From positions 1 through 49,980 of the IMG/VR virus record IMGVR_UViG_3300042731_003506: 49,980 bases of DNA. The stretch is one strand, 5' to 3'. Positions 1-49,980 of this stretch are shown piece after piece (positions within the stretch are counted from its first letter, which is position 1; each line of letters opens with the position of its first letter). The notes beneath the pieces are model-generated. The model was not told where the DNA came from. It saw only the letters and a list, made by a program, of their open reading frames with translations, and searched no databases. Origin of the DNA: a virus. Both the position numbers and the translations under genes were made by a program.

Positions 1-70
1 CAGGAACCAAACGTAGTCATATTTAGGTCCAAACAGGTGCCGGGCGGGTACTGGAAAACGGTTAGTCAGC
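1..70. repeat. terminal direct repeat, left copy
   Basis: These 70 bases are identical to bases 49911-49980. DNA polymerase A reads through in frame when the two copies are merged, so this is either the overlap left by assembling a circular or circularly permuted genome or a short terminal redundancy. I cannot tell an assembly overlap from real ends. Confidence 0.97.
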
Positions 71-1074
71 ACCCCCGGCTTCTGTACGTTCTGCATGTTA
101 GGGTTTTCCACAGCCTGCCTGCCCGTGTCCGCCTGGCTTACATATATGCCGGGGTGTATCAGCCCATCGGTGTTGGCGAATTTGAGGTAGGATTGAATAA
201 TGGGCAAGCTGTATGTATAACTGCGGTATTTCAGCACCATGTCCAGCACGGGGTGTTCCACCTCGGGGTCCTGCTCCCAGGTGGCAAATACCTCCTTGTC
301 CATGCTGGGCTTGCCCGTTTTTTCGCTGCGCTTAATAACAGGCAATTTAAGCTCTTCAAATAGCAGTTTCCGCATGTCCTCACCCCTGGGGTTAATGGTG
401 CGCCCCAGGGTACCGCATATCTGGCGCAGCACCGCCTTGATTTCTTGCTCGAGCCGCGCCACCAGCTTGTGGGTCTCCTCCTGGCGTAGGTATAGGCCCC
501 GCTTAATAATGCGCCTGGTGGCCCAGGTAAGGGCCAGCTCGGTATTATATTCGTCCAGGAAGCCCGGGTTTTCCTTTATGTAGGGCCAGAAGGTATGGTA
601 CAGCAGCATGGTGCGCTCGGCATCAGCCCGCTGGTAGGCATCCATAATGGGCTCGGGAACTCGCTCGTACCCCAAACCCCCAGGCGTTAACCGTTTAACC
701 TTAATGTCCAGCTCCCTGCTATACCCGCACAGCTCCCACGCCAGCATGTCAAGGGCATGGGTGGGCGCCAGGTTGCGCAGTATCTTGCTCATTAATTGTG
801 TATCGTGTATGGGAGTTCCTTCGGGTAGTGGATACCCGCTTTCCACGGTGGCCCCAATGTCGAAAAGTATGTTATGCCCCACCTTAGCCACCTGGTCATC
901 ATTCCATACCTGGCGCAGCACGCGCTCGCCTTTCGCCCTGCGGGTGGCTGTGCGGTCAAATCGATAGACATCTGTACTGCCCCGCGCATCGCACAGCGAA
1001 TACGCGAACACACGGGCACCCTGGTGGTACAGGGCACCCCCAGCGGTTTCCACGTCAAATGTTATCGGTATCAT
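1..1074 (-). CDS. polA: family A DNA polymerase, N-terminal part (gene continues at the other end of the window)
   Basis: This is the replicative phage DNA polymerase, residues 1-358 of about 598. The start is the ATG at 1074, read as MIPITFDVET. The 3'-5' exonuclease is intact: Exo I with D7 and E9, Exo II with N68 and D72, and Exo III with Y147-x3-D151. After it come thumb and palm sequences, including the NPRGEDMRKLL and QADTGRQAVENPNMQN regions typical of Pol I. Crossing from base 1 to base 49910 keeps the frame, and the next residues, IDYAGQE, are motif A. There is no 5'-3' exonuclease domain. It overlaps the upstream gene by 20 bases. Identification is firm. Confidence 0.95.
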   Translation of the reverse strand, partial: MIPITFDVETAGGALYHQGARVFAYSLCDARGSTDVYRFDRTATRRAKGERVLRQVWNDDQVAKVGHNILFDIGATVESGYPLPEGTPIHDTQLMSKILRNLAPTHALDMLAWELCGYSRELDIKVKRLTPGGLGYERVPEPIMDAYQRADAERTMLLYHTFWPYIKENPGFLDEYNTELALTWATRRIIKRGLYLRQEETHKLVARLEQEIKAVLRQICGTLGRTINPRGEDMRKLLFEELKLPVIKRSEKTGKPSMDKEVFATWEQDPEVEHPVLDMVLKYRSYTYSLPIIQSYLKFANTDGLIHPGIYVSQADTGRQAVENPNMQNVQKPGVLTNRFPVPARHLFGPKYDYVWFL

Positions 1075-1453
1075 TAAACAGTTCACCGCTAAGTATGCGT
1101 CTGTATTGTACGGGATCACGCAGGTTGCTAAGCGCAATGTCAATAATATCGCGGATTTCTTTGCCGGAGTTTGTTTCCGCAAACGCCGCTTCCACAGCAT
1201 CACGGTCGCCATAGTGATTGACGCTAAACTGCCAATCAGCCAAACATCCCAACCAATTAGCGTAATTAAGCGCCTCAGCTTTAGTTCTTATTGACGCGTG
1301 TCCTGTAAGTGTAAGAGACATAGTGGTACCCACATGAGCGACAGCCCATCCATCACCATTAAGCTGTTTATGAACTACCAAGCCAGGTCTTTTGGTTGCA
1401 TATGCCCGAACCGTAACCCACTCATTTCTAGTAGTCCTTATTTTAAACTGCAT
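1055..1453 (-). CDS. hypothetical protein upstream of polA
   Basis: I do not recognise this 132-residue protein. It is soluble, with no membrane segment or cysteine motif, and starts MQFKIRTTRNEW. A ribosome binding site of the GGAGGAG type lies a few bases before its ATG, and its end overlaps the start of DNA polymerase A by 20 bases. The two are therefore probably translationally coupled. A long stem-loop lies just upstream, before the ribosome binding site. The position suggests a role in replication, but nothing in the sequence shows it. Confidence 0.75.
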   Translation of the reverse strand: MQFKIRTTRNEWVTVRAYATKRPGLVVHKQLNGDGWAVAHVGTTMSLTLTGHASIRTKAEALNYANWLGCLADWQFSVNHYGDRDAVEAAFAETNSGKEIRDIIDIALSNLRDPVQYRRILSGELFNDTDNI

Positions 1454-1469
1454 AATATCATACTCCTCC

Positions 1470-1540
1470 AGGCTAGGGTACCAGGCACCACCTGGCAGAT
1501 GGCAAACCAGGCACCGTCCGGCACCTGGTACCCATAGCCT
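1470..1540 (-). promoter_or_regulatory. stem-loop in the leader of the gene before polA
   Basis: GGGTACCAGG at 1476-1485 pairs with CCTGGTACCC at 1524-1533. The stem extends outward with AGGCTA (1470-1475) and TAGCCT (1535-1540) across one bulged base, giving 16 pairs. Inside are smaller CCAGG/CCTGG palindromes. It fills the 108-base gap between two minus-strand genes. There is no U-tract after it, so RNA processing or control of translation fits as well as termination. GGTACC also sits in the two larger non-coding elements of this genome. Confidence 0.6.
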
Positions 1541-1561
1541 CGACTAGGGATTAGGCGGGGC

Positions 1562-2719
1562 CTATTTCTTTTTGCCTGCTGTCTTTTTCTTTGCGGGAGC
1601 GGCCCACGTTATAACCACGTCCAGGTTATCCAGCATTTCTGCTTCCCTGGGGGCTACTCTTTCTCTGTGCCACTCGAACTCCGCAACCTTATCGGACAGG
1701 GTGGCAATGGTGTCGGCCTCGTCAACCTTGATCCGCTGGGCCTGGCAGAAGGCCACCAGCTCGGTTAATACCGCCTGGTCGTCGCCAGCAGGTTCGGTTT
1801 CGCCACCAGCCTGCCCCACCACCGTTATGTCCGCGAACGGGTGGTTATCCTCGTCGCCGTCTTCGAACTTAACCGTGGCGGTTTCGTTCTTGGGGTTTAC
1901 CGCTGTGATGGTGCCCTTAAACAGCTCGCCACCATCGTACTCCACCTCCACCACCGCGCCCAGGGTGGGTATGCCATCCGCAGGCGCAGGCTGGGCCGGG
2001 GCGGGTTCCGCTGCGGGGGTGGCGGGGCTGCTGCCCAGCTCGCCCAACTTTGCCAGCAAAGCCTTGTCGTCGTCATCCAGGTTGCCCGCAGCATCCTCGG
2101 CCTGCCAGTCGTCCTCGCCTATCTTGGCCTTCAGGGTGGCAGCGGTGTCGCTTTGGCCCACCTGTATCTGCCACGCCTCGCAGAACGCCACCATCTCGTC
2201 GTACATGTCGTCCACGTCGCCACCCGTGGCGGAGGGTGCCTGGGCCTCCGTGGTTTGTGTGGTGGGCGCAGCAGCGGGGGTGGTCGTGCCACCCGTTCCG
2301 TATTCCACCAGCTTCTGGATATACAGATTCTGAAAATCACCGCTGTGCTTCACCCGCACCGTAACAATGGGAGCAGCGTCCGCGATTTGGGCGATTACAT
2401 CGGGCAGGTCCCGTATGTCATCGGGGGGCTGGAAGCCCATTTGGGTTATCCATTGGGCTATAAACCGAGGCCCCAGGTCAGTCTGAAGCTGCATGTAATC
2501 GTGGGCCACACGCCCCGTCTGCTCCCCGTCCATAACCACATGCTCGCGGTGTATTTGCAGGTTTCCGCTGCTCATACTTTCCGTCAGTTCCGCTGCCTGG
2601 AGCTGCATTTTATACTGCCCTGGCGGTATGCGGTTATCCTCAAATGGGGCGTCCATTTGCTCCTTCCAGTTTGCCTGCATATCGCCCAGGCGTTCCGTGA
2701 AAACATTATCTTCCGCCAT
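1562..2719 (-). CDS. DUF669-like protein with Tudor/KOW-like domain and Lys tail
   Basis: The first 140 of 385 residues resemble DUF669 proteins of phage replication and recombination modules, which may bind single-stranded DNA: a short acidic start, IPPGQYKMQLQ, then a region with RFIAQWITQMG and VTVRVKHSGDFQN. Two related helical segments follow, MVAFCEAWQIQVGQSDT near 175 and LVAFCQAQRIKVDEADT near 320. A small beta-barrel-like domain (VEVEYDGGELFKGTITAVN) sits between them. The protein ends in a lysine-rich tail. Pro/Ala/Thr-rich linkers join the parts. The neighbouring Sak4-like ATPase and Cas4-like nuclease support a recombination role. DUF669 membership is inferred by eye; the repeats and the tail are visible. 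Confidence 0.7.
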   Translation of the reverse strand: MAEDNVFTERLGDMQANWKEQMDAPFEDNRIPPGQYKMQLQAAELTESMSSGNLQIHREHVVMDGEQTGRVAHDYMQLQTDLGPRFIAQWITQMGFQPPDDIRDLPDVIAQIADAAPIVTVRVKHSGDFQNLYIQKLVEYGTGGTTTPAAAPTTQTTEAQAPSATGGDVDDMYDEMVAFCEAWQIQVGQSDTAATLKAKIGEDDWQAEDAAGNLDDDDKALLAKLGELGSSPATPAAEPAPAQPAPADGIPTLGAVVEVEYDGGELFKGTITAVNPKNETATVKFEDGDEDNHPFADITVVGQAGGETEPAGDDQAVLTELVAFCQAQRIKVDEADTIATLSDKVAEFEWHRERVAPREAEMLDNLDVVITWAAPAKKKTAGKKK

Positions 2720-2763
2720 AGTAATACTCCTTTCGTTTAATGGTTAATGCTAGAGCCCGCACC

Positions 2764-2970
2764 CTATGCCGGCGGACCTAAAAAGTACCTGCTGCGATTT
2801 CCTACCACTGAACCCACCCACCCTTCCTGCATAGTTTTACCGGACAGGTCGGGTTCGTTATCGAGACACCATTGCACCGCTGCTTCGAAATCTGCCTCCT
2901 CCACATAGTACGGGCCGTGTACGGTGTCCTCGGTGTCCTTGATTATTACCTCGGTCATGGGATTTGCCAT
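2764..2970 (-). CDS. small hypothetical protein
   Basis: This is a 68-residue acidic protein beginning MANPMTEVIIKD, with an AAAGGAG ribosome binding site before the ATG. It lies between the Sak4-like ATPase and the DUF669-like gene, with gaps of fewer than 50 bases on both sides, so it is probably in the same transcript. I recognise no domain; YYVEEADFEAAVQWCLDN is predicted to be mostly helical. No function can be assigned. Confidence 0.7.
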   Translation of the reverse strand: MANPMTEVIIKDTEDTVHGPYYVEEADFEAAVQWCLDNEPDLSGKTMQEGWVGSVVGNRSRYFLGPPA

Positions 2971-2988
2971 AGTAATACTCCTTTGCTG

Positions 2989-3867
2989 CTACTTTTTCTT
3001 GGCAGCCTTTTTCTTGCGTTTAGCGGGAGCACCCGCCCCCTGGGGGGCACCAGCACCCCCACTCTTTTTAGCTTTATCCAAAGCCCCCGCCACCGACAGG
3101 AAGGTTTCCTTTGCGGGCAGCAGTGTGGTGGGGTCAAGTCCGGCGTGCTGCCCTAGGAAGCCAGCTTTAAGGGCTTCATGCCCGCCTTCCTCCAGCAGGG
3201 GCATAATAGGGGGAAAACGACCAGCTACCTTACGGTGGCCCGCCCACACCAGTTCGTCACCGTGGCACACCATAGCCCGCACGGTTCTGCCCTCCACGTC
3301 ACGGAAATATTCGCAGTACATGGCTATGTCCACCAGGGCCTCGATAACCTTGCGGGCCTGCCCTGGCAGGCTGGGTATGATGCGGGAGTACTTGGCCCCG
3401 CTGCGCTGTTTGATTTCGATCTCCTGGGCGTGGCAGGTAAACACCACCCCCCGCCCCGTGTTAACGATGCGCTTGATGGCTTCCGTGAATTCTACCCGCA
3501 CCTGGTTCCAGCTCTTTCCGAAGTCCTCCTTCCCGCTGCTGCTCTCCCCTGGGTAGGGTATGCCCATCCTGATGCAGACGTGCGCCAGGGCCATGTTATA
3601 AGCCTGCGCCACGGTGTCGATGCCCACGGTGGAGAACCTGCTGGTATCGGCCTCCAGGTCCTTGACCACGTCTAACATGTCCTGCCAGCATTTAATGGGC
3701 ACCTCGAATATCTCCAGGCCCTTGGTACCAGGCTCGGTGGGGAGTACCAGCATGTCATCCCATTGCGCCAGGAGGGTGGTCTTGCCTATTTTTTCACGCC
3801 CATATATGAGCCAGGTGTATTTACCCATGTCCAGCACGGGCTTTTTCTTGCGTTTAGGTAAAGCCAT
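2989..3867 (-). CDS. AAA/RecA-like ATPase, Sak4-type single-strand annealing protein
   Basis: This 292-residue P-loop ATPase resembles Sak4-type phage recombinases, which are RecA-like proteins that promote strand annealing with a partner single-strand-binding protein. The Walker A motif is GREKIGKTT at about residues 23-31. A Walker B-like STVGIDTVAQAY lies near 95-105 and VVFTCHAQEIE near 150. The end is a disordered Gly/Pro linker plus a tail rich in Lys (AKRKKKAAKKK). An ATG three bases further upstream is possible, but this ATG has the better spacing to AAAGGAGG. It overlaps the Cas4-like nuclease gene at the stop/start, which points to a coupled recombination unit. Confidence 0.85.
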   Translation of the reverse strand: MALPKRKKKPVLDMGKYTWLIYGREKIGKTTLLAQWDDMLVLPTEPGTKGLEIFEVPIKCWQDMLDVVKDLEADTSRFSTVGIDTVAQAYNMALAHVCIRMGIPYPGESSSGKEDFGKSWNQVRVEFTEAIKRIVNTGRGVVFTCHAQEIEIKQRSGAKYSRIIPSLPGQARKVIEALVDIAMYCEYFRDVEGRTVRAMVCHGDELVWAGHRKVAGRFPPIMPLLEEGGHEALKAGFLGQHAGLDPTTLLPAKETFLSVAGALDKAKKSGGAGAPQGAGAPAKRKKKAAKKK

Positions 3868-4871
3868 CATTCCACCTCCTTTGGTATGTCGGTATCAAGC
3901 TCGGGGAATATGCGCTCCCGCTCTACATACCCCGCAGGGGTGCCCTGGGCGCACGCCTGCAAGTAATTGCACCGCCCATAGACCGTAGTGCAAGCCGCCT
4001 CGTTCTTGTATGTGGGCAGGCGGCCATTAAGCCACGCCTCGAAGTCTTGTAATTTGATAGCCAAGTCATCCCGGAATGCTCGGATTACCTTCTTCGGGTA
4101 GGCCAGCTCAAACCGCACGAAGTAGAACTCGGGGCGTTTGGCCGCATCGTCTGCCACCCGCTGGCAGAACGCCCCCCAGTCCTCGTCCTTGCCCTGGCGA
4201 AGCTGGGGCCTGCGCACTATGTTATACAGCACGCCCCCCATGCGCTTGCCCACCATTTCCAGCTCGGTGTTCAGCAGGTAGAACAGGTTCTGGAAGTCGA
4301 AGGCCAGGGTGTCGTTAAGCTCGGCGGTCCTTATCTGCCCCTTGAACTTGGTTTCCAGCACCCACAGGGCAGACTTGACCCTGAACACCCCGTCCCGTTT
4401 GCCCCGCAGCAGGTACCCGTCGAAGTCGTTAGCAAACTCCTGCTCCAGCCCCACCCATTTAAGCCTGGTGAAATCGGTGGCGTAGAACTTGGCATATTCC
4501 TGCATAAGGCTGGGCAGCACCCATTCTATGTACTCCAAGTCTTCCAGCAGTCCCTGGTCCGCCATAACTGCCCGCTCCCGCTCCGACCAGGTACCCACCA
4601 GGCTAACCGCGAGCTGGCGGACCTCCTCGCCCAGGGCGTCCAGCTTGCGTGGTCGTTTGTTCTGCGCATAATACCTGTAGATGCCCTCCAGCACCTCGTG
4701 GCCTGCGGTGCCGAACAGCAGAGGCAGCCTGCTGCCGGGCTGTTCCCACATATCCAGCCACCACCTGCACCGCACTCGGCAGTCGATGAACATGCCCAGC
4801 AAACCCTGGGTGACGCCATGCTCGGGCAGGGAATAGCCGCTGTTAAATTTCAAACCTTTTAATTTTACCAT
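3867..4871 (-). CDS. Cas4/RecB-like PD-(D/E)XK nuclease with likely Fe-S cluster
   Basis: This 334-residue protein has the PD-(D/E)XK core: a conserved FGTAGHE helix (His near 58), RGKRDGVF with Asp near 160, and LETKFKG with E and K near 173-175. One or two N-terminal cysteines (CRVRC near 31-35) and three C-terminal cysteines (C-x6-C-x5-C near 294-307) match the split Fe-S binding pattern of Cas4, AddB and Dna2 nucleases. It probably acts as a DNA exonuclease in recombination with the adjacent Sak4-like ATPase. The start three bases downstream of the ATGA overlap is chosen for its AAGGAGG spacing. No cas1 or cas2 is present, so this is not a CRISPR gene. Confidence 0.85.
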   Translation of the reverse strand: MVKLKGLKFNSGYSLPEHGVTQGLLGMFIDCRVRCRWWLDMWEQPGSRLPLLFGTAGHEVLEGIYRYYAQNKRPRKLDALGEEVRQLAVSLVGTWSERERAVMADQGLLEDLEYIEWVLPSLMQEYAKFYATDFTRLKWVGLEQEFANDFDGYLLRGKRDGVFRVKSALWVLETKFKGQIRTAELNDTLAFDFQNLFYLLNTELEMVGKRMGGVLYNIVRRPQLRQGKDEDWGAFCQRVADDAAKRPEFYFVRFELAYPKKVIRAFRDDLAIKLQDFEAWLNGRLPTYKNEAACTTVYGRCNYLQACAQGTPAGYVERERIFPELDTDIPKEVE

Positions 4872-5440
4872 CATTTCCTCCTTGCAATAGTCTGCGCAAT
4901 GGCCTCACTCAGCCTGCGCACATAGCTGACGTACATGGGGCTGCCTACCCCGCCCTTACCTAGCAGATACCTGGGATGCTGAAAATGGTAAGAGCAGGCC
5001 CAGGTGCTGCCATAGAACTGGTTCGTCAACTTGCCTAGTAGTATAACTAGAGCAGGCTGTACCAGCTTATGGGTGGCCTGCACCCTGGGCACACATGCCC
5101 ATATCTCCTCGGGGGCGGGGTCCCTGTTTGGCCCATACTTGCTATCACAGGGCCTGCACCCCACCATATTCGTAATGAAGTATGTCGGGGTCCGAGCCAG
5201 CACCCCTCCGTCGCGCACAGCCATCTCGGTGGCATGACTTATTATAACTTGAAGCAACCTGCCTGATTCCCCCACAAAGGGCTGGCCCAGCAGGTTCTCC
5301 GTCTTGCCGGGGCCGAGGCCCACAAACAATATGTCCGCAGGCATGGCCCCGCGTCCCAGCACCACCTGACGTCGGTGGCGGTGCAGGCCGCACCGCTGGC
5401 AGCCCTTCCATTCAGCTAGTTGCTGCATGGCCCAAGTCAT
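4871..5440 (-). CDS. uracil-DNA glycosylase, family 4-like, Fe-S
   Basis: This 189-residue protein carries the family 4/5 uracil-DNA glycosylase pattern: CQRCGLH (C14, C17) near the N-terminus, ILFVGLGPGKTENLLGQPFVG at 37-57, further cysteines near 95, 98 and 116 that would complete a 4Fe-4S site, and HP at 155-156 where the family has its HPS-type motif. The family's usual GEAPG is GLGPG here. Such enzymes remove uracil from DNA; close relatives were once annotated as phage SPO1 DNA polymerase-related proteins. It overlaps both neighbours and lies inside the replication/repair block. Confidence 0.85.
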   Translation of the reverse strand: MTWAMQQLAEWKGCQRCGLHRHRRQVVLGRGAMPADILFVGLGPGKTENLLGQPFVGESGRLLQVIISHATEMAVRDGGVLARTPTYFITNMVGCRPCDSKYGPNRDPAPEEIWACVPRVQATHKLVQPALVILLGKLTNQFYGSTWACSYHFQHPRYLLGKGGVGSPMYVSYVRRLSEAIAQTIARRK

Positions 5441-5795
5441 ATTCCAGGTGCAGGGGTTTGGGCAGGCCGCCCAGGGGACGCTCGAACTTAATGGTTACAC
5501 GCCCGCTGGGGTAGACCCACAGCTCCCATGCCTTGCAGTGCATGTCCAGAAAGGGCATACGAACGTTCGTCAGGTTTGCCCGCACTATGCGTGCCAGCAG
5601 GTACTGGAAGCCTGGTATGCCCTCCCCTTGCAGGCTGGCTACGAATTTCTTCCTGTGCAGGCGTGCCAGCCTGGTAGGGCCACCAACTTGGATAGATTCG
5701 CGCACCTTGCCCTTCTTGCGCCACGCATGTTCCAGGGCCAGATCCACCACCGATTTTTCCCTGGTGGTGTATCTCTGTTCTTCCGTTTGTGCCAT
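5412..5795 (-). CDS. hypothetical protein
   Basis: This 127-residue basic protein starts MAQTEEQRYTTREK after an AAAGGAGAG ribosome binding site and overlaps the uracil-DNA glycosylase gene by 29 bases. I recognise no family. The sequence is a helical N-terminal half rich in Arg and Lys followed by a beta-rich half (WELWVYPSGRVTIKFE). Its position between the RuvC-like resolvase and the glycosylase suggests a DNA-related role, which is inference from context alone. Confidence 0.75.
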   Translation of the reverse strand: MAQTEEQRYTTREKSVVDLALEHAWRKKGKVRESIQVGGPTRLARLHRKKFVASLQGEGIPGFQYLLARIVRANLTNVRMPFLDMHCKAWELWVYPSGRVTIKFERPLGGLPKPLHLEYDLGHAATS

Positions 5796-5810
5796 CTTTT
5801 CTCTCCTTTG

Positions 5811-6350
5811 TTAACCGTTTAAAAGCCCGGCCATGTGCAAACCCATACCCACCGCGTCTGCCTCGTGGTTACGATACACCTGGTGCAGGATACGCCCTAT
5901 GCGGGCCTGTAATACCTTTTTATTCATTTGCCCCTTCCACTCAGTGGGCGTCACGGTGGTGGCGTTCCACCCGCAATCCCATGCCACCCGCAGTATCATA
6001 CCCGACAGGGATGTGAGCATAACCAAGTCGCCCTTAACGCTGGCTGCGTGGGATACAGCGCTGCCAGAATAGAACTCGGGTATTTCAATGGCAAGGGTGG
6101 CCTGTGCGCCTTGCTGGGGCACTAGCTCCTGCAATACCGCGCCCAGGTTGCTGCTGATCATAATCGCACGGGTTAGCCAATGCAAATCGCGGTCGGGCAC
6201 AGCCAGGCGCACCACCCCAGTGCGCTGGGGGTGGGCACCTCCACCTCCCCGCATGGTATGGTTATATTCCTCACCTTGCCACAGTTTGGGCCAATACGCC
6301 CACCCGGTGCCTTCGAAGCCTGGGTCGACTGTCACCAGGTTATCTATCAC
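5811..6350 (-). CDS. RuvC-like Holliday junction resolvase
   Basis: This 179-residue protein has an RNase H fold of the RuvC type: VTVDPGFEGTGWA at the N-terminus with D9, LAIEIPEF with E89, and a C-terminal HEADAVGMG with D165. PTEWKGQMNK near 135-144 matches the RuvC segment that precedes the last catalytic residues. It would cut branched DNA, resolving recombination or packaging intermediates. It overlaps the SNF2 helicase gene by 11 bases. Confidence 0.85.
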   Translation of the reverse strand: MIDNLVTVDPGFEGTGWAYWPKLWQGEEYNHTMRGGGGAHPQRTGVVRLAVPDRDLHWLTRAIMISSNLGAVLQELVPQQGAQATLAIEIPEFYSGSAVSHAASVKGDLVMLTSLSGMILRVAWDCGWNATTVTPTEWKGQMNKKVLQARIGRILHQVYRNHEADAVGMGLHMAGLLNG

Positions 6351-7764
6351 GTCCGTGCCTCCTTTGCTCTATGGCCTGGGCCAGCTTGCTGGCTGTTACG
6401 CTGGCCTCTTTTTTGAGCACCACCATGTCGTATATGTCCCAGTCCACGGTGTCGCGCACCACAAAGTCGATGATCAGGACTGCTTTCTGGCTGCCTGCCA
6501 CCACGATGCGGTCCTCGCTTTGCTGCCGGGTTTCGTTGCCCAGGGGGGTGCTGTAGTATATGGCTGCGCTTGCGGTGCCCAGGTTGATGCCATACTTGGC
6601 AAGCTCCACCTGGCACAGCAACACAGGGAATTCACCATTGCGAAACTTCTGGATAATTTCAGCCCGCACCATAACCTTAGTGTCGCCCACCAGAATATTA
6701 TGGGGTATGTTAGCAGCCCGCAAAGCATCGGCGCAGGCAGCAAGTTCATCGTTAAAGGCTGCCCACACCACCACCCGCTGCCCTTTCAGCTCGCCCTGCA
6801 TAAGCCACACCACCTCGCGAGCTTTTGCGTCCCAAACGTAGTCGGCCTGGGGCGACGGTGGTTCCTGATCATTGGGCACAAACCCTCCACACATTCTGCG
6901 CAGCCATACCTGCTGCACCGTGCGCCATTGAGTCTGCGCCTGCACCTGCCCACCATGCTCCACCAGCCACTCCTCCTCCAGCGTGTCGTATGCCTTACGC
7001 AGTTCGGCTGACATGGTAAACACCCTCTTCTGATATATCTTCAGCTGATCCAAACCTACATCCTCCCTGCGTAGTATAAAAGCCCGCTTGCCCAAGTGCC
7101 CAAGCATACGTTCGCGCACACCAGGCTTCATCATCCAGTCGTACATGAACTGCGTGCAATTGCGGGCACGGAACGACCAGAATGAGCGGTGGCCCAGGTA
7201 GTGCCCATCCAGGTACAGCATGGGGCATACCACATCCAGCTCGCTTTCCGGCATGGGCGTGCCCGTTAGCCACCAGCGGTGGGGCACGCCCCTAAACCCT
7301 TGCAGGTGGTGGCGTGTAACCTGGGCCTTCGGGTTCTTGATAAAATGCTCATCCAGCACCACCGCATCCCAGGGGTACGCAGCCAGGGCGTCACCTATTG
7401 CCAGGTGGCCCTCCTTATTAACGAGGCACCACCTATGGCCCTCCGACAGGGCCTCGTGCCTTTGCTGGCGTTCGCCTACCAGGTACGCTATGTCAGCCTC
7501 CCCATCCTGGCGCAGCTCATCCTCCCAGGTGCCCAGCACGGTGCTGGGTGCTACCACCAGCACCCGCAGCCCTTTGTCAGAGCTGCGGGGCTGGTATAGC
7601 TTAATGGTACGAATGGCGACCAGCGTTTTACCCAGGCGCATTTCCATGCACAGGGCTGGATTTTGCTCCCGCCTGCAATAAGCGAAGGCTGGCACCTGAT
7701 GTGGTGCCAGCCTTCGCAGCGTTCCGGTCGGGGGGTGCTGTCTACTTTTTAACTTTTTTCCCAC
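6340..7764 (-). CDS. SNF2-family DNA helicase/translocase
   Basis: This 474-residue superfamily 2 ATPase has motif Q (LAPHQ near 19-23), Walker A EMRLGKT at 41-47, motif II LDEH at 137-140, motif III LTGTP at 166-170, and helicase C-terminal motifs ending in QSEDRIVVAGSQ at 415-426. In motif VI the second arginine of the usual QxxDRxxRxGQ is replaced by valine (V422). The start is a GTG inside the lysine-rich tail coding of the upstream gene, with AAGAAGG about 9 bases before it. A perfect 15-bp inverted repeat lies in its first codons. Phage SNF2 proteins are thought to remodel replication or recombination intermediates. Confidence 0.88.
   Translation of the reverse strand: MGKKLKSRQHPPTGTLRRLAPHQVPAFAYCRREQNPALCMEMRLGKTLVAIRTIKLYQPRSSDKGLRVLVVAPSTVLGTWEDELRQDGEADIAYLVGERQQRHEALSEGHRWCLVNKEGHLAIGDALAAYPWDAVVLDEHFIKNPKAQVTRHHLQGFRGVPHRWWLTGTPMPESELDVVCPMLYLDGHYLGHRSFWSFRARNCTQFMYDWMMKPGVRERMLGHLGKRAFILRREDVGLDQLKIYQKRVFTMSAELRKAYDTLEEEWLVEHGGQVQAQTQWRTVQQVWLRRMCGGFVPNDQEPPSPQADYVWDAKAREVVWLMQGELKGQRVVVWAAFNDELAACADALRAANIPHNILVGDTKVMVRAEIIQKFRNGEFPVLLCQVELAKYGINLGTASAAIYYSTPLGNETRQQSEDRIVVAGSQKAVLIIDFVVRDTVDWDIYDMVVLKKEASVTASKLAQAIEQRRHGRDR
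7682..7717 (-). promoter_or_regulatory. perfect 15-bp hairpin inside the start of the SNF2 gene
   Basis: GCGAAGGCTGGCACC at 7682-7696 is exactly complementary to 7703-7717, with a 6-base loop. The hairpin begins 24 bases after the stop of the upstream zinc-finger gene and encodes the RRLAPHQVPAFA segment of the helicase. There is no U-tract. It may end or stabilise the upstream message, or hold back translation of the helicase. The palindrome is seen directly; its function is inferred. Confidence 0.7.
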
Positions 7765-9028
7765 GGGCGGGGGCCTTCTTCGCCGGGGCCTTCTTCTTGG
7801 CAGCAGCCTTTTTCTTTTTAGGCTTGCTGTCCTTGCCCGTGTCGCCCTTTTTCACCTTGCCCTTACCCTTGCCCTTAGCTTTCTCCTTTTTCGCCTTGTC
7901 GCCCGTTTTAGGGGCTTTCTCGGCCTTTTCAGGTTTCACCGTGGTCCGCTTCTTGCCTACCAGGTAATACCTGGGGGGGACCGAGGTTCCGGCAGGTATG
8001 TACTTGGGCCTGGGGTTGCTGGGGTACTGGTTAAGGGCCACCGCCCGGCACCAGCCCACATGCCCCACCTGGTAGATGCTGCGGTTTCCGGGGTGGGCCT
8101 TTTCCACCTTAGCCAAAATTTCCTCGTCGGTCAGTTTGGCCTTGTCGTTTGTCAGCACCAGGTAGAAGCACAGCCTGGGGGGTTTGGCCTGCCACCACTC
8201 CTTGTCCCTGCCGAGGAATCCGCTTTTGGTACCCTTTGACGTGTCACCATTTTTCGCCATTTCATTTGCCTCCTTGTATTCGGCAGCGTGCGCTGCCAGT
8301 TTAGTTTCAGCCTTGGCCTTAGCCTGGGCCTTTGTTTGGGCCAGCTTTTCGGCCCATGCCTTCTTTTCGCCGTTCTTTACGGGGCTCGCCAGCACCCGCC
8401 TGCACCGCACACAATTTGTCGGCGCAGGGGGCACATGGTTAAATCCGCATACGCTACAGACTTTCATGAGTTTGTGCCATCTCCTTTGCGCTGCCTGGGT
8501 AGGCTTGCGCCCTTTGGGTTGATCGCAAATCGGGCAGCGTTTGGTCGTCAGCAGCAGCACCCCACACACGGGGCACCGCCAGGTGTCATTAGCCATAAGC
8601 CTGGGGCTTCCATCCTTTGCGTCCTTCACCCGGTTCAGGGTTATGGTGTAGGTGCTTTCGATTTTTTCAAGGGGGCGGTCCTTTGTGTATTTACCTGTGC
8701 CCGCTCCCTGGGGCAGGTGGGTAATCCCAGCCACCCTATCAAACGCCTGCACCGCCTGGGCCTCCGCTGCCAGGTCCTGCTGGCAAGCGGGGCACGCCTT
8801 ATTAATTGCTTCCCTGTGCGTGGCGCACCTGCGGGCCACGCTGCCTGGTGGCCTTTGCGCCAGCATAAACGTGGGCTGGGGTAGCAGCAGCCCCAGCACG
8901 GGCAGGCCACCCTGCCTCCGTCCAGGTGGCCTGTATGGTTTGCGCCTGCCGCCCGTGCTGCGGGCCTTTGCTACCAGGTCTCCATCCTGGTCCTTTACAT
9001 AACTACGGGTATACCGTTTACCAGGCAT
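7742..9028 (-). CDS. zinc-finger protein with long lysine-rich C-terminal tail
   Basis: The protein has 428 residues from the ATG at 9028 (MPGKRYTRSYVKDQDG), which follows GAGGGG at good spacing; an ATG 51 bases upstream lacks a clear ribosome binding site. Several CxxC pairs (CPAC, CPVC, CPIC, CSVC and CVRC with flanking sequence) suggest two or three zinc ribbons in the first half. An Ala/Lys helix follows. A globular section with PPRLCFYLVLTNDKAKLTDEE comes next. The last 90 residues are almost only Lys, Ala, Pro and Gly, like a histone H1 tail. Nucleic-acid binding is likely; I recognise no family. It may serve the adjacent SNF2 protein. Confidence 0.75.
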   Translation of the reverse strand: MPGKRYTRSYVKDQDGDLVAKARSTGGRRKPYRPPGRRQGGLPVLGLLLPQPTFMLAQRPPGSVARRCATHREAINKACPACQQDLAAEAQAVQAFDRVAGITHLPQGAGTGKYTKDRPLEKIESTYTITLNRVKDAKDGSPRLMANDTWRCPVCGVLLLTTKRCPICDQPKGRKPTQAAQRRWHKLMKVCSVCGFNHVPPAPTNCVRCRRVLASPVKNGEKKAWAEKLAQTKAQAKAKAETKLAAHAAEYKEANEMAKNGDTSKGTKSGFLGRDKEWWQAKPPRLCFYLVLTNDKAKLTDEEILAKVEKAHPGNRSIYQVGHVGWCRAVALNQYPSNPRPKYIPAGTSVPPRYYLVGKKRTTVKPEKAEKAPKTGDKAKKEKAKGKGKGKVKKGDTGKDSKPKKKKAAAKKKAPAKKAPARGKKVKK

Positions 9029-9224
9029 CCTCCCACCCCTCATCTTCGCGCCTGCGCTTGTCGGCCTGGGTGTCGGCATACCGCCTGGTCACCACGGTGC
9101 CACCAGGTACCACCACAAACCCTGTGTAGTATGGAAACTCTTCAAAATCGGGGTCCAGGATGCCTGCTGCCCCATCAATATGCGCCCAGCCCCGGCACCG
9201 CGCGTCGTCTCTACCGATGCTCAT
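9018..9224 (-). CDS. small hypothetical protein
   Basis: This 68-residue protein (MSIGRDDARCRG) starts at an ATGA overlap with the upstream gene and ends inside the start of the zinc-finger gene, which indicates coupled translation. It has no recognisable domain. The C-terminus is highly charged (DKRRREDEGWEDAW). No function can be assigned. Confidence 0.65.
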   Translation of the reverse strand: MSIGRDDARCRGWAHIDGAAGILDPDFEEFPYYTGFVVVPGGTVVTRRYADTQADKRRREDEGWEDAW

Positions 9225-9637
9225 CGTATGCCTCCGGCACGTCTGTACCTGGCTGCACGGTGGTGCCTGCGTCTTTTATCTGTGCGCACCATACTGGTAC
9301 CACGCAGCAGCTCGGCATCGCTGGGGGTGGGGCCATCAGCACCGTTAGCGATGTCGGTTAACTGCCTGCGGTATTTGATGAGCATTTTGCGCAGGGCTGC
9401 GCATTGGGCCTGGCTGAAGTTTTTCTCATACTGCTGCTTCACCAGGTACTGCTCCACCAGGCTGCCCGCAAACTCAGCATCGTAGGCGTTAAGGCCCACG
9501 TCGTTGCGGTCGGTGGTGCTGTGGCCGCTCTGTTCCTGAGGGGTTTGTCGCTGCCACAGCCTAAACAGGGGTCGCCATAGCTGGTGGTCTGGCATGGTTG
9601 CCAGCAGCTCCTTAACCGTGTCTTCCGTGTGTTTCAT
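9221..9637 (-). CDS. hypothetical protein
   Basis: This 138-residue helical protein starts at MKHTEDTVKELLATMP, with AAAGGA seven bases before the ATG. A longer reading to 9730 would pass through the GC-rich hairpin at 9657-9705 and is not favoured. FSQAQCAALRKMLIKYRRQL is a clear amphipathic helix, and the C-terminus is strongly basic (RTDKRRRHHRAARYRRAGG). Nucleic-acid binding is possible. It heads a small run of overlapping genes after the Spo11-like gene. Confidence 0.7.
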   Translation of the reverse strand: MKHTEDTVKELLATMPDHQLWRPLFRLWQRQTPQEQSGHSTTDRNDVGLNAYDAEFAGSLVEQYLVKQQYEKNFSQAQCAALRKMLIKYRRQLTDIANGADGPTPSDAELLRGTSMVRTDKRRRHHRAARYRRAGGIR

Positions 9638-9656
9638 TTGCCATCCTTTCAAACGG

Positions 9657-9705
9657 GCAAGCCCCGCCCGCTCGCTGCGGGTCCCTGGTGCGGGGCGGGG
9701 CTTGC
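9657..9705 (-). terminator. GC-rich stem-loop between two DNA-metabolism genes
   Basis: GCAAGCCCCGCCC at 9657-9669 is perfectly complementary to 9693-9705, with a 23-base loop. It lies in the 184-base gap downstream of the Spo11-like gene and before the next ribosome binding site. There is only a TTT after it on the minus strand, so it is a weak intrinsic terminator at best. A TATAAT sequence on the minus strand in the AT-rich stretch near 9750 could be a promoter -10 element, but I see no good -35. Confidence 0.5.
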
Positions 9706-9821
9706 GCCAGCAGCGTAAATCGTACCACACCGCTGGGCAAAATGCAAGCTAAAATTATAAATAATTTTGGCCTGCCTGGTTTTTTGTTTGTTTACCATAC
9801 TTTGCGCCCCTTAACCTATTA

Positions 9822-10733
9822 TTATAAAAGCCCCTCGCTCTCCAGGTAGGCCACCACCTGGCCGTAATTGATGCTAATGGCGTCCAGGGCCTTGCGGTCA
9901 TGGTGCTCCGCAGCCAGGGCGTCGTCCCACAGGCTGTTATCCCGTATGCTCATTACCTCGCTGCGCACCAGCTCAGCCAGCACCGTGGGCTCCAGCGCAT
10001 CCAGCTCCCAGCTTTCGGTACCGTGCTCCGCTATGTATTCCCGCGCCCTGCTGTCGGTTATCTTGGCAGGGTTAGGTGGGGGGCCATAGGCTTGCACCTG
10101 GTCCATGTTAAGGGCAATCCTGCGCACCTCCACATCCGCCCCAAACAGTATGAAGCGGTCCTGTATGTCCCGTGTCATGTCCAGCCCGCTGGGGTCATGG
10201 TCGCCCAGGTGCAGCACATAGCAGCTCTGCCCATTGCTTTCGTAGTGCAGCATCCGCCTGCCAGCCCGCCACATCGCGCTCTGGCTCACATAGCCCCGGC
10301 AACTAAAGAAGTCCACCCACATTTCGTTGCACACGGGGGCAAACACCCCAGCCAGGGCATCCTTCTCAAACCACACCTCCACCCTGCTGGGTTGGTCCGC
10401 CCATAGGTCGGTGCGGAACTCGCGGGCCATTTCGCGCACAATGTCCTGGGGGTCGTCCCAGGTAGGCAACCCACACAGCTCGCGTGTGCGGTCCACAATA
10501 GCGTTCCAGTCCACCAGTCCCGCAAGTCTGGCGTCGCTTATAAGCACGCCCAGCTTATCGTAGCTCTTCTGCGTATTGGGCAGCAGGTCGCGTGCTACGA
10601 ACTGGTAGTATAGCTGGCGCAGGGTGAGGTCAAACCCCTGGGCTTGGTACTCATTGATGATGGTGTTCGCGATGTCAATAATTGCCAAGCTGCTGGCGTG
10701 GAAGCGTTTATCCCTGTAAGTTATTTTCGGCAT
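9822..10733 (-). CDS. Spo11/topoisomerase VI subunit A-like protein (WH + TOPRIM)
   Basis: This 303-residue protein has the two-domain layout of topoisomerase VI-A and Spo11. The winged-helix (5Y-CAP) part carries TLRQLYYQF with Y42 and Y43 where the DNA-cutting tyrosine lies. The TOPRIM part carries VWFEKDAL (E123) and HLGDHDPSGLD (D178, D180). A further conserved-looking ELDALEP lies near 243-249. The family cleaves both DNA strands through a tyrosine link. No topoisomerase VI B (GHKL ATPase) partner is visible in this genome, as in Spo11. It could nick or relax DNA at replication start. Fold assignment is from motifs; activity is inferred. Confidence 0.75.
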   Translation of the reverse strand: MPKITYRDKRFHASSLAIIDIANTIINEYQAQGFDLTLRQLYYQFVARDLLPNTQKSYDKLGVLISDARLAGLVDWNAIVDRTRELCGLPTWDDPQDIVREMAREFRTDLWADQPSRVEVWFEKDALAGVFAPVCNEMWVDFFSCRGYVSQSAMWRAGRRMLHYESNGQSCYVLHLGDHDPSGLDMTRDIQDRFILFGADVEVRRIALNMDQVQAYGPPPNPAKITDSRAREYIAEHGTESWELDALEPTVLAELVRSEVMSIRDNSLWDDALAAEHHDRKALDAISINYGQVVAYLESEGLL

Positions 10734-10737
10734 GGTA

Positions 10738-10962
10738 TTAGCCCTCCTTTATCGTAGCGGTTTCATAATCTACGTTATCAAGCACATAACCGTTCGCCTT
10801 TGCCCAGGCTATGGCCCAGCGCACCAGGTCGCAGCCTGCTGGCAGGTTAGTGCCCCGTTGCATATCACGAGTATGACCAAAACCCATAACATCACCTTTG
10901 TCATTTTTAATTGCAGCACACCCATGATTCACGTTTAAAAACGCTAGTTCTTTAGTAACCAT
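10738..10962 (-). CDS. small hypothetical protein
   Basis: This 74-residue protein starts at MVTKELAFLNVNHG, with GGGGG eight bases before the ATG; an ATG six bases upstream is also possible. It ends in NVDYETATIKEG, five bases before the Spo11-like gene. MGFGHTRDMQRGTNLPAG looks like a loop-rich region. I recognise no family. Confidence 0.6.
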   Translation of the reverse strand: MVTKELAFLNVNHGCAAIKNDKGDVMGFGHTRDMQRGTNLPAGCDLVRWAIAWAKANGYVLDNVDYETATIKEG

Positions 10963-10993
10963 TCTCATTACCCCCGTTCCCTGGGGCGGCCTG

Positions 10994-11230
10994 TTAGCCC
11001 TGCCCCCGCTGTGGTAATGATCCGGTTCCTGGGTAGATGTGCGCGTCCACGCCAGCCTCATTATCTTCATTCATGATGTTTTCTAATCTTTTCAAAGCAG
11101 CCTTCTTTTCAGTTAACCGCCAAGAGCCCGCAACGAAACTCAGCCATTCACCGGCTTCATTCACCGTGCCTATCTGGTAGTTTCCAGTCACCCGGCTCCC
11201 TTGTCTAAATAATCTGTATAATACCTTCAT
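10994..11230 (-). CDS. small hypothetical protein, first gene of the DNA-metabolism block
   Basis: This 78-residue protein starts at MKVLYRLFRQGSRV, after an excellent AAAGGAGG site. A longer reading to 11332 runs into palindromes and is rejected. The N-terminal half looks beta-rich, VTGNYQIGTVNEAGEWLSFVAGSW, followed by a Lys-rich helix. It is the first gene after the 463-base non-coding gap, so it may be the promoter-proximal early gene. Function unknown. Confidence 0.65.
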   Translation of the reverse strand: MKVLYRLFRQGSRVTGNYQIGTVNEAGEWLSFVAGSWRLTEKKAALKRLENIMNEDNEAGVDAHIYPGTGSLPQRGQG

Positions 11231-11316
11231 CGTTGCCTCCTTTGTGGGCCTACGCCCACCGTTAGGGGTTAATACCTGGGGGCCTTTGCTGCCTTGCTGC
11301 CCCGTCCTGTTTGTTG

Positions 11317-11340
11317 CTAAGTTCATGTTCATGAACTTAG
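11317..11340. repeat. perfect palindrome, possible operator
   Basis: CTAAGTTCATG (11317-11327) and its exact reverse complement (11330-11340) flank TT. A 24-base near-perfect dyad just upstream of the first DNA-metabolism gene is the kind of site bound by a dimeric regulator, or forms a tight hairpin in the leader. No regulator gene is recognised in the genome. Confidence 0.65.
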
Positions 11341-11539
11341 CACATAAAATGGATTGTGTCCAGCATTTTTTCTATTTTTTTAGAACCTTTTTTGCTTTTC
11401 TAATAAAATTAGATATTTACAAACGCAGAAAACCCGACAGCGTATAGGATTTTTTCGGGGCTTTCCCGCCATTTGTGCAGAGTGCGCCATAAGTATCTAA
11501 AACTAGGCGAGAAAAAACTCCCCCTCTACATGCGCTCTA

Positions 11540-11673
11540 ATATAAAATGCCATAAGAGGACCCCCCCACCCCTATGTGGGCAAGCCCTAATTCTAAGGAG
11601 GAGGTGTTTTATGGCATTTTATATATACATTATATAAGGTACCCCCTCGGGGGGGTACCCTTTGGGCATTTTT
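11540..11673. repeat. conserved palindromic element, copy 1
   Basis: Inverted arms ATATAAAATGCCATAA (11540-11555) and TTATGGCATTTTATAT (11609-11624) enclose a CCCCCCCACCCC run and GGGCaaGCCC. A hairpin GGTACCCCC/GGGGGTACC (11638-11659) and TTTGGGCATTTT follow. The same blocks in the same order occur at 40374-40514. No gene fits inside; AAGGAGGAGG before an ATG on the plus strand opens only 8 codons. It may be a promoter or terminator module, a replication element or a small mobile repeat. Confidence 0.75.
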
Positions 11674-11693
11674 TGTAAATGCTTGTTTTTACG

Positions 11694-12407
11694 TTATTTC
11701 CAGAACCCCTTTCTGCCCAGGCGTACCTCGAGCAGGGCGTTGCCCAGCACGTCACCTTGATCAGTCAAGGCGACGTGCCCCCTACCCCCCAGGCGTATTT
11801 CATAGCGTTTGCTGGCATATACCAGGGGGTACAGGCCCACGTCAACCTCCGGCCCTGCCACCCCATAGCCCACCCCCAAATCCGCCACCATGCGCAGCCT
11901 GTCTCCATCTACGGGCAGGACTGGCTCGGGGCAGGGGGGTGGCAAGGGCGGGCAGGTGGGGCACAGCCTGGGCATGTCTAGCTGCCAGGACGCCTGGTTA
12001 AGGCCAAGCACATCCTTCACCGACACGATGATCGTGTCGGTGGGCGGCTCCGGCCCTGGGTTTGCATACCTGCGGTCCAGCTCGTAGGCCTCCACACAAG
12101 CCCTGCAATCAGCAGGCAGCCTGCGAACCACGGTTCGCAGTACTTCCCTGGTGGCTGTATCCGCATCCAGCGCACGGGTGCGCCAGGTGTCCAGCTCGCT
12201 GGTAAGGGTGCCCACCTGGGTGCCCAGGGCGTCGATTTTAGCCTGGGCCTCGGCCTGGGCTGCCTGCCAGCCTACCTGCGCGTCAGTGTAGTTCTGCTGG
12301 CAGGTGTATAGGTTGCCCTGGGCTTCACGTAGAAATAGCCACAGGGCCAGCGACAGCAGCGAGAGGGCTATTATTATGGTGAGCATTAACTTGGTTTGCC
12401 ATTGCAT
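11694..12407 (-). CDS. membrane-anchored coiled-coil protein, possible spanin-like lysis protein
   Basis: This 237-residue protein has one N-terminal membrane helix (LMLTIIIALSLLSLALWLFL, residues 7-26), then a coiled coil (QAAQAEAQAKIDALGTQVGTL), a cysteine-containing section (CRAC, and CPTCPPLPPPC near 153-163), and a beta-rich C-terminal domain with GVGYGVAGPEVDVGLYPLV. It is the last gene of the late module, next to the holin candidate and the endolysin. The topology fits an inner-membrane spanin of the Rz type, but the protein is longer and the C-terminal domain is unlike Rz, so this is only a suggestion. Confidence 0.6.
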   Translation of the reverse strand: MQWQTKLMLTIIIALSLLSLALWLFLREAQGNLYTCQQNYTDAQVGWQAAQAEAQAKIDALGTQVGTLTSELDTWRTRALDADTATREVLRTVVRRLPADCRACVEAYELDRRYANPGPEPPTDTIIVSVKDVLGLNQASWQLDMPRLCPTCPPLPPPCPEPVLPVDGDRLRMVADLGVGYGVAGPEVDVGLYPLVYASKRYEIRLGGRGHVALTDQGDVLGNALLEVRLGRKGFWK

Positions 12408-12467
12408 GGGTGCCTCCTTAAACTCATGCGGGCAGATGGCTATCTATGGCGACAGCCCTGCGTCTGT

Positions 12468-12785
12468 TTAATCATACCCAGGGCCTGCGCCCCCTCCGTA
12501 ACCTCCGCCACCTCCTTGCTGTGGAGGTGGCCCATTTTTTCCCTGGTGGTACAGCCTGGTTATGATCCACGTTATAAACGCGAAAAATGCGCTGCCCCCT
12601 ACCAGGGCCTCGACAAAGTACTCGGCAGGTATTACCGCCAGGCGCACGGTTATGACTATTAGCAGGGCGCACACGTTAGCCATTATAATGCACAGCCAGA
12701 AGGCTGTCTTGCTGGGCTTGTGGCCCTTAGCTGCTAACCAGTACCAGGGCCTGGGCGGGCATTGCTGCTGTTTACGCTGCTCTTC
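12468..12785 (-). CDS. candidate holin, two membrane segments
   Basis: The 105-residue protein read from MEEQRKQQQCPPR has two hydrophobic segments, AFWLCIIMANVCALLIVITV and ALVGGSAFFAFITWIITRLY, a charged N-terminus and a Gly-rich tail. This is the class II holin plan, and the gene follows the endolysin by 10 bases. The frame stays open upstream to 12905, but that part overlaps the coding of the endolysin's lysine tail. The ribosome binding site is weak (GAGCGGG), so the start could be the ATG at 12863. Confidence 0.65.
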   Translation of the reverse strand, partial: EEQRKQQQCPPRPWYWLAAKGHKPSKTAFWLCIIMANVCALLIVITVRLAVIPAEYFVEALVGGSAFFAFITWIITRLYHQGKNGPPPQQGGGGGYGGGAGPGYD

Positions 12786-12795
12786 CATAGCCCGC

Positions 12796-13632
12796 TCAGC
12801 TTTTATCAGGCTTGCCAGCCTTCCGAGTTTTCGAAGCTTTTTTCTTGCGCTTGGGCGCAGCATCGCTGCCCCCCTTGCCTTTGTAGGTGGTCGCCTGGCG
12901 CACATACTTAATGGTCAGCAGGGCAAGCCACCCGCGCGTCACAGGCCCCACAATACCATCGTCCTTGATGTCCACCATGCGCTGGATGGCACGCACGCGC
13001 CCGTCGTAGTTAAGGCCCACGGTGCCCATTAAGCCAGCCACCTGCGCCACCAGCTCTTCCTCACGCCCGCGCACCTCCTCCTGGTAGGCTTCCCGCAGGG
13101 CAGCAAACAGCTCGTTCTTGTGGGTAAACTGTACCCCCAGCAGGCTGGTGGGCTGCGCGTGCCAGGCCTCGGCATGGCGACTGCTGCGGAACGCCCTGGG
13201 GTGTACCAGCCAGTCGCGCCCCTGCAAGAACTCGTGGAAGCGATAGAATGTGTATGGCTTACCCTTGTCATCCTTGCCCAGCTTGCCTGTGTCGTAGTCA
13301 AAGGCACCACCCACCCCGTGCAGGCTGCTGCCAGGGATGGCTGCCAGGCGGGGCTTGCGCCTGCGCACGTCTATCTGCTGGGCAATGGGGCGCAGCACGT
13401 CGCTGACCAGCAGCTCAGGGGTGCCGGGCATTTCCAGCCAGGCATCCTGCAAGTCCATGAACTGGTGGGCAGCATCTTGCTCCATGTAGGTGAACTGCTC
13501 GACCGCCCGCTTGTCCTGCATAAGCTTCACCACGGTGGCATCTGGATGCCTGCGGGCGAAGTCCTCCTCCGCGCTGCGCCCACCCTTATATATAGTGTGC
13601 GCCAGTACGGGTTCCAGTACGATCTCAATCAT
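12796..13632 (-). CDS. endolysin: VanY/M15 peptidase with peptidoglycan-binding domain
   Basis: This 278-residue protein starts at MIEIVLEPVLAHTIYKGG after AAAGGAGGG. The catalytic domain has the M15 zinc pattern: SSLHGVGGAFD (H105, D112) and EAWH (E155, H158). It would cut peptide stems in peptidoglycan (L,D- or D,D-peptidase). RVRAIQRMVDIKDDGIVGP near 215-235 is a PG_binding_1 domain. The C-terminus is a Lys-rich tail (KRKKKASKTRKAGK), which may help bind the cell surface. The holin candidate and a membrane protein flank it. Confidence 0.88.
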   Translation of the reverse strand: MIEIVLEPVLAHTIYKGGRSAEEDFARRHPDATVVKLMQDKRAVEQFTYMEQDAAHQFMDLQDAWLEMPGTPELLVSDVLRPIAQQIDVRRRKPRLAAIPGSSLHGVGGAFDYDTGKLGKDDKGKPYTFYRFHEFLQGRDWLVHPRAFRSSRHAEAWHAQPTSLLGVQFTHKNELFAALREAYQEEVRGREEELVAQVAGLMGTVGLNYDGRVRAIQRMVDIKDDGIVGPVTRGWLALLTIKYVRQATTYKGKGGSDAAPKRKKKASKTRKAGKPDKS

Positions 13633-13942
13633 TGCTTCCCTCCTTTGGTTTAAGGCTGTTCGATTTAATAACAGCCACATCTGTCGCCAGCCCAACCAGC
13701 ACCTTGCCCTGCTCGCCCTGAGTGGATTTTATTTCCTCGACTCCCGTGGCGATCATTTGCATCCCTGTGGCCTGGGTTTCGCGGTGGGCCTCGCAGGTGT
13801 CGCCATACACCACGCTGCCCTTGAGCCTGTCCATGTCCTTGTCGGCCTTGTCGAGCCTGCCCTTAACCAGCCACACCACTATACCCACCAGGGTACTAAA
13901 CCCCAGGAGTACCAGGGCTGCGGTTAACCCGTCAATGGTCAT
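13625..13942 (-). CDS. small membrane-anchored coiled-coil protein, XhlA/holin-like
   Basis: This 105-residue protein has one N-terminal membrane helix (LTAALVLLGFSTLVGIVVWL, residues 6-25), followed by a charged coiled coil rich in Lys and Asp. A single membrane helix next to the endolysin suggests a holin or hemolysin XhlA-like lysis accessory, although XhlA itself has its membrane segment at the C-terminus. It overlaps both neighbours, by 8 bases at the endolysin and 1 base at the fibre-like gene. Confidence 0.6.
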   Translation of the reverse strand: MTIDGLTAALVLLGFSTLVGIVVWLVKGRLDKADKDMDRLKGSVVYGDTCEAHRETQATGMQMIATGVEEIKSTQGEQGKVLVGLATDVAVIKSNSLKPKEGSND

Positions 13943-14559
13943 TAATGCGCCCCCCTATCTCCACTATATATAATACGTCCTTGTGCCACGCCTTCCCTAT
14001 ATGCAACTGCGGCCCCCGTAATTATGAACTGAACCATTAAATAATAGGTAGTATCGTTAACATACACCCGCATATTTTGAATTGTCCCTGTCACATACGC
14101 GGCCTCAATATAAGGTTCGTTAGGTGGTGCCGTAAGAGGCGACGGATCGGGCACACCTATCCTGGTATATAGCTGTTCTTCGAGAACTGCCGACCCGCCA
14201 ACATTGCTCACGACAGTTCCGTCACCGTGTGCATCGATATCCGTGTGCCAATACATATCATTATTCTGCCCAGGTATTAAACTGCCCACGCCCTGGTTAG
14301 GAAGTGGTCCCCTCGCGCCAGCATATCCTACCATGATCACCTCAACAATTCTGTCGCGCCAGTCCTTACTGCTCTCTATAGGCTGCACCCACGCAAGCGC
14401 GGTGCCGGGGTTATTATAATCGAAATCAAAATACATCATCTGTGCGCCAGCTTGGAACAGGTAATCCAAATTTTCTCTAATCTTGTCCAGCAGAGTCTGA
14501 CTTATGGGGCTATTAGTATCAGTCTCGCCCTCATAAATTTGCTGCCACGTTGCTGCCAT
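13942..14559 (-). CDS. tail fibre or tail-tip accessory protein
   Basis: This 205-residue protein starts with a helical segment (ISQTLLDKIRENLDYLFQAG), which resembles the attachment region of small phage fibre proteins. It continues as beta-rich sequence with GVPDPSP and many Tyr, Thr and Gly residues, common in host-contacting virion proteins. It sits at the end of the tail genes, immediately before lysis. I do not recognise the exact family. Receptor binding is a reasonable guess. Confidence 0.6.
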   Translation of the reverse strand: MAATWQQIYEGETDTNSPISQTLLDKIRENLDYLFQAGAQMMYFDFDYNNPGTALAWVQPIESSKDWRDRIVEVIMVGYAGARGPLPNQGVGSLIPGQNNDMYWHTDIDAHGDGTVVSNVGGSAVLEEQLYTRIGVPDPSPLTAPPNEPYIEAAYVTGTIQNMRVYVNDTTYYLMVQFIITGAAVAYREGVAQGRIIYSGDRGAH

Positions 14560-14573
14560 ACTGCACCTCCTAA

Positions 14574-16829
14574 TCAGAAAATATAGTACCCGTCCTCGTC
14601 AGGTGTATAGGCCACACTCGCCACCTGGTTATTCGCATCGCCCTGAAAGCCATAACGAGGATGCACTATATCAGTGTCACCTGAACTATATTGCATAGTC
14701 ACATCCAAACCGGCGGACCAGGTGCTATCTATAGTTCCATTCTGGCCCCGCAGCAGATTGCTAAACCGCAGCACACCACCGCCCAGGTCGGTCACGCCTC
14801 CGCTGTATAAAATATCCTCGAAGGTGCCCGTGCCATACTCACCATGTTTATGGGTGCCCACCACCCGTATGCCACCGCTGGCTGCCCAGGCCACCAGGGG
14901 GGGTGTCCCGCTTGCGCTTACATCCAGGTCCAGGTAGTTCTGGCCTGCGGGCAGCGTAGCGTTAAGGACACCGTTTTTATACCCGATGGTGGGGTAGCGT
15001 TTGGTCCCGAAGCCCGTGTCTTCGAACTTATTTACCAGAGCATTTGGCGGCTTAAACTCCTTCCGTACAAGTCTGTAGAGCCTGCGCTTACACACGCCAA
15101 ACTCATCAACGATTTCGGGCACGTCCATGTTAATCTGGTTGGCTATGCGCAGGGGCATGTTAACCAGCTCCATGACACATTCAACCTGGGGTATGCCCTG
15201 TCTGTACCTGGCGAAGTACTTACCCGTTACCAGCCGGGCCTCCAGGCTGCGAAATATGAAGGGCAGGTACATGGTTTTCGACTGCGTCTCTCCGTACCAT
15301 TTCGGGTTCTCTTCCTCTGCCCCGGCATATACATAAGCGTACCGATAATCCTCGGCTTTACTGCCGGGGCTCCCTGCCAGAGGCGCATAGTACCCATACA
15401 CCCTAGTTACTCGTTTGGTATCATTGTTTAAAACCTTGCGCGACTGAGGCTTCATGTGCGCCTTAGTTATAAGGGGCGGTATCTCATCAAACCAGGGCGG
15501 GGCCTGTACCTGCCCCTTAACGTAGCCATCCTCATCCTGATACACGTCCATGATAGTACACCGCTGCAATCCCTCAATGTGCTCCTTGATAGCGGTTGGT
15601 TCTGTCAGTTTAGCCTGGTACTCGGTACCAGGCAGGTACTGGTTAAGTTCGCAGGTGAAGGTAGGCGGTAGTATTGAAGTAGCATCACTATGACTCACAG
15701 CCTGGGTGCCAAACCTGCCACGTTTAACTCCTTCCAGCGTTGAGGTTACAATGTTATATGATTCCCAGCTAATGATCTCGTCATCGAGGTACCCAATACC
15801 ACGCCCGACCCAGCCGCCTGTCCCGCAAGAAACCGCTATACTTGTATCTCCTGGGCCTATGGCACCGTTAAGTATCGCTCCAACATCGACAACTCCTATG
15901 CTGTCGGCAGGTACGCCCCCCAAACCTACCAGCAAATCCATATAGATTTCATCGGCACCTACACCCATAACTCCATAATTATCGATACTACCATATACCT
16001 GAACTTGGATGACTTCGGTGTCCACAGCGTGCGATACCTGGGAGGTGGCATATGCTCCAGGGGAGCATCCAGTTAATTCATTAAGGCCCGTATCTCTGCC
16101 CGTGTACTCTATAATCTCATCTTCCACCTGCACCTGACGGGGATCATTAACGGTGGCGTCCCGCAGCAGGCTGGCGTCGCTGACGTACATGGTCGAGCCC
16201 CCATTATAGGTGGCGGTTAGTACCACATCGGTGCTGCTGTCAGCGGGCACCTTAATATCGCCAAGCTTCCACAGGCGGTCATATATGCGCACCTCCACAC
16301 CCTGCTTCGTGTAATCAAGATCGCGTATGCGCCCCCTAAAGAACAGCTCGAAGTCGGCTATATCCATGCCGAAAAACCCATAGGATATCTCAGCGGTGCC
16401 CCCCTGCCACACCTGGGTGGCGAAGAACCAGGGCCAGAAGCTTTCAGCGGTTTCAGCCAGCACGGGGCTGGTGGTTTTAGTAGCGTCAGCCAGGTAGGGC
16501 GGGTCGCCGTCCGCCAGGCCAATACGCATCTCGCCACGCTCCGTGCGGAACTTTTCACTGTCAATGGCGGTGGGCAGCAGTCTGAGGCCCTTAGTGCGCA
16601 GCATACTAAAGCAATCTTCCAGGTGGGCCATCCTGGAGCAGAATTGCCACACCCGCTCGCCCTGCTCGTAGTTATCCTTGTCCTTGCATGTGGGATATGT
16701 AAACATGCAGTCCTCAATAGCAGTGCAAGGACTTATCCCATTCTCGCGGGTACACCTGGGCAGGTACAGCTTCAGCAGCCAAATGATTTCGCGGTCAATA
16801 TCATTAAAGTATGGCAGCACCGCTGTCAT
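14574..16829 (-). CDS. large tail-tip protein
   Basis: This 751-residue protein starts at MTAVLPYFNDIDREI, at an ATGA overlap with the upstream tail gene. The N-terminal 100 residues contain several cysteines (CTREN, CTAIEDC, CPTYK-like region) that may bind metal or form a compact domain. The rest is beta-rich with repeated motifs of the ATYNGGSTMYVSDASLL type and VEDEIIEYTGR, resembling phage proteins made of small beta domains that follow the tape measure. It is the largest protein after the tape measure, so it is probably the central tail hub or tail-associated protein. No peptidase motif is evident. Confidence 0.7.
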   Translation of the reverse strand: MTAVLPYFNDIDREIIWLLKLYLPRCTRENGISPCTAIEDCMFTYPTCKDKDNYEQGERVWQFCSRMAHLEDCFSMLRTKGLRLLPTAIDSEKFRTERGEMRIGLADGDPPYLADATKTTSPVLAETAESFWPWFFATQVWQGGTAEISYGFFGMDIADFELFFRGRIRDLDYTKQGVEVRIYDRLWKLGDIKVPADSSTDVVLTATYNGGSTMYVSDASLLRDATVNDPRQVQVEDEIIEYTGRDTGLNELTGCSPGAYATSQVSHAVDTEVIQVQVYGSIDNYGVMGVGADEIYMDLLVGLGGVPADSIGVVDVGAILNGAIGPGDTSIAVSCGTGGWVGRGIGYLDDEIISWESYNIVTSTLEGVKRGRFGTQAVSHSDATSILPPTFTCELNQYLPGTEYQAKLTEPTAIKEHIEGLQRCTIMDVYQDEDGYVKGQVQAPPWFDEIPPLITKAHMKPQSRKVLNNDTKRVTRVYGYYAPLAGSPGSKAEDYRYAYVYAGAEEENPKWYGETQSKTMYLPFIFRSLEARLVTGKYFARYRQGIPQVECVMELVNMPLRIANQINMDVPEIVDEFGVCKRRLYRLVRKEFKPPNALVNKFEDTGFGTKRYPTIGYKNGVLNATLPAGQNYLDLDVSASGTPPLVAWAASGGIRVVGTHKHGEYGTGTFEDILYSGGVTDLGGGVLRFSNLLRGQNGTIDSTWSAGLDVTMQYSSGDTDIVHPRYGFQGDANNQVASVAYTPDEDGYYIF

Positions 16830-18184
16830 GGTTCGTACACCCCCGCCAGGGCCAGGGTTATGCTGCGCCATACCTGATTATAAGGCTGGGCACGCACCCT
16901 GTCAGTTATCCACATAAAATAAGCCTCCAGGGGTTTGTTAACCGGGTCCCATAGGAAAATGAAGGGTTTGCGGGCGTGCGATGCCAGAAAGGGCAGCCAT
17001 TCGTCATCCACAAAGGCATGAGGTAAAAATTCAAATACCCAGTCCTGCTTCCGCATGGTGCCTTCCACCACGCTGCCCAGGTAGTGCCCCTCGCTGCTGA
17101 TCATGCTCGCCCCTATATCCTCCTGCCCATCGGGATCATGCGGGGTATTAGGCAAGCTCGGTATCTCCAGATAAGGGGCCACCACCAGTATGCTGATAGT
17201 AGGAGGACTGGCATAGCCCGTAGGTATAACCAGGCGATAATAGTTCCATGGACCGCTAGTGAAGAACTTCGCCAGGGTGCGGTCATTGGGCGGATAGAAC
17301 GCTGGCACCAGAGTGTCCCAGCCCACACCGCCCACGGAGGCATCCAGGCGCACCTGTGCGCCCTGGGTGGCTAAGTCGTGGGCTGAGACACCCAGGCCAT
17401 TGATACCAATATTTGAGGCATAATACAGCCCGTCTATATCTACACTGAACGTTCCGGATGCCCACCCCTGGGTGTCGAACGTTATCTTGTGCTCGTCCAG
17501 AACCAGGCTGCTAAATGCGGCCCCGCCTGCGTGAGTGCCCAGGCTGTGCCAGGTGGTATCGTTCGGGTCCCACACCCAAGCATACAGCGTACCACCAGTA
17601 TCCCTGCGCACTCGTATCCGTCCGGCGGTGCCCGCCGCGCCCAGGGTATAATTTCCGATGCCTACCCAGCCGGCCCCCAAGTTATACGCTGCTGTGACCC
17701 TGGCAGCTCCACCGCTATTATCTATTACACAGCGCAGCATGTGAGTGCCATCAAAATCCATCAGCCACTCGACCTGGTAGGAGGTGGCGGTGGGCCAGCT
17801 CGTGACGTCAAAGAGCATTTCCATAGCAAAGTCATCAGCCACCGCAGGGTCGGGGCTTGCCACAATATTAGGGGCATCATTAGCACCTGGGCCTGCATAG
17901 CTGTACTGAAGCTGGTTACTTGCCACTACTAGGCTACCATTCGGGTCAGTTTCGGTCCACAGGCCAAGATTATCCCAGGGGTCCCCTGGGGCTGCATACG
18001 GGGTAGGATTTGCAGCCTGCGCCCATTGCTCGGCGCTTCCTGTTCCGCGCCACCCTTGGTCATCCCTCCAGCTTGCCAGGTTTGCCACGGGGTAGCCAGC
18101 GGATGTAGCTTGGGTGCTGGCGGTCAAGTCCCAGGTATTAAGGATATTATCCTTACCCACTATGCGGGGGTAGCCCACAGCCAT
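16826..18184 (-). CDS. distal tail / minor tail protein
   Basis: This 452-residue beta-rich protein directly follows the tape measure gene, sharing one base, and precedes the large tail-tip gene. That is the usual place for the distal tail protein. The middle (about 90-260) looks like a concanavalin-like jelly-roll: FAMEMLFDVTSWPTATSYQV and FSVDIDGLYYASNIG. The C-terminal part (EGTMRKQDWVFEFLPHAF) resembles the short tail-binding domain of minor tail proteins. A sugar-binding role for the jelly-roll is possible but unproven. Confidence 0.7.
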   Translation of the reverse strand: MAVGYPRIVGKDNILNTWDLTASTQATSAGYPVANLASWRDDQGWRGTGSAEQWAQAANPTPYAAPGDPWDNLGLWTETDPNGSLVVASNQLQYSYAGPGANDAPNIVASPDPAVADDFAMEMLFDVTSWPTATSYQVEWLMDFDGTHMLRCVIDNSGGAARVTAAYNLGAGWVGIGNYTLGAAGTAGRIRVRRDTGGTLYAWVWDPNDTTWHSLGTHAGGAAFSSLVLDEHKITFDTQGWASGTFSVDIDGLYYASNIGINGLGVSAHDLATQGAQVRLDASVGGVGWDTLVPAFYPPNDRTLAKFFTSGPWNYYRLVIPTGYASPPTISILVVAPYLEIPSLPNTPHDPDGQEDIGASMISSEGHYLGSVVEGTMRKQDWVFEFLPHAFVDDEWLPFLASHARKPFIFLWDPVNKPLEAYFMWITDRVRAQPYNQVWRSITLALAGVYEP

Positions 18185-20346
18185 TATTCGCCTCCCGTAA
18201 CCTTGACTTCCACATTGCGCTCAAAGGCATCATTCAACTCGTCAATAACCCTGGTCATAAACCCAGGAATGTCCGTAACAATGTCTTCCTCACGCAGCTC
18301 GCCCACGTCCACCACGATGGTGGCCCCACGCTGGGGTTCAAGGGCACCCTGCCCAGGCACCGCCCCTGCGCCTGCACCTGCGCCGCCGCCACCTGCTCCA
18401 ACTTCAGCGCCGCCACCTGCCTTGCCTAGCAGGGCACCCAGGGCCTTGAGAGCGGTCCCTGCCGCCACCAGCTTGGTACCCGCAGTGAGCATTCCTGTAT
18501 TCACCGCAGGGAAGGTGCTAAATGCCTCGGCAATGGTAGCGATGCCTTTAGCGACATAATAATCGCCCCATTGCTGAGCAATGCCTCCAATGAGCCCGCC
18601 CATCGCCTTGAGCATTGCGCCCTCGCCACGCTTGATGCCTAGTATGGTATCCGACATCCAGTCAGCGAAGGCGTCGGTTGCCCCCTGGGAGAAGTTCTCA
18701 ATATTTTGGTTCATTAGCTGGGTGGTAGCTTCGGTGTCTGCGAGTATTTGCTGCCAATGGGTGCGATTCATCTCCTCCATGCGCAGGTCGTGGGCCTGCT
18801 GGATGATAGCCTGCTGCTCCTGCCATTGCTGCTGGGTCATTATCCCCTGGGCAATAGCCTGGTCCGCCATCATTTGTAGCTCGGTCATGCGCCTGGTGAA
18901 CTCTTCTTGCGCTCTGGCACCCGCCCCCTCGGTGGCTTCAATGATGTCGAGCTGGGCCTGTTTATATACGTCAGTTATGCTATCCATCGCAGCCTGGGCA
19001 GCTTCCAAAGCCTTGGCAGCCTCGTCGGGGTCGGGGGCACCAGGAACGCCTGGTGCCTGCGGTCCGCCAGCGGTTAAGTCATATTTATCCAGGTTTGTCA
19101 CAATTTGCTCCACGTTCTTCATGAAGTCCTCGCTGACGTTATCTGTAACCTCACCGACAAACGTATAGGCGTCGGCCATCTGGTTAATGAAATCATTAGC
19201 GTCGGCCACCGCTCCGGCAAGCCCGACGGTCGTTGCCATGCCTGCCCGCAGTTCTGAGTTAACCGTGCGCAGCCTGGCCTCGTGCTCCGCTGTAAATATA
19301 GGCTCGGGCGGGGTGGCAGCTATGCCTTGCTCCAAACCCTTGAAGTAAGCCTTCATCTGCTGGGTGTTTATTTTTTGCAGCTCCGTCAGCTCCTTGTGCT
19401 CCTTTTGTAGTTTGTCCAGCTTTATGGTCTGGTACCCGATGGCAATCTGGCGGGCCACATTAGCGATCTCGGTCATGGTGCCCAGGAATGCCAGCCCTGC
19501 CCGCACCGCACCCCCGATAATTTTAATGATAACATTGAACCCGGCAGCGATTATGGGTATGGTTTCCCGTGCCCATGCCGTGAACTTGTCGCTGTCAATA
19601 AACTCGCGAAGCTGGGCGTTAATCTTTGATAGGCTGCGGGCAGCCGCCTCGGCAATGGGTCCCAGCAGCCCCTTAATGAACTTGCCACCGATTTCCATAG
19701 TATCGCCCATTTGATTGCTAAACGCCACCAGGCCGCCATACCCGGTTCGGCGCAGGGCCTGGTTCTGGTCACCTATTTGCTCGGCAATGGCTTCCAGTAT
19801 GAGGCTGAAGTCGCCGCTCTTAGCGGTGGCGTCATCGATAGTTATGCCAGCCCTGCGCAGCTCGCCCGTCATACCCAGGGCAGCCTTGCCCAGCATATTG
19901 GCTGCATTGCGCATGTCCCCTTCCATAAGAGCGGAAATATCTGCCATGACCTCCATCGCTCGAGGAAGCTGCTCGTCGGATATCTGCTGGTAGGTTGCCA
20001 GCATTGCGGTGCCCGATATGACAGCATGGTCGCTGGCGATGCCCATTTCCTGAATGGCGGACGCAGTATCGAGCAATGCAGGAACAAGGGTGTCTGCGGA
20101 CTGCCTAAATCTGCCCATGCTGCCAATAACTGCCCGTAGTTTAGTTTCAGCCTTCTCCTGCTCATTGGAAAGGGCCACCATCTTCGCCCCCAGGTACACA
20201 GCGGCAGCACTCAAGGCAGCCATAGCCACCGCTCCTATCTTGGCAATCTTACCAAAGCCCCGCAAGGTTTTAGATATCTTGCCCAGGGTGCGGTTAGCCT
20301 GGTCCCTGATGCGTACTATAATACGCAGCTCTTTTTCTTTAGCCAC
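18184..20346 (-). CDS. tail tape measure protein
   Basis: This 720-residue protein sets tail length and is ejected during infection. It has a basic start with KISKTLRGFGKIAKIG, a membrane-like helix near 37-58, a long Ala/Gln-rich helical body, PhageMin_Tail-like sequence (ADTLVPALLDTASAIQEMGI and VISGTAMLATYQQ), more hydrophobic stretches near 260-300 and 590-640, and a Gly-rich low-complexity segment near 650-680. At about 0.15 nm per residue the tail would be near 100 nm; that estimate is only general knowledge of the family. It follows the tail chaperone frameshift pair, as in other siphoviruses. Confidence 0.9.
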   Translation of the reverse strand: MAKEKELRIIVRIRDQANRTLGKISKTLRGFGKIAKIGAVAMAALSAAAVYLGAKMVALSNEQEKAETKLRAVIGSMGRFRQSADTLVPALLDTASAIQEMGIASDHAVISGTAMLATYQQISDEQLPRAMEVMADISALMEGDMRNAANMLGKAALGMTGELRRAGITIDDATAKSGDFSLILEAIAEQIGDQNQALRRTGYGGLVAFSNQMGDTMEIGGKFIKGLLGPIAEAAARSLSKINAQLREFIDSDKFTAWARETIPIIAAGFNVIIKIIGGAVRAGLAFLGTMTEIANVARQIAIGYQTIKLDKLQKEHKELTELQKINTQQMKAYFKGLEQGIAATPPEPIFTAEHEARLRTVNSELRAGMATTVGLAGAVADANDFINQMADAYTFVGEVTDNVSEDFMKNVEQIVTNLDKYDLTAGGPQAPGVPGAPDPDEAAKALEAAQAAMDSITDVYKQAQLDIIEATEGAGARAQEEFTRRMTELQMMADQAIAQGIMTQQQWQEQQAIIQQAHDLRMEEMNRTHWQQILADTEATTQLMNQNIENFSQGATDAFADWMSDTILGIKRGEGAMLKAMGGLIGGIAQQWGDYYVAKGIATIAEAFSTFPAVNTGMLTAGTKLVAAGTALKALGALLGKAGGGAEVGAGGGGAGAGAGAVPGQGALEPQRGATIVVDVGELREEDIVTDIPGFMTRVIDELNDAFERNVEVKVTGGE

Positions 20347-21151
20347 TACTTATGTCTCCTGGGTGCCCGTTTCCTGGGGCGGGTACGGGTAGGCTTAACC
20401 CCCCGCGCAGCCCGCTGCTGTTTAAACTTGTCGCGCTCCTTTTCCTGCATGTCCCGCGCTATCCGGTTAACCTCCACGCTAAGTATTTCCATCGCCTGGT
20501 AGTAATACCCGGTCTGGTCCAGTATGCCACCGCCCGAGGGGAGGAACCCGTTAGTGTAATGCACATACAAGCCCATCATCCTGCGCGTGTCCGTGGTCAG
20601 CATGGTCACGGGGCACCTGGTTATGGGCACCCCGTTAAGCACATGGAACGGGTTAGGCGCATCATCCTCGCAGCCCCACGCTTCCCTGGCTGTGGGCGGG
20701 CACGTTTTACAGTTAAACTTGTTCAGCGCACCCGCAAGGAAATGCGCCCCTATGACAAATTTTCCTCTTCCTCCGGTTCCACCTCCGCATCGCCCGTTAT
20801 AACGTCCGCCAGCTCGCGCCTTATATTGGGCGGTATGGTGCTGTAAAAATCTTCCCGCTTCTGCTTCGCAGCCTTGCCCACGTCAGCTTCCAGGTCAAGG
20901 TCCTGACCCCCAAAGTTCCGCACACCCGACAAGCCCTTATCCAAGGTTTGCAGTACATGGGTGCCAGATTTGAACTTGAGGTGACCGCCTTTTTTACGGG
21001 GCTGCCCCTCCGCCAGGTTGTCCTCGAGCTTTGCCAGCTCCCTGGCCCTTAATGGGCGCAGCAGCCACACGGTCTGCTGGTCGGTGGGTAGCTCCCGGTC
21101 TTCCAAGGCTACATATTCGGTTTCCTGATTCGGATCAACTGGTTTAACCAT
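20346..21151 (-). CDS. tail assembly chaperone, predicted -1 frameshift fusion (G-T type)
   Basis: The frame of the upstream 133-residue chaperone ends at 20750. A second frame runs on, open, from the slippery site to 20346. Slipping back one base at A AAT TTG (20762-20756) gives a 268-residue fusion: 132 residues of the first protein, then VIGAHFLAGALNKFNCKTCP, with a CKTC/WGC cysteine group, and a basic end. Fusions like this, made by a fraction of ribosomes, guide tape measure folding in lambda-like phages. The second part has no convincing start of its own, only a GTG at 20642 without a ribosome binding site. The frame arithmetic is exact; actual slippage is predicted. Confidence 0.8.
20750..21151 (-). 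CDS. tail assembly chaperone, zero-frame product (G-like)
   Basis: This 133-residue acidic-ended protein begins MVKPVDPNQETEYVALEDREL, lies between the major tail protein and the tape measure, and stops two codons after a slippery heptamer. It is the abundant, unshifted form of the chaperone pair. WLLRPLRARELAKLEDNLA and PNIRRELADVITG are helical. Its end, EVEPEEEENLS, encodes the slip site. Confidence 0.8.
   Translation of the reverse strand: MVKPVDPNQETEYVALEDRELPTDQQTVWLLRPLRARELAKLEDNLAEGQPRKKGGHLKFKSGTHVLQTLDKGLSGVRNFGGQDLDLEADVGKAAKQKREDFYSTIPPNIRRELADVITGDAEVEPEEEENLS
20756..20762 (-). promoter_or_regulatory. slippery heptamer for -1 frameshift
   Basis: On the minus strand the bases read A AAT TTG in the reading frame, an X XXY YYZ heptamer, followed by TCA and TAG. 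A one-base backward slip joins the only other open frame, which continues to 20346. The site stands where tail chaperone genes of many phages shift frame. Confidence 0.75.
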
Positions 21152-21175
21152 AGCAATGCCTCCTCTGCTAGGTTT

Positions 21176-21205
21176 GGCAGGCCCAGGCGTTAACCTGGGC
21201 CTGCC
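21176..21205 (-). terminator. 12-bp perfect stem-loop after the major tail protein gene
   Basis: GGCAGGCCCAGG at 21176-21187 is perfectly complementary to 21194-21205, with loop CGTTAA. It lies between the stop of the major tail protein gene and the ribosome binding site of the tail chaperone gene. There is no U-tract on the minus strand. It may protect the abundant upstream message from decay, or reduce reading into the chaperone gene. Confidence 0.55.
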
Positions 21206-21214
21206 CGGTTATTG

Positions 21215-22678
21215 TTAACGGGCCACGATAACTATGTCGTCGCCCCCTGCTTCCTGGTTATGCTGGAGCTCCAGCGGGCGGGTTAACACCCCCTCGCGAT
21301 TGCCCCACTCGTTTGCGCCCGTCACCTGGCTTTGTGGCATCTCCACCGATACCAGGTTGCCCCGCTCGGTGCCCAGCTTATACCGCTGCATCAATACTAC
21401 CTGCTGGCGCAGGTTAGCGAGGAAGTCGCGGTTTGCAGCCAACTCCTCTTCCGGCTCCACGGTACCTATAGCAAGCCTTTGGCTTACCCAGCCACTCTGA
21501 TATCCTTCGTCATCGTTCACGTTCGGGCGCAGTCCCACCGTATTTCCTAAGTCCCAGGCCACGCCTGCCACCAGCAGTTCAGCCAGAACGGCAGCCAGCG
21601 GTTGGACCACAAAGTTCTTCAAAGCCACCGCAGCCCAGGCTGCATCGTAGAATTGGCTTATCTGCGCAGGCGCAGCCACGGTCGCTGTCTGCCATGCAAT
21701 GGCATCGGTCGGGCTGTGGGTGTAATCGCCGTCGAGCACTATGTGGTACACGGTGCCCGAAGCCAGAGTTACGGGCGTGTCGAATACAAACGTAACCCAC
21801 TCGCCGCCCGCTGCGTTTGTTACAGGGAACGCATCGGGGTTTATGTACCTGCTGGTGCCAATGGCTACGCCATCGGGGTCGCCCGCTGCGTCGCCCTGTA
21901 TGCTTATCCAGTACCCGTTAGTATGCCCCGCAGGGGTACCGAGCTGGCGTAGGCGCAGGCGCACCGCCTTGCATTGCAATGCGCTGGCCTGGCTTGCTAG
22001 GGTTACGGCTAACGACTCGTTGCTGCCCACTCCATCCATCAGAATTTCTTCAGTGTCATAGCTGGCGGGCGCGTCCACTACCACAGCGTGATAGGGTAGC
22101 AGCATATAGTCCGCAGCCAGCAGCACTGGTGGTTCCGTGGGGTCGTACACAATGTTCGCGGGAGGGGCCTCGTCGGTTTCGCTTTCGAACACACCCGTAA
22201 ATTCGAACGCCAGGTACTGTATGGCATTCCCTTCGGTTTCGACCGAGCAGGTGCCCCTGGCCCCGCGCATGGTGCGCTCCTTCCCATCCTTGAACAGTTT
22301 GATGGTGGCGCTGGGTATCTGGCTGCCCACCAGGTTCGGAGTATAGGCTGCCCGCACGCCCGCCTCTAGCGTTTCCGCAAAGGCGCAGCAGCGCAGGGCT
22401 ATGCCCCAGGCAGGTCCAATACCAGCGTCAAGATTAGCCACGCCAGCCCCCTTGATTTCCGCCCTGAATGACATGGTGCAGCTAATACCGCCCGGCACCT
22501 GCGGTATTCCTCCCATGTATGGCCTGGCCGGTGCCCGTTCGTTAAGCACGGGCTCCAGCGTGAACTCGGGCTCCTCCACCAGCAGCCTGCAATCGGCAGC
22601 GGTTATCGCTTCCGCCACCCCTTCGACCGCTTCAATTTTGATGCCCACCACTCCAGTTTCGGCGTTTAATGCTGGCAT
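21215..22678 (-). CDS. major tail protein with inserted beta-sandwich domain
   Basis: This 487-residue protein is long for a tail tube subunit. The outer parts (1-185 and 360-487) read as a tube protein of the lambda V/phi13 kind: VVGIKIEAVEGVAEAI and SCTMSFRAEIKG near the N-terminus. Residues about 205-350 form a separate domain with RLRLRQLGTPAGHTNGYWIS, FDTPVTLASGTVYHIVLDG and a YDAAWAAVALKNFVVQP end. The same pattern occurs in the two virion proteins at 25777-26697 and 26812-27714. The domain would decorate the outside of the tube. Position directly before the chaperone pair supports the call. Confidence 0.8.
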   Translation of the reverse strand: MPALNAETGVVGIKIEAVEGVAEAITAADCRLLVEEPEFTLEPVLNERAPARPYMGGIPQVPGGISCTMSFRAEIKGAGVANLDAGIGPAWGIALRCCAFAETLEAGVRAAYTPNLVGSQIPSATIKLFKDGKERTMRGARGTCSVETEGNAIQYLAFEFTGVFESETDEAPPANIVYDPTEPPVLLAADYMLLPYHAVVVDAPASYDTEEILMDGVGSNESLAVTLASQASALQCKAVRLRLRQLGTPAGHTNGYWISIQGDAAGDPDGVAIGTSRYINPDAFPVTNAAGGEWVTFVFDTPVTLASGTVYHIVLDGDYTHSPTDAIAWQTATVAAPAQISQFYDAAWAAVALKNFVVQPLAAVLAELLVAGVAWDLGNTVGLRPNVNDDEGYQSGWVSQRLAIGTVEPEEELAANRDFLANLRQQVVLMQRYKLGTERGNLVSVEMPQSQVTGANEWGNREGVLTRPLELQHNQEAGGDDIVIVAR

Positions 22679-22693
22679 GTTACATTCCTCCCT

Positions 22694-22819
22694 TTACAAG
22701 TAATAAATCGTCAATGTTAGCAGCATCACTATAATGATGCCTATGATCAGGCAGCCAGTGAAACATCCCACGGTCTTGCTGCCATCCAAGTTATTGTTCG
22801 CCACGGTTATGGTCCCCAT
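22694..22819 (-). CDS. small single-pass membrane protein in the tail module
   Basis: This 41-residue reading frame begins MGTITVANNNLDGSK and contains one membrane helix, GCLIIGIIIVMLLTLTIYYL at the C-terminus. It starts two bases after the tail terminator stop, with GAGGCAGG upstream, and is followed by the ribosome binding site of the major tail protein. The spacing and the clean hydrophobic segment make a real gene likely. A membrane protein is unusual between tail terminator and tube genes; a role in lysis, superinfection exclusion or DNA entry is speculation. Confidence 0.6.
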   Translation of the reverse strand: MGTITVANNNLDGSKTVGCFTGCLIIGIIIVMLLTLTIYYL

Positions 22820-22821
22820 AT

Positions 22822-23616
22822 CTAAACCTGCCTCGCAGGGTTTGTCCGCTGGTGTCTGTAATGCACTCTGAAGAATACCTGCACCGCCCCGTGGGGTTTA
22901 ACCTCCTCGGAGGTAAACTTAAACCACCGCAGGAGCTTGGTCGTTATGGCATTGCCCGACCTGCGCCAGTCGGCGCACACCGCACGGGTTATGTCCGCGA
23001 TAAAATAATTCAAATCCTGGTCCATGTATTCCGTGGCGGTCTCTTTTATCCACCCTTCCACCACCAGGACCAGGTTATTACTGATATGCTCCACGGGCAC
23101 CGCATCGTTCGCCTCGTCTTCCATAGCCTGCACCACGATAAACGGGTATGCGCTGGGTGTTATAAGGCCGCTTTCGCGCACCCGTGCGACCTCCTGGACA
23201 TCGGTGTGGTATCCATTAGCCTGCGTGATTTGGTTACAGGTGGCAGCCAGGTCCTGGGTTATGCGGTCGATAACCGGGTCGGTTTCGTCTTGCGCCAGAG
23301 CCTGCCTGGGCAGGCTTGCCACGCTGTTCCCATCCGCTGCGCTGTACGCATTGGCGATAACCTGGTAGTAATAACCAGGGTCAAGCCCAGGTATAGTATG
23401 CACCCCAGGCACACCCTGGATGCCTACAAACTGCCCGCCATCCAGCCAGGGGCTGGCAGGCACTGGTGGCACCGCAGGCCTCGGAGCCTCCATTTTGACG
23501 TACCAGAACTGTGTATGGTCGTAGGTGCCACCCGCTGGGGGCACGACACCAGCCAGCAGCCCGTCGCCTGCTGGATTGCTGGTCAGTGTTTGCAGCAATG
23601 GTGCGTTAATAGCCAT
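22822..23616 (-). CDS. tail terminator protein with extra N-terminal domain
   Basis: Read from the ATG at 23616, in a TAATG overlap with the upstream gene, the protein has 264 residues. The frame is open much further upstream, but that part is antisense to coding sequence of the neck gene and has no start signal. The C-terminal half (about 110-264) has the DPVIDRITQDLAATCNQIT start and a WIKETATEYMDQDLNYFIAD section like lambda gpU-type terminators. The first 100 residues are Pro/Gly-rich with GVPGVHTIPGLDPGYYYQV, perhaps a small beta domain. It sits between the neck and tube genes, as expected. Confidence 0.7.
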   Translation of the reverse strand: MAINAPLLQTLTSNPAGDGLLAGVVPPAGGTYDHTQFWYVKMEAPRPAVPPVPASPWLDGGQFVGIQGVPGVHTIPGLDPGYYYQVIANAYSAADGNSVASLPRQALAQDETDPVIDRITQDLAATCNQITQANGYHTDVQEVARVRESGLITPSAYPFIVVQAMEDEANDAVPVEHISNNLVLVVEGWIKETATEYMDQDLNYFIADITRAVCADWRRSGNAITTKLLRWFKFTSEEVKPHGAVQVFFRVHYRHQRTNPARQV

Positions 23617-24245
23617 TATGTCAGTCTCCTCCAAACCGTTTCGGCCGTCCGCCCCAGCGCTGCCACCATTAATGGCAGCCGATCTTCGAACGTTTCGGTA
23701 GCGTGCATCCGTGGCGGTATAACTACGCTCTTTTTCAGCAGGTACATGGGTTCTCCGCTGATGCTGTGTACCAGCAGGGCTAGCCCCTTCCCACTGCGGG
23801 TATTCTTCCCGCCTAATACTATCAGATGCATGGGTGGCGCACCAGGGCTTCGGGGGCTGGGCCATTTAGCCACGCCAGCATCCGTGGTGGCATCACCCAG
23901 CGGTATCGCCAAGGCTTTGCCCGCCTTGGCCTTTATTGTCGCTCCGAACTCGTGCACCGCAGCATAGGGGCTGTCACTCACAAACACCAGAGCCAGGGTG
24001 TTCAGCGTGTTCCCGATAACCACCCGCCACCAGGACCTGCGCAGGTTGCCTGTTCGCACCGCCAAACGGTCCGGACTGGTGCCACCAGTCAAATGCTTAA
24101 CCTGTAGCTCTCGAATGCCCTTGGTCCCTTCTTTTTCAAGGGTTTGCTTCGATGCGCGTGCCATCGATACAGGGAATGCCTTAAACACCCGCTCGATCTC
24201 AAGCCAGTTCGACTCTATGCTGTATGTCGGTTTAGGCATTGTCAT
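23616..24245 (-). CDS. HK97 gp10-like neck / minor tail protein
   Basis: This 209-residue protein has the gp10/gpZ plan: a helical N-terminus (FKAFPVSMARASKQTLEKEG), then VRTGNLRRSWW and a SPYAAVHEFGATI motif, which is typical of this family that seals the head-tail joint. The C-terminal PPRMHATETFEDRLPLMVAA is also family-like. It overlaps the connector gene and precedes the tail terminator, in the normal order. Confidence 0.8.
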   Translation of the reverse strand: MTMPKPTYSIESNWLEIERVFKAFPVSMARASKQTLEKEGTKGIRELQVKHLTGGTSPDRLAVRTGNLRRSWWRVVIGNTLNTLALVFVSDSPYAAVHEFGATIKAKAGKALAIPLGDATTDAGVAKWPSPRSPGAPPMHLIVLGGKNTRSGKGLALLVHSISGEPMYLLKKSVVIPPRMHATETFEDRLPLMVAALGRTAETVWRRLT

Positions 24246-25161
24246 ACACCGAGTATGGCTGCGTGAACGGGGTCAGCATAAGCATCACCTCGGGGCGAAG
24301 TGCCTGGGCACCGTACAGCTTCACGTCAATCGGCCTGGTCTGAACGTAGGTTACGTTCCCGCCCGCATTGGCAATGGCAGCCACCTCCGGCTGCTCCTTG
24401 CGCTTATACCAGTACGCTACCTGCTGCTGGCAGGCAAGCTCCACCTGCGGGTACACACCCACCAGGCCCCCGCCTTGGATGATGTAAACCTCGTCCGCAG
24501 GACCTGGCAGGGCACCGCCCCAAGACCCGGTTATTTCCAGCTCGGTTTCGCTTAATACCGCAGCGATAGGGTAGGTGCCAGCCCGCCCATTCTTGTTATC
24601 GGTTATTTCCAGGAACATGTCGGTGGTTATGCCATCAGTCTCAAACGTGGCGTTCGCATCCGTAAACCTATGGGGCGCACCCCCGCCTGGGTCGGTGCAT
24701 TGGCCCGTGGTGCCCTCGATGGTAGTCTTGGTCGCCATGCCTGCGGTGTATGTAACCTGCAAGCCTTGAGGCCCCCCGGTCAGTATGCACCTAAATTCGA
24801 TCTTACCCAGGTGCTTTTCCAAAGGCCACACCAGATAATCGTCACCCTGAGCCAGGGGATCACCAGCCCAGTCCTGGGGGTAGGTTATGTCAGTTTTAAG
24901 CTCCACCAGATATTGACCGGGGTTAGCCGGGTCCGTCTTTGGGGGCCACCCGTGCAGCCACAGGAAGCGCTGGTCGTCGACTATGTCATACCGCTCCACC
25001 CGCTGGGTCAGCCTTATGTGGCGGTCCAGATACAGGGCAATCAGCGAACTGGCTGCCTGTATAAGGCCCTCCAGGGTGGCATCCTCCTGGGTAGCCTGAG
25101 CCTTGATTTTGAGGTAGTCCTTTAATCGGTCCACCGTGGTGCAATTTAGATAATCTATCAT
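24232..25161 (-). CDS. head-tail connector (gp6-like adaptor) with insertion
   Basis: This 309-residue protein begins with an adaptor-like helical domain (TVDRLKDYLKIKAQATQEDATL and LIQAASSLIALYLDRHI) and ends with a helical part (LACQQQVAYWYKRKEQPEVA). A beta-rich stretch near 150-235 (RFTDANATFETDGITTDMFL, followed by EVYIIQGG) is inserted between VTYTAGMA and the last helices, making it longer than usual gp6-type connectors of about 100-200 residues. Its position between the capsid block and the neck protein fits the ring that docks under the portal. Confidence 0.75.
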   Translation of the reverse strand: MIDYLNCTTVDRLKDYLKIKAQATQEDATLEGLIQAASSLIALYLDRHIRLTQRVERYDIVDDQRFLWLHGWPPKTDPANPGQYLVELKTDITYPQDWAGDPLAQGDDYLVWPLEKHLGKIEFRCILTGGPQGLQVTYTAGMATKTTIEGTTGQCTDPGGGAPHRFTDANATFETDGITTDMFLEITDNKNGRAGTYPIAAVLSETELEITGSWGGALPGPADEVYIIQGGGLVGVYPQVELACQQQVAYWYKRKEQPEVAAIANAGGNVTYVQTRPIDVKLYGAQALRPEVMLMLTPFTQPYSVYDNA

Positions 25162-25185
25162 AACCTATAACCCCCGCTTGCGGGT

Positions 25186-25746
25186 TCACTTGCCTTTCTT
25201 TTTTGATGCTTTTTTCTTGGTTGCCTTTTTCTTGGTTGCGGGTTTCTTCTTGCCCCGCACAGCCCGCTTCACCTTGCTGCCCAGGCTTTCCTTCTCAGGA
25301 TCACCAGGCGGGGCGGGTGGCGGGTCCTGGGTATCGGGGGGTGCATCGCCCGGTTCTCCGCCAGAATCGTTAGCCTCGCTGCCCGAGTCGCCCGTTTCAT
25401 CCTGCCCTGGTGTGCTGGCACCTTCGGGGGGCTGAACGGCTTTAGGGGGCGTTTTCGGGGCAGGCCCCAGCAGTTCGCCTCCACGCCCGCCACAATGGCT
25501 ACACACCGCATACTGAATTTGCACTACCTCGGTTTCATATTCCTTATCGCATCCCTGGTTATTGCAGCGCACCACCACCGCGCCCGTGCGCACCAGCTTG
25601 TGGGCCTGCCTGCTCTTTTCCACCTGCTCGGGGGTTAACACCAGGGTACTACCGGCCTCATGGATGTTGTCCTTGTTGGATGGGTCGCCCGTAAAGAACG
25701 CATACCCATCCAGCACCGTGTACCTGTTCACGTCATCCTTTCCCAT
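25186..25746 (-). CDS. zinc-ribbon protein with acidic linker and lysine tail
   Basis: This 186-residue protein has a zinc ribbon (C-x4-C near 61-66 and CSHC near 82-85), a long disordered stretch rich in Pro, Gly, Asp and Glu, and a tail of repeated KKK blocks. Acidic-then-basic disordered ends are seen in proteins that contact DNA. It lies between the virion protein pair and the connector, so it may be a minor head component that touches packaged DNA. I know no named family. An AAAGGA-type ribosome binding site precedes the ATG. Confidence 0.7.
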   Translation of the reverse strand: MGKDDVNRYTVLDGYAFFTGDPSNKDNIHEAGSTLVLTPEQVEKSRQAHKLVRTGAVVVRCNNQGCDKEYETEVVQIQYAVCSHCGGRGGELLGPAPKTPPKAVQPPEGASTPGQDETGDSGSEANDSGGEPGDAPPDTQDPPPAPPGDPEKESLGSKVKRAVRGKKKPATKKKATKKKASKKKGK

Positions 25747-25776
25747 AATTTGCCTCCGTGTGTTTGTTTGGCCCCG

Positions 25777-26697
25777 CTATATAATAGCATCTCCGGGGGG
25801 CCTGCTGAAAGAATCGCCCATAATAATTAAATGTACGGGCACCCACCACGAGCCCGCGCTCACGGTAAACTTGGGACGCACAAAGTCACCCAGCAAATCC
25901 AGGTTAATATCCTGCCTGGTTAGCTCTAAATTTAACTGATCGCCAGCCACATACGTCACCGCCGGTGCCAGGGCATCGGGCACGTCCACATATTGCAGGT
26001 ATTCGGTTTCAAACCATATATCCAGGTTAGGTAAGTCAAACCAACCCGTCTCCAGGTATTTGCACCCGCTGGTGCCATCCACCTTCTCGCCATGCACGCG
26101 GAAGAATCCTGGAGTGGCGTCGTCCGTATATGAAACATCAAAAGCCAGCCAGTAATCGGTATCCGCACTTAGATTAACGTCAGCAGACAGGAAATTAAAC
26201 GTAATTTTTGTCAGACCCGAACGTATATTAATGGGGCTGATCCAGATAGATTCCGAACCTATTTCATCACCGGGTGTGCCTCCGGTATCGGCCCTAATCT
26301 TGGCCCGAACCCTAGCCACGGGGTCGCCGCTTGGGGGCGGAACAGTACCCATCCTGCTAATCCAGAACGAAGCCCTGTAAATAGTGCCATCCGCTGGCAT
26401 AGTGAAGGGAACCAGCACCTCATTTCTGTGAAGGTTTCCTGCGCCTTTAAGTTCGAAATGATCCTCTACCTGGTTCCGTTTGTATAGCTTGGAAGGTCCG
26501 CCTATGGGTGGGCCAGCGTGCTGCGTTTTTATGGTAATCTCATCGGTGGGATCGTCAGCAGTCAACAACACAGCAGCCGTGTCAATTTGCATAGATCCGA
26601 AGCCTTGCGTATTGACATGCATCCCATACCAGGTGCCCTGTACTAAAGCTCCCATGAATCCTGGTTTGGATACCACCCTGTCACCTATTCTTGTCAT
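25777..26697 (-). CDS. beta-sandwich virion protein, paralogue of the next gene upstream
   Basis: This 306-residue protein starts at MTRIGDRVVSKPG after AAGGAGG. The centre (about 85-245) is a beta-sandwich with ASFWISRMGTVPPPSGDPVA, then WLAFDVSYTD and SGCKYLETGWFDLPNLDIW. Its end, LELTRQDINLDLLGDFVRP, parallels the end of the protein coded at 26812-27714, and both begin M-x-R-x-GD. They are tandem duplicates. Next to the capsid gene, they are probably decoration or head-fibre proteins. The central fold also appears in the major tail protein. Confidence 0.65.
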   Translation of the reverse strand: MTRIGDRVVSKPGFMGALVQGTWYGMHVNTQGFGSMQIDTAAVLLTADDPTDEITIKTQHAGPPIGGPSKLYKRNQVEDHFELKGAGNLHRNEVLVPFTMPADGTIYRASFWISRMGTVPPPSGDPVARVRAKIRADTGGTPGDEIGSESIWISPINIRSGLTKITFNFLSADVNLSADTDYWLAFDVSYTDDATPGFFRVHGEKVDGTSGCKYLETGWFDLPNLDIWFETEYLQYVDVPDALAPAVTYVAGDQLNLELTRQDINLDLLGDFVRPKFTVSAGSWWVPVHLIIMGDSFSRPPGDAII

Positions 26698-26764
26698 TGA
26701 CCCAATCCTCCTTAATGGTTTAATCCCCAGGGCAATGCGCAAGCTAAACCTGCGCACTCCCCTG

Positions 26765-26791
26765 GGTGGCGCAGCATATAGCTGCGCCACC
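26765..26791 (-). terminator. perfect 11-bp stem-loop between the two virion paralogues
   Basis: GGTGGCGCAGC at 26765-26775 is exactly complementary to 26781-26791, with loop ATATA. A second, looser CCCAGGG/CCCTGGG stem with inner TGCGCA repeats lies just beside it (about 26727-26766). There is no U-tract. A message-stability role in this highly expressed region is likely. Confidence 0.55.
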
Positions 26792-26811
26792 ATCCCATCG
26801 CATTAATGGGG

Positions 26812-27714
26812 TTATGGTGTGGCTGGTTGTACTTTCGGATCACCCAGGTACATCCCGTGACCGATTCCCCATGTACCTCCGCTAATGGTGTAATAACCGC
26901 GCAGGTATTTATTTAACATTTCCATGTTAACTTCCTGGCGGTCCAGACCCTCGATGAGTTCGTTCAGTATAGTGCCCTCGGTAAACGTAACCACGGGTAC
27001 CTCGCTGGTGGGCACGTCCTCGAAATACAGGTCCTCCATGACCACCCAAATGTTCTTGTCGGTTAGAGCTGCCCACGCGCTGTCATAATACTTGCACCCG
27101 CTGGTGGCATCGTCATAATGCACCTGGATGCAGTTATTGGCGTCCACGTCGTAGTTCCCGGTTATTACAAGCCAGTACGGGGTGGCTGCCGACAGTTCAA
27201 ACCCATCGCTGAAAAGGAATTCAACCTCGCTCAAGGCTTCCGGTATATCAGCGGTGCGTATATAGAAACTGGCAGCAATGCTGCTCGCATCGGGGTCGCC
27301 ACTGTCATCCGGTCGTACCTGGACCAGCACCCAGGGTATGCCACCCGCTGCGATGGCAGGTGTGCCCAGCTTGCTGAGCATAAGCTTCACCTTCCAAATG
27401 GTGAGGTCATCGTCAGGGGTAAACGGTATGGCAAACGCCACGTTGCTAGCTGCGCCGTCGCGCAGTTTTTCGCTGCCATCGTCGGTGCCATCGTACCCGC
27501 TTGAATTCTCGCTCACCACGGGCGGGGGACTGTGCTGGAGTTTAACCGCAAGGGTATCGCTGCCTCCACCACCCGTTGGCTCGCCTGTGATTACCAACGA
27601 CTGTCCGGAACGGAAGCCGCTGGCGTTAATAGCTATCCCAGGGCCGGAGGCAGCTAAGGCCCCCGCTGATGGCCGTGCAATGGCCCCCACCGCAAAATCG
27701 CCAAGTCTGGACAT
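26812..27714 (-). CDS. beta-sandwich virion protein next to the capsid gene
   Basis: This 300-residue protein begins MSRLGDFAVGAIARPSAG. Residues about 90-245 form the shared beta-sandwich: IWKVKLMLSKLGTPAIAAGG, SAATPYWLVITGNYD and SGCKYYDSAWAALTDKNIWV. The C-terminal LIEGLDRQEVNMEMLNKYLRG is alpha-helical and matches the paralogue downstream. It is one gene from the major capsid protein. Capsid decoration is the best guess from place and domain type; the family is not recognised. Confidence 0.65.
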   Translation of the reverse strand: MSRLGDFAVGAIARPSAGALAASGPGIAINASGFRSGQSLVITGEPTGGGGSDTLAVKLQHSPPPVVSENSSGYDGTDDGSEKLRDGAASNVAFAIPFTPDDDLTIWKVKLMLSKLGTPAIAAGGIPWVLVQVRPDDSGDPDASSIAASFYIRTADIPEALSEVEFLFSDGFELSAATPYWLVITGNYDVDANNCIQVHYDDATSGCKYYDSAWAALTDKNIWVVMEDLYFEDVPTSEVPVVTFTEGTILNELIEGLDRQEVNMEMLNKYLRGYYTISGGTWGIGHGMYLGDPKVQPATP

Positions 27715-27745
27715 AGTATTATACCTCCTTGTTTAGTAGGTTTAA

Positions 27746-27776
27746 GCGGGGCAGGGGCTTGCGCCCCCACCCCCGC
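27746..27776 (-). terminator. GC-rich stem-loop after the major capsid gene
   Basis: GCGGGGCAGGGGC (27746-27758) pairs with GCCCCCACCCCCGC (27763-27776), with one unpaired A in the second arm, around TTGC. It lies between the capsid gene stop and the next ribosome binding site. CTTAAACC follows rather than a U-tract, so it is a poor classical terminator. Confidence 0.5.
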
Positions 27777-27780
27777 CGGT

Positions 27781-29094
27781 TTACGGACGCACTCCATTGG
27801 AAAGCACGAAGCTCTCCGGATGGCGCAGGCCCACATCGCCCAGCATGGATGCTCTGATCCAGGTCTGGTTATAGCGAAAGGCGGTGCCAGCGTCCTGGGT
27901 GGTTCGAATTTCCAGGGTACCCCACCTGGCGAGCAGGAGATCTTCCCAGTTCCCGAACAGCAGTTCCGAGCAGTCCACGCTGCCACCCTTTGTTAAGTTG
28001 ATGGGCAGCCGGGTGGTCATGCGGAACGGGAACCCTATCATGGTGCCCCTGTAAGGCGCGGCCACATCGGGCTGGAGCAGATACTGTCCCGTCCCTGGCG
28101 CAGCCCCGCTGTCGCTGCGCTGTTTGCGCAGGGTGTTAAACGTGCGGGGATGCAAGGCCCAGCCCATGCGCCCCATGTCGGCGTCGTCCGCTTCCAGCTC
28201 GTAGAGCATGTCGTACAGGTCGTCGATGGTGGGGGTGGCACCATTTCCGACGTCGCCCGCCAGCACATGCGTGTTAATTCCAGGGGTATTTGTGATACCC
28301 ACTGGCTGTGCTCCGGCTCCCGTGCCCCGCAGGGCAGCGATGTCGAATGCGCCAGCGATGGCCCTGGTAAGGTCATTGCCAAGCAATGTCATTATGCTGG
28401 GGTTACTCATCATGACCAGGCGGTTCGACACCCTGCCAAAGGCAGCGACCTCGTGGGGAGTAAGGGTAAGCTTCTCGAAGCTAAGGTCATCTTCGGGCTT
28501 TTCCTCGTTCTCGTCCACCCACTCGGCAGTCATGCCGCTGGCAAGCCTGGCAATCTCCACCGGGGAGCCCACCAGCCCATCCAGCACGGTGGCACCCAGG
28601 GCTTCAGTCACAGAACGCGCCTGGAGCGCATCAATGAAGGCGGCAGCCAGGTACTGCGTGGGCACCAGGGCTCCACCAGCACCGACGGTGCCCATACCCA
28701 TTGTGCGTGCCACCTCATCGGATTCGGCAGCCACCTTATGCTCGAACTCGGCATCTTTCCACCGCTCGGCATCGGGTTTGTCCCTCATGATGAGGCCACG
28801 CACCAGCTTCAGCAGGTTTACCTGAGGCACCCTGCCATCGGCATCGGTATCATTGTCCACCCTCTGCTGGTTAAGCTCTTCCAGCTTGCCCAGGCGGGCC
28901 TCGGTGTCCTCCAGCTTTTCTCCCTGCTGGTGGACCATATCGTGGACGCCCTTTGTGCGCTCCGCGATTTCATCCAGGCTTTTGCGGAAGCCCGGCACGT
29001 TTAAGTCGCCCTTGCATTTGGGGCACTCGCCCTCAAACCGCTCGACGACGGTTTGGCAATAGGGGCAAAGTATTACTTCAGCAACCTGTGACAT
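27781..29094 (-). CDS. major capsid protein, HK97 fold, with N-terminal zinc ribbon
   Basis: This 437-residue protein has the HK97 capsid pattern: a delta-domain-like coiled region (about 35-80), GMGTVGAGGALVPTQYLAA near 131-149 where the mature part begins, LTPHEVAAFGRVSNRLV near 212-228, and a beta-rich end. Residues 10-27 hold CPYC and CPKC (C10, C13, C24, C27), a zinc ribbon that is unusual in a capsid subunit. It lies before the likely cleavage point, so it would be part of the removed scaffold segment. The protease gene is 3 bases upstream. Confidence 0.88.
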   Translation of the reverse strand: MSQVAEVILCPYCQTVVERFEGECPKCKGDLNVPGFRKSLDEIAERTKGVHDMVHQQGEKLEDTEARLGKLEELNQQRVDNDTDADGRVPQVNLLKLVRGLIMRDKPDAERWKDAEFEHKVAAESDEVARTMGMGTVGAGGALVPTQYLAAAFIDALQARSVTEALGATVLDGLVGSPVEIARLASGMTAEWVDENEEKPEDDLSFEKLTLTPHEVAAFGRVSNRLVMMSNPSIMTLLGNDLTRAIAGAFDIAALRGTGAGAQPVGITNTPGINTHVLAGDVGNGATPTIDDLYDMLYELEADDADMGRMGWALHPRTFNTLRKQRSDSGAAPGTGQYLLQPDVAAPYRGTMIGFPFRMTTRLPINLTKGGSVDCSELLFGNWEDLLLARWGTLEIRTTQDAGTAFRYNQTWIRASMLGDVGLRHPESFVLSNGVRP

Positions 29095-29097
29095 AAC

Positions 29098-30678
29098 TTA
29101 ATCCTCCTTTTTTTCTTCTTTAGGCTGTAACCCCTGGGCCACAGCTTGCGCGTGTCCCAGCAGGTCGGTGGGCACACCCGGCACCACCAGGGGTGCAGGC
29201 TTGCCCATGTTACGGCTCATGTCCAGCAGTTCCGCATAAGGGCTTTCCGGGGGCAAGGCCTCGCCATCGGTATGCGCATCGGCCTCATCGCCTGCGCCAC
29301 CTGGCTCGCCACCGCCCGCTTCCTCCGTGTCGGTATACTGTTCCTGGTCCGTATCTTCCTCATCGGTGGCGTCGTCGTTGCCACCTGTTACTTCCAAATT
29401 TACATCCCGGATGGCCTGATCGCACAGATCAGCCACCTGGTCCGCCAGGGGCTCAATGGTATCGTTAACCAGCTCGCGCACCTGGGGCATTAAAGCGGCA
29501 GCTACCTGCTCGGGCAGCGTGCCATATATGTCGTCGTCGGTAAAGCCCAGTTCACGCAGCTCCACCTCGGTGCAGGCCTCCTCCCTAAACGGGGGGGCCT
29601 CCTTGTCGAAATCCTGGTAGTGCTTTTTCAGGTGGTTATAAATGCCCCTGCGCTGGGTAGCGGCCTCGCCCTTTAAGCCACCCCTGGCCCCAAACACCAC
29701 CGCCATCGCAGCGGACACACCGCGCCACACGGTCGTGAATCCCGTGGCTCTGTGGTGGGGCAGTTTATAGCTGCCCTTAACGTCGGGGTTCTTTGAATCG
29801 TACCAGGTACACATAACCCGCAGTTTTTCGGGCGTGGCCTTGCGTACCTCGCCAGGCCCGTCCCAGGGTGCGCCCTCGGGTGCCAGCGGATACTTCTTAT
29901 AAGGTATAACCGCCCGCTCGCTGGTATCGTCCATTTCATGGCTGCGAGAATCACCCCCAGTCGCGTTTTTATCATCTTCCTCTAGGGCTGCCCCTGGAGT
30001 AGATTCCACCACCATGCCCAGCTTATTAATATGCACCTGCGGTGCCCCTTCCCTGGGAACCCACAGCCCCCCGGTTTCCTCGAAGCCCCGCATAAAACCC
30101 TGGGCGATGGAATTGCCACCGTCTGCGCTGTGCTGCATGGCATCGGGGTCCGCGCCTATGGGCACCAGGCTCAGGTCCCGCTGTTTGTAGGTCTTGACCA
30201 CGCCTTGCAGGGCAGCCAGCTCGGGCTCGCCCAGGTTTATGCTGTGCTTCTTAAGCAGTTTAACCATTTTAGTGGGGTCCGTCTCGCGCTCCTCGCCAGC
30301 CCTGTACCAGGCTATGGATACCATGCGCATGACCTTATCCACCGCATACAGGTGCCACCATTGCTCAGCCAGCTCGCTGGTGGCGAACTTAACGGTCTGC
30401 ACCCTACCCTCGGTTTCAAACTCATCCTTTACCACATTGCCCACTACCACGGGGGTGACGTCGTCCCAGGCGATTAGCTTGTGGTAGGGCACCACGATGG
30501 GGTTACGCATGAACTCTTTAGAGTGTTTTTTGCCCGCATTTGCCAGGATAATCAAGTTATCGCTGGCGAGCTTTGTGCTTTGCGCCAGGAAGCGTATGGT
30601 GCGGTCCTCCGCGTTGATTTGGCGGGCGCAGCATTCGGCGTCGCCGTCCCGTCTTATAATGGGGTCATGTTCCGGCAT
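29098..30678 (-). CDS. prohead protease with scaffold-like C-terminal extension
   Basis: This 526-residue protein starts at MPEHDPIIRRDGD after GGGAGG. The first 190 residues fit an HK97-type prohead serine protease: VPYHKLIAWDD with the candidate catalytic His and MRMVSIAWYRAG with the candidate Ser. Residues about 250-375 hold a second domain found in other phage protease proteins (SYKLPHHRA, then FGARGGLKGEAATQRRGIYN and LKKHYQDFDKEAPPF). The last 130 residues are acidic and disordered, scaffold-like. It would process the capsid protein coded next. Confidence 0.8.
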   Translation of the reverse strand: MPEHDPIIRRDGDAECCARQINAEDRTIRFLAQSTKLASDNLIILANAGKKHSKEFMRNPIVVPYHKLIAWDDVTPVVVGNVVKDEFETEGRVQTVKFATSELAEQWWHLYAVDKVMRMVSIAWYRAGEERETDPTKMVKLLKKHSINLGEPELAALQGVVKTYKQRDLSLVPIGADPDAMQHSADGGNSIAQGFMRGFEETGGLWVPREGAPQVHINKLGMVVESTPGAALEEDDKNATGGDSRSHEMDDTSERAVIPYKKYPLAPEGAPWDGPGEVRKATPEKLRVMCTWYDSKNPDVKGSYKLPHHRATGFTTVWRGVSAAMAVVFGARGGLKGEAATQRRGIYNHLKKHYQDFDKEAPPFREEACTEVELRELGFTDDDIYGTLPEQVAAALMPQVRELVNDTIEPLADQVADLCDQAIRDVNLEVTGGNDDATDEEDTDQEQYTDTEEAGGGEPGGAGDEADAHTDGEALPPESPYAELLDMSRNMGKPAPLVVPGVPTDLLGHAQAVAQGLQPKEEKKED

Positions 30679-30682
30679 AGTA

Positions 30683-30826
30683 TTATCCCTCCCTGTTATT
30701 TGCTTCACCACCGCCCATACGATTAGCAGCGGGGGTGCGCTGGGTCCGATCCTGGGCAGGCTGGGCTTGCCCCCGTTTGCGCCTGCGCTTTTTTATTTTT
30801 ACCTTCACAGGTGTATTCTTTGCCAT
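30683..30826 (-). CDS. small very basic protein between portal and protease genes
   Basis: This 47-residue frame begins MAKNTPVKVKIKKRRRKRG and has a strong TAAGGAG site before its ATG. It ends five bases before the protease start. The same frame is open upstream to 31018, but that part overlaps portal-MuF coding and lacks a start signal. The charge suggests DNA or RNA contact inside the head; no family is recognised. Confidence 0.55.
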   Translation of the reverse strand: MAKNTPVKVKIKKRRRKRGQAQPAQDRTQRTPAANRMGGGEANNREG

Positions 30827-30837
30827 GATTTGTCTCC

Positions 30838-33240
30838 TTACAGCAGGTCGCCCACCAGCTCCACGCACCTGCAATTGATAATCTCCGCTGCGCTGCCACC
30901 CATCTCGCCAGGGTACAGCAGCCCCGTGGCAGCGAACGCCTGGCTGATTGGGATCATACCCTCGGCCTGGGCATCCAGGTGGCTGGCCCGCACGTTTTCG
31001 TCCAGGGCGGTCAGCCACCCGTGGGTATTGGCCCCCTCCGCCACCATGCTGTCGTGGCGGGCAAACCCGGCAGCCTGCACCACCTCGGTCCTGGCAATCG
31101 TCAGGCTGCGCGATTCCTGGAAGTTAAACACCACCCGCACCCGCTCCTGGAGCTGGCTGGCGGTTTCGCCGTTCACTATGCCCTGCACGAGCTGAGCTTT
31201 AAGGTTATCCCGCAGCGTCTGGTTAGTTTCCTTGACTAAAATCTCCTTTTTAGCCAGGCCCTTCGCCACCTCGGGGCTGGTGACGTCAAACAGCATGGAG
31301 CCCCCGATGCTTTCGCTTAGGCCCTGCCCGGCAGCAATCATGGTGTCCGTGTATATGGGCCTGGTAACAGCACCTAGCCTGGCGTCCCATTGCTCCTGGG
31401 CGAACAGCAGGCTTTCCGCTATGATCTCCGCAGCAGCCACGTCGCCCTGCCTGGCGTCCCGCAGCAGGGCAGCCATAGCCCGCACGTTTTCGTCCAGAGC
31501 GGTGGCTGCGCCCCTGTCCCCGTACCCAGCTATAATGGTGAGCTGGTTCTTGCGCAGGTTGAATAGGTACTTCTTATAAGTAGCGTGGAACCTGCGCTCG
31601 TAGGGCGTCACCAGGTTCACCCACCCCGTCCACTGGCCCTGCTGGGCCTTTGTAATCCGCACCAGCGGTGCGCCGGGCGTACCAGCAGGGGTGGAGCTGA
31701 GCCCCTGCTGGCTTTCAGGAGTGGCGGGAGGTAAGGACCGCCCATCCTGTCCCCGCACGCCCGGCGCTGGCAAAGAAGATCTGGCTGCTGGTGCGGTACC
31801 AGCCTGTTCCTGGGTAGCAGGCTGCGCCTGCTGCCCCTGGTTCTGTTTAGCGTTCGCTGCCTGTATAGCTGCGGGCTCCGTGCCACCTACTCCGGCAGCA
31901 GCCTCCGCAGGTATAACCGTCAGGGGCACCAGGTGGGTGTCGCCCCAGGGCAGCTCATCCATACCCAGCTCCAAACGCTGGTTAATGGCGTTCGGTGGGT
32001 ATGTCATGTCGTAATACTTTTTCGCGTTATCCAGCTTTTCCGCCAGGTCCTCCTGCAAGGCCTCCACCGCGCTAAGGTCGAAGGCCCCCCAATACCTGCC
32101 CCCCTGCACCCATTTAAAGAGCTGCGCCCAATAAATGTTCTCGATCCAGCGCATGACCGGCAGCAGGGCGAGCTGCCAAAATGCTCGCGATTGGACGCGA
32201 GCGTTCGCGTAGTTAACCTGCTCGTATGTGCTGAGCACGGTTAGGGGAACGCGATATAACATCGCGAGTTCCTCGCGAGTAAACTTGCGCTGTACGTTAA
32301 ACTGCATGTCCCGCTGGTTAGTGCCCATTTCCTTGAAGTCGTTCGCGCCCGTCAGCAGCCCAATGCCAAACGCCTGGTCCACGCCCACATGTCGCTCGGC
32401 TATGCCATCGTAAAACGCCTTCCGCTGCTCCTTGTTCATGCCGGGTGGTGCCATTGCCACGCCACCCAGGGTGGCCCCGTTCTGGAAGAAATTGCGGTTA
32501 TAGAGCATCGCGTACCAGTCAGTCTCCGCGCTCACCTGCCCCGCATGGTACGGTGCCAGGCCCCGCAGCAGATTATTAGGGTTAATGAGGCGGGGCCTGA
32601 CCAGCTTATGGTCCTCCACGGGTTTGGGCGTGCCCTTGTCGGTTATGAAGTCCCACCATAGGGGCAGCCCGTTTTCCTTTTGCTTGATGCTGAACCTGTG
32701 CCCCGAATAGGCCCATATTTCCTTCGGTACCTGGGCTACGTTTTCCCTATCCTGCATAAGGCCCACACCCTCGCCGTCCCGCATCATGTATGTAACCACC
32801 GCATTCCAGAATAGGTCGCTGCTGCCCAGCCTGGGGTCGGGGTTATCGAAGAGCGTGGTTAATACGTTGTCGGGGGCCTCCTGGAACTCCTCGGGCCTGG
32901 CCCGGTTTGCCACCAGGTAGCCCAGCTCATTGTACTTGAATCGCTGCTGCTCGAAGCGCAGCCTGGCTGCGCCCCGGCCCTCGCGGGTAGCCCGTGCGCT
33001 GGTGTATATCTTAAAGGGTACGCCCGATATATTATCTCCATAGGCCCGCACGCACGCATTAATCACGCTGTGCTGGGTGTAAGGCTCTACCAGAGGCTCG
33101 CTGGTGTTCATTGCTGCCCTGCGGCTGCTCTTAAAGAACTCCCGGTCGCTTTTGCTTGCCCGCACACCCGCCAGCCACAGGCCCGCACGCTGGCGCAGGG
33201 TTAACGTAGGCATTAATGGTTCCCTGGTCAGTTCAGCCAT
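30838..33240 (-). CDS. portal protein fused to MuF-like head morphogenesis domain
   Basis: The 800-residue protein combines two usual neighbours. Residues about 30-470 are an HK97-type portal: ACVRAYGDNISGVPFKIY, ARVQSRAFWQLALLPVMRW, and NQRLELGMDELPWGD. A Gln/Pro/Ala linker follows (about 485-560). The end is a MuF domain: TIARTEVVQAAGFARHD near 720, then DENVRASHLDAQAEGMIP and EIINCRCVE. The portal is the DNA gate of the head; MuF proteins are minor head proteins needed for assembly. An internal start at 33213 (MPTLTLRQ), with AGGGA upstream, is equally plausible. Confidence 0.9.
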   Translation of the reverse strand: MAELTREPLMPTLTLRQRAGLWLAGVRASKSDREFFKSSRRAAMNTSEPLVEPYTQHSVINACVRAYGDNISGVPFKIYTSARATREGRGAARLRFEQQRFKYNELGYLVANRARPEEFQEAPDNVLTTLFDNPDPRLGSSDLFWNAVVTYMMRDGEGVGLMQDRENVAQVPKEIWAYSGHRFSIKQKENGLPLWWDFITDKGTPKPVEDHKLVRPRLINPNNLLRGLAPYHAGQVSAETDWYAMLYNRNFFQNGATLGGVAMAPPGMNKEQRKAFYDGIAERHVGVDQAFGIGLLTGANDFKEMGTNQRDMQFNVQRKFTREELAMLYRVPLTVLSTYEQVNYANARVQSRAFWQLALLPVMRWIENIYWAQLFKWVQGGRYWGAFDLSAVEALQEDLAEKLDNAKKYYDMTYPPNAINQRLELGMDELPWGDTHLVPLTVIPAEAAAGVGGTEPAAIQAANAKQNQGQQAQPATQEQAGTAPAARSSLPAPGVRGQDGRSLPPATPESQQGLSSTPAGTPGAPLVRITKAQQGQWTGWVNLVTPYERRFHATYKKYLFNLRKNQLTIIAGYGDRGAATALDENVRAMAALLRDARQGDVAAAEIIAESLLFAQEQWDARLGAVTRPIYTDTMIAAGQGLSESIGGSMLFDVTSPEVAKGLAKKEILVKETNQTLRDNLKAQLVQGIVNGETASQLQERVRVVFNFQESRSLTIARTEVVQAAGFARHDSMVAEGANTHGWLTALDENVRASHLDAQAEGMIPISQAFAATGLLYPGEMGGSAAEIINCRCVELVGDLL

Positions 33241-35006
33241 TCGAATGTAACCCCCTGTTCATCCATTATACGGGCAGCCAGCCATTCATAGGTGTCAGCT
33301 AGTCTGTAATGGTCCTCGCCTTTGGTCCAGATATACCGCCCCGCGCCCCTGGCAGCGGCCTTATCCAGCACCCGCACTGGCACCTGCATCTGCGCAAAGA
33401 AGTCAGGCGTGTGCTGAGCCTGGGGGGGCCACCATACCTGCCGGGTGCGGATGGCTGCATAGCTGGCGTCCATCACAGCGGTACGGTTAGCCCGCACCTT
33501 GCGCTGCCCCGTGCGCTGGTTTGTGCTGGCGTCGTAGGGCTTGGTCAGCTCCTGGCTGCCAAACTCGCAGGGCCACACGGGACTGGGGCAGTCTGCTGCA
33601 AACTCCTGAACCTTATGTACCTCGGGCTGGGCGTCGATAACAATTACCGCAGGATGCATCTCGGAAACTAGAGATTGCAGGTCCCCGAAGCCAGCCAGGG
33701 TGCCTATAAACATCGCCACCCGGTGTCCGTCATCGTCGATGTAGGACGCCTTAACATGCAGCACCGCCCCTACATCCACACCCATCACCACGGGATACTC
33801 ATATTCCTCACCATCCACGGTTATGGGCATCCTGGGCCAATCGTTCAGGCCCTTACCCACGCACCGCACCAGGTCGGGCAGGCTCATATAGCTGGCCTGG
33901 GGCAGGTAGTATATGCCTAGCTCCGACTCGTGGAATATTTGCAGCAGGGTTTCGTTATGCTGCGACTTTACAAACGTGTCGAACAGCTCGTGTATGTCTG
34001 CGCTGGCTGTGAACAGTTTGCTGATGTGGTACCCGCTGATGGAGCTTTTGCGCTGGGCCACCCACCTGCCAGGCCCTAGCCTGTTGAATGGCTTGTGGCA
34101 ATGGGAACAAACGGGGCGACCTCGTTTATCCCGCAGGTGCCAGGCCCCGGCATCGTCCTGCTGTACGAAATGCACATACCAGTCCAGGGCCTGCCCCTTA
34201 TTGCAGGACCCGCACTTAACCCGCCACTGTTTACCATCGCTCTGTTCGTATAGCTTGCCCACCGTGTGGTAGGCACCGGGCTTGCGGGGATTGCCTATGC
34301 TCAAGGTGCGCTTGTATTCACTTTCGCTAAGGCGGTCCTTAGCCAGGCCCAGGTTCGCTGGGTTGCATAGGTCCCGCTCATCTACCACCAGCATGTCCGC
34401 TGGAAACTGGCTAAACTCGCCGGGGGTGTTTGTACCCACAAAATGCAGCACGCCCATGCCGAAATGCTTCAAACCCTTAGCATCGCTCGCCTTGCCATCC
34501 AGGGCCTCGCCGGCATCCCACAGACAGGCGCGGTAGTACGCGCTCGTAGCTAGCTGTTTGTCCACCCGGTCCGCCACAAACCGATTCCGTTCGGGGTACC
34601 CTGGCAGGGCATACAGCACACTCTGACCATCCTGGGCTTCGGTGTAGGCCCACACCAGGGCGATCTCGGTTATACCGCACTGCACGCTCTTCTGCACCAC
34701 TACGTCCTGGGCCTGGTCCACGATTATGTCCAGCAGGTAGGGCCTGGCCTCCAGGGATAGGGGCTCGCCCTTTGTATTGGGGTGGTGCTCGAGGTAGGTG
34801 CGCAGGGTAGGGTGGGCAGCGTAGGCGTCAGCCAGGCTCTTGAAGCCCAGGGGACGTATCCACTCCAATTTCTGCTCGGCGTTCAGGATTTCCGCGGATA
34901 GCCCCGGCACCGATATCCCCTGGGCGATTGTATTAACAAACACCTGGCGCAGGTCTAAGCCATCATACTTGCGGGCTGCCCGCATATCAGCTCTGCTGAA
35001 TTGCAT
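33228..35006 (-). CDS. terminase large subunit, GpA family
   Basis: This 592-residue packaging motor starts at MQFSRADMRAARKY, just after the preceding stop. The ATPase part has a GpA-type deviant Walker A (VVQKSVQCGITE near 103-114) and Walker B DMLVVDERDL. A zinc finger of two pairs (CGSC and CSHC) lies between ATPase and nuclease, as in lambda gpA relatives. The nuclease part shows VVMGVDVGA, VIVIDAQPE and an acidic EDHYRLADTYEW end. It cuts and pumps DNA into the head together with the protein encoded upstream. Confidence 0.9.
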   Translation of the reverse strand: MQFSRADMRAARKYDGLDLRQVFVNTIAQGISVPGLSAEILNAEQKLEWIRPLGFKSLADAYAAHPTLRTYLEHHPNTKGEPLSLEARPYLLDIIVDQAQDVVVQKSVQCGITEIALVWAYTEAQDGQSVLYALPGYPERNRFVADRVDKQLATSAYYRACLWDAGEALDGKASDAKGLKHFGMGVLHFVGTNTPGEFSQFPADMLVVDERDLCNPANLGLAKDRLSESEYKRTLSIGNPRKPGAYHTVGKLYEQSDGKQWRVKCGSCNKGQALDWYVHFVQQDDAGAWHLRDKRGRPVCSHCHKPFNRLGPGRWVAQRKSSISGYHISKLFTASADIHELFDTFVKSQHNETLLQIFHESELGIYYLPQASYMSLPDLVRCVGKGLNDWPRMPITVDGEEYEYPVVMGVDVGAVLHVKASYIDDDGHRVAMFIGTLAGFGDLQSLVSEMHPAVIVIDAQPEVHKVQEFAADCPSPVWPCEFGSQELTKPYDASTNQRTGQRKVRANRTAVMDASYAAIRTRQVWWPPQAQHTPDFFAQMQVPVRVLDKAAARGAGRYIWTKGEDHYRLADTYEWLAARIMDEQGVTFEWLN

Positions 35007-35008
35007 GA

Positions 35009-35218
35009 CTATTTGATGCTCCCGCAGGTCGAGCACACCACAAGCTTCTCGCGAACTCCCGTGCTTAGGGTTTCGCGGTATAGGCTGGCTTTGGGGGCGG
35101 CACCCTGGTAAACCTTGCGTGCCTTCTCGAAGTCGCTGGTGCATAGCATCACCACTGAAGCCGTGGTTTCGTCATCATTGTCCAGCACCAGGTACATTAT
35201 ATCATCTAATACTGCCAT
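35009..35218 (-). CDS. small protein with C-terminal CxxC, between terminase genes
   Basis: This 69-residue protein (MAVLDDIMYLVLDNDDE) ends in CSTCGSIK and stops two bases before the large terminase start. LYRETLSTGVREKLVVC is near the C-terminus. One CxxC could bind zinc only as a dimer or with a partner. Its place suggests a packaging accessory; the function is unknown. Confidence 0.65.
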   Translation of the reverse strand: MAVLDDIMYLVLDNDDETTASVVMLCTSDFEKARKVYQGAAPKASLYRETLSTGVREKLVVCSTCGSIK

Positions 35219-35228
35219 TGATCCCTCC

Positions 35229-35840
35229 CTATGCTATAACCACCAAGTTAGCGATGCGCTCGCTTATGCGCTGGCGCACCACAGGGTCCGCCACCTCCTG
35301 ATTAATGATCTGTACCACCTGGTGGGCCAGGGCTGCCACCTGCCTGGCGTTAAGGTTTATTTTCAAACCGTGCTCGATGCGCTCCATCCGCTCGGCAGTC
35401 TTGCCGATGGTCTCCACCATGCCCTTAATGGTGTCTGCGCCGGTGTGCAGAGCCTGAGTCCGCTCATCCTCGCTCCCACCACCCTTAACGGTTTCCACGA
35501 GTCCGGCCAGCAACCCCCGCAGCAGCACCAGCTCTGCGGTCAAGTCCTTAACGCTGTCCAGGGGCACGTCATCAAACTTGGCTATCAAGTCTTCAAACAG
35601 CCCCACCCGATACTGGCTCGCGAGCCCGTGGGTGGTTCTGTCCGGCGGTGCATGGCTGGTGCAGTATTCTTTCCCCGGAGCAGCCCACCTGCTGCACCGC
35701 TGGGTGGGATCACCTTTTAGACGTGCCTTGCACCGACGGGGGTCGTCTCCCTCAGGTACAGGTGCCCCACGTTTGCGCTTGTTAACCTGCCCCGCCCGCT
35801 TGCGCTTGCTGGGCGGGCGTGCGTTCTTTTTTCCAGGCAT
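35229..35840 (-). CDS. zinc-finger helical protein, likely terminase small subunit
   Basis: This 203-residue protein begins MPGKKNARPPSKRKRAG. A zinc-binding motif RRCKARLKG...RCSRW...YCTSH (about 36-63) of a kind common in phage and bacterial DNA-binding proteins follows the basic N-terminus. The rest is helical with a possible coiled coil (VKDLTAELVLLRGLLAGLVE; TAERMERIEHGLKINLNARQ). Two genes upstream of the large terminase is where the DNA-recognition subunit belongs, and helical oligomerisation fits. It is not a classical helix-turn-helix small terminase, so the call is moderate. Confidence 0.65.
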   Translation of the reverse strand: MPGKKNARPPSKRKRAGQVNKRKRGAPVPEGDDPRRCKARLKGDPTQRCSRWAAPGKEYCTSHAPPDRTTHGLASQYRVGLFEDLIAKFDDVPLDSVKDLTAELVLLRGLLAGLVETVKGGGSEDERTQALHTGADTIKGMVETIGKTAERMERIEHGLKINLNARQVAALAHQVVQIINQEVADPVVRQRISERIANLVVIA

Positions 35841-36035
35841 GGCATGGCAAAATCCCACACTCCTACCAGGCCCGCAGGAGGCGGGTTCAGGGGCTATGAT
35901 AACCATGAAAAACGCCTACTAGCAAGGAAAAAATATAACTCCAACCCCTAACCCCCCGATATCGCTACATAACCCAGGACCGCGACTGCCCCCAAAATGC
36001 CACAAGCCTGCACACCCTGGGGGCAGTTTCACGAT

Positions 36036-36242
36036 CTAGGTAGATTTATCGGAGCGGTTATGCTGGTGTCGTGCTATGCGCAGCTTCCAGCATTGTGGAA
36101 ACTGCTCGCTCCCCGCCTTGATCAGTTCGCCCTGCACCACATCACTAATCGTCTGAATCCCTATGGTGTCGTACAGGTACGCAAAGTCCTGATCCGTTTC
36201 CGGAACGATATACAACCCCAAATGACTAATATCAACCCGCAT
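36036..36242 (-). CDS. small hypothetical protein
   Basis: This 68-residue protein starts at MRVDISHLGLYIVPETD, after an AAAGGGGG site; the longer frame to 36347 overlaps the upstream gene and is less likely. It resembles a short mixed alpha/beta domain and is not recognised. Downstream lie about 195 non-coding bases before the terminase block, in which I see no strong element. Confidence 0.6.
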   Translation of the reverse strand: MRVDISHLGLYIVPETDQDFAYLYDTIGIQTISDVVQGELIKAGSEQFPQCWKLRIARHQHNRSDKST

Positions 36243-36256
36243 TTTTATACCCCCTT

Positions 36257-36988
36257 TCATTTTGGTAATAGGCCCACAGCCCACACCGACCTCACATATA
36301 CCCCATGCACCATGCAGGCAGGCAAACGCCCTCGCCATTCCACCCACCGCTCAGCATCACGCCACCTGCTCCCGTTTGCTTTGGCCCGCATCCAGGCCTC
36401 CACGCCACCGCCAGTCACCAGCTCGGCCAATTGTGGTCCACTCATCTCGGTCAAGCGGGCTTCCGTACCATCGCGGTGCATATGCCATCCGGTTTTTACC
36501 CTGGTAGGCATCCATTCTGCCAGCAAGTATATCACATCCAATGGTAGAAGCACCACCCCCACCAGCCCAGCCCCCAATGCTTCCACCAGCTCCCATTCTG
36601 TGGCATAGGTGGCTGTCATCCGTTTTAGTCCATGTATCACATAGGCATAATACACCTGAGGCCTGGTTAGCGGAAACACAACCCCTGTCAGCCCTGCATA
36701 GTTATGCATCTGGTGGTGGTCTATATACCCTTTATAATACCTGCTGCACCCCTTAACCTCCAGCACCAGATCAGACCCCACCTCATCCACACACCACCAT
36801 ACCAAATCTGGCTCAATATCTCCCCCTACATCTTCGCCCAGCTTACCCCCTATTACATGCTGGACATACTGCTCGCAGAAATGGCCCACCACGCACGCTG
36901 CCTGGGTGCTGTCGTTCAGTTCCTTGCCCGCTGCCATTTCAGGGAACAGGAACTGATTATAGTAGTGTTTAACCCACTCTGGCGGCAT
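36257..36988 (-). CDS. putative PD-(D/E)XK nuclease-like protein
   Basis: This 243-residue protein has a candidate restriction-endonuclease core: IEPDLVWWCVDE with Asp near 59, then LVLEVKGC with E and K near 77-79, preceded by FCEQYVQHVIGG, a helix that could carry the first Glu. This is the D...ExK pattern of PD-(D/E)XK enzymes. WRDAERWVEWRGRLPACM near the end is Trp-rich. It could degrade host DNA or trim phage DNA. The motif is short, so other folds are possible. Confidence 0.55.
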   Translation of the reverse strand: MPPEWVKHYYNQFLFPEMAAGKELNDSTQAACVVGHFCEQYVQHVIGGKLGEDVGGDIEPDLVWWCVDEVGSDLVLEVKGCSRYYKGYIDHHQMHNYAGLTGVVFPLTRPQVYYAYVIHGLKRMTATYATEWELVEALGAGLVGVVLLPLDVIYLLAEWMPTRVKTGWHMHRDGTEARLTEMSGPQLAELVTGGGVEAWMRAKANGSRWRDAERWVEWRGRLPACMVHGVYVRSVWAVGLLPK

Positions 36989-37223
36989 CCTCGCACCCCT
37001 CTAAGGGCTTCTGGCAGCAGGGGCATACGCTCACCCGCTCAAATTCCACCTCGCCCTTGCTGGCGAACAGCATATAGGCCGGGTCCCGCGAAGCCTCCTC
37101 CGCTGCCTCCCTAATATCTGCGCTCACCATAACCAGCAGCCTGCCCGCATCGCGCCCCTTGCGAGTACCCGCAGCGGTGTCCAGGACCAGGTATATCTGT
37201 ATCTTCGTCGCCCCGTTCGGCAT
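36969..37223 (-). CDS. small protein with C-terminal zinc-binding cysteines
   Basis: This 84-residue protein starts at the ATG in TGATG overlap with the upstream stop. A beta-alpha N-terminal part (IQIYLVLDTAAGTRKG) leads into a CPCCQKPLEGC cysteine cluster near 67-77. It overlaps the nuclease-like gene downstream by 20 bases. Not recognised. Confidence 0.6.
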   Translation of the reverse strand: MPNGATKIQIYLVLDTAAGTRKGRDAGRLLVMVSADIREAAEEASRDPAYMLFASKGEVEFERVSVCPCCQKPLEGCEDAARVG

Positions 37224-37612
37224 CACAGACCCCCATCGCGCCTGCGCCCTGCAATCACCTCCATAGCCAGGTACACTATGGCATCCAGCAGCTCCGCGTC
37301 CCGCTCCTGTCCGTAGCTCAGGCCATTTGCCTCCGTGATCTTTTTGATAGCCTGGCCCATGGTAAACCCATCACCCACCATAGCCCTCACCTTGAACCCG
37401 TCCTGGTCCTCGAACTTTTCTTCGGAAAGCCCGTGCCGCACCTCGCCCTTGCCCGTGGCCCGCTCCATAGCTTGGTCCAGAACCGTAGCGAGCTCCACAT
37501 AGCTGGGGTGGCGTACCCCTTTTAACTTTTCGCCACAGGTGCTGCACACAGACCATGCAGTTCCCCTAGCTACCGTACTTCCGCACGCCATACAGCTTAA
37601 ATCCTTACCCAT
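37223..37612 (-). CDS. zinc-ribbon protein with possible nucleotide-hydrolase-like helical domain
   Basis: This 129-residue protein starts at MGKDLSCMACGS, with AGGAGG six bases before the ATG; an ATG six bases upstream is too close to that site. CMAC and CSTC form a zinc ribbon. The helical remainder (EKFEDQDGFKVRAMVGDGF and ERDAELLDAIVYLAMEVI) is reminiscent of phage dATP/dGTP diphosphohydrolase N-terminal or MazG-like helices. The resemblance is to the helix pattern only and is weak. Confidence 0.6.
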   Translation of the reverse strand: MGKDLSCMACGSTVARGTAWSVCSTCGEKLKGVRHPSYVELATVLDQAMERATGKGEVRHGLSEEKFEDQDGFKVRAMVGDGFTMGQAIKKITEANGLSYGQERDAELLDAIVYLAMEVIAGRRRDGGL

Positions 37613-37853
37613 CACCATCCTCCTCCCGCAGGCTTACCCTGCGCAGCTCCAGCAAAGGATTATCCTCTGCTGCCCATTTTGCCTGCAACTCACGCATCCG
37701 ACCGTCGTGCTTCTGGCAGGCCTCCCAGTCCCCGACCGGGCCATCCTCGGCGTCGGGGTCTCGCACCCACCACACCTCCCAGCGGGCCACCGAAACCCCC
37801 TGACATGGCCCGCTGCCATCCTTATACATGCAGTCACAAACACCATCAGCCAT
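37605..37853 (-). CDS. small acidic cysteine-containing protein
   Basis: This 82-residue protein begins MADGVCDCMYKDGSGPC at a TGATG overlap with the clamp-like gene. Four cysteines and a His (C-x-C, then C, C near the middle with QKHDGR) could bind a metal. WEVWWVRDPDAEDGPVGDW is Trp-rich. No family recognised. Confidence 0.6.
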   Translation of the reverse strand: MADGVCDCMYKDGSGPCQGVSVARWEVWWVRDPDAEDGPVGDWEACQKHDGRMRELQAKWAAEDNPLLELRRVSLREEDGDG

Positions 37854-38569
37854 CACCGCACCACCTTGCGCCCACGGGCACCCCCGCCCTCATCATCGCT
37901 GCCCCTGCTCATCTTTACCTCCCAATCGCTATCATCCAGCCATTGACCTTTGGTAGTAAGGCCCATTAACAGCCCGACAGCGTGCTGTCCCGTGGCGTAG
38001 TTAATGGCCCGCATCACCATAGCGTCCTGCTCGCCACCGAACTCAATAAACACCGTGTTATCGCCACCAGGGTCGGGGCAGGCTGCATCCAGCACCTTGA
38101 GCAGGGCTATGAGCTTGCGCCTGTTTACCGCTATGCGCCCCCGCACCGCAGCCCCCCGCGCCATGCACACCTTGCTCCTCCAGTCTGGATACTGCCCCAT
38201 CAGGGATGGTGCGCTTACCCGCTGCATCATCTTCTTGCCCGCGGTGCATAGCTCCACCTCGCCCCCCACCGCATCGGTCAGGGCAGCATACTGCATGGCC
38301 TCCGACCCGGCCCCTCGCGGAAGGTTCTTCAAAGCCTGGCGCACCACGTCCGCATCGGCCGTCACACCCCCCGCAGGCACCGCTGCCATCGCGCCCACAT
38401 TAGGAAAATGCACTAGGGACTGGGGGGCGGGTTCCACTGCCAGCATCGCGTGCTTATTGTTCGCCACCGTAGACCCATCGGCAGCAATATGCACCCCGGT
38501 AAATATACCATCCTGCGTATCACCGCTGGCGATCTCCACCACCACCATGTTCGATTTACTTAAAAACAT
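37853..38569 (-). CDS. putative DNA sliding clamp-like protein
   Basis: The 238-residue protein resembles shortened beta-clamp (DnaN-like) proteins. FTGVHIAADGSTVANNKHAMLAV near 23-45 matches the clamp strand pattern with gVhi..dg..vAtd.h.la. GRIAVNRRKLIALLKVLDAA near 144-163 resembles the start of the third clamp domain, and VMRAINYATGQHAVGLLMGL near 185-204 resembles the C-terminal end of clamps (usually LLMPM/PMR). A complete clamp has about 370 residues, so this would be a shortened version. Such a clamp would tether DNA polymerase A. It is the first gene after the AT-rich repeat region. Confidence 0.5.
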   Translation of the reverse strand: MFLSKSNMVVVEIASGDTQDGIFTGVHIAADGSTVANNKHAMLAVEPAPQSLVHFPNVGAMAAVPAGGVTADADVVRQALKNLPRGAGSEAMQYAALTDAVGGEVELCTAGKKMMQRVSAPSLMGQYPDWRSKVCMARGAAVRGRIAVNRRKLIALLKVLDAACPDPGGDNTVFIEFGGEQDAMVMRAINYATGQHAVGLLMGLTTKGQWLDDSDWEVKMSRGSDDEGGGARGRKVVR

Positions 38570-38660
38570 ATACCCCTCCTTATTATTTAGACACCGCCGC
38601 GCTTCTAAAATTATAGCCTACCGTATGCGAAATTTTCTATACCGCATACGAACTCAGCAA

Positions 38661-38690
38661 CCTATAATTAGATATAATTAGGTATAATTA
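38661..38690. repeat. three 10-bp AT-rich iterons
   Basis: CCTATAATTA, GATATAATTA and GGTATAATTA stand head to tail with a period of one helical turn. The opposite strand at about 38742-38770 reads AGGTATAATT and AGATATAATG, so the array is mirrored around the palindrome centred at 38722. Confidence 0.75.
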
Positions 38691-38710
38691 ACCGCGCCCC
38701 ACCCCGCGTC

Positions 38711-38733
38711 GAACATTAAAATTTTTAATGTTC
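38711..38733. repeat. perfect AT-rich palindrome at the centre of the iteron region
   Basis: GAACATTAAAA (38711-38721) and its exact complement TTTTAATGTTC (38723-38733) flank a single T. It could bind a dimeric protein or extrude as a cruciform. Confidence 0.75.
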
Positions 38734-38927
38734 ACCACCCCTTTCATTATATCTAATTATACCTAATTTAGATATAGTTATAGCTCTTAACCATCCGTTT
38801 TCATTACACACCCCGTCAAATGCCCGACAAGGCCCGTTTAGAGCCATGAAGGTGCCAGTATAGCCTATTTTCATAACTGCCCATTTTCATTGATAGTTAT
38901 TTCCGGTTTTCTAAACCTAAACGGGCC

Positions 38928-39383
38928 TTACAAGCCATTACACAGCCCCATTTCATTCCCCCACTCGCCCCTGCATACCTCGTGCCAGACCAAGTCTGCG
39001 ACTTGGTCTGCCCAATTCTCCACGGGCTGCACACCCCTAAAACACTCCACCAGGCGCACATGCTCTTGCCAATAGAAGGGCATATTATCGTCGTCCGATT
39101 CTTTGAATCTGATACACAGTATAGGCTTGCCCCAGGCGTCGGCCATACCCAATTCCCACCACGTTCCGCGGTACCCAGGCACTAAACCCACCACCACCTG
39201 GGCAAACTGGACGCCCATCCTCTCAAGCTGGCACGCCACCTCAATAGGCACCAGTTTATACTCAGCCATCCAATCATAAGTACAAGACCACCCCTTCCTT
39301 ACCAGCGCATCACGGAGGCACTCCACCCGCAACCTATCCTCATCGGTCTCGCTACCCCCTGCCAGATAAAAATTAACTCCCAT
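38928..39383 (-). CDS. nucleoside 2-deoxyribosyltransferase-like protein
   Basis: This 151-residue protein has the family pattern: MGVNFYLAGGSETDEDRL at the N-terminus, a DWM segment near 37-39, QVVVGLVPGYRGTWWELGMA near 62-81 with Glu near 77 in the usual nucleophile position, and GKPILCIRF. Such enzymes swap bases on deoxyribose, and relatives hydrolyse nucleotides. In phages they adjust nucleotide pools or take part in defence and anti-defence. It lies just before the iteron region. Confidence 0.75.
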   Translation of the reverse strand: MGVNFYLAGGSETDEDRLRVECLRDALVRKGWSCTYDWMAEYKLVPIEVACQLERMGVQFAQVVVGLVPGYRGTWWELGMADAWGKPILCIRFKESDDDNMPFYWQEHVRLVECFRGVQPVENWADQVADLVWHEVCRGEWGNEMGLCNGL

Positions 39384-39604
39384 TACAGCTCCCCATCATC
39401 ATCGCCAGATTCGTCAGCGAATGCAGGTATGGGTTCCATATCGCGCAGGGCCTCGGCTTCGTCCGCCAGGCAGCGGTCCACATATTCCTCAGCGTGCCTG
39501 CCCAGCCTGCCACACCCCCCATCATTCTCCACCCGCCTGACCGCCTCGCGCCACACGCCCCGCAGACGCCACAGCCTGGCACGCAACCTGGTGCGCTCGT
39601 TCAT
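39383..39604 (-). CDS. small helical hypothetical protein
   Basis: This 73-residue protein starts at MNERTRLRARLWRL, in an ATGA overlap with the upstream stop. The N-terminus is a strongly basic amphipathic helix and the C-terminus acidic (ADESGDDDGEL). No family recognised. It shares one base with the deoxyribosyltransferase-like gene. Confidence 0.6.
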   Translation of the reverse strand: MNERTRLRARLWRLRGVWREAVRRVENDGGCGRLGRHAEEYVDRCLADEAEALRDMEPIPAFADESGDDDGEL

Positions 39605-39927
39605 CGCGCCAGCCTTCCAAACCGACGGGTCGCATCGATAGCATACCCCCGCACCCGCAGGTTCCCGATAAAAGCCGCCCATAGCTGTGGGCTAACCCCG
39701 ACGACAAACAGGCGACGCTTGTAAGGGGTGCCGGACCCTTCCAAGCTATCCAGCTCCACCCGCTCGGCCTTGCTGATGAACAGCACATCCACCAGGGCCT
39801 GCATATGGTCCCGCGACCCCACCGTGTTCCCGCATAGCATTACGCTCCCGACACGACCTCGTGCCGGGGGCGTATACTGTATGCCAGCCACCTCGCCATC
39901 TTTCCGTACATAGTATTTCTCGCGCAC
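39601..39927 (-). CDS. hypothetical protein
   Basis: This 108-residue protein probably starts at the GTG at 39927 (VREKYYVRKDGEVAG), seven bases after AAGGAGG that lies within the upstream stop region. IQYTPPARGRVGSVMLCGN and KRRLFVVGVSPQLWAAFIG suggest a mixed alpha/beta domain. Not recognised. Confidence 0.6.
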   Translation of the reverse strand: MREKYYVRKDGEVAGIQYTPPARGRVGSVMLCGNTVGSRDHMQALVDVLFISKAERVELDSLEGSGTPYKRRLFVVGVSPQLWAAFIGNLRVRGYAIDATRRFGRLAR

Positions 39928-39929
39928 AC

Positions 39930-40355
39930 CTACACCTCCTTCAATCCGCACCCGCTACGCATGGCAGCATCGCACACCGCGCAGTTCTCCTCCGATGGTT
40001 CCAGGTTACGGGCGCACTCGGGCACCGCCTCCGACGAAGCCCCGGCCTCGCCCGCGCAGGCGCAATGCTGCTTCAAAAGCCTGGTTATAAGCTCGCCATA
40101 TTCGTCAAGGCCTTGCTCCACCATCATGAACATAACCCCCAGCGCCATCGTCACCCGCGCCTTCTCCTCGCCAGCGGGCACCCCAATGGGCTCCACCGCA
40201 GCGTTAAACGCAGCCACCGATAAGCTATGCAGCACGCCCGCAGCCAGGCCGGTGGCGTCAGCAGCCTGCTCCAGGTAATCCTTAACCGACCACCCCTCCC
40301 GGTCGCCATACTTGGCATCCACCAGTTTACCCAAGTCCTTTTCGTAACCAGCCAT
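39930..40355 (-). CDS. hypothetical protein with cysteine-rich C-terminus
   Basis: This 141-residue protein starts at MAGYEKDLGKLVDAKYG, after AAAGGAGG. The first 90 residues are helical (VTMALGVMFMMVEQGLDEYG). The end has seven cysteines (CACAG, PECARN, CAVCD, SGCG), so it may bind zinc. It is directly downstream of palindromic element copy 2, so it may be the first gene of a transcript that starts there. Not recognised. Confidence 0.65.
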   Translation of the reverse strand: MAGYEKDLGKLVDAKYGDREGWSVKDYLEQAADATGLAAGVLHSLSVAAFNAAVEPIGVPAGEEKARVTMALGVMFMMVEQGLDEYGELITRLLKQHCACAGEAGASSEAVPECARNLEPSEENCAVCDAAMRSGCGLKEV

Positions 40356-40373
40356 TCTAAACCTCCTTTCATA

Positions 40374-40514
40374 CAAAATGCCCAAAGAGCCCCCCTCCAC
40401 CCCCTCCAAATTTCGTGGGCTTGCCCACCTACTAATAGTAGGTATTATTATGGCATTTTAATATATGGTTTACAAGGTACCGGGGGGGTGGAGGGACCCT
40501 CTTTGGGCATTTTG
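40374..40514. repeat. conserved palindromic element, copy 2
   Basis: Arms CAAAATGCCCAAAGAG (40374-40389) and CTCTTTGGGCATTTTG (40499-40514) are a perfect 16-base inverted repeat. After three mismatches the stem continues with CCCTCCACCCCC (40393-40404) against 40484-40495. Inside are hairpins GTGGGCttGCCCAC (40415-40428) and CCTACTaatAGTAGG (40428-40442), ATGGCATTTT at 40450 and GGTACC at 40476. The blocks match copy 1 at 11540-11673 in order. It lies in the 268-base gap upstream of the gene at 40355; the rest of the gap shows nothing more. Confidence 0.8.
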
Positions 40515-40623
40515 CGTAAGCCCCCGAAATCGTGAGCTTTCCGATTCACACTCTCTAAAAAAACACCCCACAGCATCCCCTCCATCACTGGCACCTAAAA
40601 AGCCCTATTAAAACCCCCCACAA

Positions 40624-40962
40624 TTATCGGACCTTGCCCATTTTTACCGTCACCTGGCGAACCGGGTCGCCCGGACCGATGTCTACCTGGCGGGCCAGGT
40701 GCAGCCCTTTTCTCCCCCTGCCACGCCCTGGGAGCACTATATCAATCCAGTACACCACCCCCTCCGACAAATGCACCCCCATCCCTGGGAACTGAAAGTT
40801 CACCCACCCCGCACGTCGGCGCACCTCCCTGGGATGTGGCCCCACCGCCTCAGCCAGCATCACCGCATCCTCGATGGTGTCGCCCATTAACAGGCGCACG
40901 CGAAACTTCTGTTTCGCGTGCTTCTTTCGGTGGCGTTTACGGCCTCTCACAATCCACCCCAT
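40624..40962 (-). CDS. small basic hypothetical protein
   Basis: This 112-residue protein begins with a very basic stretch (MGWIVRGRKRHRKKHAKQ), then has a beta-rich domain (GWVNFQFPGMGVHLSEGVVY). It overlaps the DUF4031-like gene by 26 bases. A nucleic-acid contact is possible. It ends just before the gap with palindromic element copy 2. Confidence 0.65.
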   Translation of the reverse strand: MGWIVRGRKRHRKKHAKQKFRVRLLMGDTIEDAVMLAEAVGPHPREVRRRAGWVNFQFPGMGVHLSEGVVYWIDIVLPGRGRGRKGLHLARQVDIGPGDPVRQVTVKMGKVR

Positions 40963-41275
40963 TTATAGGCAGCGGCCCATATTCCGGAATACATAGTGCC
41001 TTCGCCTTTTCCAGCGGCTTGTGGCATAGGTCGACGTGCTGGTAGGGGGTGCCTCTTTCGCTTATCACCACCCGCTTCACTCCCAGGGCACGAGCGGTGC
41101 GCTCCAGCAAGTCGGCATCCTTGTGCATAAGGTGGCCCCACTCCTTGGCAGACTTGAAGCACTTGGGAGCATCTGGAAAGGCCCCGTGCATTGCCGGGTA
41201 CACATGGAGGGCCATGCCTCCCTCTTGCGCATAGGCTCTCGCTTCCCTAACCTGTTTAGTCGTGAACAGCTTCAT
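40937..41275 (-). CDS. DUF4031-like protein
   Basis: This 112-residue protein resembles DUF4031 proteins: WGHLMHKDADLLERTARALG, then GTPYQHVDLCHKPLEKAKAL, in place of the family's hLm.Dt.eELh.fA...G and hYDLtp..r..A. The function of DUF4031 is unknown; it often appears in phage genomes near small regulatory or nucleotide genes. Confidence 0.65.
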   Translation of the reverse strand: MKLFTTKQVREARAYAQEGGMALHVYPAMHGAFPDAPKCFKSAKEWGHLMHKDADLLERTARALGVKRVVISERGTPYQHVDLCHKPLEKAKALCIPEYGPLPINGVDCERP

Positions 41276-41366
41276 GACATAGCCTTCGCTGTGTCCACAG
41301 CGCAGGGTCCCGCCAGCCTCCGCAGTACCCGCAGTACCCGCACTCCCAACCTTCCGAGCTATTCAT
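41256..41366 (-). CDS. possible mini-protein with CxxCxxC
   Basis: A 36-residue frame starts MNSSEGWECGYCGYCGGW and overlaps the stop of the proline-rich mini-gene and the start of the DUF4031-like gene. CGYCGYCGG could bind a metal. The ribosome binding site is weak (GAGG). It may be no gene at all; it is listed because it fills the gap and has an overlapping start/stop. Confidence 0.3.
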   Translation of the reverse strand: MNSSEGWECGYCGYCGGWRDPALWTQRRLCHEAVHD

Positions 41367-41535
41367 CAGCCTCGTCCCTGGGAGGTGGAAGCGGAGGCGG
41401 CGACATCAGAACTGAGTATAACCTTTCGCCCCTGGCGTTTATAGGCACCCATACCACCCTGGGGGGTGGGGGCGGTGGAGGCGGACTGGGCCTGCACCTG
41501 CACCCAGGGGGTGGTGGATTAGGCTGTTTGCGCAT
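41359..41535 (-). CDS. short proline-rich protein
   Basis: This 58-residue frame begins MRKQPNPPPPGCRCRPS, has AGGAGG six bases before the ATG, and consists of two polyproline runs around VVWVPINARGERLYSVLMS. It fits the gap between two genes with proper spacing. Proline runs can bind SH3-like or other adaptor domains, but nothing more can be said. Confidence 0.5.
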   Translation of the reverse strand: MRKQPNPPPPGCRCRPSPPPPPPPPRVVWVPINARGERLYSVLMSPPPLPPPRDEADE

Positions 41536-41537
41536 AG

Positions 41538-41786
41538 CTACCTCCTGACCGGGTCGGGCTTCGGCCCGTGCTTCTTCTTGTCCGTTTTAACCTTTGTCTT
41601 CTTAACCACCTCGCATTGAGGCTCATCGCAGGTGCAGGTGGGCTTGATTTTGCCCTCGTCTGTGACCCCTGGGGCCTGTATGGTTATACGCACGCATCCA
41701 TGCAGCCACTCGGTGCGTGCCACCGCTATTCCCTCGTATCCCGTGAGCGTATCCCTAACCGTTTGTCCTAACATAATCTTCGCCAT
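41538..41786 (-). CDS. conserved-looking small phage protein
   Basis: This 82-residue protein starts at MAKIMLGQTVRDTLTGYEG, after AAGGAGGAAGG. The pattern VRDTLTGYEGIAVARTEWLHGC, which includes a Gly-Cys pair, resembles a small beta-barrel protein found in many phages and prophages and of unknown function. A CTCDEPQC cysteine group and a Lys-rich end follow. The frame is open upstream, but without a start signal. Confidence 0.65.
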   Translation of the reverse strand: MAKIMLGQTVRDTLTGYEGIAVARTEWLHGCVRITIQAPGVTDEGKIKPTCTCDEPQCEVVKKTKVKTDKKKHGPKPDPVRR

Positions 41787-41988
41787 TGCCTTCCTCCTTG
41801 TCTGCGTCCGTTTCGTCCGCATCGGGTAGCGGACACTTGCCCTGGGCAAACCTGCATATATACGGGTCGCCCTCGCCATAGTATAAACATATATCCACCT
41901 CATTCGCATCGGCATCAAGCTCCACATAATTTCTGTGGTGGCTGCATTCGGTGGCGTCGGTTATTACCACGGTGTTAACCTTCTTCAT
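41755..41988 (-). CDS. small acidic cysteine-containing protein
   Basis: This 77-residue protein starts at MKKVNTVVITDATECSHHRN, after GGGAGG. ECSHH and later CRFAQGKCP could form a zinc site. The end is very acidic (DADETDADKEEGNGED). It overlaps the downstream gene by 32 bases. Not recognised. Confidence 0.6.
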   Translation of the reverse strand: MKKVNTVVITDATECSHHRNYVELDADANEVDICLYYGEGDPYICRFAQGKCPLPDADETDADKEEGNGEDYVRTNG

Positions 41989-42017
41989 TTTGGGCCTCCC
42001 GCGCCCAGGCAGGCTGC

Positions 42018-42338
42018 TCACCGCCCATCTGCCATAATCGACAGATAAATTCTTTGAAGATCATTCGGTTTTACCTCCTCTCCCAGCAGCGTGGCTGCGG
42101 GGTCATTAACCAACACCTTCCACGCCTGCTGGCATACCTTACAGCAGCAGCATGGCAGGTATGGGTGCGACACCCTGGGCGCAATGGCGTGCTCCTCAAA
42201 GTACCAGCGCACGGTGCGCTGGGCCACCTTGAACCTAAAGTCGTGCTCGCTTGCCTGTTTGCGCAGGGCCTTCATTTCTTCTAAGGCCCAGTCGGGGGGC
42301 ACGTCCGACATGCCGTCTTTGTCGTTCCTACCCCCCAT
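42018..42338 (-). CDS. small protein with CCCC cysteine cluster
   Basis: This 106-residue protein probably starts at MGGRNDKDGMSDVPPDW; the second Met is an alternative. A helical first half (LEEMKALRKQASEHDFRFKV) is followed by LPCCCCKVCQQAW, five cysteines that could bind zinc or an iron-sulfur cluster. Function unknown. Confidence 0.55.
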   Translation of the reverse strand: MGGRNDKDGMSDVPPDWALEEMKALRKQASEHDFRFKVAQRTVRWYFEEHAIAPRVSHPYLPCCCCKVCQQAWKVLVNDPAATLLGEEVKPNDLQRIYLSIMADGR

Positions 42339-42657
42339 CGTCAGCCCCCACAGGCCCCGGCAGCGCACCCCCCGGCACGCTGGCATACGGCTCGCCAAGC
42401 ACATACACCCCGCCCTTCGGCTCGTTCAAATTGAGAACCTGCCCCTGTCGCGTCGAACCATCAGGCAGGGCATAAGGTGGCACCACCAGGAAAAGGGGCG
42501 TGTCGCCCGCGACAGCCCCCCTGTCGCAGCGATTTTGCAGGCAGTCGAAGGCAATGTACCAGCCCACCACGCAACCCATCGCCAGCACCATGCACAGCAC
42601 CTGCCATACCGTAGCCCCCCGCTTCATGTCCGCATCCGTATGTTGTATCTCGTTCAT
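42328..42657 (-). CDS. small membrane protein
   Basis: This 109-residue protein starts at MNEIQHTDADMKRG, after GGGAGG. One membrane helix (VWQVLCMVLAMGCVVGWYIA, residues 17-36) is followed by an outward- or inward-facing loop-rich tail with VYVLGEPYASVPGG. It could change the host membrane, for example against superinfection. Not recognised. Confidence 0.6.
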   Translation of the reverse strand: MNEIQHTDADMKRGATVWQVLCMVLAMGCVVGWYIAFDCLQNRCDRGAVAGDTPLFLVVPPYALPDGSTRQGQVLNLNEPKGGVYVLGEPYASVPGGALPGPVGADDGG

Positions 42658-42670
42658 AACCACCTCCCTG

Positions 42671-42952
42671 TTATTGCACCGCAGGCTTATCCCCGTGGGG
42701 ACACTCCGCAGCCCCCGCATCGCTTATGCCCACAGCATAGATATCCATAGTTATGGTCATGCCCCCGGCCCGCTGCTCGTTTTGGATATACCGCAGGCTA
42801 AACATACACCCACAGCCCAGGCATTGCAGGTGGTGGTCATCCCCAGGCCCACTACCCTGCACCAGCACCCACGAGCTTAACCTGTGCCCTTTGGCCTGGG
42901 CCTGTGCCTCCACCTGGGCCTTGTAATCCCTAACTACTTTCGCCCGGTCCAT
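42671..42952 (-). CDS. small zinc-binding-type protein
   Basis: This 93-residue protein starts at MDRAKVVRDYKAQVEAQ inside the end of the methyltransferase gene. CLGCGCMF near 51-58 and CPHGDK near 84 could make a zinc site. Overlap by 23 bases suggests that it is translated with the methyltransferase half. Not recognised. Confidence 0.6.
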   Translation of the reverse strand: MDRAKVVRDYKAQVEAQAQAKGHRLSSWVLVQGSGPGDDHHLQCLGCGCMFSLRYIQNEQRAGGMTITMDIYAVGISDAGAAECPHGDKPAVQ

Positions 42953-43496
42953 CGTCCGGCTCCAGCAGTCCCGGCAAGTCCGCCACAGGCAGCGTGGTCG
43001 GGAACACCATCTTAATCTTCCTGGGGTCCCCTTTATAGAACACCAGCAGATTCTGGTGAGCCTTGCCCAGCTTTCGACCCAGGGAGAAAGGCTTACCCGC
43101 ACGCACGGGCAGGCTGCCCACGGGCGTTATAAACACCCCCTCGTTATACAGGGGGCACCCCAGACTCTGCATTAACTTGATGGTATCGGGCACAAACCCG
43201 TGGCAGGCTCCGAATTTGCCCCGCAGCTCGCCCACTACGATGACCACGAAACGATTGTTTCGCAGTCGCGCCACCGCCCCCGCCATAGCAGCCCCAAAGC
43301 CACGCATGAATTCTTCATACGTGTCGGCATTGCTTAGGTCAGCGGGGTCCTCGCTATACCGCTCCAGGTCGTAGTATGGCGGGCAGGTAAACACCAGGTC
43401 CACCACCTTGCGGGTGTGGTACTCACCTTCGAGAACCTTATCCATTTCGGTGGCGTCGCCCACCACCCACATGGGGTCCACAAATTCCTTGCTCAT
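42930..43496 (-). CDS. DNA methyltransferase, C-terminal catalytic half
   Basis: This 188-residue protein starts at MSKEFVDPMWVVGDATEMD, after AGGAGGAGG, with an ATGA overlap to the radical SAM gene. It carries motif IV, TCPPYYDLERYS (P39, P40, Y41), followed by the conserved EDPADLSN, a VVIVVGELRGKFGACHGFV segment, then PVGSLPVRAGKPF and RKLGKAHQNLLVFYKGDP. These are exactly the later parts of phage ParB-methyltransferase proteins. It lacks the AdoMet-binding motif I, which is in the protein coded at 46004-46954. The two probably work as one split enzyme that methylates adenine or cytosine N. Confidence 0.85.
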   Translation of the reverse strand: MSKEFVDPMWVVGDATEMDKVLEGEYHTRKVVDLVFTCPPYYDLERYSEDPADLSNADTYEEFMRGFGAAMAGAVARLRNNRFVVIVVGELRGKFGACHGFVPDTIKLMQSLGCPLYNEGVFITPVGSLPVRAGKPFSLGRKLGKAHQNLLVFYKGDPRKIKMVFPTTLPVADLPGLLEPDDGPGESS

Positions 43497-45163
43497 AGCA
43501 TTGCCTCCTCCTGTTGTATGGCCTCCCGCACAGCCTCCTGCACAGGCCCCACCGCCCTGGGTGCAGGGGCAGCCACCACCGCCTTATTCGACGCCCCCCC
43601 GTGCGCCAGGTCCTTAACCGTAACCACCGCACCAGCCACGCCCAGGCGCAGGCACAGCATCTCTGCCATGTATTTGTAAGGGGTGGGCCGGAACATATTG
43701 CCCGCAATGGTCACCTCGCCTATGTGATCGCCCAAACCTATGTCGAGCTTAAACCCGGCCTTTTCAAATATATCAGCCATAACCTCAAACCTATCCCCAA
43801 ACAGGCGCACACCCATCTCCGCAGCCATGCCCACCGCCCGCAGCCTGGTCTTGAACCTGCGAATATGATCCCATGCCAGGTCGCGGGTGTCGGGCGTCCA
43901 GAAGCCCGATAACCGCCAGTCGTAGGTGTCGTCGATTATGCCCCTGCTAATGAACTGCCTGGTTATCTTAGTCCCTGGGTACAGCTTCAAGTTATTGGGG
44001 CGCACCGCCACCCCCATGCGCCCAAACCGCACCAGGTCCCGCGCCAGGCTTTCCAGGGTATCGCCGGGCAGCCCTACGATGTAGAACATGCGTGGCACCA
44101 CTTCCGAAACCCTGCACTCCTCCAAAGCCTCCTTCAGGTGGCTGGGTTGATAGGGCTTCTGCACCGCACGCCTGGCCCCCTCGTTCAGTGATTCCATGCC
44201 CAGGGCTATGTTAACAAACCCCGCTCCCTGGAGGGCAGCCATAACCCCCGGCTTGCTGGCAATGCGAATTTCGATGCCCTCTTCGACATAGAAGCGGGAG
44301 GTGGGCGGGATAAGCTCGTGCGCTTTGGCGTAGTTGATTGCTTTCAGCACCACCTGAACGGAACGGTTGTCAATAAACAGATTGTCATCCAGGAAGCAAT
44401 AATAGCCCACCCCGTGCTGCCCCAGGTTAGCGAGTTCCTCCACGATGTGGCTCATGTCCTTGCGCCTATGGTTCCGACCATGCACCGTGTGAACGCTGCA
44501 ATATGAGCAATGATATGGGCACCCCCTTGCCACCGACAGCACCCCGCGAACCCTGCCCTGGGCATTTGGGTACTCGTCCAAGTCCACCAGGTTCCAGTCC
44601 GGCACTGGCAGGCTGTTTAAGTCTTCCACGGGCAACCCCTTAATTATAGCAGGCTCCTGCATACTTTTATCGAACCGCTGCATCGCCGCAGCGAAGGCCG
44701 CCCCCGCCGCCCGCTCGCCCTCGCCCACCACCACCACCTGGGCACCAGTGCCTTCGGCCACCTGCCTGGGAGCGGTGGTGGCGTAGGCACCCCCTACCAC
44801 CAGGGGGGCCTGGACGCTTATAAAGCGTCCTAGATCGAACACGGTTTCGAAGAGGTTGCATTGCCCACCCATAAGCCCCACCACATCGAAACCTTTCAGG
44901 TTCTCTTCGAGCCACTTGAAGCAGTCCTGCATAGGCCACCCATAGTGGACATAAGGTGGTGCGTGCTTACCCGCGAACACCGGAGGGCGCACCGCTTCGC
45001 GATGCTTTTGCGGTGGCACCAGGAAGTCTTTGATAACCACATCGTGCCCACCCTTTTCCCGCAGCACCGTGCCCAGCAGCACCGCTGCATACGGCATGGG
45101 ATACAGGTCCGCCACCAGCGCATCCGTGGTGCGCCAGGGTGGTACTACCAATAATATCCGCAT
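43493..45163 (-). CDS. radical SAM enzyme with N-terminal B12-binding-like domain
   Basis: This 556-residue protein has a Rossmann-like cobalamin-binding-type domain (about 1-150: ILLVVPPWRTTDAL, VGLMGGQ, APLVVGGAYATT, VVVGEGE), then a radical SAM core with ARGCPYHCSYC (C215, C219, C222) for the 4Fe-4S cluster. DDNLFID near 259-265, LGMESLNEGARRAVQKPY and MFYIVGLPGDT follow the class B pattern. The last 120 residues, with TIAGNMFRPTPYKYMAEM, are not a family I recognise. Such enzymes methylate or rearrange unreactive carbons. It needs host AdoMet, iron-sulfur supply and perhaps cobalamin. AAAGGAGG precedes its ATG, and it lies between the methyltransferase halves. Confidence 0.85.
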   Translation of the reverse strand: MRILLVVPPWRTTDALVADLYPMPYAAVLLGTVLREKGGHDVVIKDFLVPPQKHREAVRPPVFAGKHAPPYVHYGWPMQDCFKWLEENLKGFDVVGLMGGQCNLFETVFDLGRFISVQAPLVVGGAYATTAPRQVAEGTGAQVVVVGEGERAAGAAFAAAMQRFDKSMQEPAIIKGLPVEDLNSLPVPDWNLVDLDEYPNAQGRVRGVLSVARGCPYHCSYCSVHTVHGRNHRRKDMSHIVEELANLGQHGVGYYCFLDDNLFIDNRSVQVVLKAINYAKAHELIPPTSRFYVEEGIEIRIASKPGVMAALQGAGFVNIALGMESLNEGARRAVQKPYQPSHLKEALEECRVSEVVPRMFYIVGLPGDTLESLARDLVRFGRMGVAVRPNNLKLYPGTKITRQFISRGIIDDTYDWRLSGFWTPDTRDLAWDHIRRFKTRLRAVGMAAEMGVRLFGDRFEVMADIFEKAGFKLDIGLGDHIGEVTIAGNMFRPTPYKYMAEMLCLRLGVAGAVVTVKDLAHGGASNKAVVAAPAPRAVGPVQEAVREAIQQEEAML

Positions 45164-45177
45164 GGCTGCCTCCTTTG

Positions 45178-46014
45178 CTATGCGGTGGGCCTTATGCCCA
45201 CAATCCAGAACAGGTCACCTGGTAACAGGTGCTCCACGCATTTAGCCTCGTAGTACGGGTCCAGATTGATGTCGTTGTCGCCAAGAGTATCAAAAGGCCA
45301 TTTAACTGGCTTGTCATACGGTAGTGATGCCAGTGTCAGCGTAACCACCTTGCTCCAGTATGATGGGCACCATTTGTCCAGACTCTTATGGGGGTCCTTT
45401 CCTATACATACCCCCAGGATAGGTATGTGTGCCAGCACCTTCTCCCGGTCTGTGATTGCCCCCCGTGCTGTCATTGCCCAGGCCATACCCCGCATTATAC
45501 CTGCCAGGCTTAAACCCCCACCCACCACCACCACGATGCGCTTGAACTTACCCCAAGGCAGATTCTTTATCTGGTGGGCTGTACCCTGCACCGCCATCTC
45601 GCTTTCCATGCTCATGGGCACAAACCGCCAGTAGCGTTCCTCGGCATCATCCATGGCATACTTGCGCAGGTTATTCATATAACCAGGGCGGTGCTGCACT
45701 AGGGTGGCACCAGCTTTTTCCGCAGCAGTCATTTCGGGCGTGTACCCCCCGTGCGCCGTATGCACCCGGCACGGTATGTCCAGGGCCTTGCACACCAGGC
45801 TGGTATAGTTCATCTGCGGGCTGGTCCTGCTGGCATAGGTCACAGCCCCCCTCGCCAGGTTGCCCTCGACCCCAAGCATCTTCGCGCAGGTGCGCACCTT
45901 GCCACCCCGTGCGCCACCAAAGCTGAACAAATCGTCACGCTTCATCCAATATTTGCCATCCAAACGCTGCACGGGCGTTAACGCATTGAGGTCGTTTGTG
46001 TACTTATTGCTCAC
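45178..46014 (-). CDS. PLP-dependent enzyme, ACC deaminase / cysteine desulfhydrase-like
   Basis: This 278-residue protein resembles fold type II PLP enzymes. KYWMKRDDLFSFGG followed by GGKVR (K39 as candidate Schiff-base lysine) matches the wvKRdDl...GGNKvRKlE start of ACC deaminase and D-cysteine desulfhydrase. ASRTSPQMNYTSLVCKALD is the substrate-site segment and VVVVGGGLSLAGI near 161-173 the phosphate-binding Gly loop. It starts at a GTG with GGAGG upstream, overlapping the ParB-methyltransferase half. It may make an amine or act on an amino acid attached to DNA; the substrate is unknown. Confidence 0.8.
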   Translation of the reverse strand: MSNKYTNDLNALTPVQRLDGKYWMKRDDLFSFGGARGGKVRTCAKMLGVEGNLARGAVTYASRTSPQMNYTSLVCKALDIPCRVHTAHGGYTPEMTAAEKAGATLVQHRPGYMNNLRKYAMDDAEERYWRFVPMSMESEMAVQGTAHQIKNLPWGKFKRIVVVVGGGLSLAGIMRGMAWAMTARGAITDREKVLAHIPILGVCIGKDPHKSLDKWCPSYWSKVVTLTLASLPYDKPVKWPFDTLGDNDINLDPYYEAKCVEHLLPGDLFWIVGIRPTA

Positions 46015-46954
46015 CTTGCCACCTCCGTTTCACTTCGAGCAATTGCTCGCGGTTCGCAGCGACTTGTCGCTGCGAAAGGTCCACCCCCACATACTGGAGG
46101 CCCAAGCAGGCAGCCACCACGCCCCGCACTGAGCCCCCCGCAAAGGGGTCCAGCACCACGCCCCCTGGGGGGCAGAACCAGCGGTAAACCAACTCGCACA
46201 GCACAGGATCAAAGATTGACGTCGTAACCCAGGTCTCCACGTCAGCCCCCCCAGTCTGCACCGTGCGTGCGCTGCCCAGGCTTTCCTGCACCTCTGCCCG
46301 GCCCAGCTCGCTCATGATACCCAAACCCAGCCACGCCTTCTTCCGGTCGCGCCAGTACCCCTGACGGCCGTCCAGCACGCTGAACGGGGGCACGCCAAAA
46401 TCCTGAGCTAGTCCGCCTTTGCGGACTGGGTCAGCAGAACCCGTTAGCCCACCGATCTCGCCCTGGGTGAACCCAGTCATCCGCTCCACCGCAGCCATCC
46501 CGTGCTCGTGCTCCCACCGCTCCAGTATTTGGCCCAGCTTAACCTTGTCCCATTTGGCCTCCTCACCCAGGCGGTTATCCGCCAGGCTAAACGCCTGGGC
46601 CTCCTCCTCATTTTCGAAGTCCTGGTACATGACCGGCACCAGCGTTAATCCCAGGATTAACGCTGCCTTCAGCCTGGTGTGCCCAGCCCGCACGGTGCCA
46701 TCCCTGGTGGCGACTATGGGCACCCGGAAGCCTTTGCTGCGAATCTCCTCCGCCAGCTTTGCAGCAGCCTTGTCGTTCGACCTGGGGTTATCCGCCCAGG
46801 GCACCAGCTCGCTGGGGGCCACATACACAATTTCAAGTTCGCCCAGGTCCCTGGGCTTGGCAGCCCTAAGCTCGGCCTGCTCGTTTGCTGCCTTTGCCTT
46901 GCGCTGCTGCGCTAGCAGTTCACCCACGGTTAGCCCTTTGCCTTCTTCTGCCAT
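46004..46954 (-). CDS. ParB-like domain plus methyltransferase AdoMet-binding half
   Basis: The 316-residue protein starts with a ParB/sulfiredoxin-like domain (about 40-140: ELVPWADNPRSNDKAAAKLA, DGTVRAGHTRLKAAL). The last 90 residues are the first part of a DNA methyltransferase: FDPVLCELVYRWFCPPGG, then VLDPFAGGSVRGVVAACLG (motif I, AdoMet binding) and YVGVDLSQRQVAANREQ. It then stops, where phage relatives continue in one chain to the CPPY motif. The missing part is the gene at 42930-43496. GGAGGAAGAGG precedes the ATG. Confidence 0.85.
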   Translation of the reverse strand: MAEEGKGLTVGELLAQQRKAKAANEQAELRAAKPRDLGELEIVYVAPSELVPWADNPRSNDKAAAKLAEEIRSKGFRVPIVATRDGTVRAGHTRLKAALILGLTLVPVMYQDFENEEEAQAFSLADNRLGEEAKWDKVKLGQILERWEHEHGMAAVERMTGFTQGEIGGLTGSADPVRKGGLAQDFGVPPFSVLDGRQGYWRDRKKAWLGLGIMSELGRAEVQESLGSARTVQTGGADVETWVTTSIFDPVLCELVYRWFCPPGGVVLDPFAGGSVRGVVAACLGLQYVGVDLSQRQVAANREQLLEVKRRWQGEQ

Positions 46955-49041
46955 TCCTCTTCCTCCTTGTATATTTCCAGCGGGCGCATAACCCGCACCA
47001 TGCTGGGGTTAATTTTCCAATGCCCGCCCATGCCCCCGGCATCCTGTCGCTGTAACACATGCAGGCTGGTCAGATCATTTAGCAGCGTGCGACACGTTTC
47101 GGGGTTCAACCTGGTAAGCTCCACCACCTCGCTGGTGGGTATGAAGTCTTTAATGCCCCCATGCAGCCATAGCCTGCGCAGTATTTCTTCCACCCGGTCC
47201 GGCACCGTATCCCGTGCCACACGCACCAGCAGCCTGTAATGATCCTCGGTTAACTTGTCCGCCTGGTGGTACATGCCCAGGCCCAGGCCCAGCTTCGCGA
47301 GCTGCACCCCTATGCGACTTCCAATTTCAGCCACGGGCTTGAACAGCATTTCCCTGGTGTACTTTTCCCGAACCACCACCGCACGGGTGGCTGCCACCCA
47401 TTGCGCCAGCCCCACCAGCTTCTTATGGAAGGGGGCGGATATTTTGGGCAGCCTGGTGGTGTCTATTTCACGGTTAAGGGCTTTAATAGCCACCTCTTGC
47501 AGTTCCGCCCGCATAATGTTTTCATTAGCTATGTTACCAATGGCCCGCGATATTACATCGGTCCCCACCGACACCCTACCTGGCAGACGTATACGGTACC
47601 GCAGGAACCGCTCACCCAGGCTGGCGTGAACGCCCGTGAACATTTCAATGGCAGGGGTAACACCCGCTACCATACCGAATGTGCTGTGGTACCTTTTAAC
47701 CAGGCCCGTTCCGAAATACTTAGTCGTCTCCCCGTCGTAGGCATCCCGCAGCACGCCCAATATCTCGTCCCGTGCCGACTGGTTCATACTTAAGATGCTG
47801 GTAAAGTCCTTAATGACAAGAACTTTACCGTCCAGCTTGGGTATAAGGCTGGGGTCGCCACCCCCAGGACCCACCGCCCCGCTCACCAGAGCGTGGGGGG
47901 TTAAGCTGGTGGTGGTCATAATATGGGGAGCTTTACTTAGCGACATCAGCATGGCACTCTTGCTGCCCCCTGGCGGTGCCACCAGGAACAGCCACAGGGG
48001 GTCGCCTGGCAGCCTATTGCCCAGCAGGGTGGCGAACAGTATGTCCAGGGGCTCGGGGTTAGGTAGATGCAGCCACCTGCGGTATGCCTTAACCACCTGA
48101 TCCCGCGGTAGCCCCGGCCCTGGTGCCATAATAGGTGCTGTCGCTGCGTCTCTCGCCCCCTGCGGGCCCTTTTCAAGCCCCTCCTGCCCCATACCCCTGG
48201 GTTCGGCCCGAAGTCCGTGATGTAAGGCTTCCAGCGCAGCTTCCGGACTACCAGCATTTAAATACAGGTCCCGAAGGTCAAACTTATTAGGCAGGCTTTC
48301 GGGCCACCACATCGCCCGTAAACTACGGGCGATTCCCTGAAGCATAGTCCAGGCTTTGGCCTCGCCCCTTATACCGCTGTCATCATGATCATACACCAGC
48401 ACCACATCGCGCCCTGTCAGCTCACCCACCCATTCCTTCTTAAACGTGCCCGCGCCCGTCACGCCCAGCACCACCGCCTTAACCTTGCAAGCCCTAAATA
48501 TTTCATCAAGGGCCATGCCATCCCACTCTCCCTCACATATATACACGGGCCAGTCGGGGTGGGCAGCCAGGTGCTCGTAGCCCACCAGCCATACCGTGGC
48601 CCCAGGGGTAGTCATTGTTTTCTTTCCTGGGTTAAATATGCGCAAGTCCATCAGAGTGTGTGGTCCCCGCACGGGTATGGTGTAGACCCCACGAGCCTGG
48701 TCCCATCCCACACCCCACCTACGCAGGGTGTCAGGTTTTAAGCCACGGTTATCGCGCAGGCGCAGCATGGGCTTGCCTTTAATCGCGGAGGCGTTTGCCC
48801 CCGCGACCAATTCAAGGAACCTGCCAAACCCCCCAGCCTCTCCGCACCGCTGACATTTCCATTGCCTGTTATCGGCGTTAATATACAGAGTGTGCAGATG
48901 TCTTTCGCTACTGCCACAGAAGAGGCAAACTCCATAAGCCTGGTCGCCGTTGGGATTGGCAGATATACCAGCGAACCGCACCCCGTGGGCTGCGAAGCCT
49001 TTGAGCTTTGGGTGGGCCTTAATTATTTCGGCGTGCGCCAT
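46930..49041 (-). CDS. primase-helicase
   Basis: This 703-residue protein has a primase zinc ribbon (C39, C42, C63, C66), a TOPRIM domain with YICEGEWDGMAL (E170) and VVLVYDHDDSG (D218, D220), and a helicase-like AAA+ part with a Walker A variant APPGGSKSA at 354-362 and a Walker B-like GKVLVIKDFTS. A winged-helix-like end (IKDFIPTSEVVELTRLNPET) follows. It would synthesise primers and unwind DNA for the neighbouring DNA polymerase A. The ATG is 22 bases inside the upstream gene; its end overlaps the ParB-methyltransferase start by 25 bases. Confidence 0.88.
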   Translation of the reverse strand: MAHAEIIKAHPKLKGFAAHGVRFAGISANPNGDQAYGVCLFCGSSERHLHTLYINADNRQWKCQRCGEAGGFGRFLELVAGANASAIKGKPMLRLRDNRGLKPDTLRRWGVGWDQARGVYTIPVRGPHTLMDLRIFNPGKKTMTTPGATVWLVGYEHLAAHPDWPVYICEGEWDGMALDEIFRACKVKAVVLGVTGAGTFKKEWVGELTGRDVVLVYDHDDSGIRGEAKAWTMLQGIARSLRAMWWPESLPNKFDLRDLYLNAGSPEAALEALHHGLRAEPRGMGQEGLEKGPQGARDAATAPIMAPGPGLPRDQVVKAYRRWLHLPNPEPLDILFATLLGNRLPGDPLWLFLVAPPGGSKSAMLMSLSKAPHIMTTTSLTPHALVSGAVGPGGGDPSLIPKLDGKVLVIKDFTSILSMNQSARDEILGVLRDAYDGETTKYFGTGLVKRYHSTFGMVAGVTPAIEMFTGVHASLGERFLRYRIRLPGRVSVGTDVISRAIGNIANENIMRAELQEVAIKALNREIDTTRLPKISAPFHKKLVGLAQWVAATRAVVVREKYTREMLFKPVAEIGSRIGVQLAKLGLGLGMYHQADKLTEDHYRLLVRVARDTVPDRVEEILRRLWLHGGIKDFIPTSEVVELTRLNPETCRTLLNDLTSLHVLQRQDAGGMGGHWKINPSMVRVMRPLEIYKEEEEWQKKAKG

Positions 49042-49210
49042 TCTGTATATCCAAGCAGGCTAACACCTGCATCAGCTCATCTCGGTTAAAATGGGCACGG
49101 GGTTCCCTGGGAGCAGGTAAACCCACCTTGTGACAGATTTTGCTAACTAGCTCGGCCTTGCCCAGCTTCTTGGGCTTGCGCCGACGCCTACGCTGCGTTG
49201 CCGGTTCCAT
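49019..49210 (-). CDS. small basic protein between polymerase and primase genes
   Basis: This 63-residue protein starts at MEPATQRRRRRKPKKLG, after a strong AAAGGAGG site. The N-terminus is very basic, then LGKAELVSKICHKVGLPAP and FNRDELMQVLACLD form helices like a small SAP- or HeH-type DNA-binding domain; that is an impression only. It overlaps the end of the polymerase gene and the start of the primase gene. Confidence 0.65.
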   Translation of the reverse strand: MEPATQRRRRRKPKKLGKAELVSKICHKVGLPAPREPRAHFNRDELMQVLACLDIQNGARRNN

Positions 49211-49980
49211 ATATATCGACCTCCTTTGTGTCCGCCCAATGGCATGTCGCCACCCTGCATTCCACGGTAAACTCAACCGTGAACAGGTCACCGAAATCGC
49301 ACATCAGCTCGGCTATGTCCCGTAACATGGCGGGTGCTTGAGGCAGCATATCCCTGGGCCATTCGATAACAATCTCGTCGTGTATGGGCAGCACAATGCC
49401 GGCAGCCCCCCCAGTCATGTCCTCCAAATACTTATCCACCTTGACCTGGGCACGTTTGAGCATACCTGCGCCCGTGCCCTGGATGAGGTAGTTTGTGGCA
49501 GCGTAGGGCATATCCCTGGGCACATACAGCCTGCGCCCGAATGCTGTTTCGATATAACCCAGTCTCCGCACCTGGTCCATTAACACGTTCGTCAGGTTGC
49601 AATACTTGGCGAACTTGCTGCGGTACTCGCGCAGCCTGGGCATACCCACAGCGGGGGGCAATTGCAGATTCAGGCAGGCGGTTTTATCGCTGCTGCCATA
49701 GGGTATGCCAAACGACATCGCGCCCTTTACATTATGGCGCAGCCCCTTCTTGCGCACGGGGTCGGGGCACAGGCTAAAGTCATCGCGGTACGCTATAACC
49801 GCTCCAGCATCGTGTATGGCTCCAGGGCCTTGCGTGTTAACTATTTCGAGCATGGCCCTGTCACCGCTGTAATGCACCAGCAGCAGGGCCTCCTGCCCTG
49901 CGTAGTCGATCAGGAACCAAACGTAGTCATATTTAGGTCCAAACAGGTGCCGGGCGGGTACTGGAAAACGGTTAGTCAGC
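49188..49980 (-). CDS. polA: family A DNA polymerase, C-terminal part (gene continues at the start of the window)
   Basis: This part holds residues 359-598 of the polymerase; the 70 bases beyond 49910 repeat the start of the window. Motif A is IDYAGQEALLL (D360, E365). Motif B is RHNVKGAMSFGIPYG, with R416, K420, F425 and Y429. The thumb-to-finger segment YAATNYLIQGTGAGMLKRA and motif C PIHDEIVIEW (H535, D536, E537) complete the active site. The spacing K-x4-F in motif B is one residue longer than the usual K-x3-F/Y. It ends inside the start of the small basic gene. Confidence 0.95.
   Translation of the reverse strand, partial: LTNRFPVPARHLFGPKYDYVWFLIDYAGQEALLLVHYSGDRAMLEIVNTQGPGAIHDAGAVIAYRDDFSLCPDPVRKKGLRHNVKGAMSFGIPYGSSDKTACLNLQLPPAVGMPRLREYRSKFAKYCNLTNVLMDQVRRLGYIETAFGRRLYVPRDMPYAATNYLIQGTGAGMLKRAQVKVDKYLEDMTGGAAGIVLPIHDEIVIEWPRDMLPQAPAMLRDIAELMCDFGDLFTVEFTVECRVATCHWADTKEVDIYGTGNAA
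49911..49980. repeat. terminal direct repeat, right copy
   Basis: These bases are identical to bases 1-70; see the left copy. Removing one copy restores one continuous DNA polymerase gene. Confidence 0.97.

Follow-up and report, generated by a model that had tools for sequence, protein, structure and literature searches.

A DNA methyltransferase divided between two genes, with a PLP enzyme and a radical SAM enzyme encoded between its halves, was analyzed in a viral DNA record (IMG/VR record IMGVR_UViG_3300042731_003506, positions 1 to 49,980; this whole stretch of 49,980 nucleotides is called the window). In dozens of phages, a homologous PLP enzyme forms the middle of the methyltransferase chain itself, so the parts probably act together, jointly placing an unusual chemical mark on phage DNA. 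At a probability of a little under 60%, we favor the reading that the locus encodes a phage DNA-modifying complex, in which the split methyltransferase, a docked PLP enzyme and an added radical SAM enzyme would give a hypermodified base.

A methyltransferase split into two intact halves

All four open reading frames were confirmed on the minus strand (Table 1) and are transcribed in the order N half, PLP enzyme, radical SAM enzyme, C half. They are tightly packed, as the first-pass annotation had described: the N-half and PLP genes share 11 bases, which they read in different frames, and the start of the C half overlaps the stop of the radical SAM gene by 4 bases. Each of the four starts is preceded by a Shine-Dalgarno sequence of its own (AAGGAGGAAGAGGA-ATG, GGAGGTGGCAAG-GTG, AAAGGAGGCAGCC-ATG, and AGGAGGAGGCAATGCT-ATG), including a GGAGG site 7 bases 5' of the PLP gene start and a strong ribosome site for the C half.

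Table 1. Genes and motifs of the locus, with positions in the window
Feature	Position	Strand	Remarks
ParB domain and methyltransferase N half (motif I/II part)	46004..46954	-	316 aa; PHROG_498, PHROG_12517, ParB_N, N6_N4_Mtase
SAM-binding motif I, DPFAGGS	46130..46150	-	read from sequence; 144/~158 family members
PLP enzyme, fold type II, ACC deaminase / D-cysteine desulfhydrase-like	45178..46014	-	278 aa, GTG start; PALP
Codon of Lys39, predicted PLP Schiff-base lysine (GGK)	45898..45900	-	93/93 relatives
YEAKC motif, PLP enzyme (cf. YEGK of ACC deaminase)	45238..45252	-	Y 97%, E 97%, K 98%, 93 relatives
B12-binding-type radical SAM enzyme	43493..45163	-	556 aa; Radical_SAM and B12-binding
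CxxxCxxC (CPYHCSYC) iron-sulfur motif, radical SAM enzyme	44498..44521	-	read from sequence
Methyltransferase C half, catalytic motif IV onwards	42930..43496	-	188 aa; PHROG_498
Catalytic motif IV, CPPY	43374..43385	-	Cys-PP-Y in nearly all of ~160 family members

The ParB-domain gene had been described as carrying motif I, and the last gene as carrying CPPY and the later segments; the profile positions agree. The N half matches PHROG_498 (E 1.1e-50) and positions 26-152 of PHROG_12517, and the C half matches positions 453-609 of PHROG_498 (E 5.6e-49) and 160-308 of PHROG_12517; on the latter profile, about 7 positions separate the two matches. Because these positions are complementary, the two halves together tile one methyltransferase. 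The window thus matches PHROG_498 across its ParB, motif I, and CPPY parts, with the halves not in one chain. In Pfam, the N half matches ParB_N and the C-terminal part of N6_N4_Mtase; against PF01555 the N half scores 25.5 and the C half 16.5, relative to a gathering cut-off of 26.7, each half representing a partial profile. Single-chain relatives share 46-51% identity with the C half in their C-terminal parts. The motif IV pattern [DNS]PP[YFW] is not matched, as Cys takes the place of D/N/S in the window and in nearly the whole family. Between the halves, the PLP protein passes the PALP profile (E 5.8e-9) and the radical SAM protein lies above the Pfam cut-offs for Radical_SAM (3.1e-14) and B12-binding (1e-8), in keeping with their original description as ACC deaminase-like and B12-type enzymes.

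A profile of uninserted relatives finds the solved homologue TTHA0409 (2zie; E 2.6e-12) with the C half first and then the N half, and this swapped order places the insert site at the chain ends of the canonical enzyme. By this comparison, the protein is a circularly permuted amino-methyltransferase, which points to adenine or cytosine, at the exocyclic amino group, as its target rather than to thymine C5.

The halves are intact, as first proposed. Compared with 26 fused relatives, the window proteins retain 81 of 91 invariant residues; the N half has lost no invariant or near-invariant residue, and the ten losses fall in the PLP protein (nine, sparing the catalytic Lys and the YEAK motif) and the C half (one). 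Furthermore, the gene borders coincide with linkers of the fused relatives. It is very unlikely that this is a decaying methyltransferase, broken by insertion of the radical SAM gene and now non-functional. The arrangement was found in one genome only, and the nine deviations of the PLP protein would fit decay, but the frames are open, the borders are clean at the linkers, the starts are coupled, and motifs I and IV, the PLP lysine, YEAK, and CxxxCxxC are all intact. An error of assembly or sequencing in what is really a single-chain gene is hardly credible as an explanation. Given their overlap in different frames, one indel could separate the N half from the PLP gene, and a comparable frameshift is seen inside the C half of one relative (L170); yet the PLP gene and the C half have ribosome sites of their own, and they are separated by a complete radical SAM gene of 1,671 bp that has a start, a stop, and a ribosome site to itself, which is beyond one indel.

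Fused relatives and coupling to the PLP enzyme

A homologous PLP enzyme lies in frame inside the methyltransferase, at the point where the window's protein is split, in 55 phage loci (53 of subfamily A and 2 of subfamily B). These comprise environmental contigs and the phages Pam4, ZS04, and R6L; Pam4_70 and ZS04_7 were read directly, and the relatives' records are mostly fragments. The window's PLP protein is 39-45% identical to the subfamily-A PLP domains inside fused methyltransferases. Most PLP-bearing relatives form one chain, running ParB, N half, PLP enzyme, C half, and in sequence terms the window is a separate-subunit version of this ParB-methyltransferase-PLP chain. The split is not unique to this phage: another locus (L032) is split independently, and the position of the PLP enzyme has dozens of fused counterparts.

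Among cultured phages, Pam4_70 (Pseudanabaena phage Pam4) and ZS04_7 and R6L gp1 (Erythrobacter phages) share with the window ParB, methyltransferase, and PLP parts in the same order and with the same insertion point, but they are single chains of ~810-830 aa, and the radical SAM gene is absent from the stretches read. The annotation of Pam4_70 names the PLP enzyme only. Phages Mae-JY30 (Microcystis), B054 (Listeria), and Vincenzo (Mycobacterium) have methyltransferases of the same PHROG_498 family, with family-typical CPPY and DPFAGGS; unlike in the window, nothing is inserted between the halves. In Mae-JY30, the PLP gene, annotated as methylase, adjoins the methyltransferase.

A search with the PLP enzyme alone gave 80 loci, and the methyltransferase was present in 74 of the 80 records, including records where the PLP enzyme is a separate neighboring gene or an end fusion. 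In the converse search, the PLP enzyme was found in none of 48 records with a PLP-less methyltransferase (positive control, 7 of 7). On the family tree the insertion state changes 25 times, with at least five changes forced by supported branches, indicating repeated gain or loss, and the catalytic residues of both enzymes are kept family-wide. Taken together, the in-frame insertions, the co-occurrence, and the repeated gain or loss mean that, at the level of sequence, functional coupling of methyltransferase and PLP enzyme is well supported.

These observations also bear on a different explanation, in which a plain DNA methyltransferase with a permissive insertion point carries metabolic cargo, and both cofactor enzymes would serve host metabolism and not DNA. 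The insertion point does appear structurally tolerant, lying at natural chain ends; various unrelated modules occupy it, with an intein nearby in L151, and the methyltransferase often occurs without a PLP enzyme. Such cargo is nevertheless rather unlikely, as the PLP-only query leads to the methyltransferase even where the PLP enzyme is a neighboring gene or end-fused, and a cysteine-rich module (see below) has the same methyltransferase partner. Furthermore, the PLP family has no matches in 72,556 plasmid records, and its two matches in a bacterial genome collection are each fused to the same methyltransferase.

In a predicted model of a fused protein, the PLP domain resembles 1j0a, an ACC deaminase homologue (Z 25.9), and the ACC deaminase structure 1tzk (Z 24.3); the VIA-align rows for this model span the PLP domain only, so the absence of methyltransferase rows is uninformative. 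The phage PLP family shares its fold (Z 24-26), PLP lysine, and YE motif with ACC deaminase and D-cysteine desulfhydrase, but identity in the fold comparison is 21-24% and the family has SPQ, not SNQ. Within the PLP alignment, the top-scoring sequence (E 4.1e-6) falls short of the cut-off of the ACC deaminase equivalog TIGR01274, and the window's protein has no match to this profile at 0.001. As a single query, the window's PLP protein gave no match in viral contigs.

A modular slot after the PLP enzyme

In the slot after the PLP enzyme, other phages have a cysteine-rich DUF3109-like domain and the window has the radical SAM enzyme. The order N half, PLP enzyme, cysteine-rich domain, C half occurs in L061, L116, L160, L164, and L190; this module has at least eight invariant cysteines, and of 13 loci retrieved by a search seeded with it, 12 contain the methyltransferase. 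A PP-loop gene lies between the halves of L032, and in phage Alsa_1 a PP-loop relative adjoins the PLP gene. Judged from these arrangements, the third slot is modular. L170 was considered as a second partial split and rejected, as it has a frameshift inside its C half.

The radical SAM protein does not reach a named subfamily (the best score, to TIGR04072, is 95 bits where 360 are required), and its predicted structure (pLDDT 48) was set aside. As a single query it had no match in viral contigs or genomes, and a two-sequence alignment found only Streptomyces-phage-type relatives of 21-26% identity, which are without methyltransferase, PLP, and cysteine-rich genes. A tblastn match in MT835673 turned out to be a HemW-like protein. 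No second methyltransferase-PLP-radical SAM locus was found in the viral contigs and genomes searched. Since the exact four-gene order was met in no other searched genome, the link of the radical SAM enzyme to the other two is one of position only. The proposal that both cofactor enzymes are coupled to the methyltransferase, and co-occur with it elsewhere, is thus upheld for the PLP enzyme and, so far, not for the radical SAM enzyme.

The content of the slot is also relevant to a sulfur route, in which the PLP enzyme, acting like a D-cysteine desulfhydrase, would release sulfide or activated sulfur, and PP-loop, cysteine-cluster, or radical SAM partners would place it on base or backbone. By sequence the best match is D-cysteine desulfhydrase, which is also tied with the ACC deaminase homologue as nearest solved fold; the PP-loop genes of L032 and Alsa_1, the invariant cysteines of the cysteine-rich module, and a PAPS-reductase-like gene nearby in Erythrobacter phages point the same way. 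The route is unlikely, however, as the neighborhood survey gave no obligatory sulfur partner, YEAK resembles YEGK of ACC deaminase and not the desulfhydrase form, and B12-type radical SAM enzymes are distinct from the sulfur-inserting MiaB-type. When 1,931 neighboring ORFs were clustered to look for other obligatory companions, no additional recurring modification enzyme emerged. Of the remaining neighbor families, the one with the widest spread occurs at 64 loci and resembles terminase and further structural or replication genes, as judged by reading and not by scanning families individually.

Proposed chemistry and known modification systems

For the DNA-modifying complex that we favor, the single chain would have been resolved in the window into three translationally coupled subunits. 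The N half would bind SAM through motif I and the C half would bring CPPY, and the two would have to reassemble, with the PLP enzyme docking at their junction and the B12-type radical SAM enzyme added in the slot that holds the cysteine-rich domain in other phages. ParB and methyltransferase would choose and flip the target base, and a SAM- or amino-acid-derived group would be placed on its exocyclic amino group. The PLP enzyme may then act on the amino-acid moiety by deamination, elimination, or replacement, and the slot enzyme, here the radical SAM enzyme, may further tailor the adduct. A hypermodified DNA base is our best inference for the product, and it would protect the phage genome against host nucleases. 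Since many members of the methyltransferase family do without a PLP enzyme, the core may perform plain methylation.

More tentatively, and at somewhat less than even odds, these proteins could be modular ‘modification synthases’ with one composite active center, where a PLP enzyme within a DNA amino-methyltransferase would help to transfer or rework an amino-acid-derived group on the base, and the final structure of the adduct would be set by a third module that can be exchanged (cysteine cluster, PP-loop, or B12 radical SAM). Such an adduct on a DNA base would belong to a new class. A synthase of this kind would also be the first methyltransferase known to us in which a PLP enzyme is embedded in the catalytic fold. 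If the proposed role is correct, a methyltransferase and PLP machine for DNA modification is spread over dozens of environmental phages, in proteins whose present labels are ‘DNA methyltransferase’, ‘PLP enzyme’, or ‘hypothetical’. The split version would then be a natural two-chain amino-methyltransferase and would reveal chemistry that a B12 radical SAM enzyme can add. The cultured phages Pam4, R6L, ZS04, and Mae-JY30 make DNA modification testable by mass spectrometry.

The literature searched gave no description of ParB-methyltransferase-PLP proteins; Iyer et al. 2013 reportedly predicted phage systems with modified SAM derivatives, which may partly cover them. Thymidine hypermodification in phages such as M6, SP10, and ViI, the analogy drawn at the outset, involves PLP and radical SAM enzymes. 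These pathways proceed from 5-hydroxymethyl-dU, use a DNA base kinase, and are not known to include a split amino-methyltransferase. As first noted, no thymidylate hydroxymethylase or DNA base kinase is seen among the ~27 larger ORFs scanned in the record, which ends inside a DNA polymerase gene and may be incomplete. Hypermodification remains a likely role, but with an amino-methyltransferase and neither of these enzymes among the scanned ORFs the thymidine analogy is weak. Natural two-subunit DNA methyltransferases such as M.AquI and M.EcoHK31I also assemble from two chains; unlike the enzyme of the window, they are C5-cytosine enzymes and are not known to have other enzymes inserted between the genes.

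The CmoA/CmoX/CmoY system, which makes carboxymethylcytosine, is similar in that a phage methyltransferase goes beyond plain methyl transfer and is followed by a second tailoring enzyme, with ParB-domain genes nearby in many contigs, but it is without a PLP enzyme (PMC12783734). CmoX is a cytosine-C5 enzyme with an SPPC motif that uses carboxy-SAM, and a preliminary search in the same paper gave no N4/N6 counterpart (PMC12783734). The window's methyltransferase is not CmoX-like, as its CPPY stands in an amino-methyltransferase context and not in an SPPC C5-cytosine enzyme.

Layout of the cassette and the split methyltransferase

The 49,980-bp window (IMG/VR) is from a tailed phage whose larger genes lie on the minus strand, among them a cassette of four genes. 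A strong Shine-Dalgarno site precedes each cassette start. As read from the window sequence, the N-half and PLP genes overlap by 11 bases, 14 bases separate the PLP and radical SAM genes, and the radical SAM and C-half genes overlap by 4 bases.

Genes of the window that identify the phage and its cassette
Feature	Position	Strand	Remark
Terminase	33228-35144	-	
Portal	30838-33240	-	
Major head protein	27781-29094	-	
Helicase	6340-7764	-	
DNA polymerase, partial	49188-49877	-	
Primase/helicase-like gene	46930-49041		four-gene cassette downstream of it
ParB + methyltransferase N half	46004-46954	-	cassette gene
PLP enzyme	45178-46014	-	cassette gene
B12-type radical SAM protein	43493-45163	-	cassette gene
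Methyltransferase C half	42930-43496	-	cassette gene

The first-pass annotation described a methyltransferase divided between two genes, and this is confirmed: the split is real. In profile comparison with PHROG_12517 (methyltransferase-like, 316 positions), the halves occupy complementary positions, 26-152 for the N half and 160-308 for the C half, and both match PHROG_498 (each E about 1e-50). Alignment with 26 single-chain relatives places the window gene borders in the two linkers of the fused chain, the first between ..AANREQ and LTPVQ and the second between WIVGIR and PxWxxGD. Against the same relatives, no conserved residue is missing from the N half; one invariant residue has been lost from the C half and nine from the PLP protein, whose catalytic lysine and YEAK motif are spared. 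A sequence error in a single-chain gene could account at most for the frame change between N half and PLP, but it is not sufficient for the split, because PLP and the C half are separated by 1.67 kb of radical SAM gene carrying signals of its own, beyond any such error. Taken singly, reassembly of the two halves is very probable.

Catalytic motifs, fold and the point of insertion

The PLP lysine is 100% conserved in 93 subfamily-A sequences, in which the motifs SPQ, GSG and YEAK reach 92-100% per residue. Of about 158 methyltransferases in the family, 144 have DPFAGGS as motif I, and nearly all have CPPY as motif IV; the norm at motif IV is D, N or S, and a cysteine there is unusual. One fused methyltransferase-PLP protein (L151, 7593-10400) carries an intein-like insert exactly at CPPY (FT / C...HN / CPPY).

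The predicted model of a fused relative (L104, 761 aa) has pLDDT 78 and pTM 0.61, with both enzymes mostly above 85. Its PLP domain resembles ACC deaminase homologue 1j0a (Z 25.9), D-cysteine desulfhydrase 4d99 (Z 25.5) and ACC deaminase 1tzk (Z 24.3), followed by serine dehydratase and TrpB (Z about 21). When TTHA0409 (2zie) is compared with a profile of uninserted methyltransferases, residues 25-102 correspond to the C half and 224-269 to the N half, an order that shows the family to be a circular permutation of a beta-class amino-methyltransferase. The point of insertion and splitting thus coincides with the chain termini of the canonical enzyme. This correspondence accounts for the tolerance of the fold to an insert as well as a split, and it is also what speaks most for the rival view of the insertion point as a 'permissive site'.

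Association of the PLP enzyme with the methyltransferase

Coupling of the two enzymes is strongly supported by in-frame insertion, co-occurrence and repeated gain or loss, and is by itself highly likely. In Pseudanabaena phage Pam4, Pam4_70 is a single 829-aa chain (ParB - N half - PLP - C half) whose PLP part is 41% identical to that of the window; despite being such a fusion, it is annotated as a PLP enzyme only. The layout recurs in Erythrobacter phages ZS04 and R6L, whose PLP parts belong to a more distant subfamily. Among 173 loci pooled from separate methyltransferase and PLP searches (slightly fewer are independent, as L009/L128, L022/L125 and L039/L124 are the same three contigs twice), PLP lies in frame between the halves in 53 subfamily-A and 2 subfamily-B loci, is a separate neighbouring gene in about 32 and is fused terminally in a few; only the window encodes N, PLP and C as three separate genes.

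A PLP-only query, built from inserted PLP domains and so biased to that subfamily but not to methyltransferase sequence itself, retrieved 80 loci, with a methyltransferase on the retrieved stretch in 73 and in the full record of another (L165), giving 74/80. Conversely, none of 48 records, many of them fragments, whose methyltransferase had no PLP gene nearby carried one elsewhere; the positive control for this search recovered 7/7, distant subfamily included. The PLP family had no match among 72,556 plasmid records and two in a bacterial genome collection, both fused to the same methyltransferase. Dependence therefore runs from the PLP enzyme to the methyltransferase and not the reverse. On the methyltransferase tree (FastTree, 154 rows, insert columns excluded, many weak forks), the inserted state requires 25 changes, and well-supported branches force at least 5 of these; the insert has therefore been gained or lost repeatedly and is not a single inherited accident.

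In phage Mae-JY30 (L007, PP438422), the gene at 5534-6244 is labelled 'DNA modification methylase' and is a subfamily-B PLP enzyme. Two Erythrobacter phages (L005 and L006) have a PAPS-reductase-like gene close upstream of the fused gene.

The third slot and possible hypermodification

The position after PLP and before the C half is occupied in other phage loci by a cysteine-rich domain, distantly DUF3109-like, with at least eight invariant cysteines. Its arrangements are N-PLP-Cys-C (L061 at 1189-1761, L116, L160, L164, L190), N-Cys-C (L052, L081) and N-C-Cys-PLP (L146, L155, L181), and it is a neighbour in L129, L143, L156 and L157. Four scanned copies matched no Pfam family above cut-off. 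Used alone as a query, the domain retrieved 13 loci, 12 with the methyltransferase, and it appears dedicated to the methyltransferase-PLP system.

Nor is the split unique to this phage: in L032 (3529-6627), three genes encode the N half with the cysteine-rich domain, a PP-loop ATPase-like protein and the C half, an independent split of the same family around an enzyme gene. The PP-loop identity is a reading of an SGGKDS-like motif, with no Pfam match. Staphylococcus phage Alsa_1 has a PP-loop relative (E 1e-22) immediately upstream of its PLP gene, and a DNA methyltransferase is also near.

The window radical SAM gene occupies the same slot. Searches of viral contigs and genomes with the radical SAM protein found no second locus with radical SAM in the cassette, and from its position the chances that it takes part in the pathway are about even. 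In Streptomyces phage SF3 (L004, 5410-7984), a B12-type radical SAM gene directly precedes thymidylate kinase and MutT/NUDIX genes and could belong to another nucleotide modification cassette; its family is also found in related contigs L175-L180.

The initial proposal, that a split enzyme and two cofactor enzymes produce a hypermodified base, thus stands for the split and the PLP coupling, while radical SAM is linked by position and hypermodification itself is our best inference (probability of the whole about 0.57). Judged from the methyltransferase class, the target would be an exocyclic amino group, on either adenine or cytosine. The PLP enzyme may act on DNA, on SAM or on an unbound amino acid. 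Thymidine hypermodification also uses PLP and radical SAM enzymes; however, it requires 5-hydroxymethyl-dU, genes for which were not seen among about 27 larger ORFs scanned in the window. Phage DNA modification usually serves as a shield against nucleases, and the window cassette may do the same. In the CmoA/CmoX/CmoY system (PMC12783734), a phage methyltransferase using modified SAM is paired with a further, tailoring enzyme, and genes with ParB domains lie near; that methyltransferase, however, belongs to another class, and the system involves no PLP enzyme.

Elsewhere in the window, 4871-5440 (minus strand) encodes a uracil-DNA glycosylase superfamily protein (PF03167, 1.5e-18), and 38928-39383 (minus strand) weakly resembles nucleoside 2-deoxyribosyltransferase, under the Pfam cut-off. 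The scanned genes at 36000-41000 have no clear family, and GC skew there is strong, at about -0.3; elsewhere in the window, as far as 36 kb, it is about -0.1.
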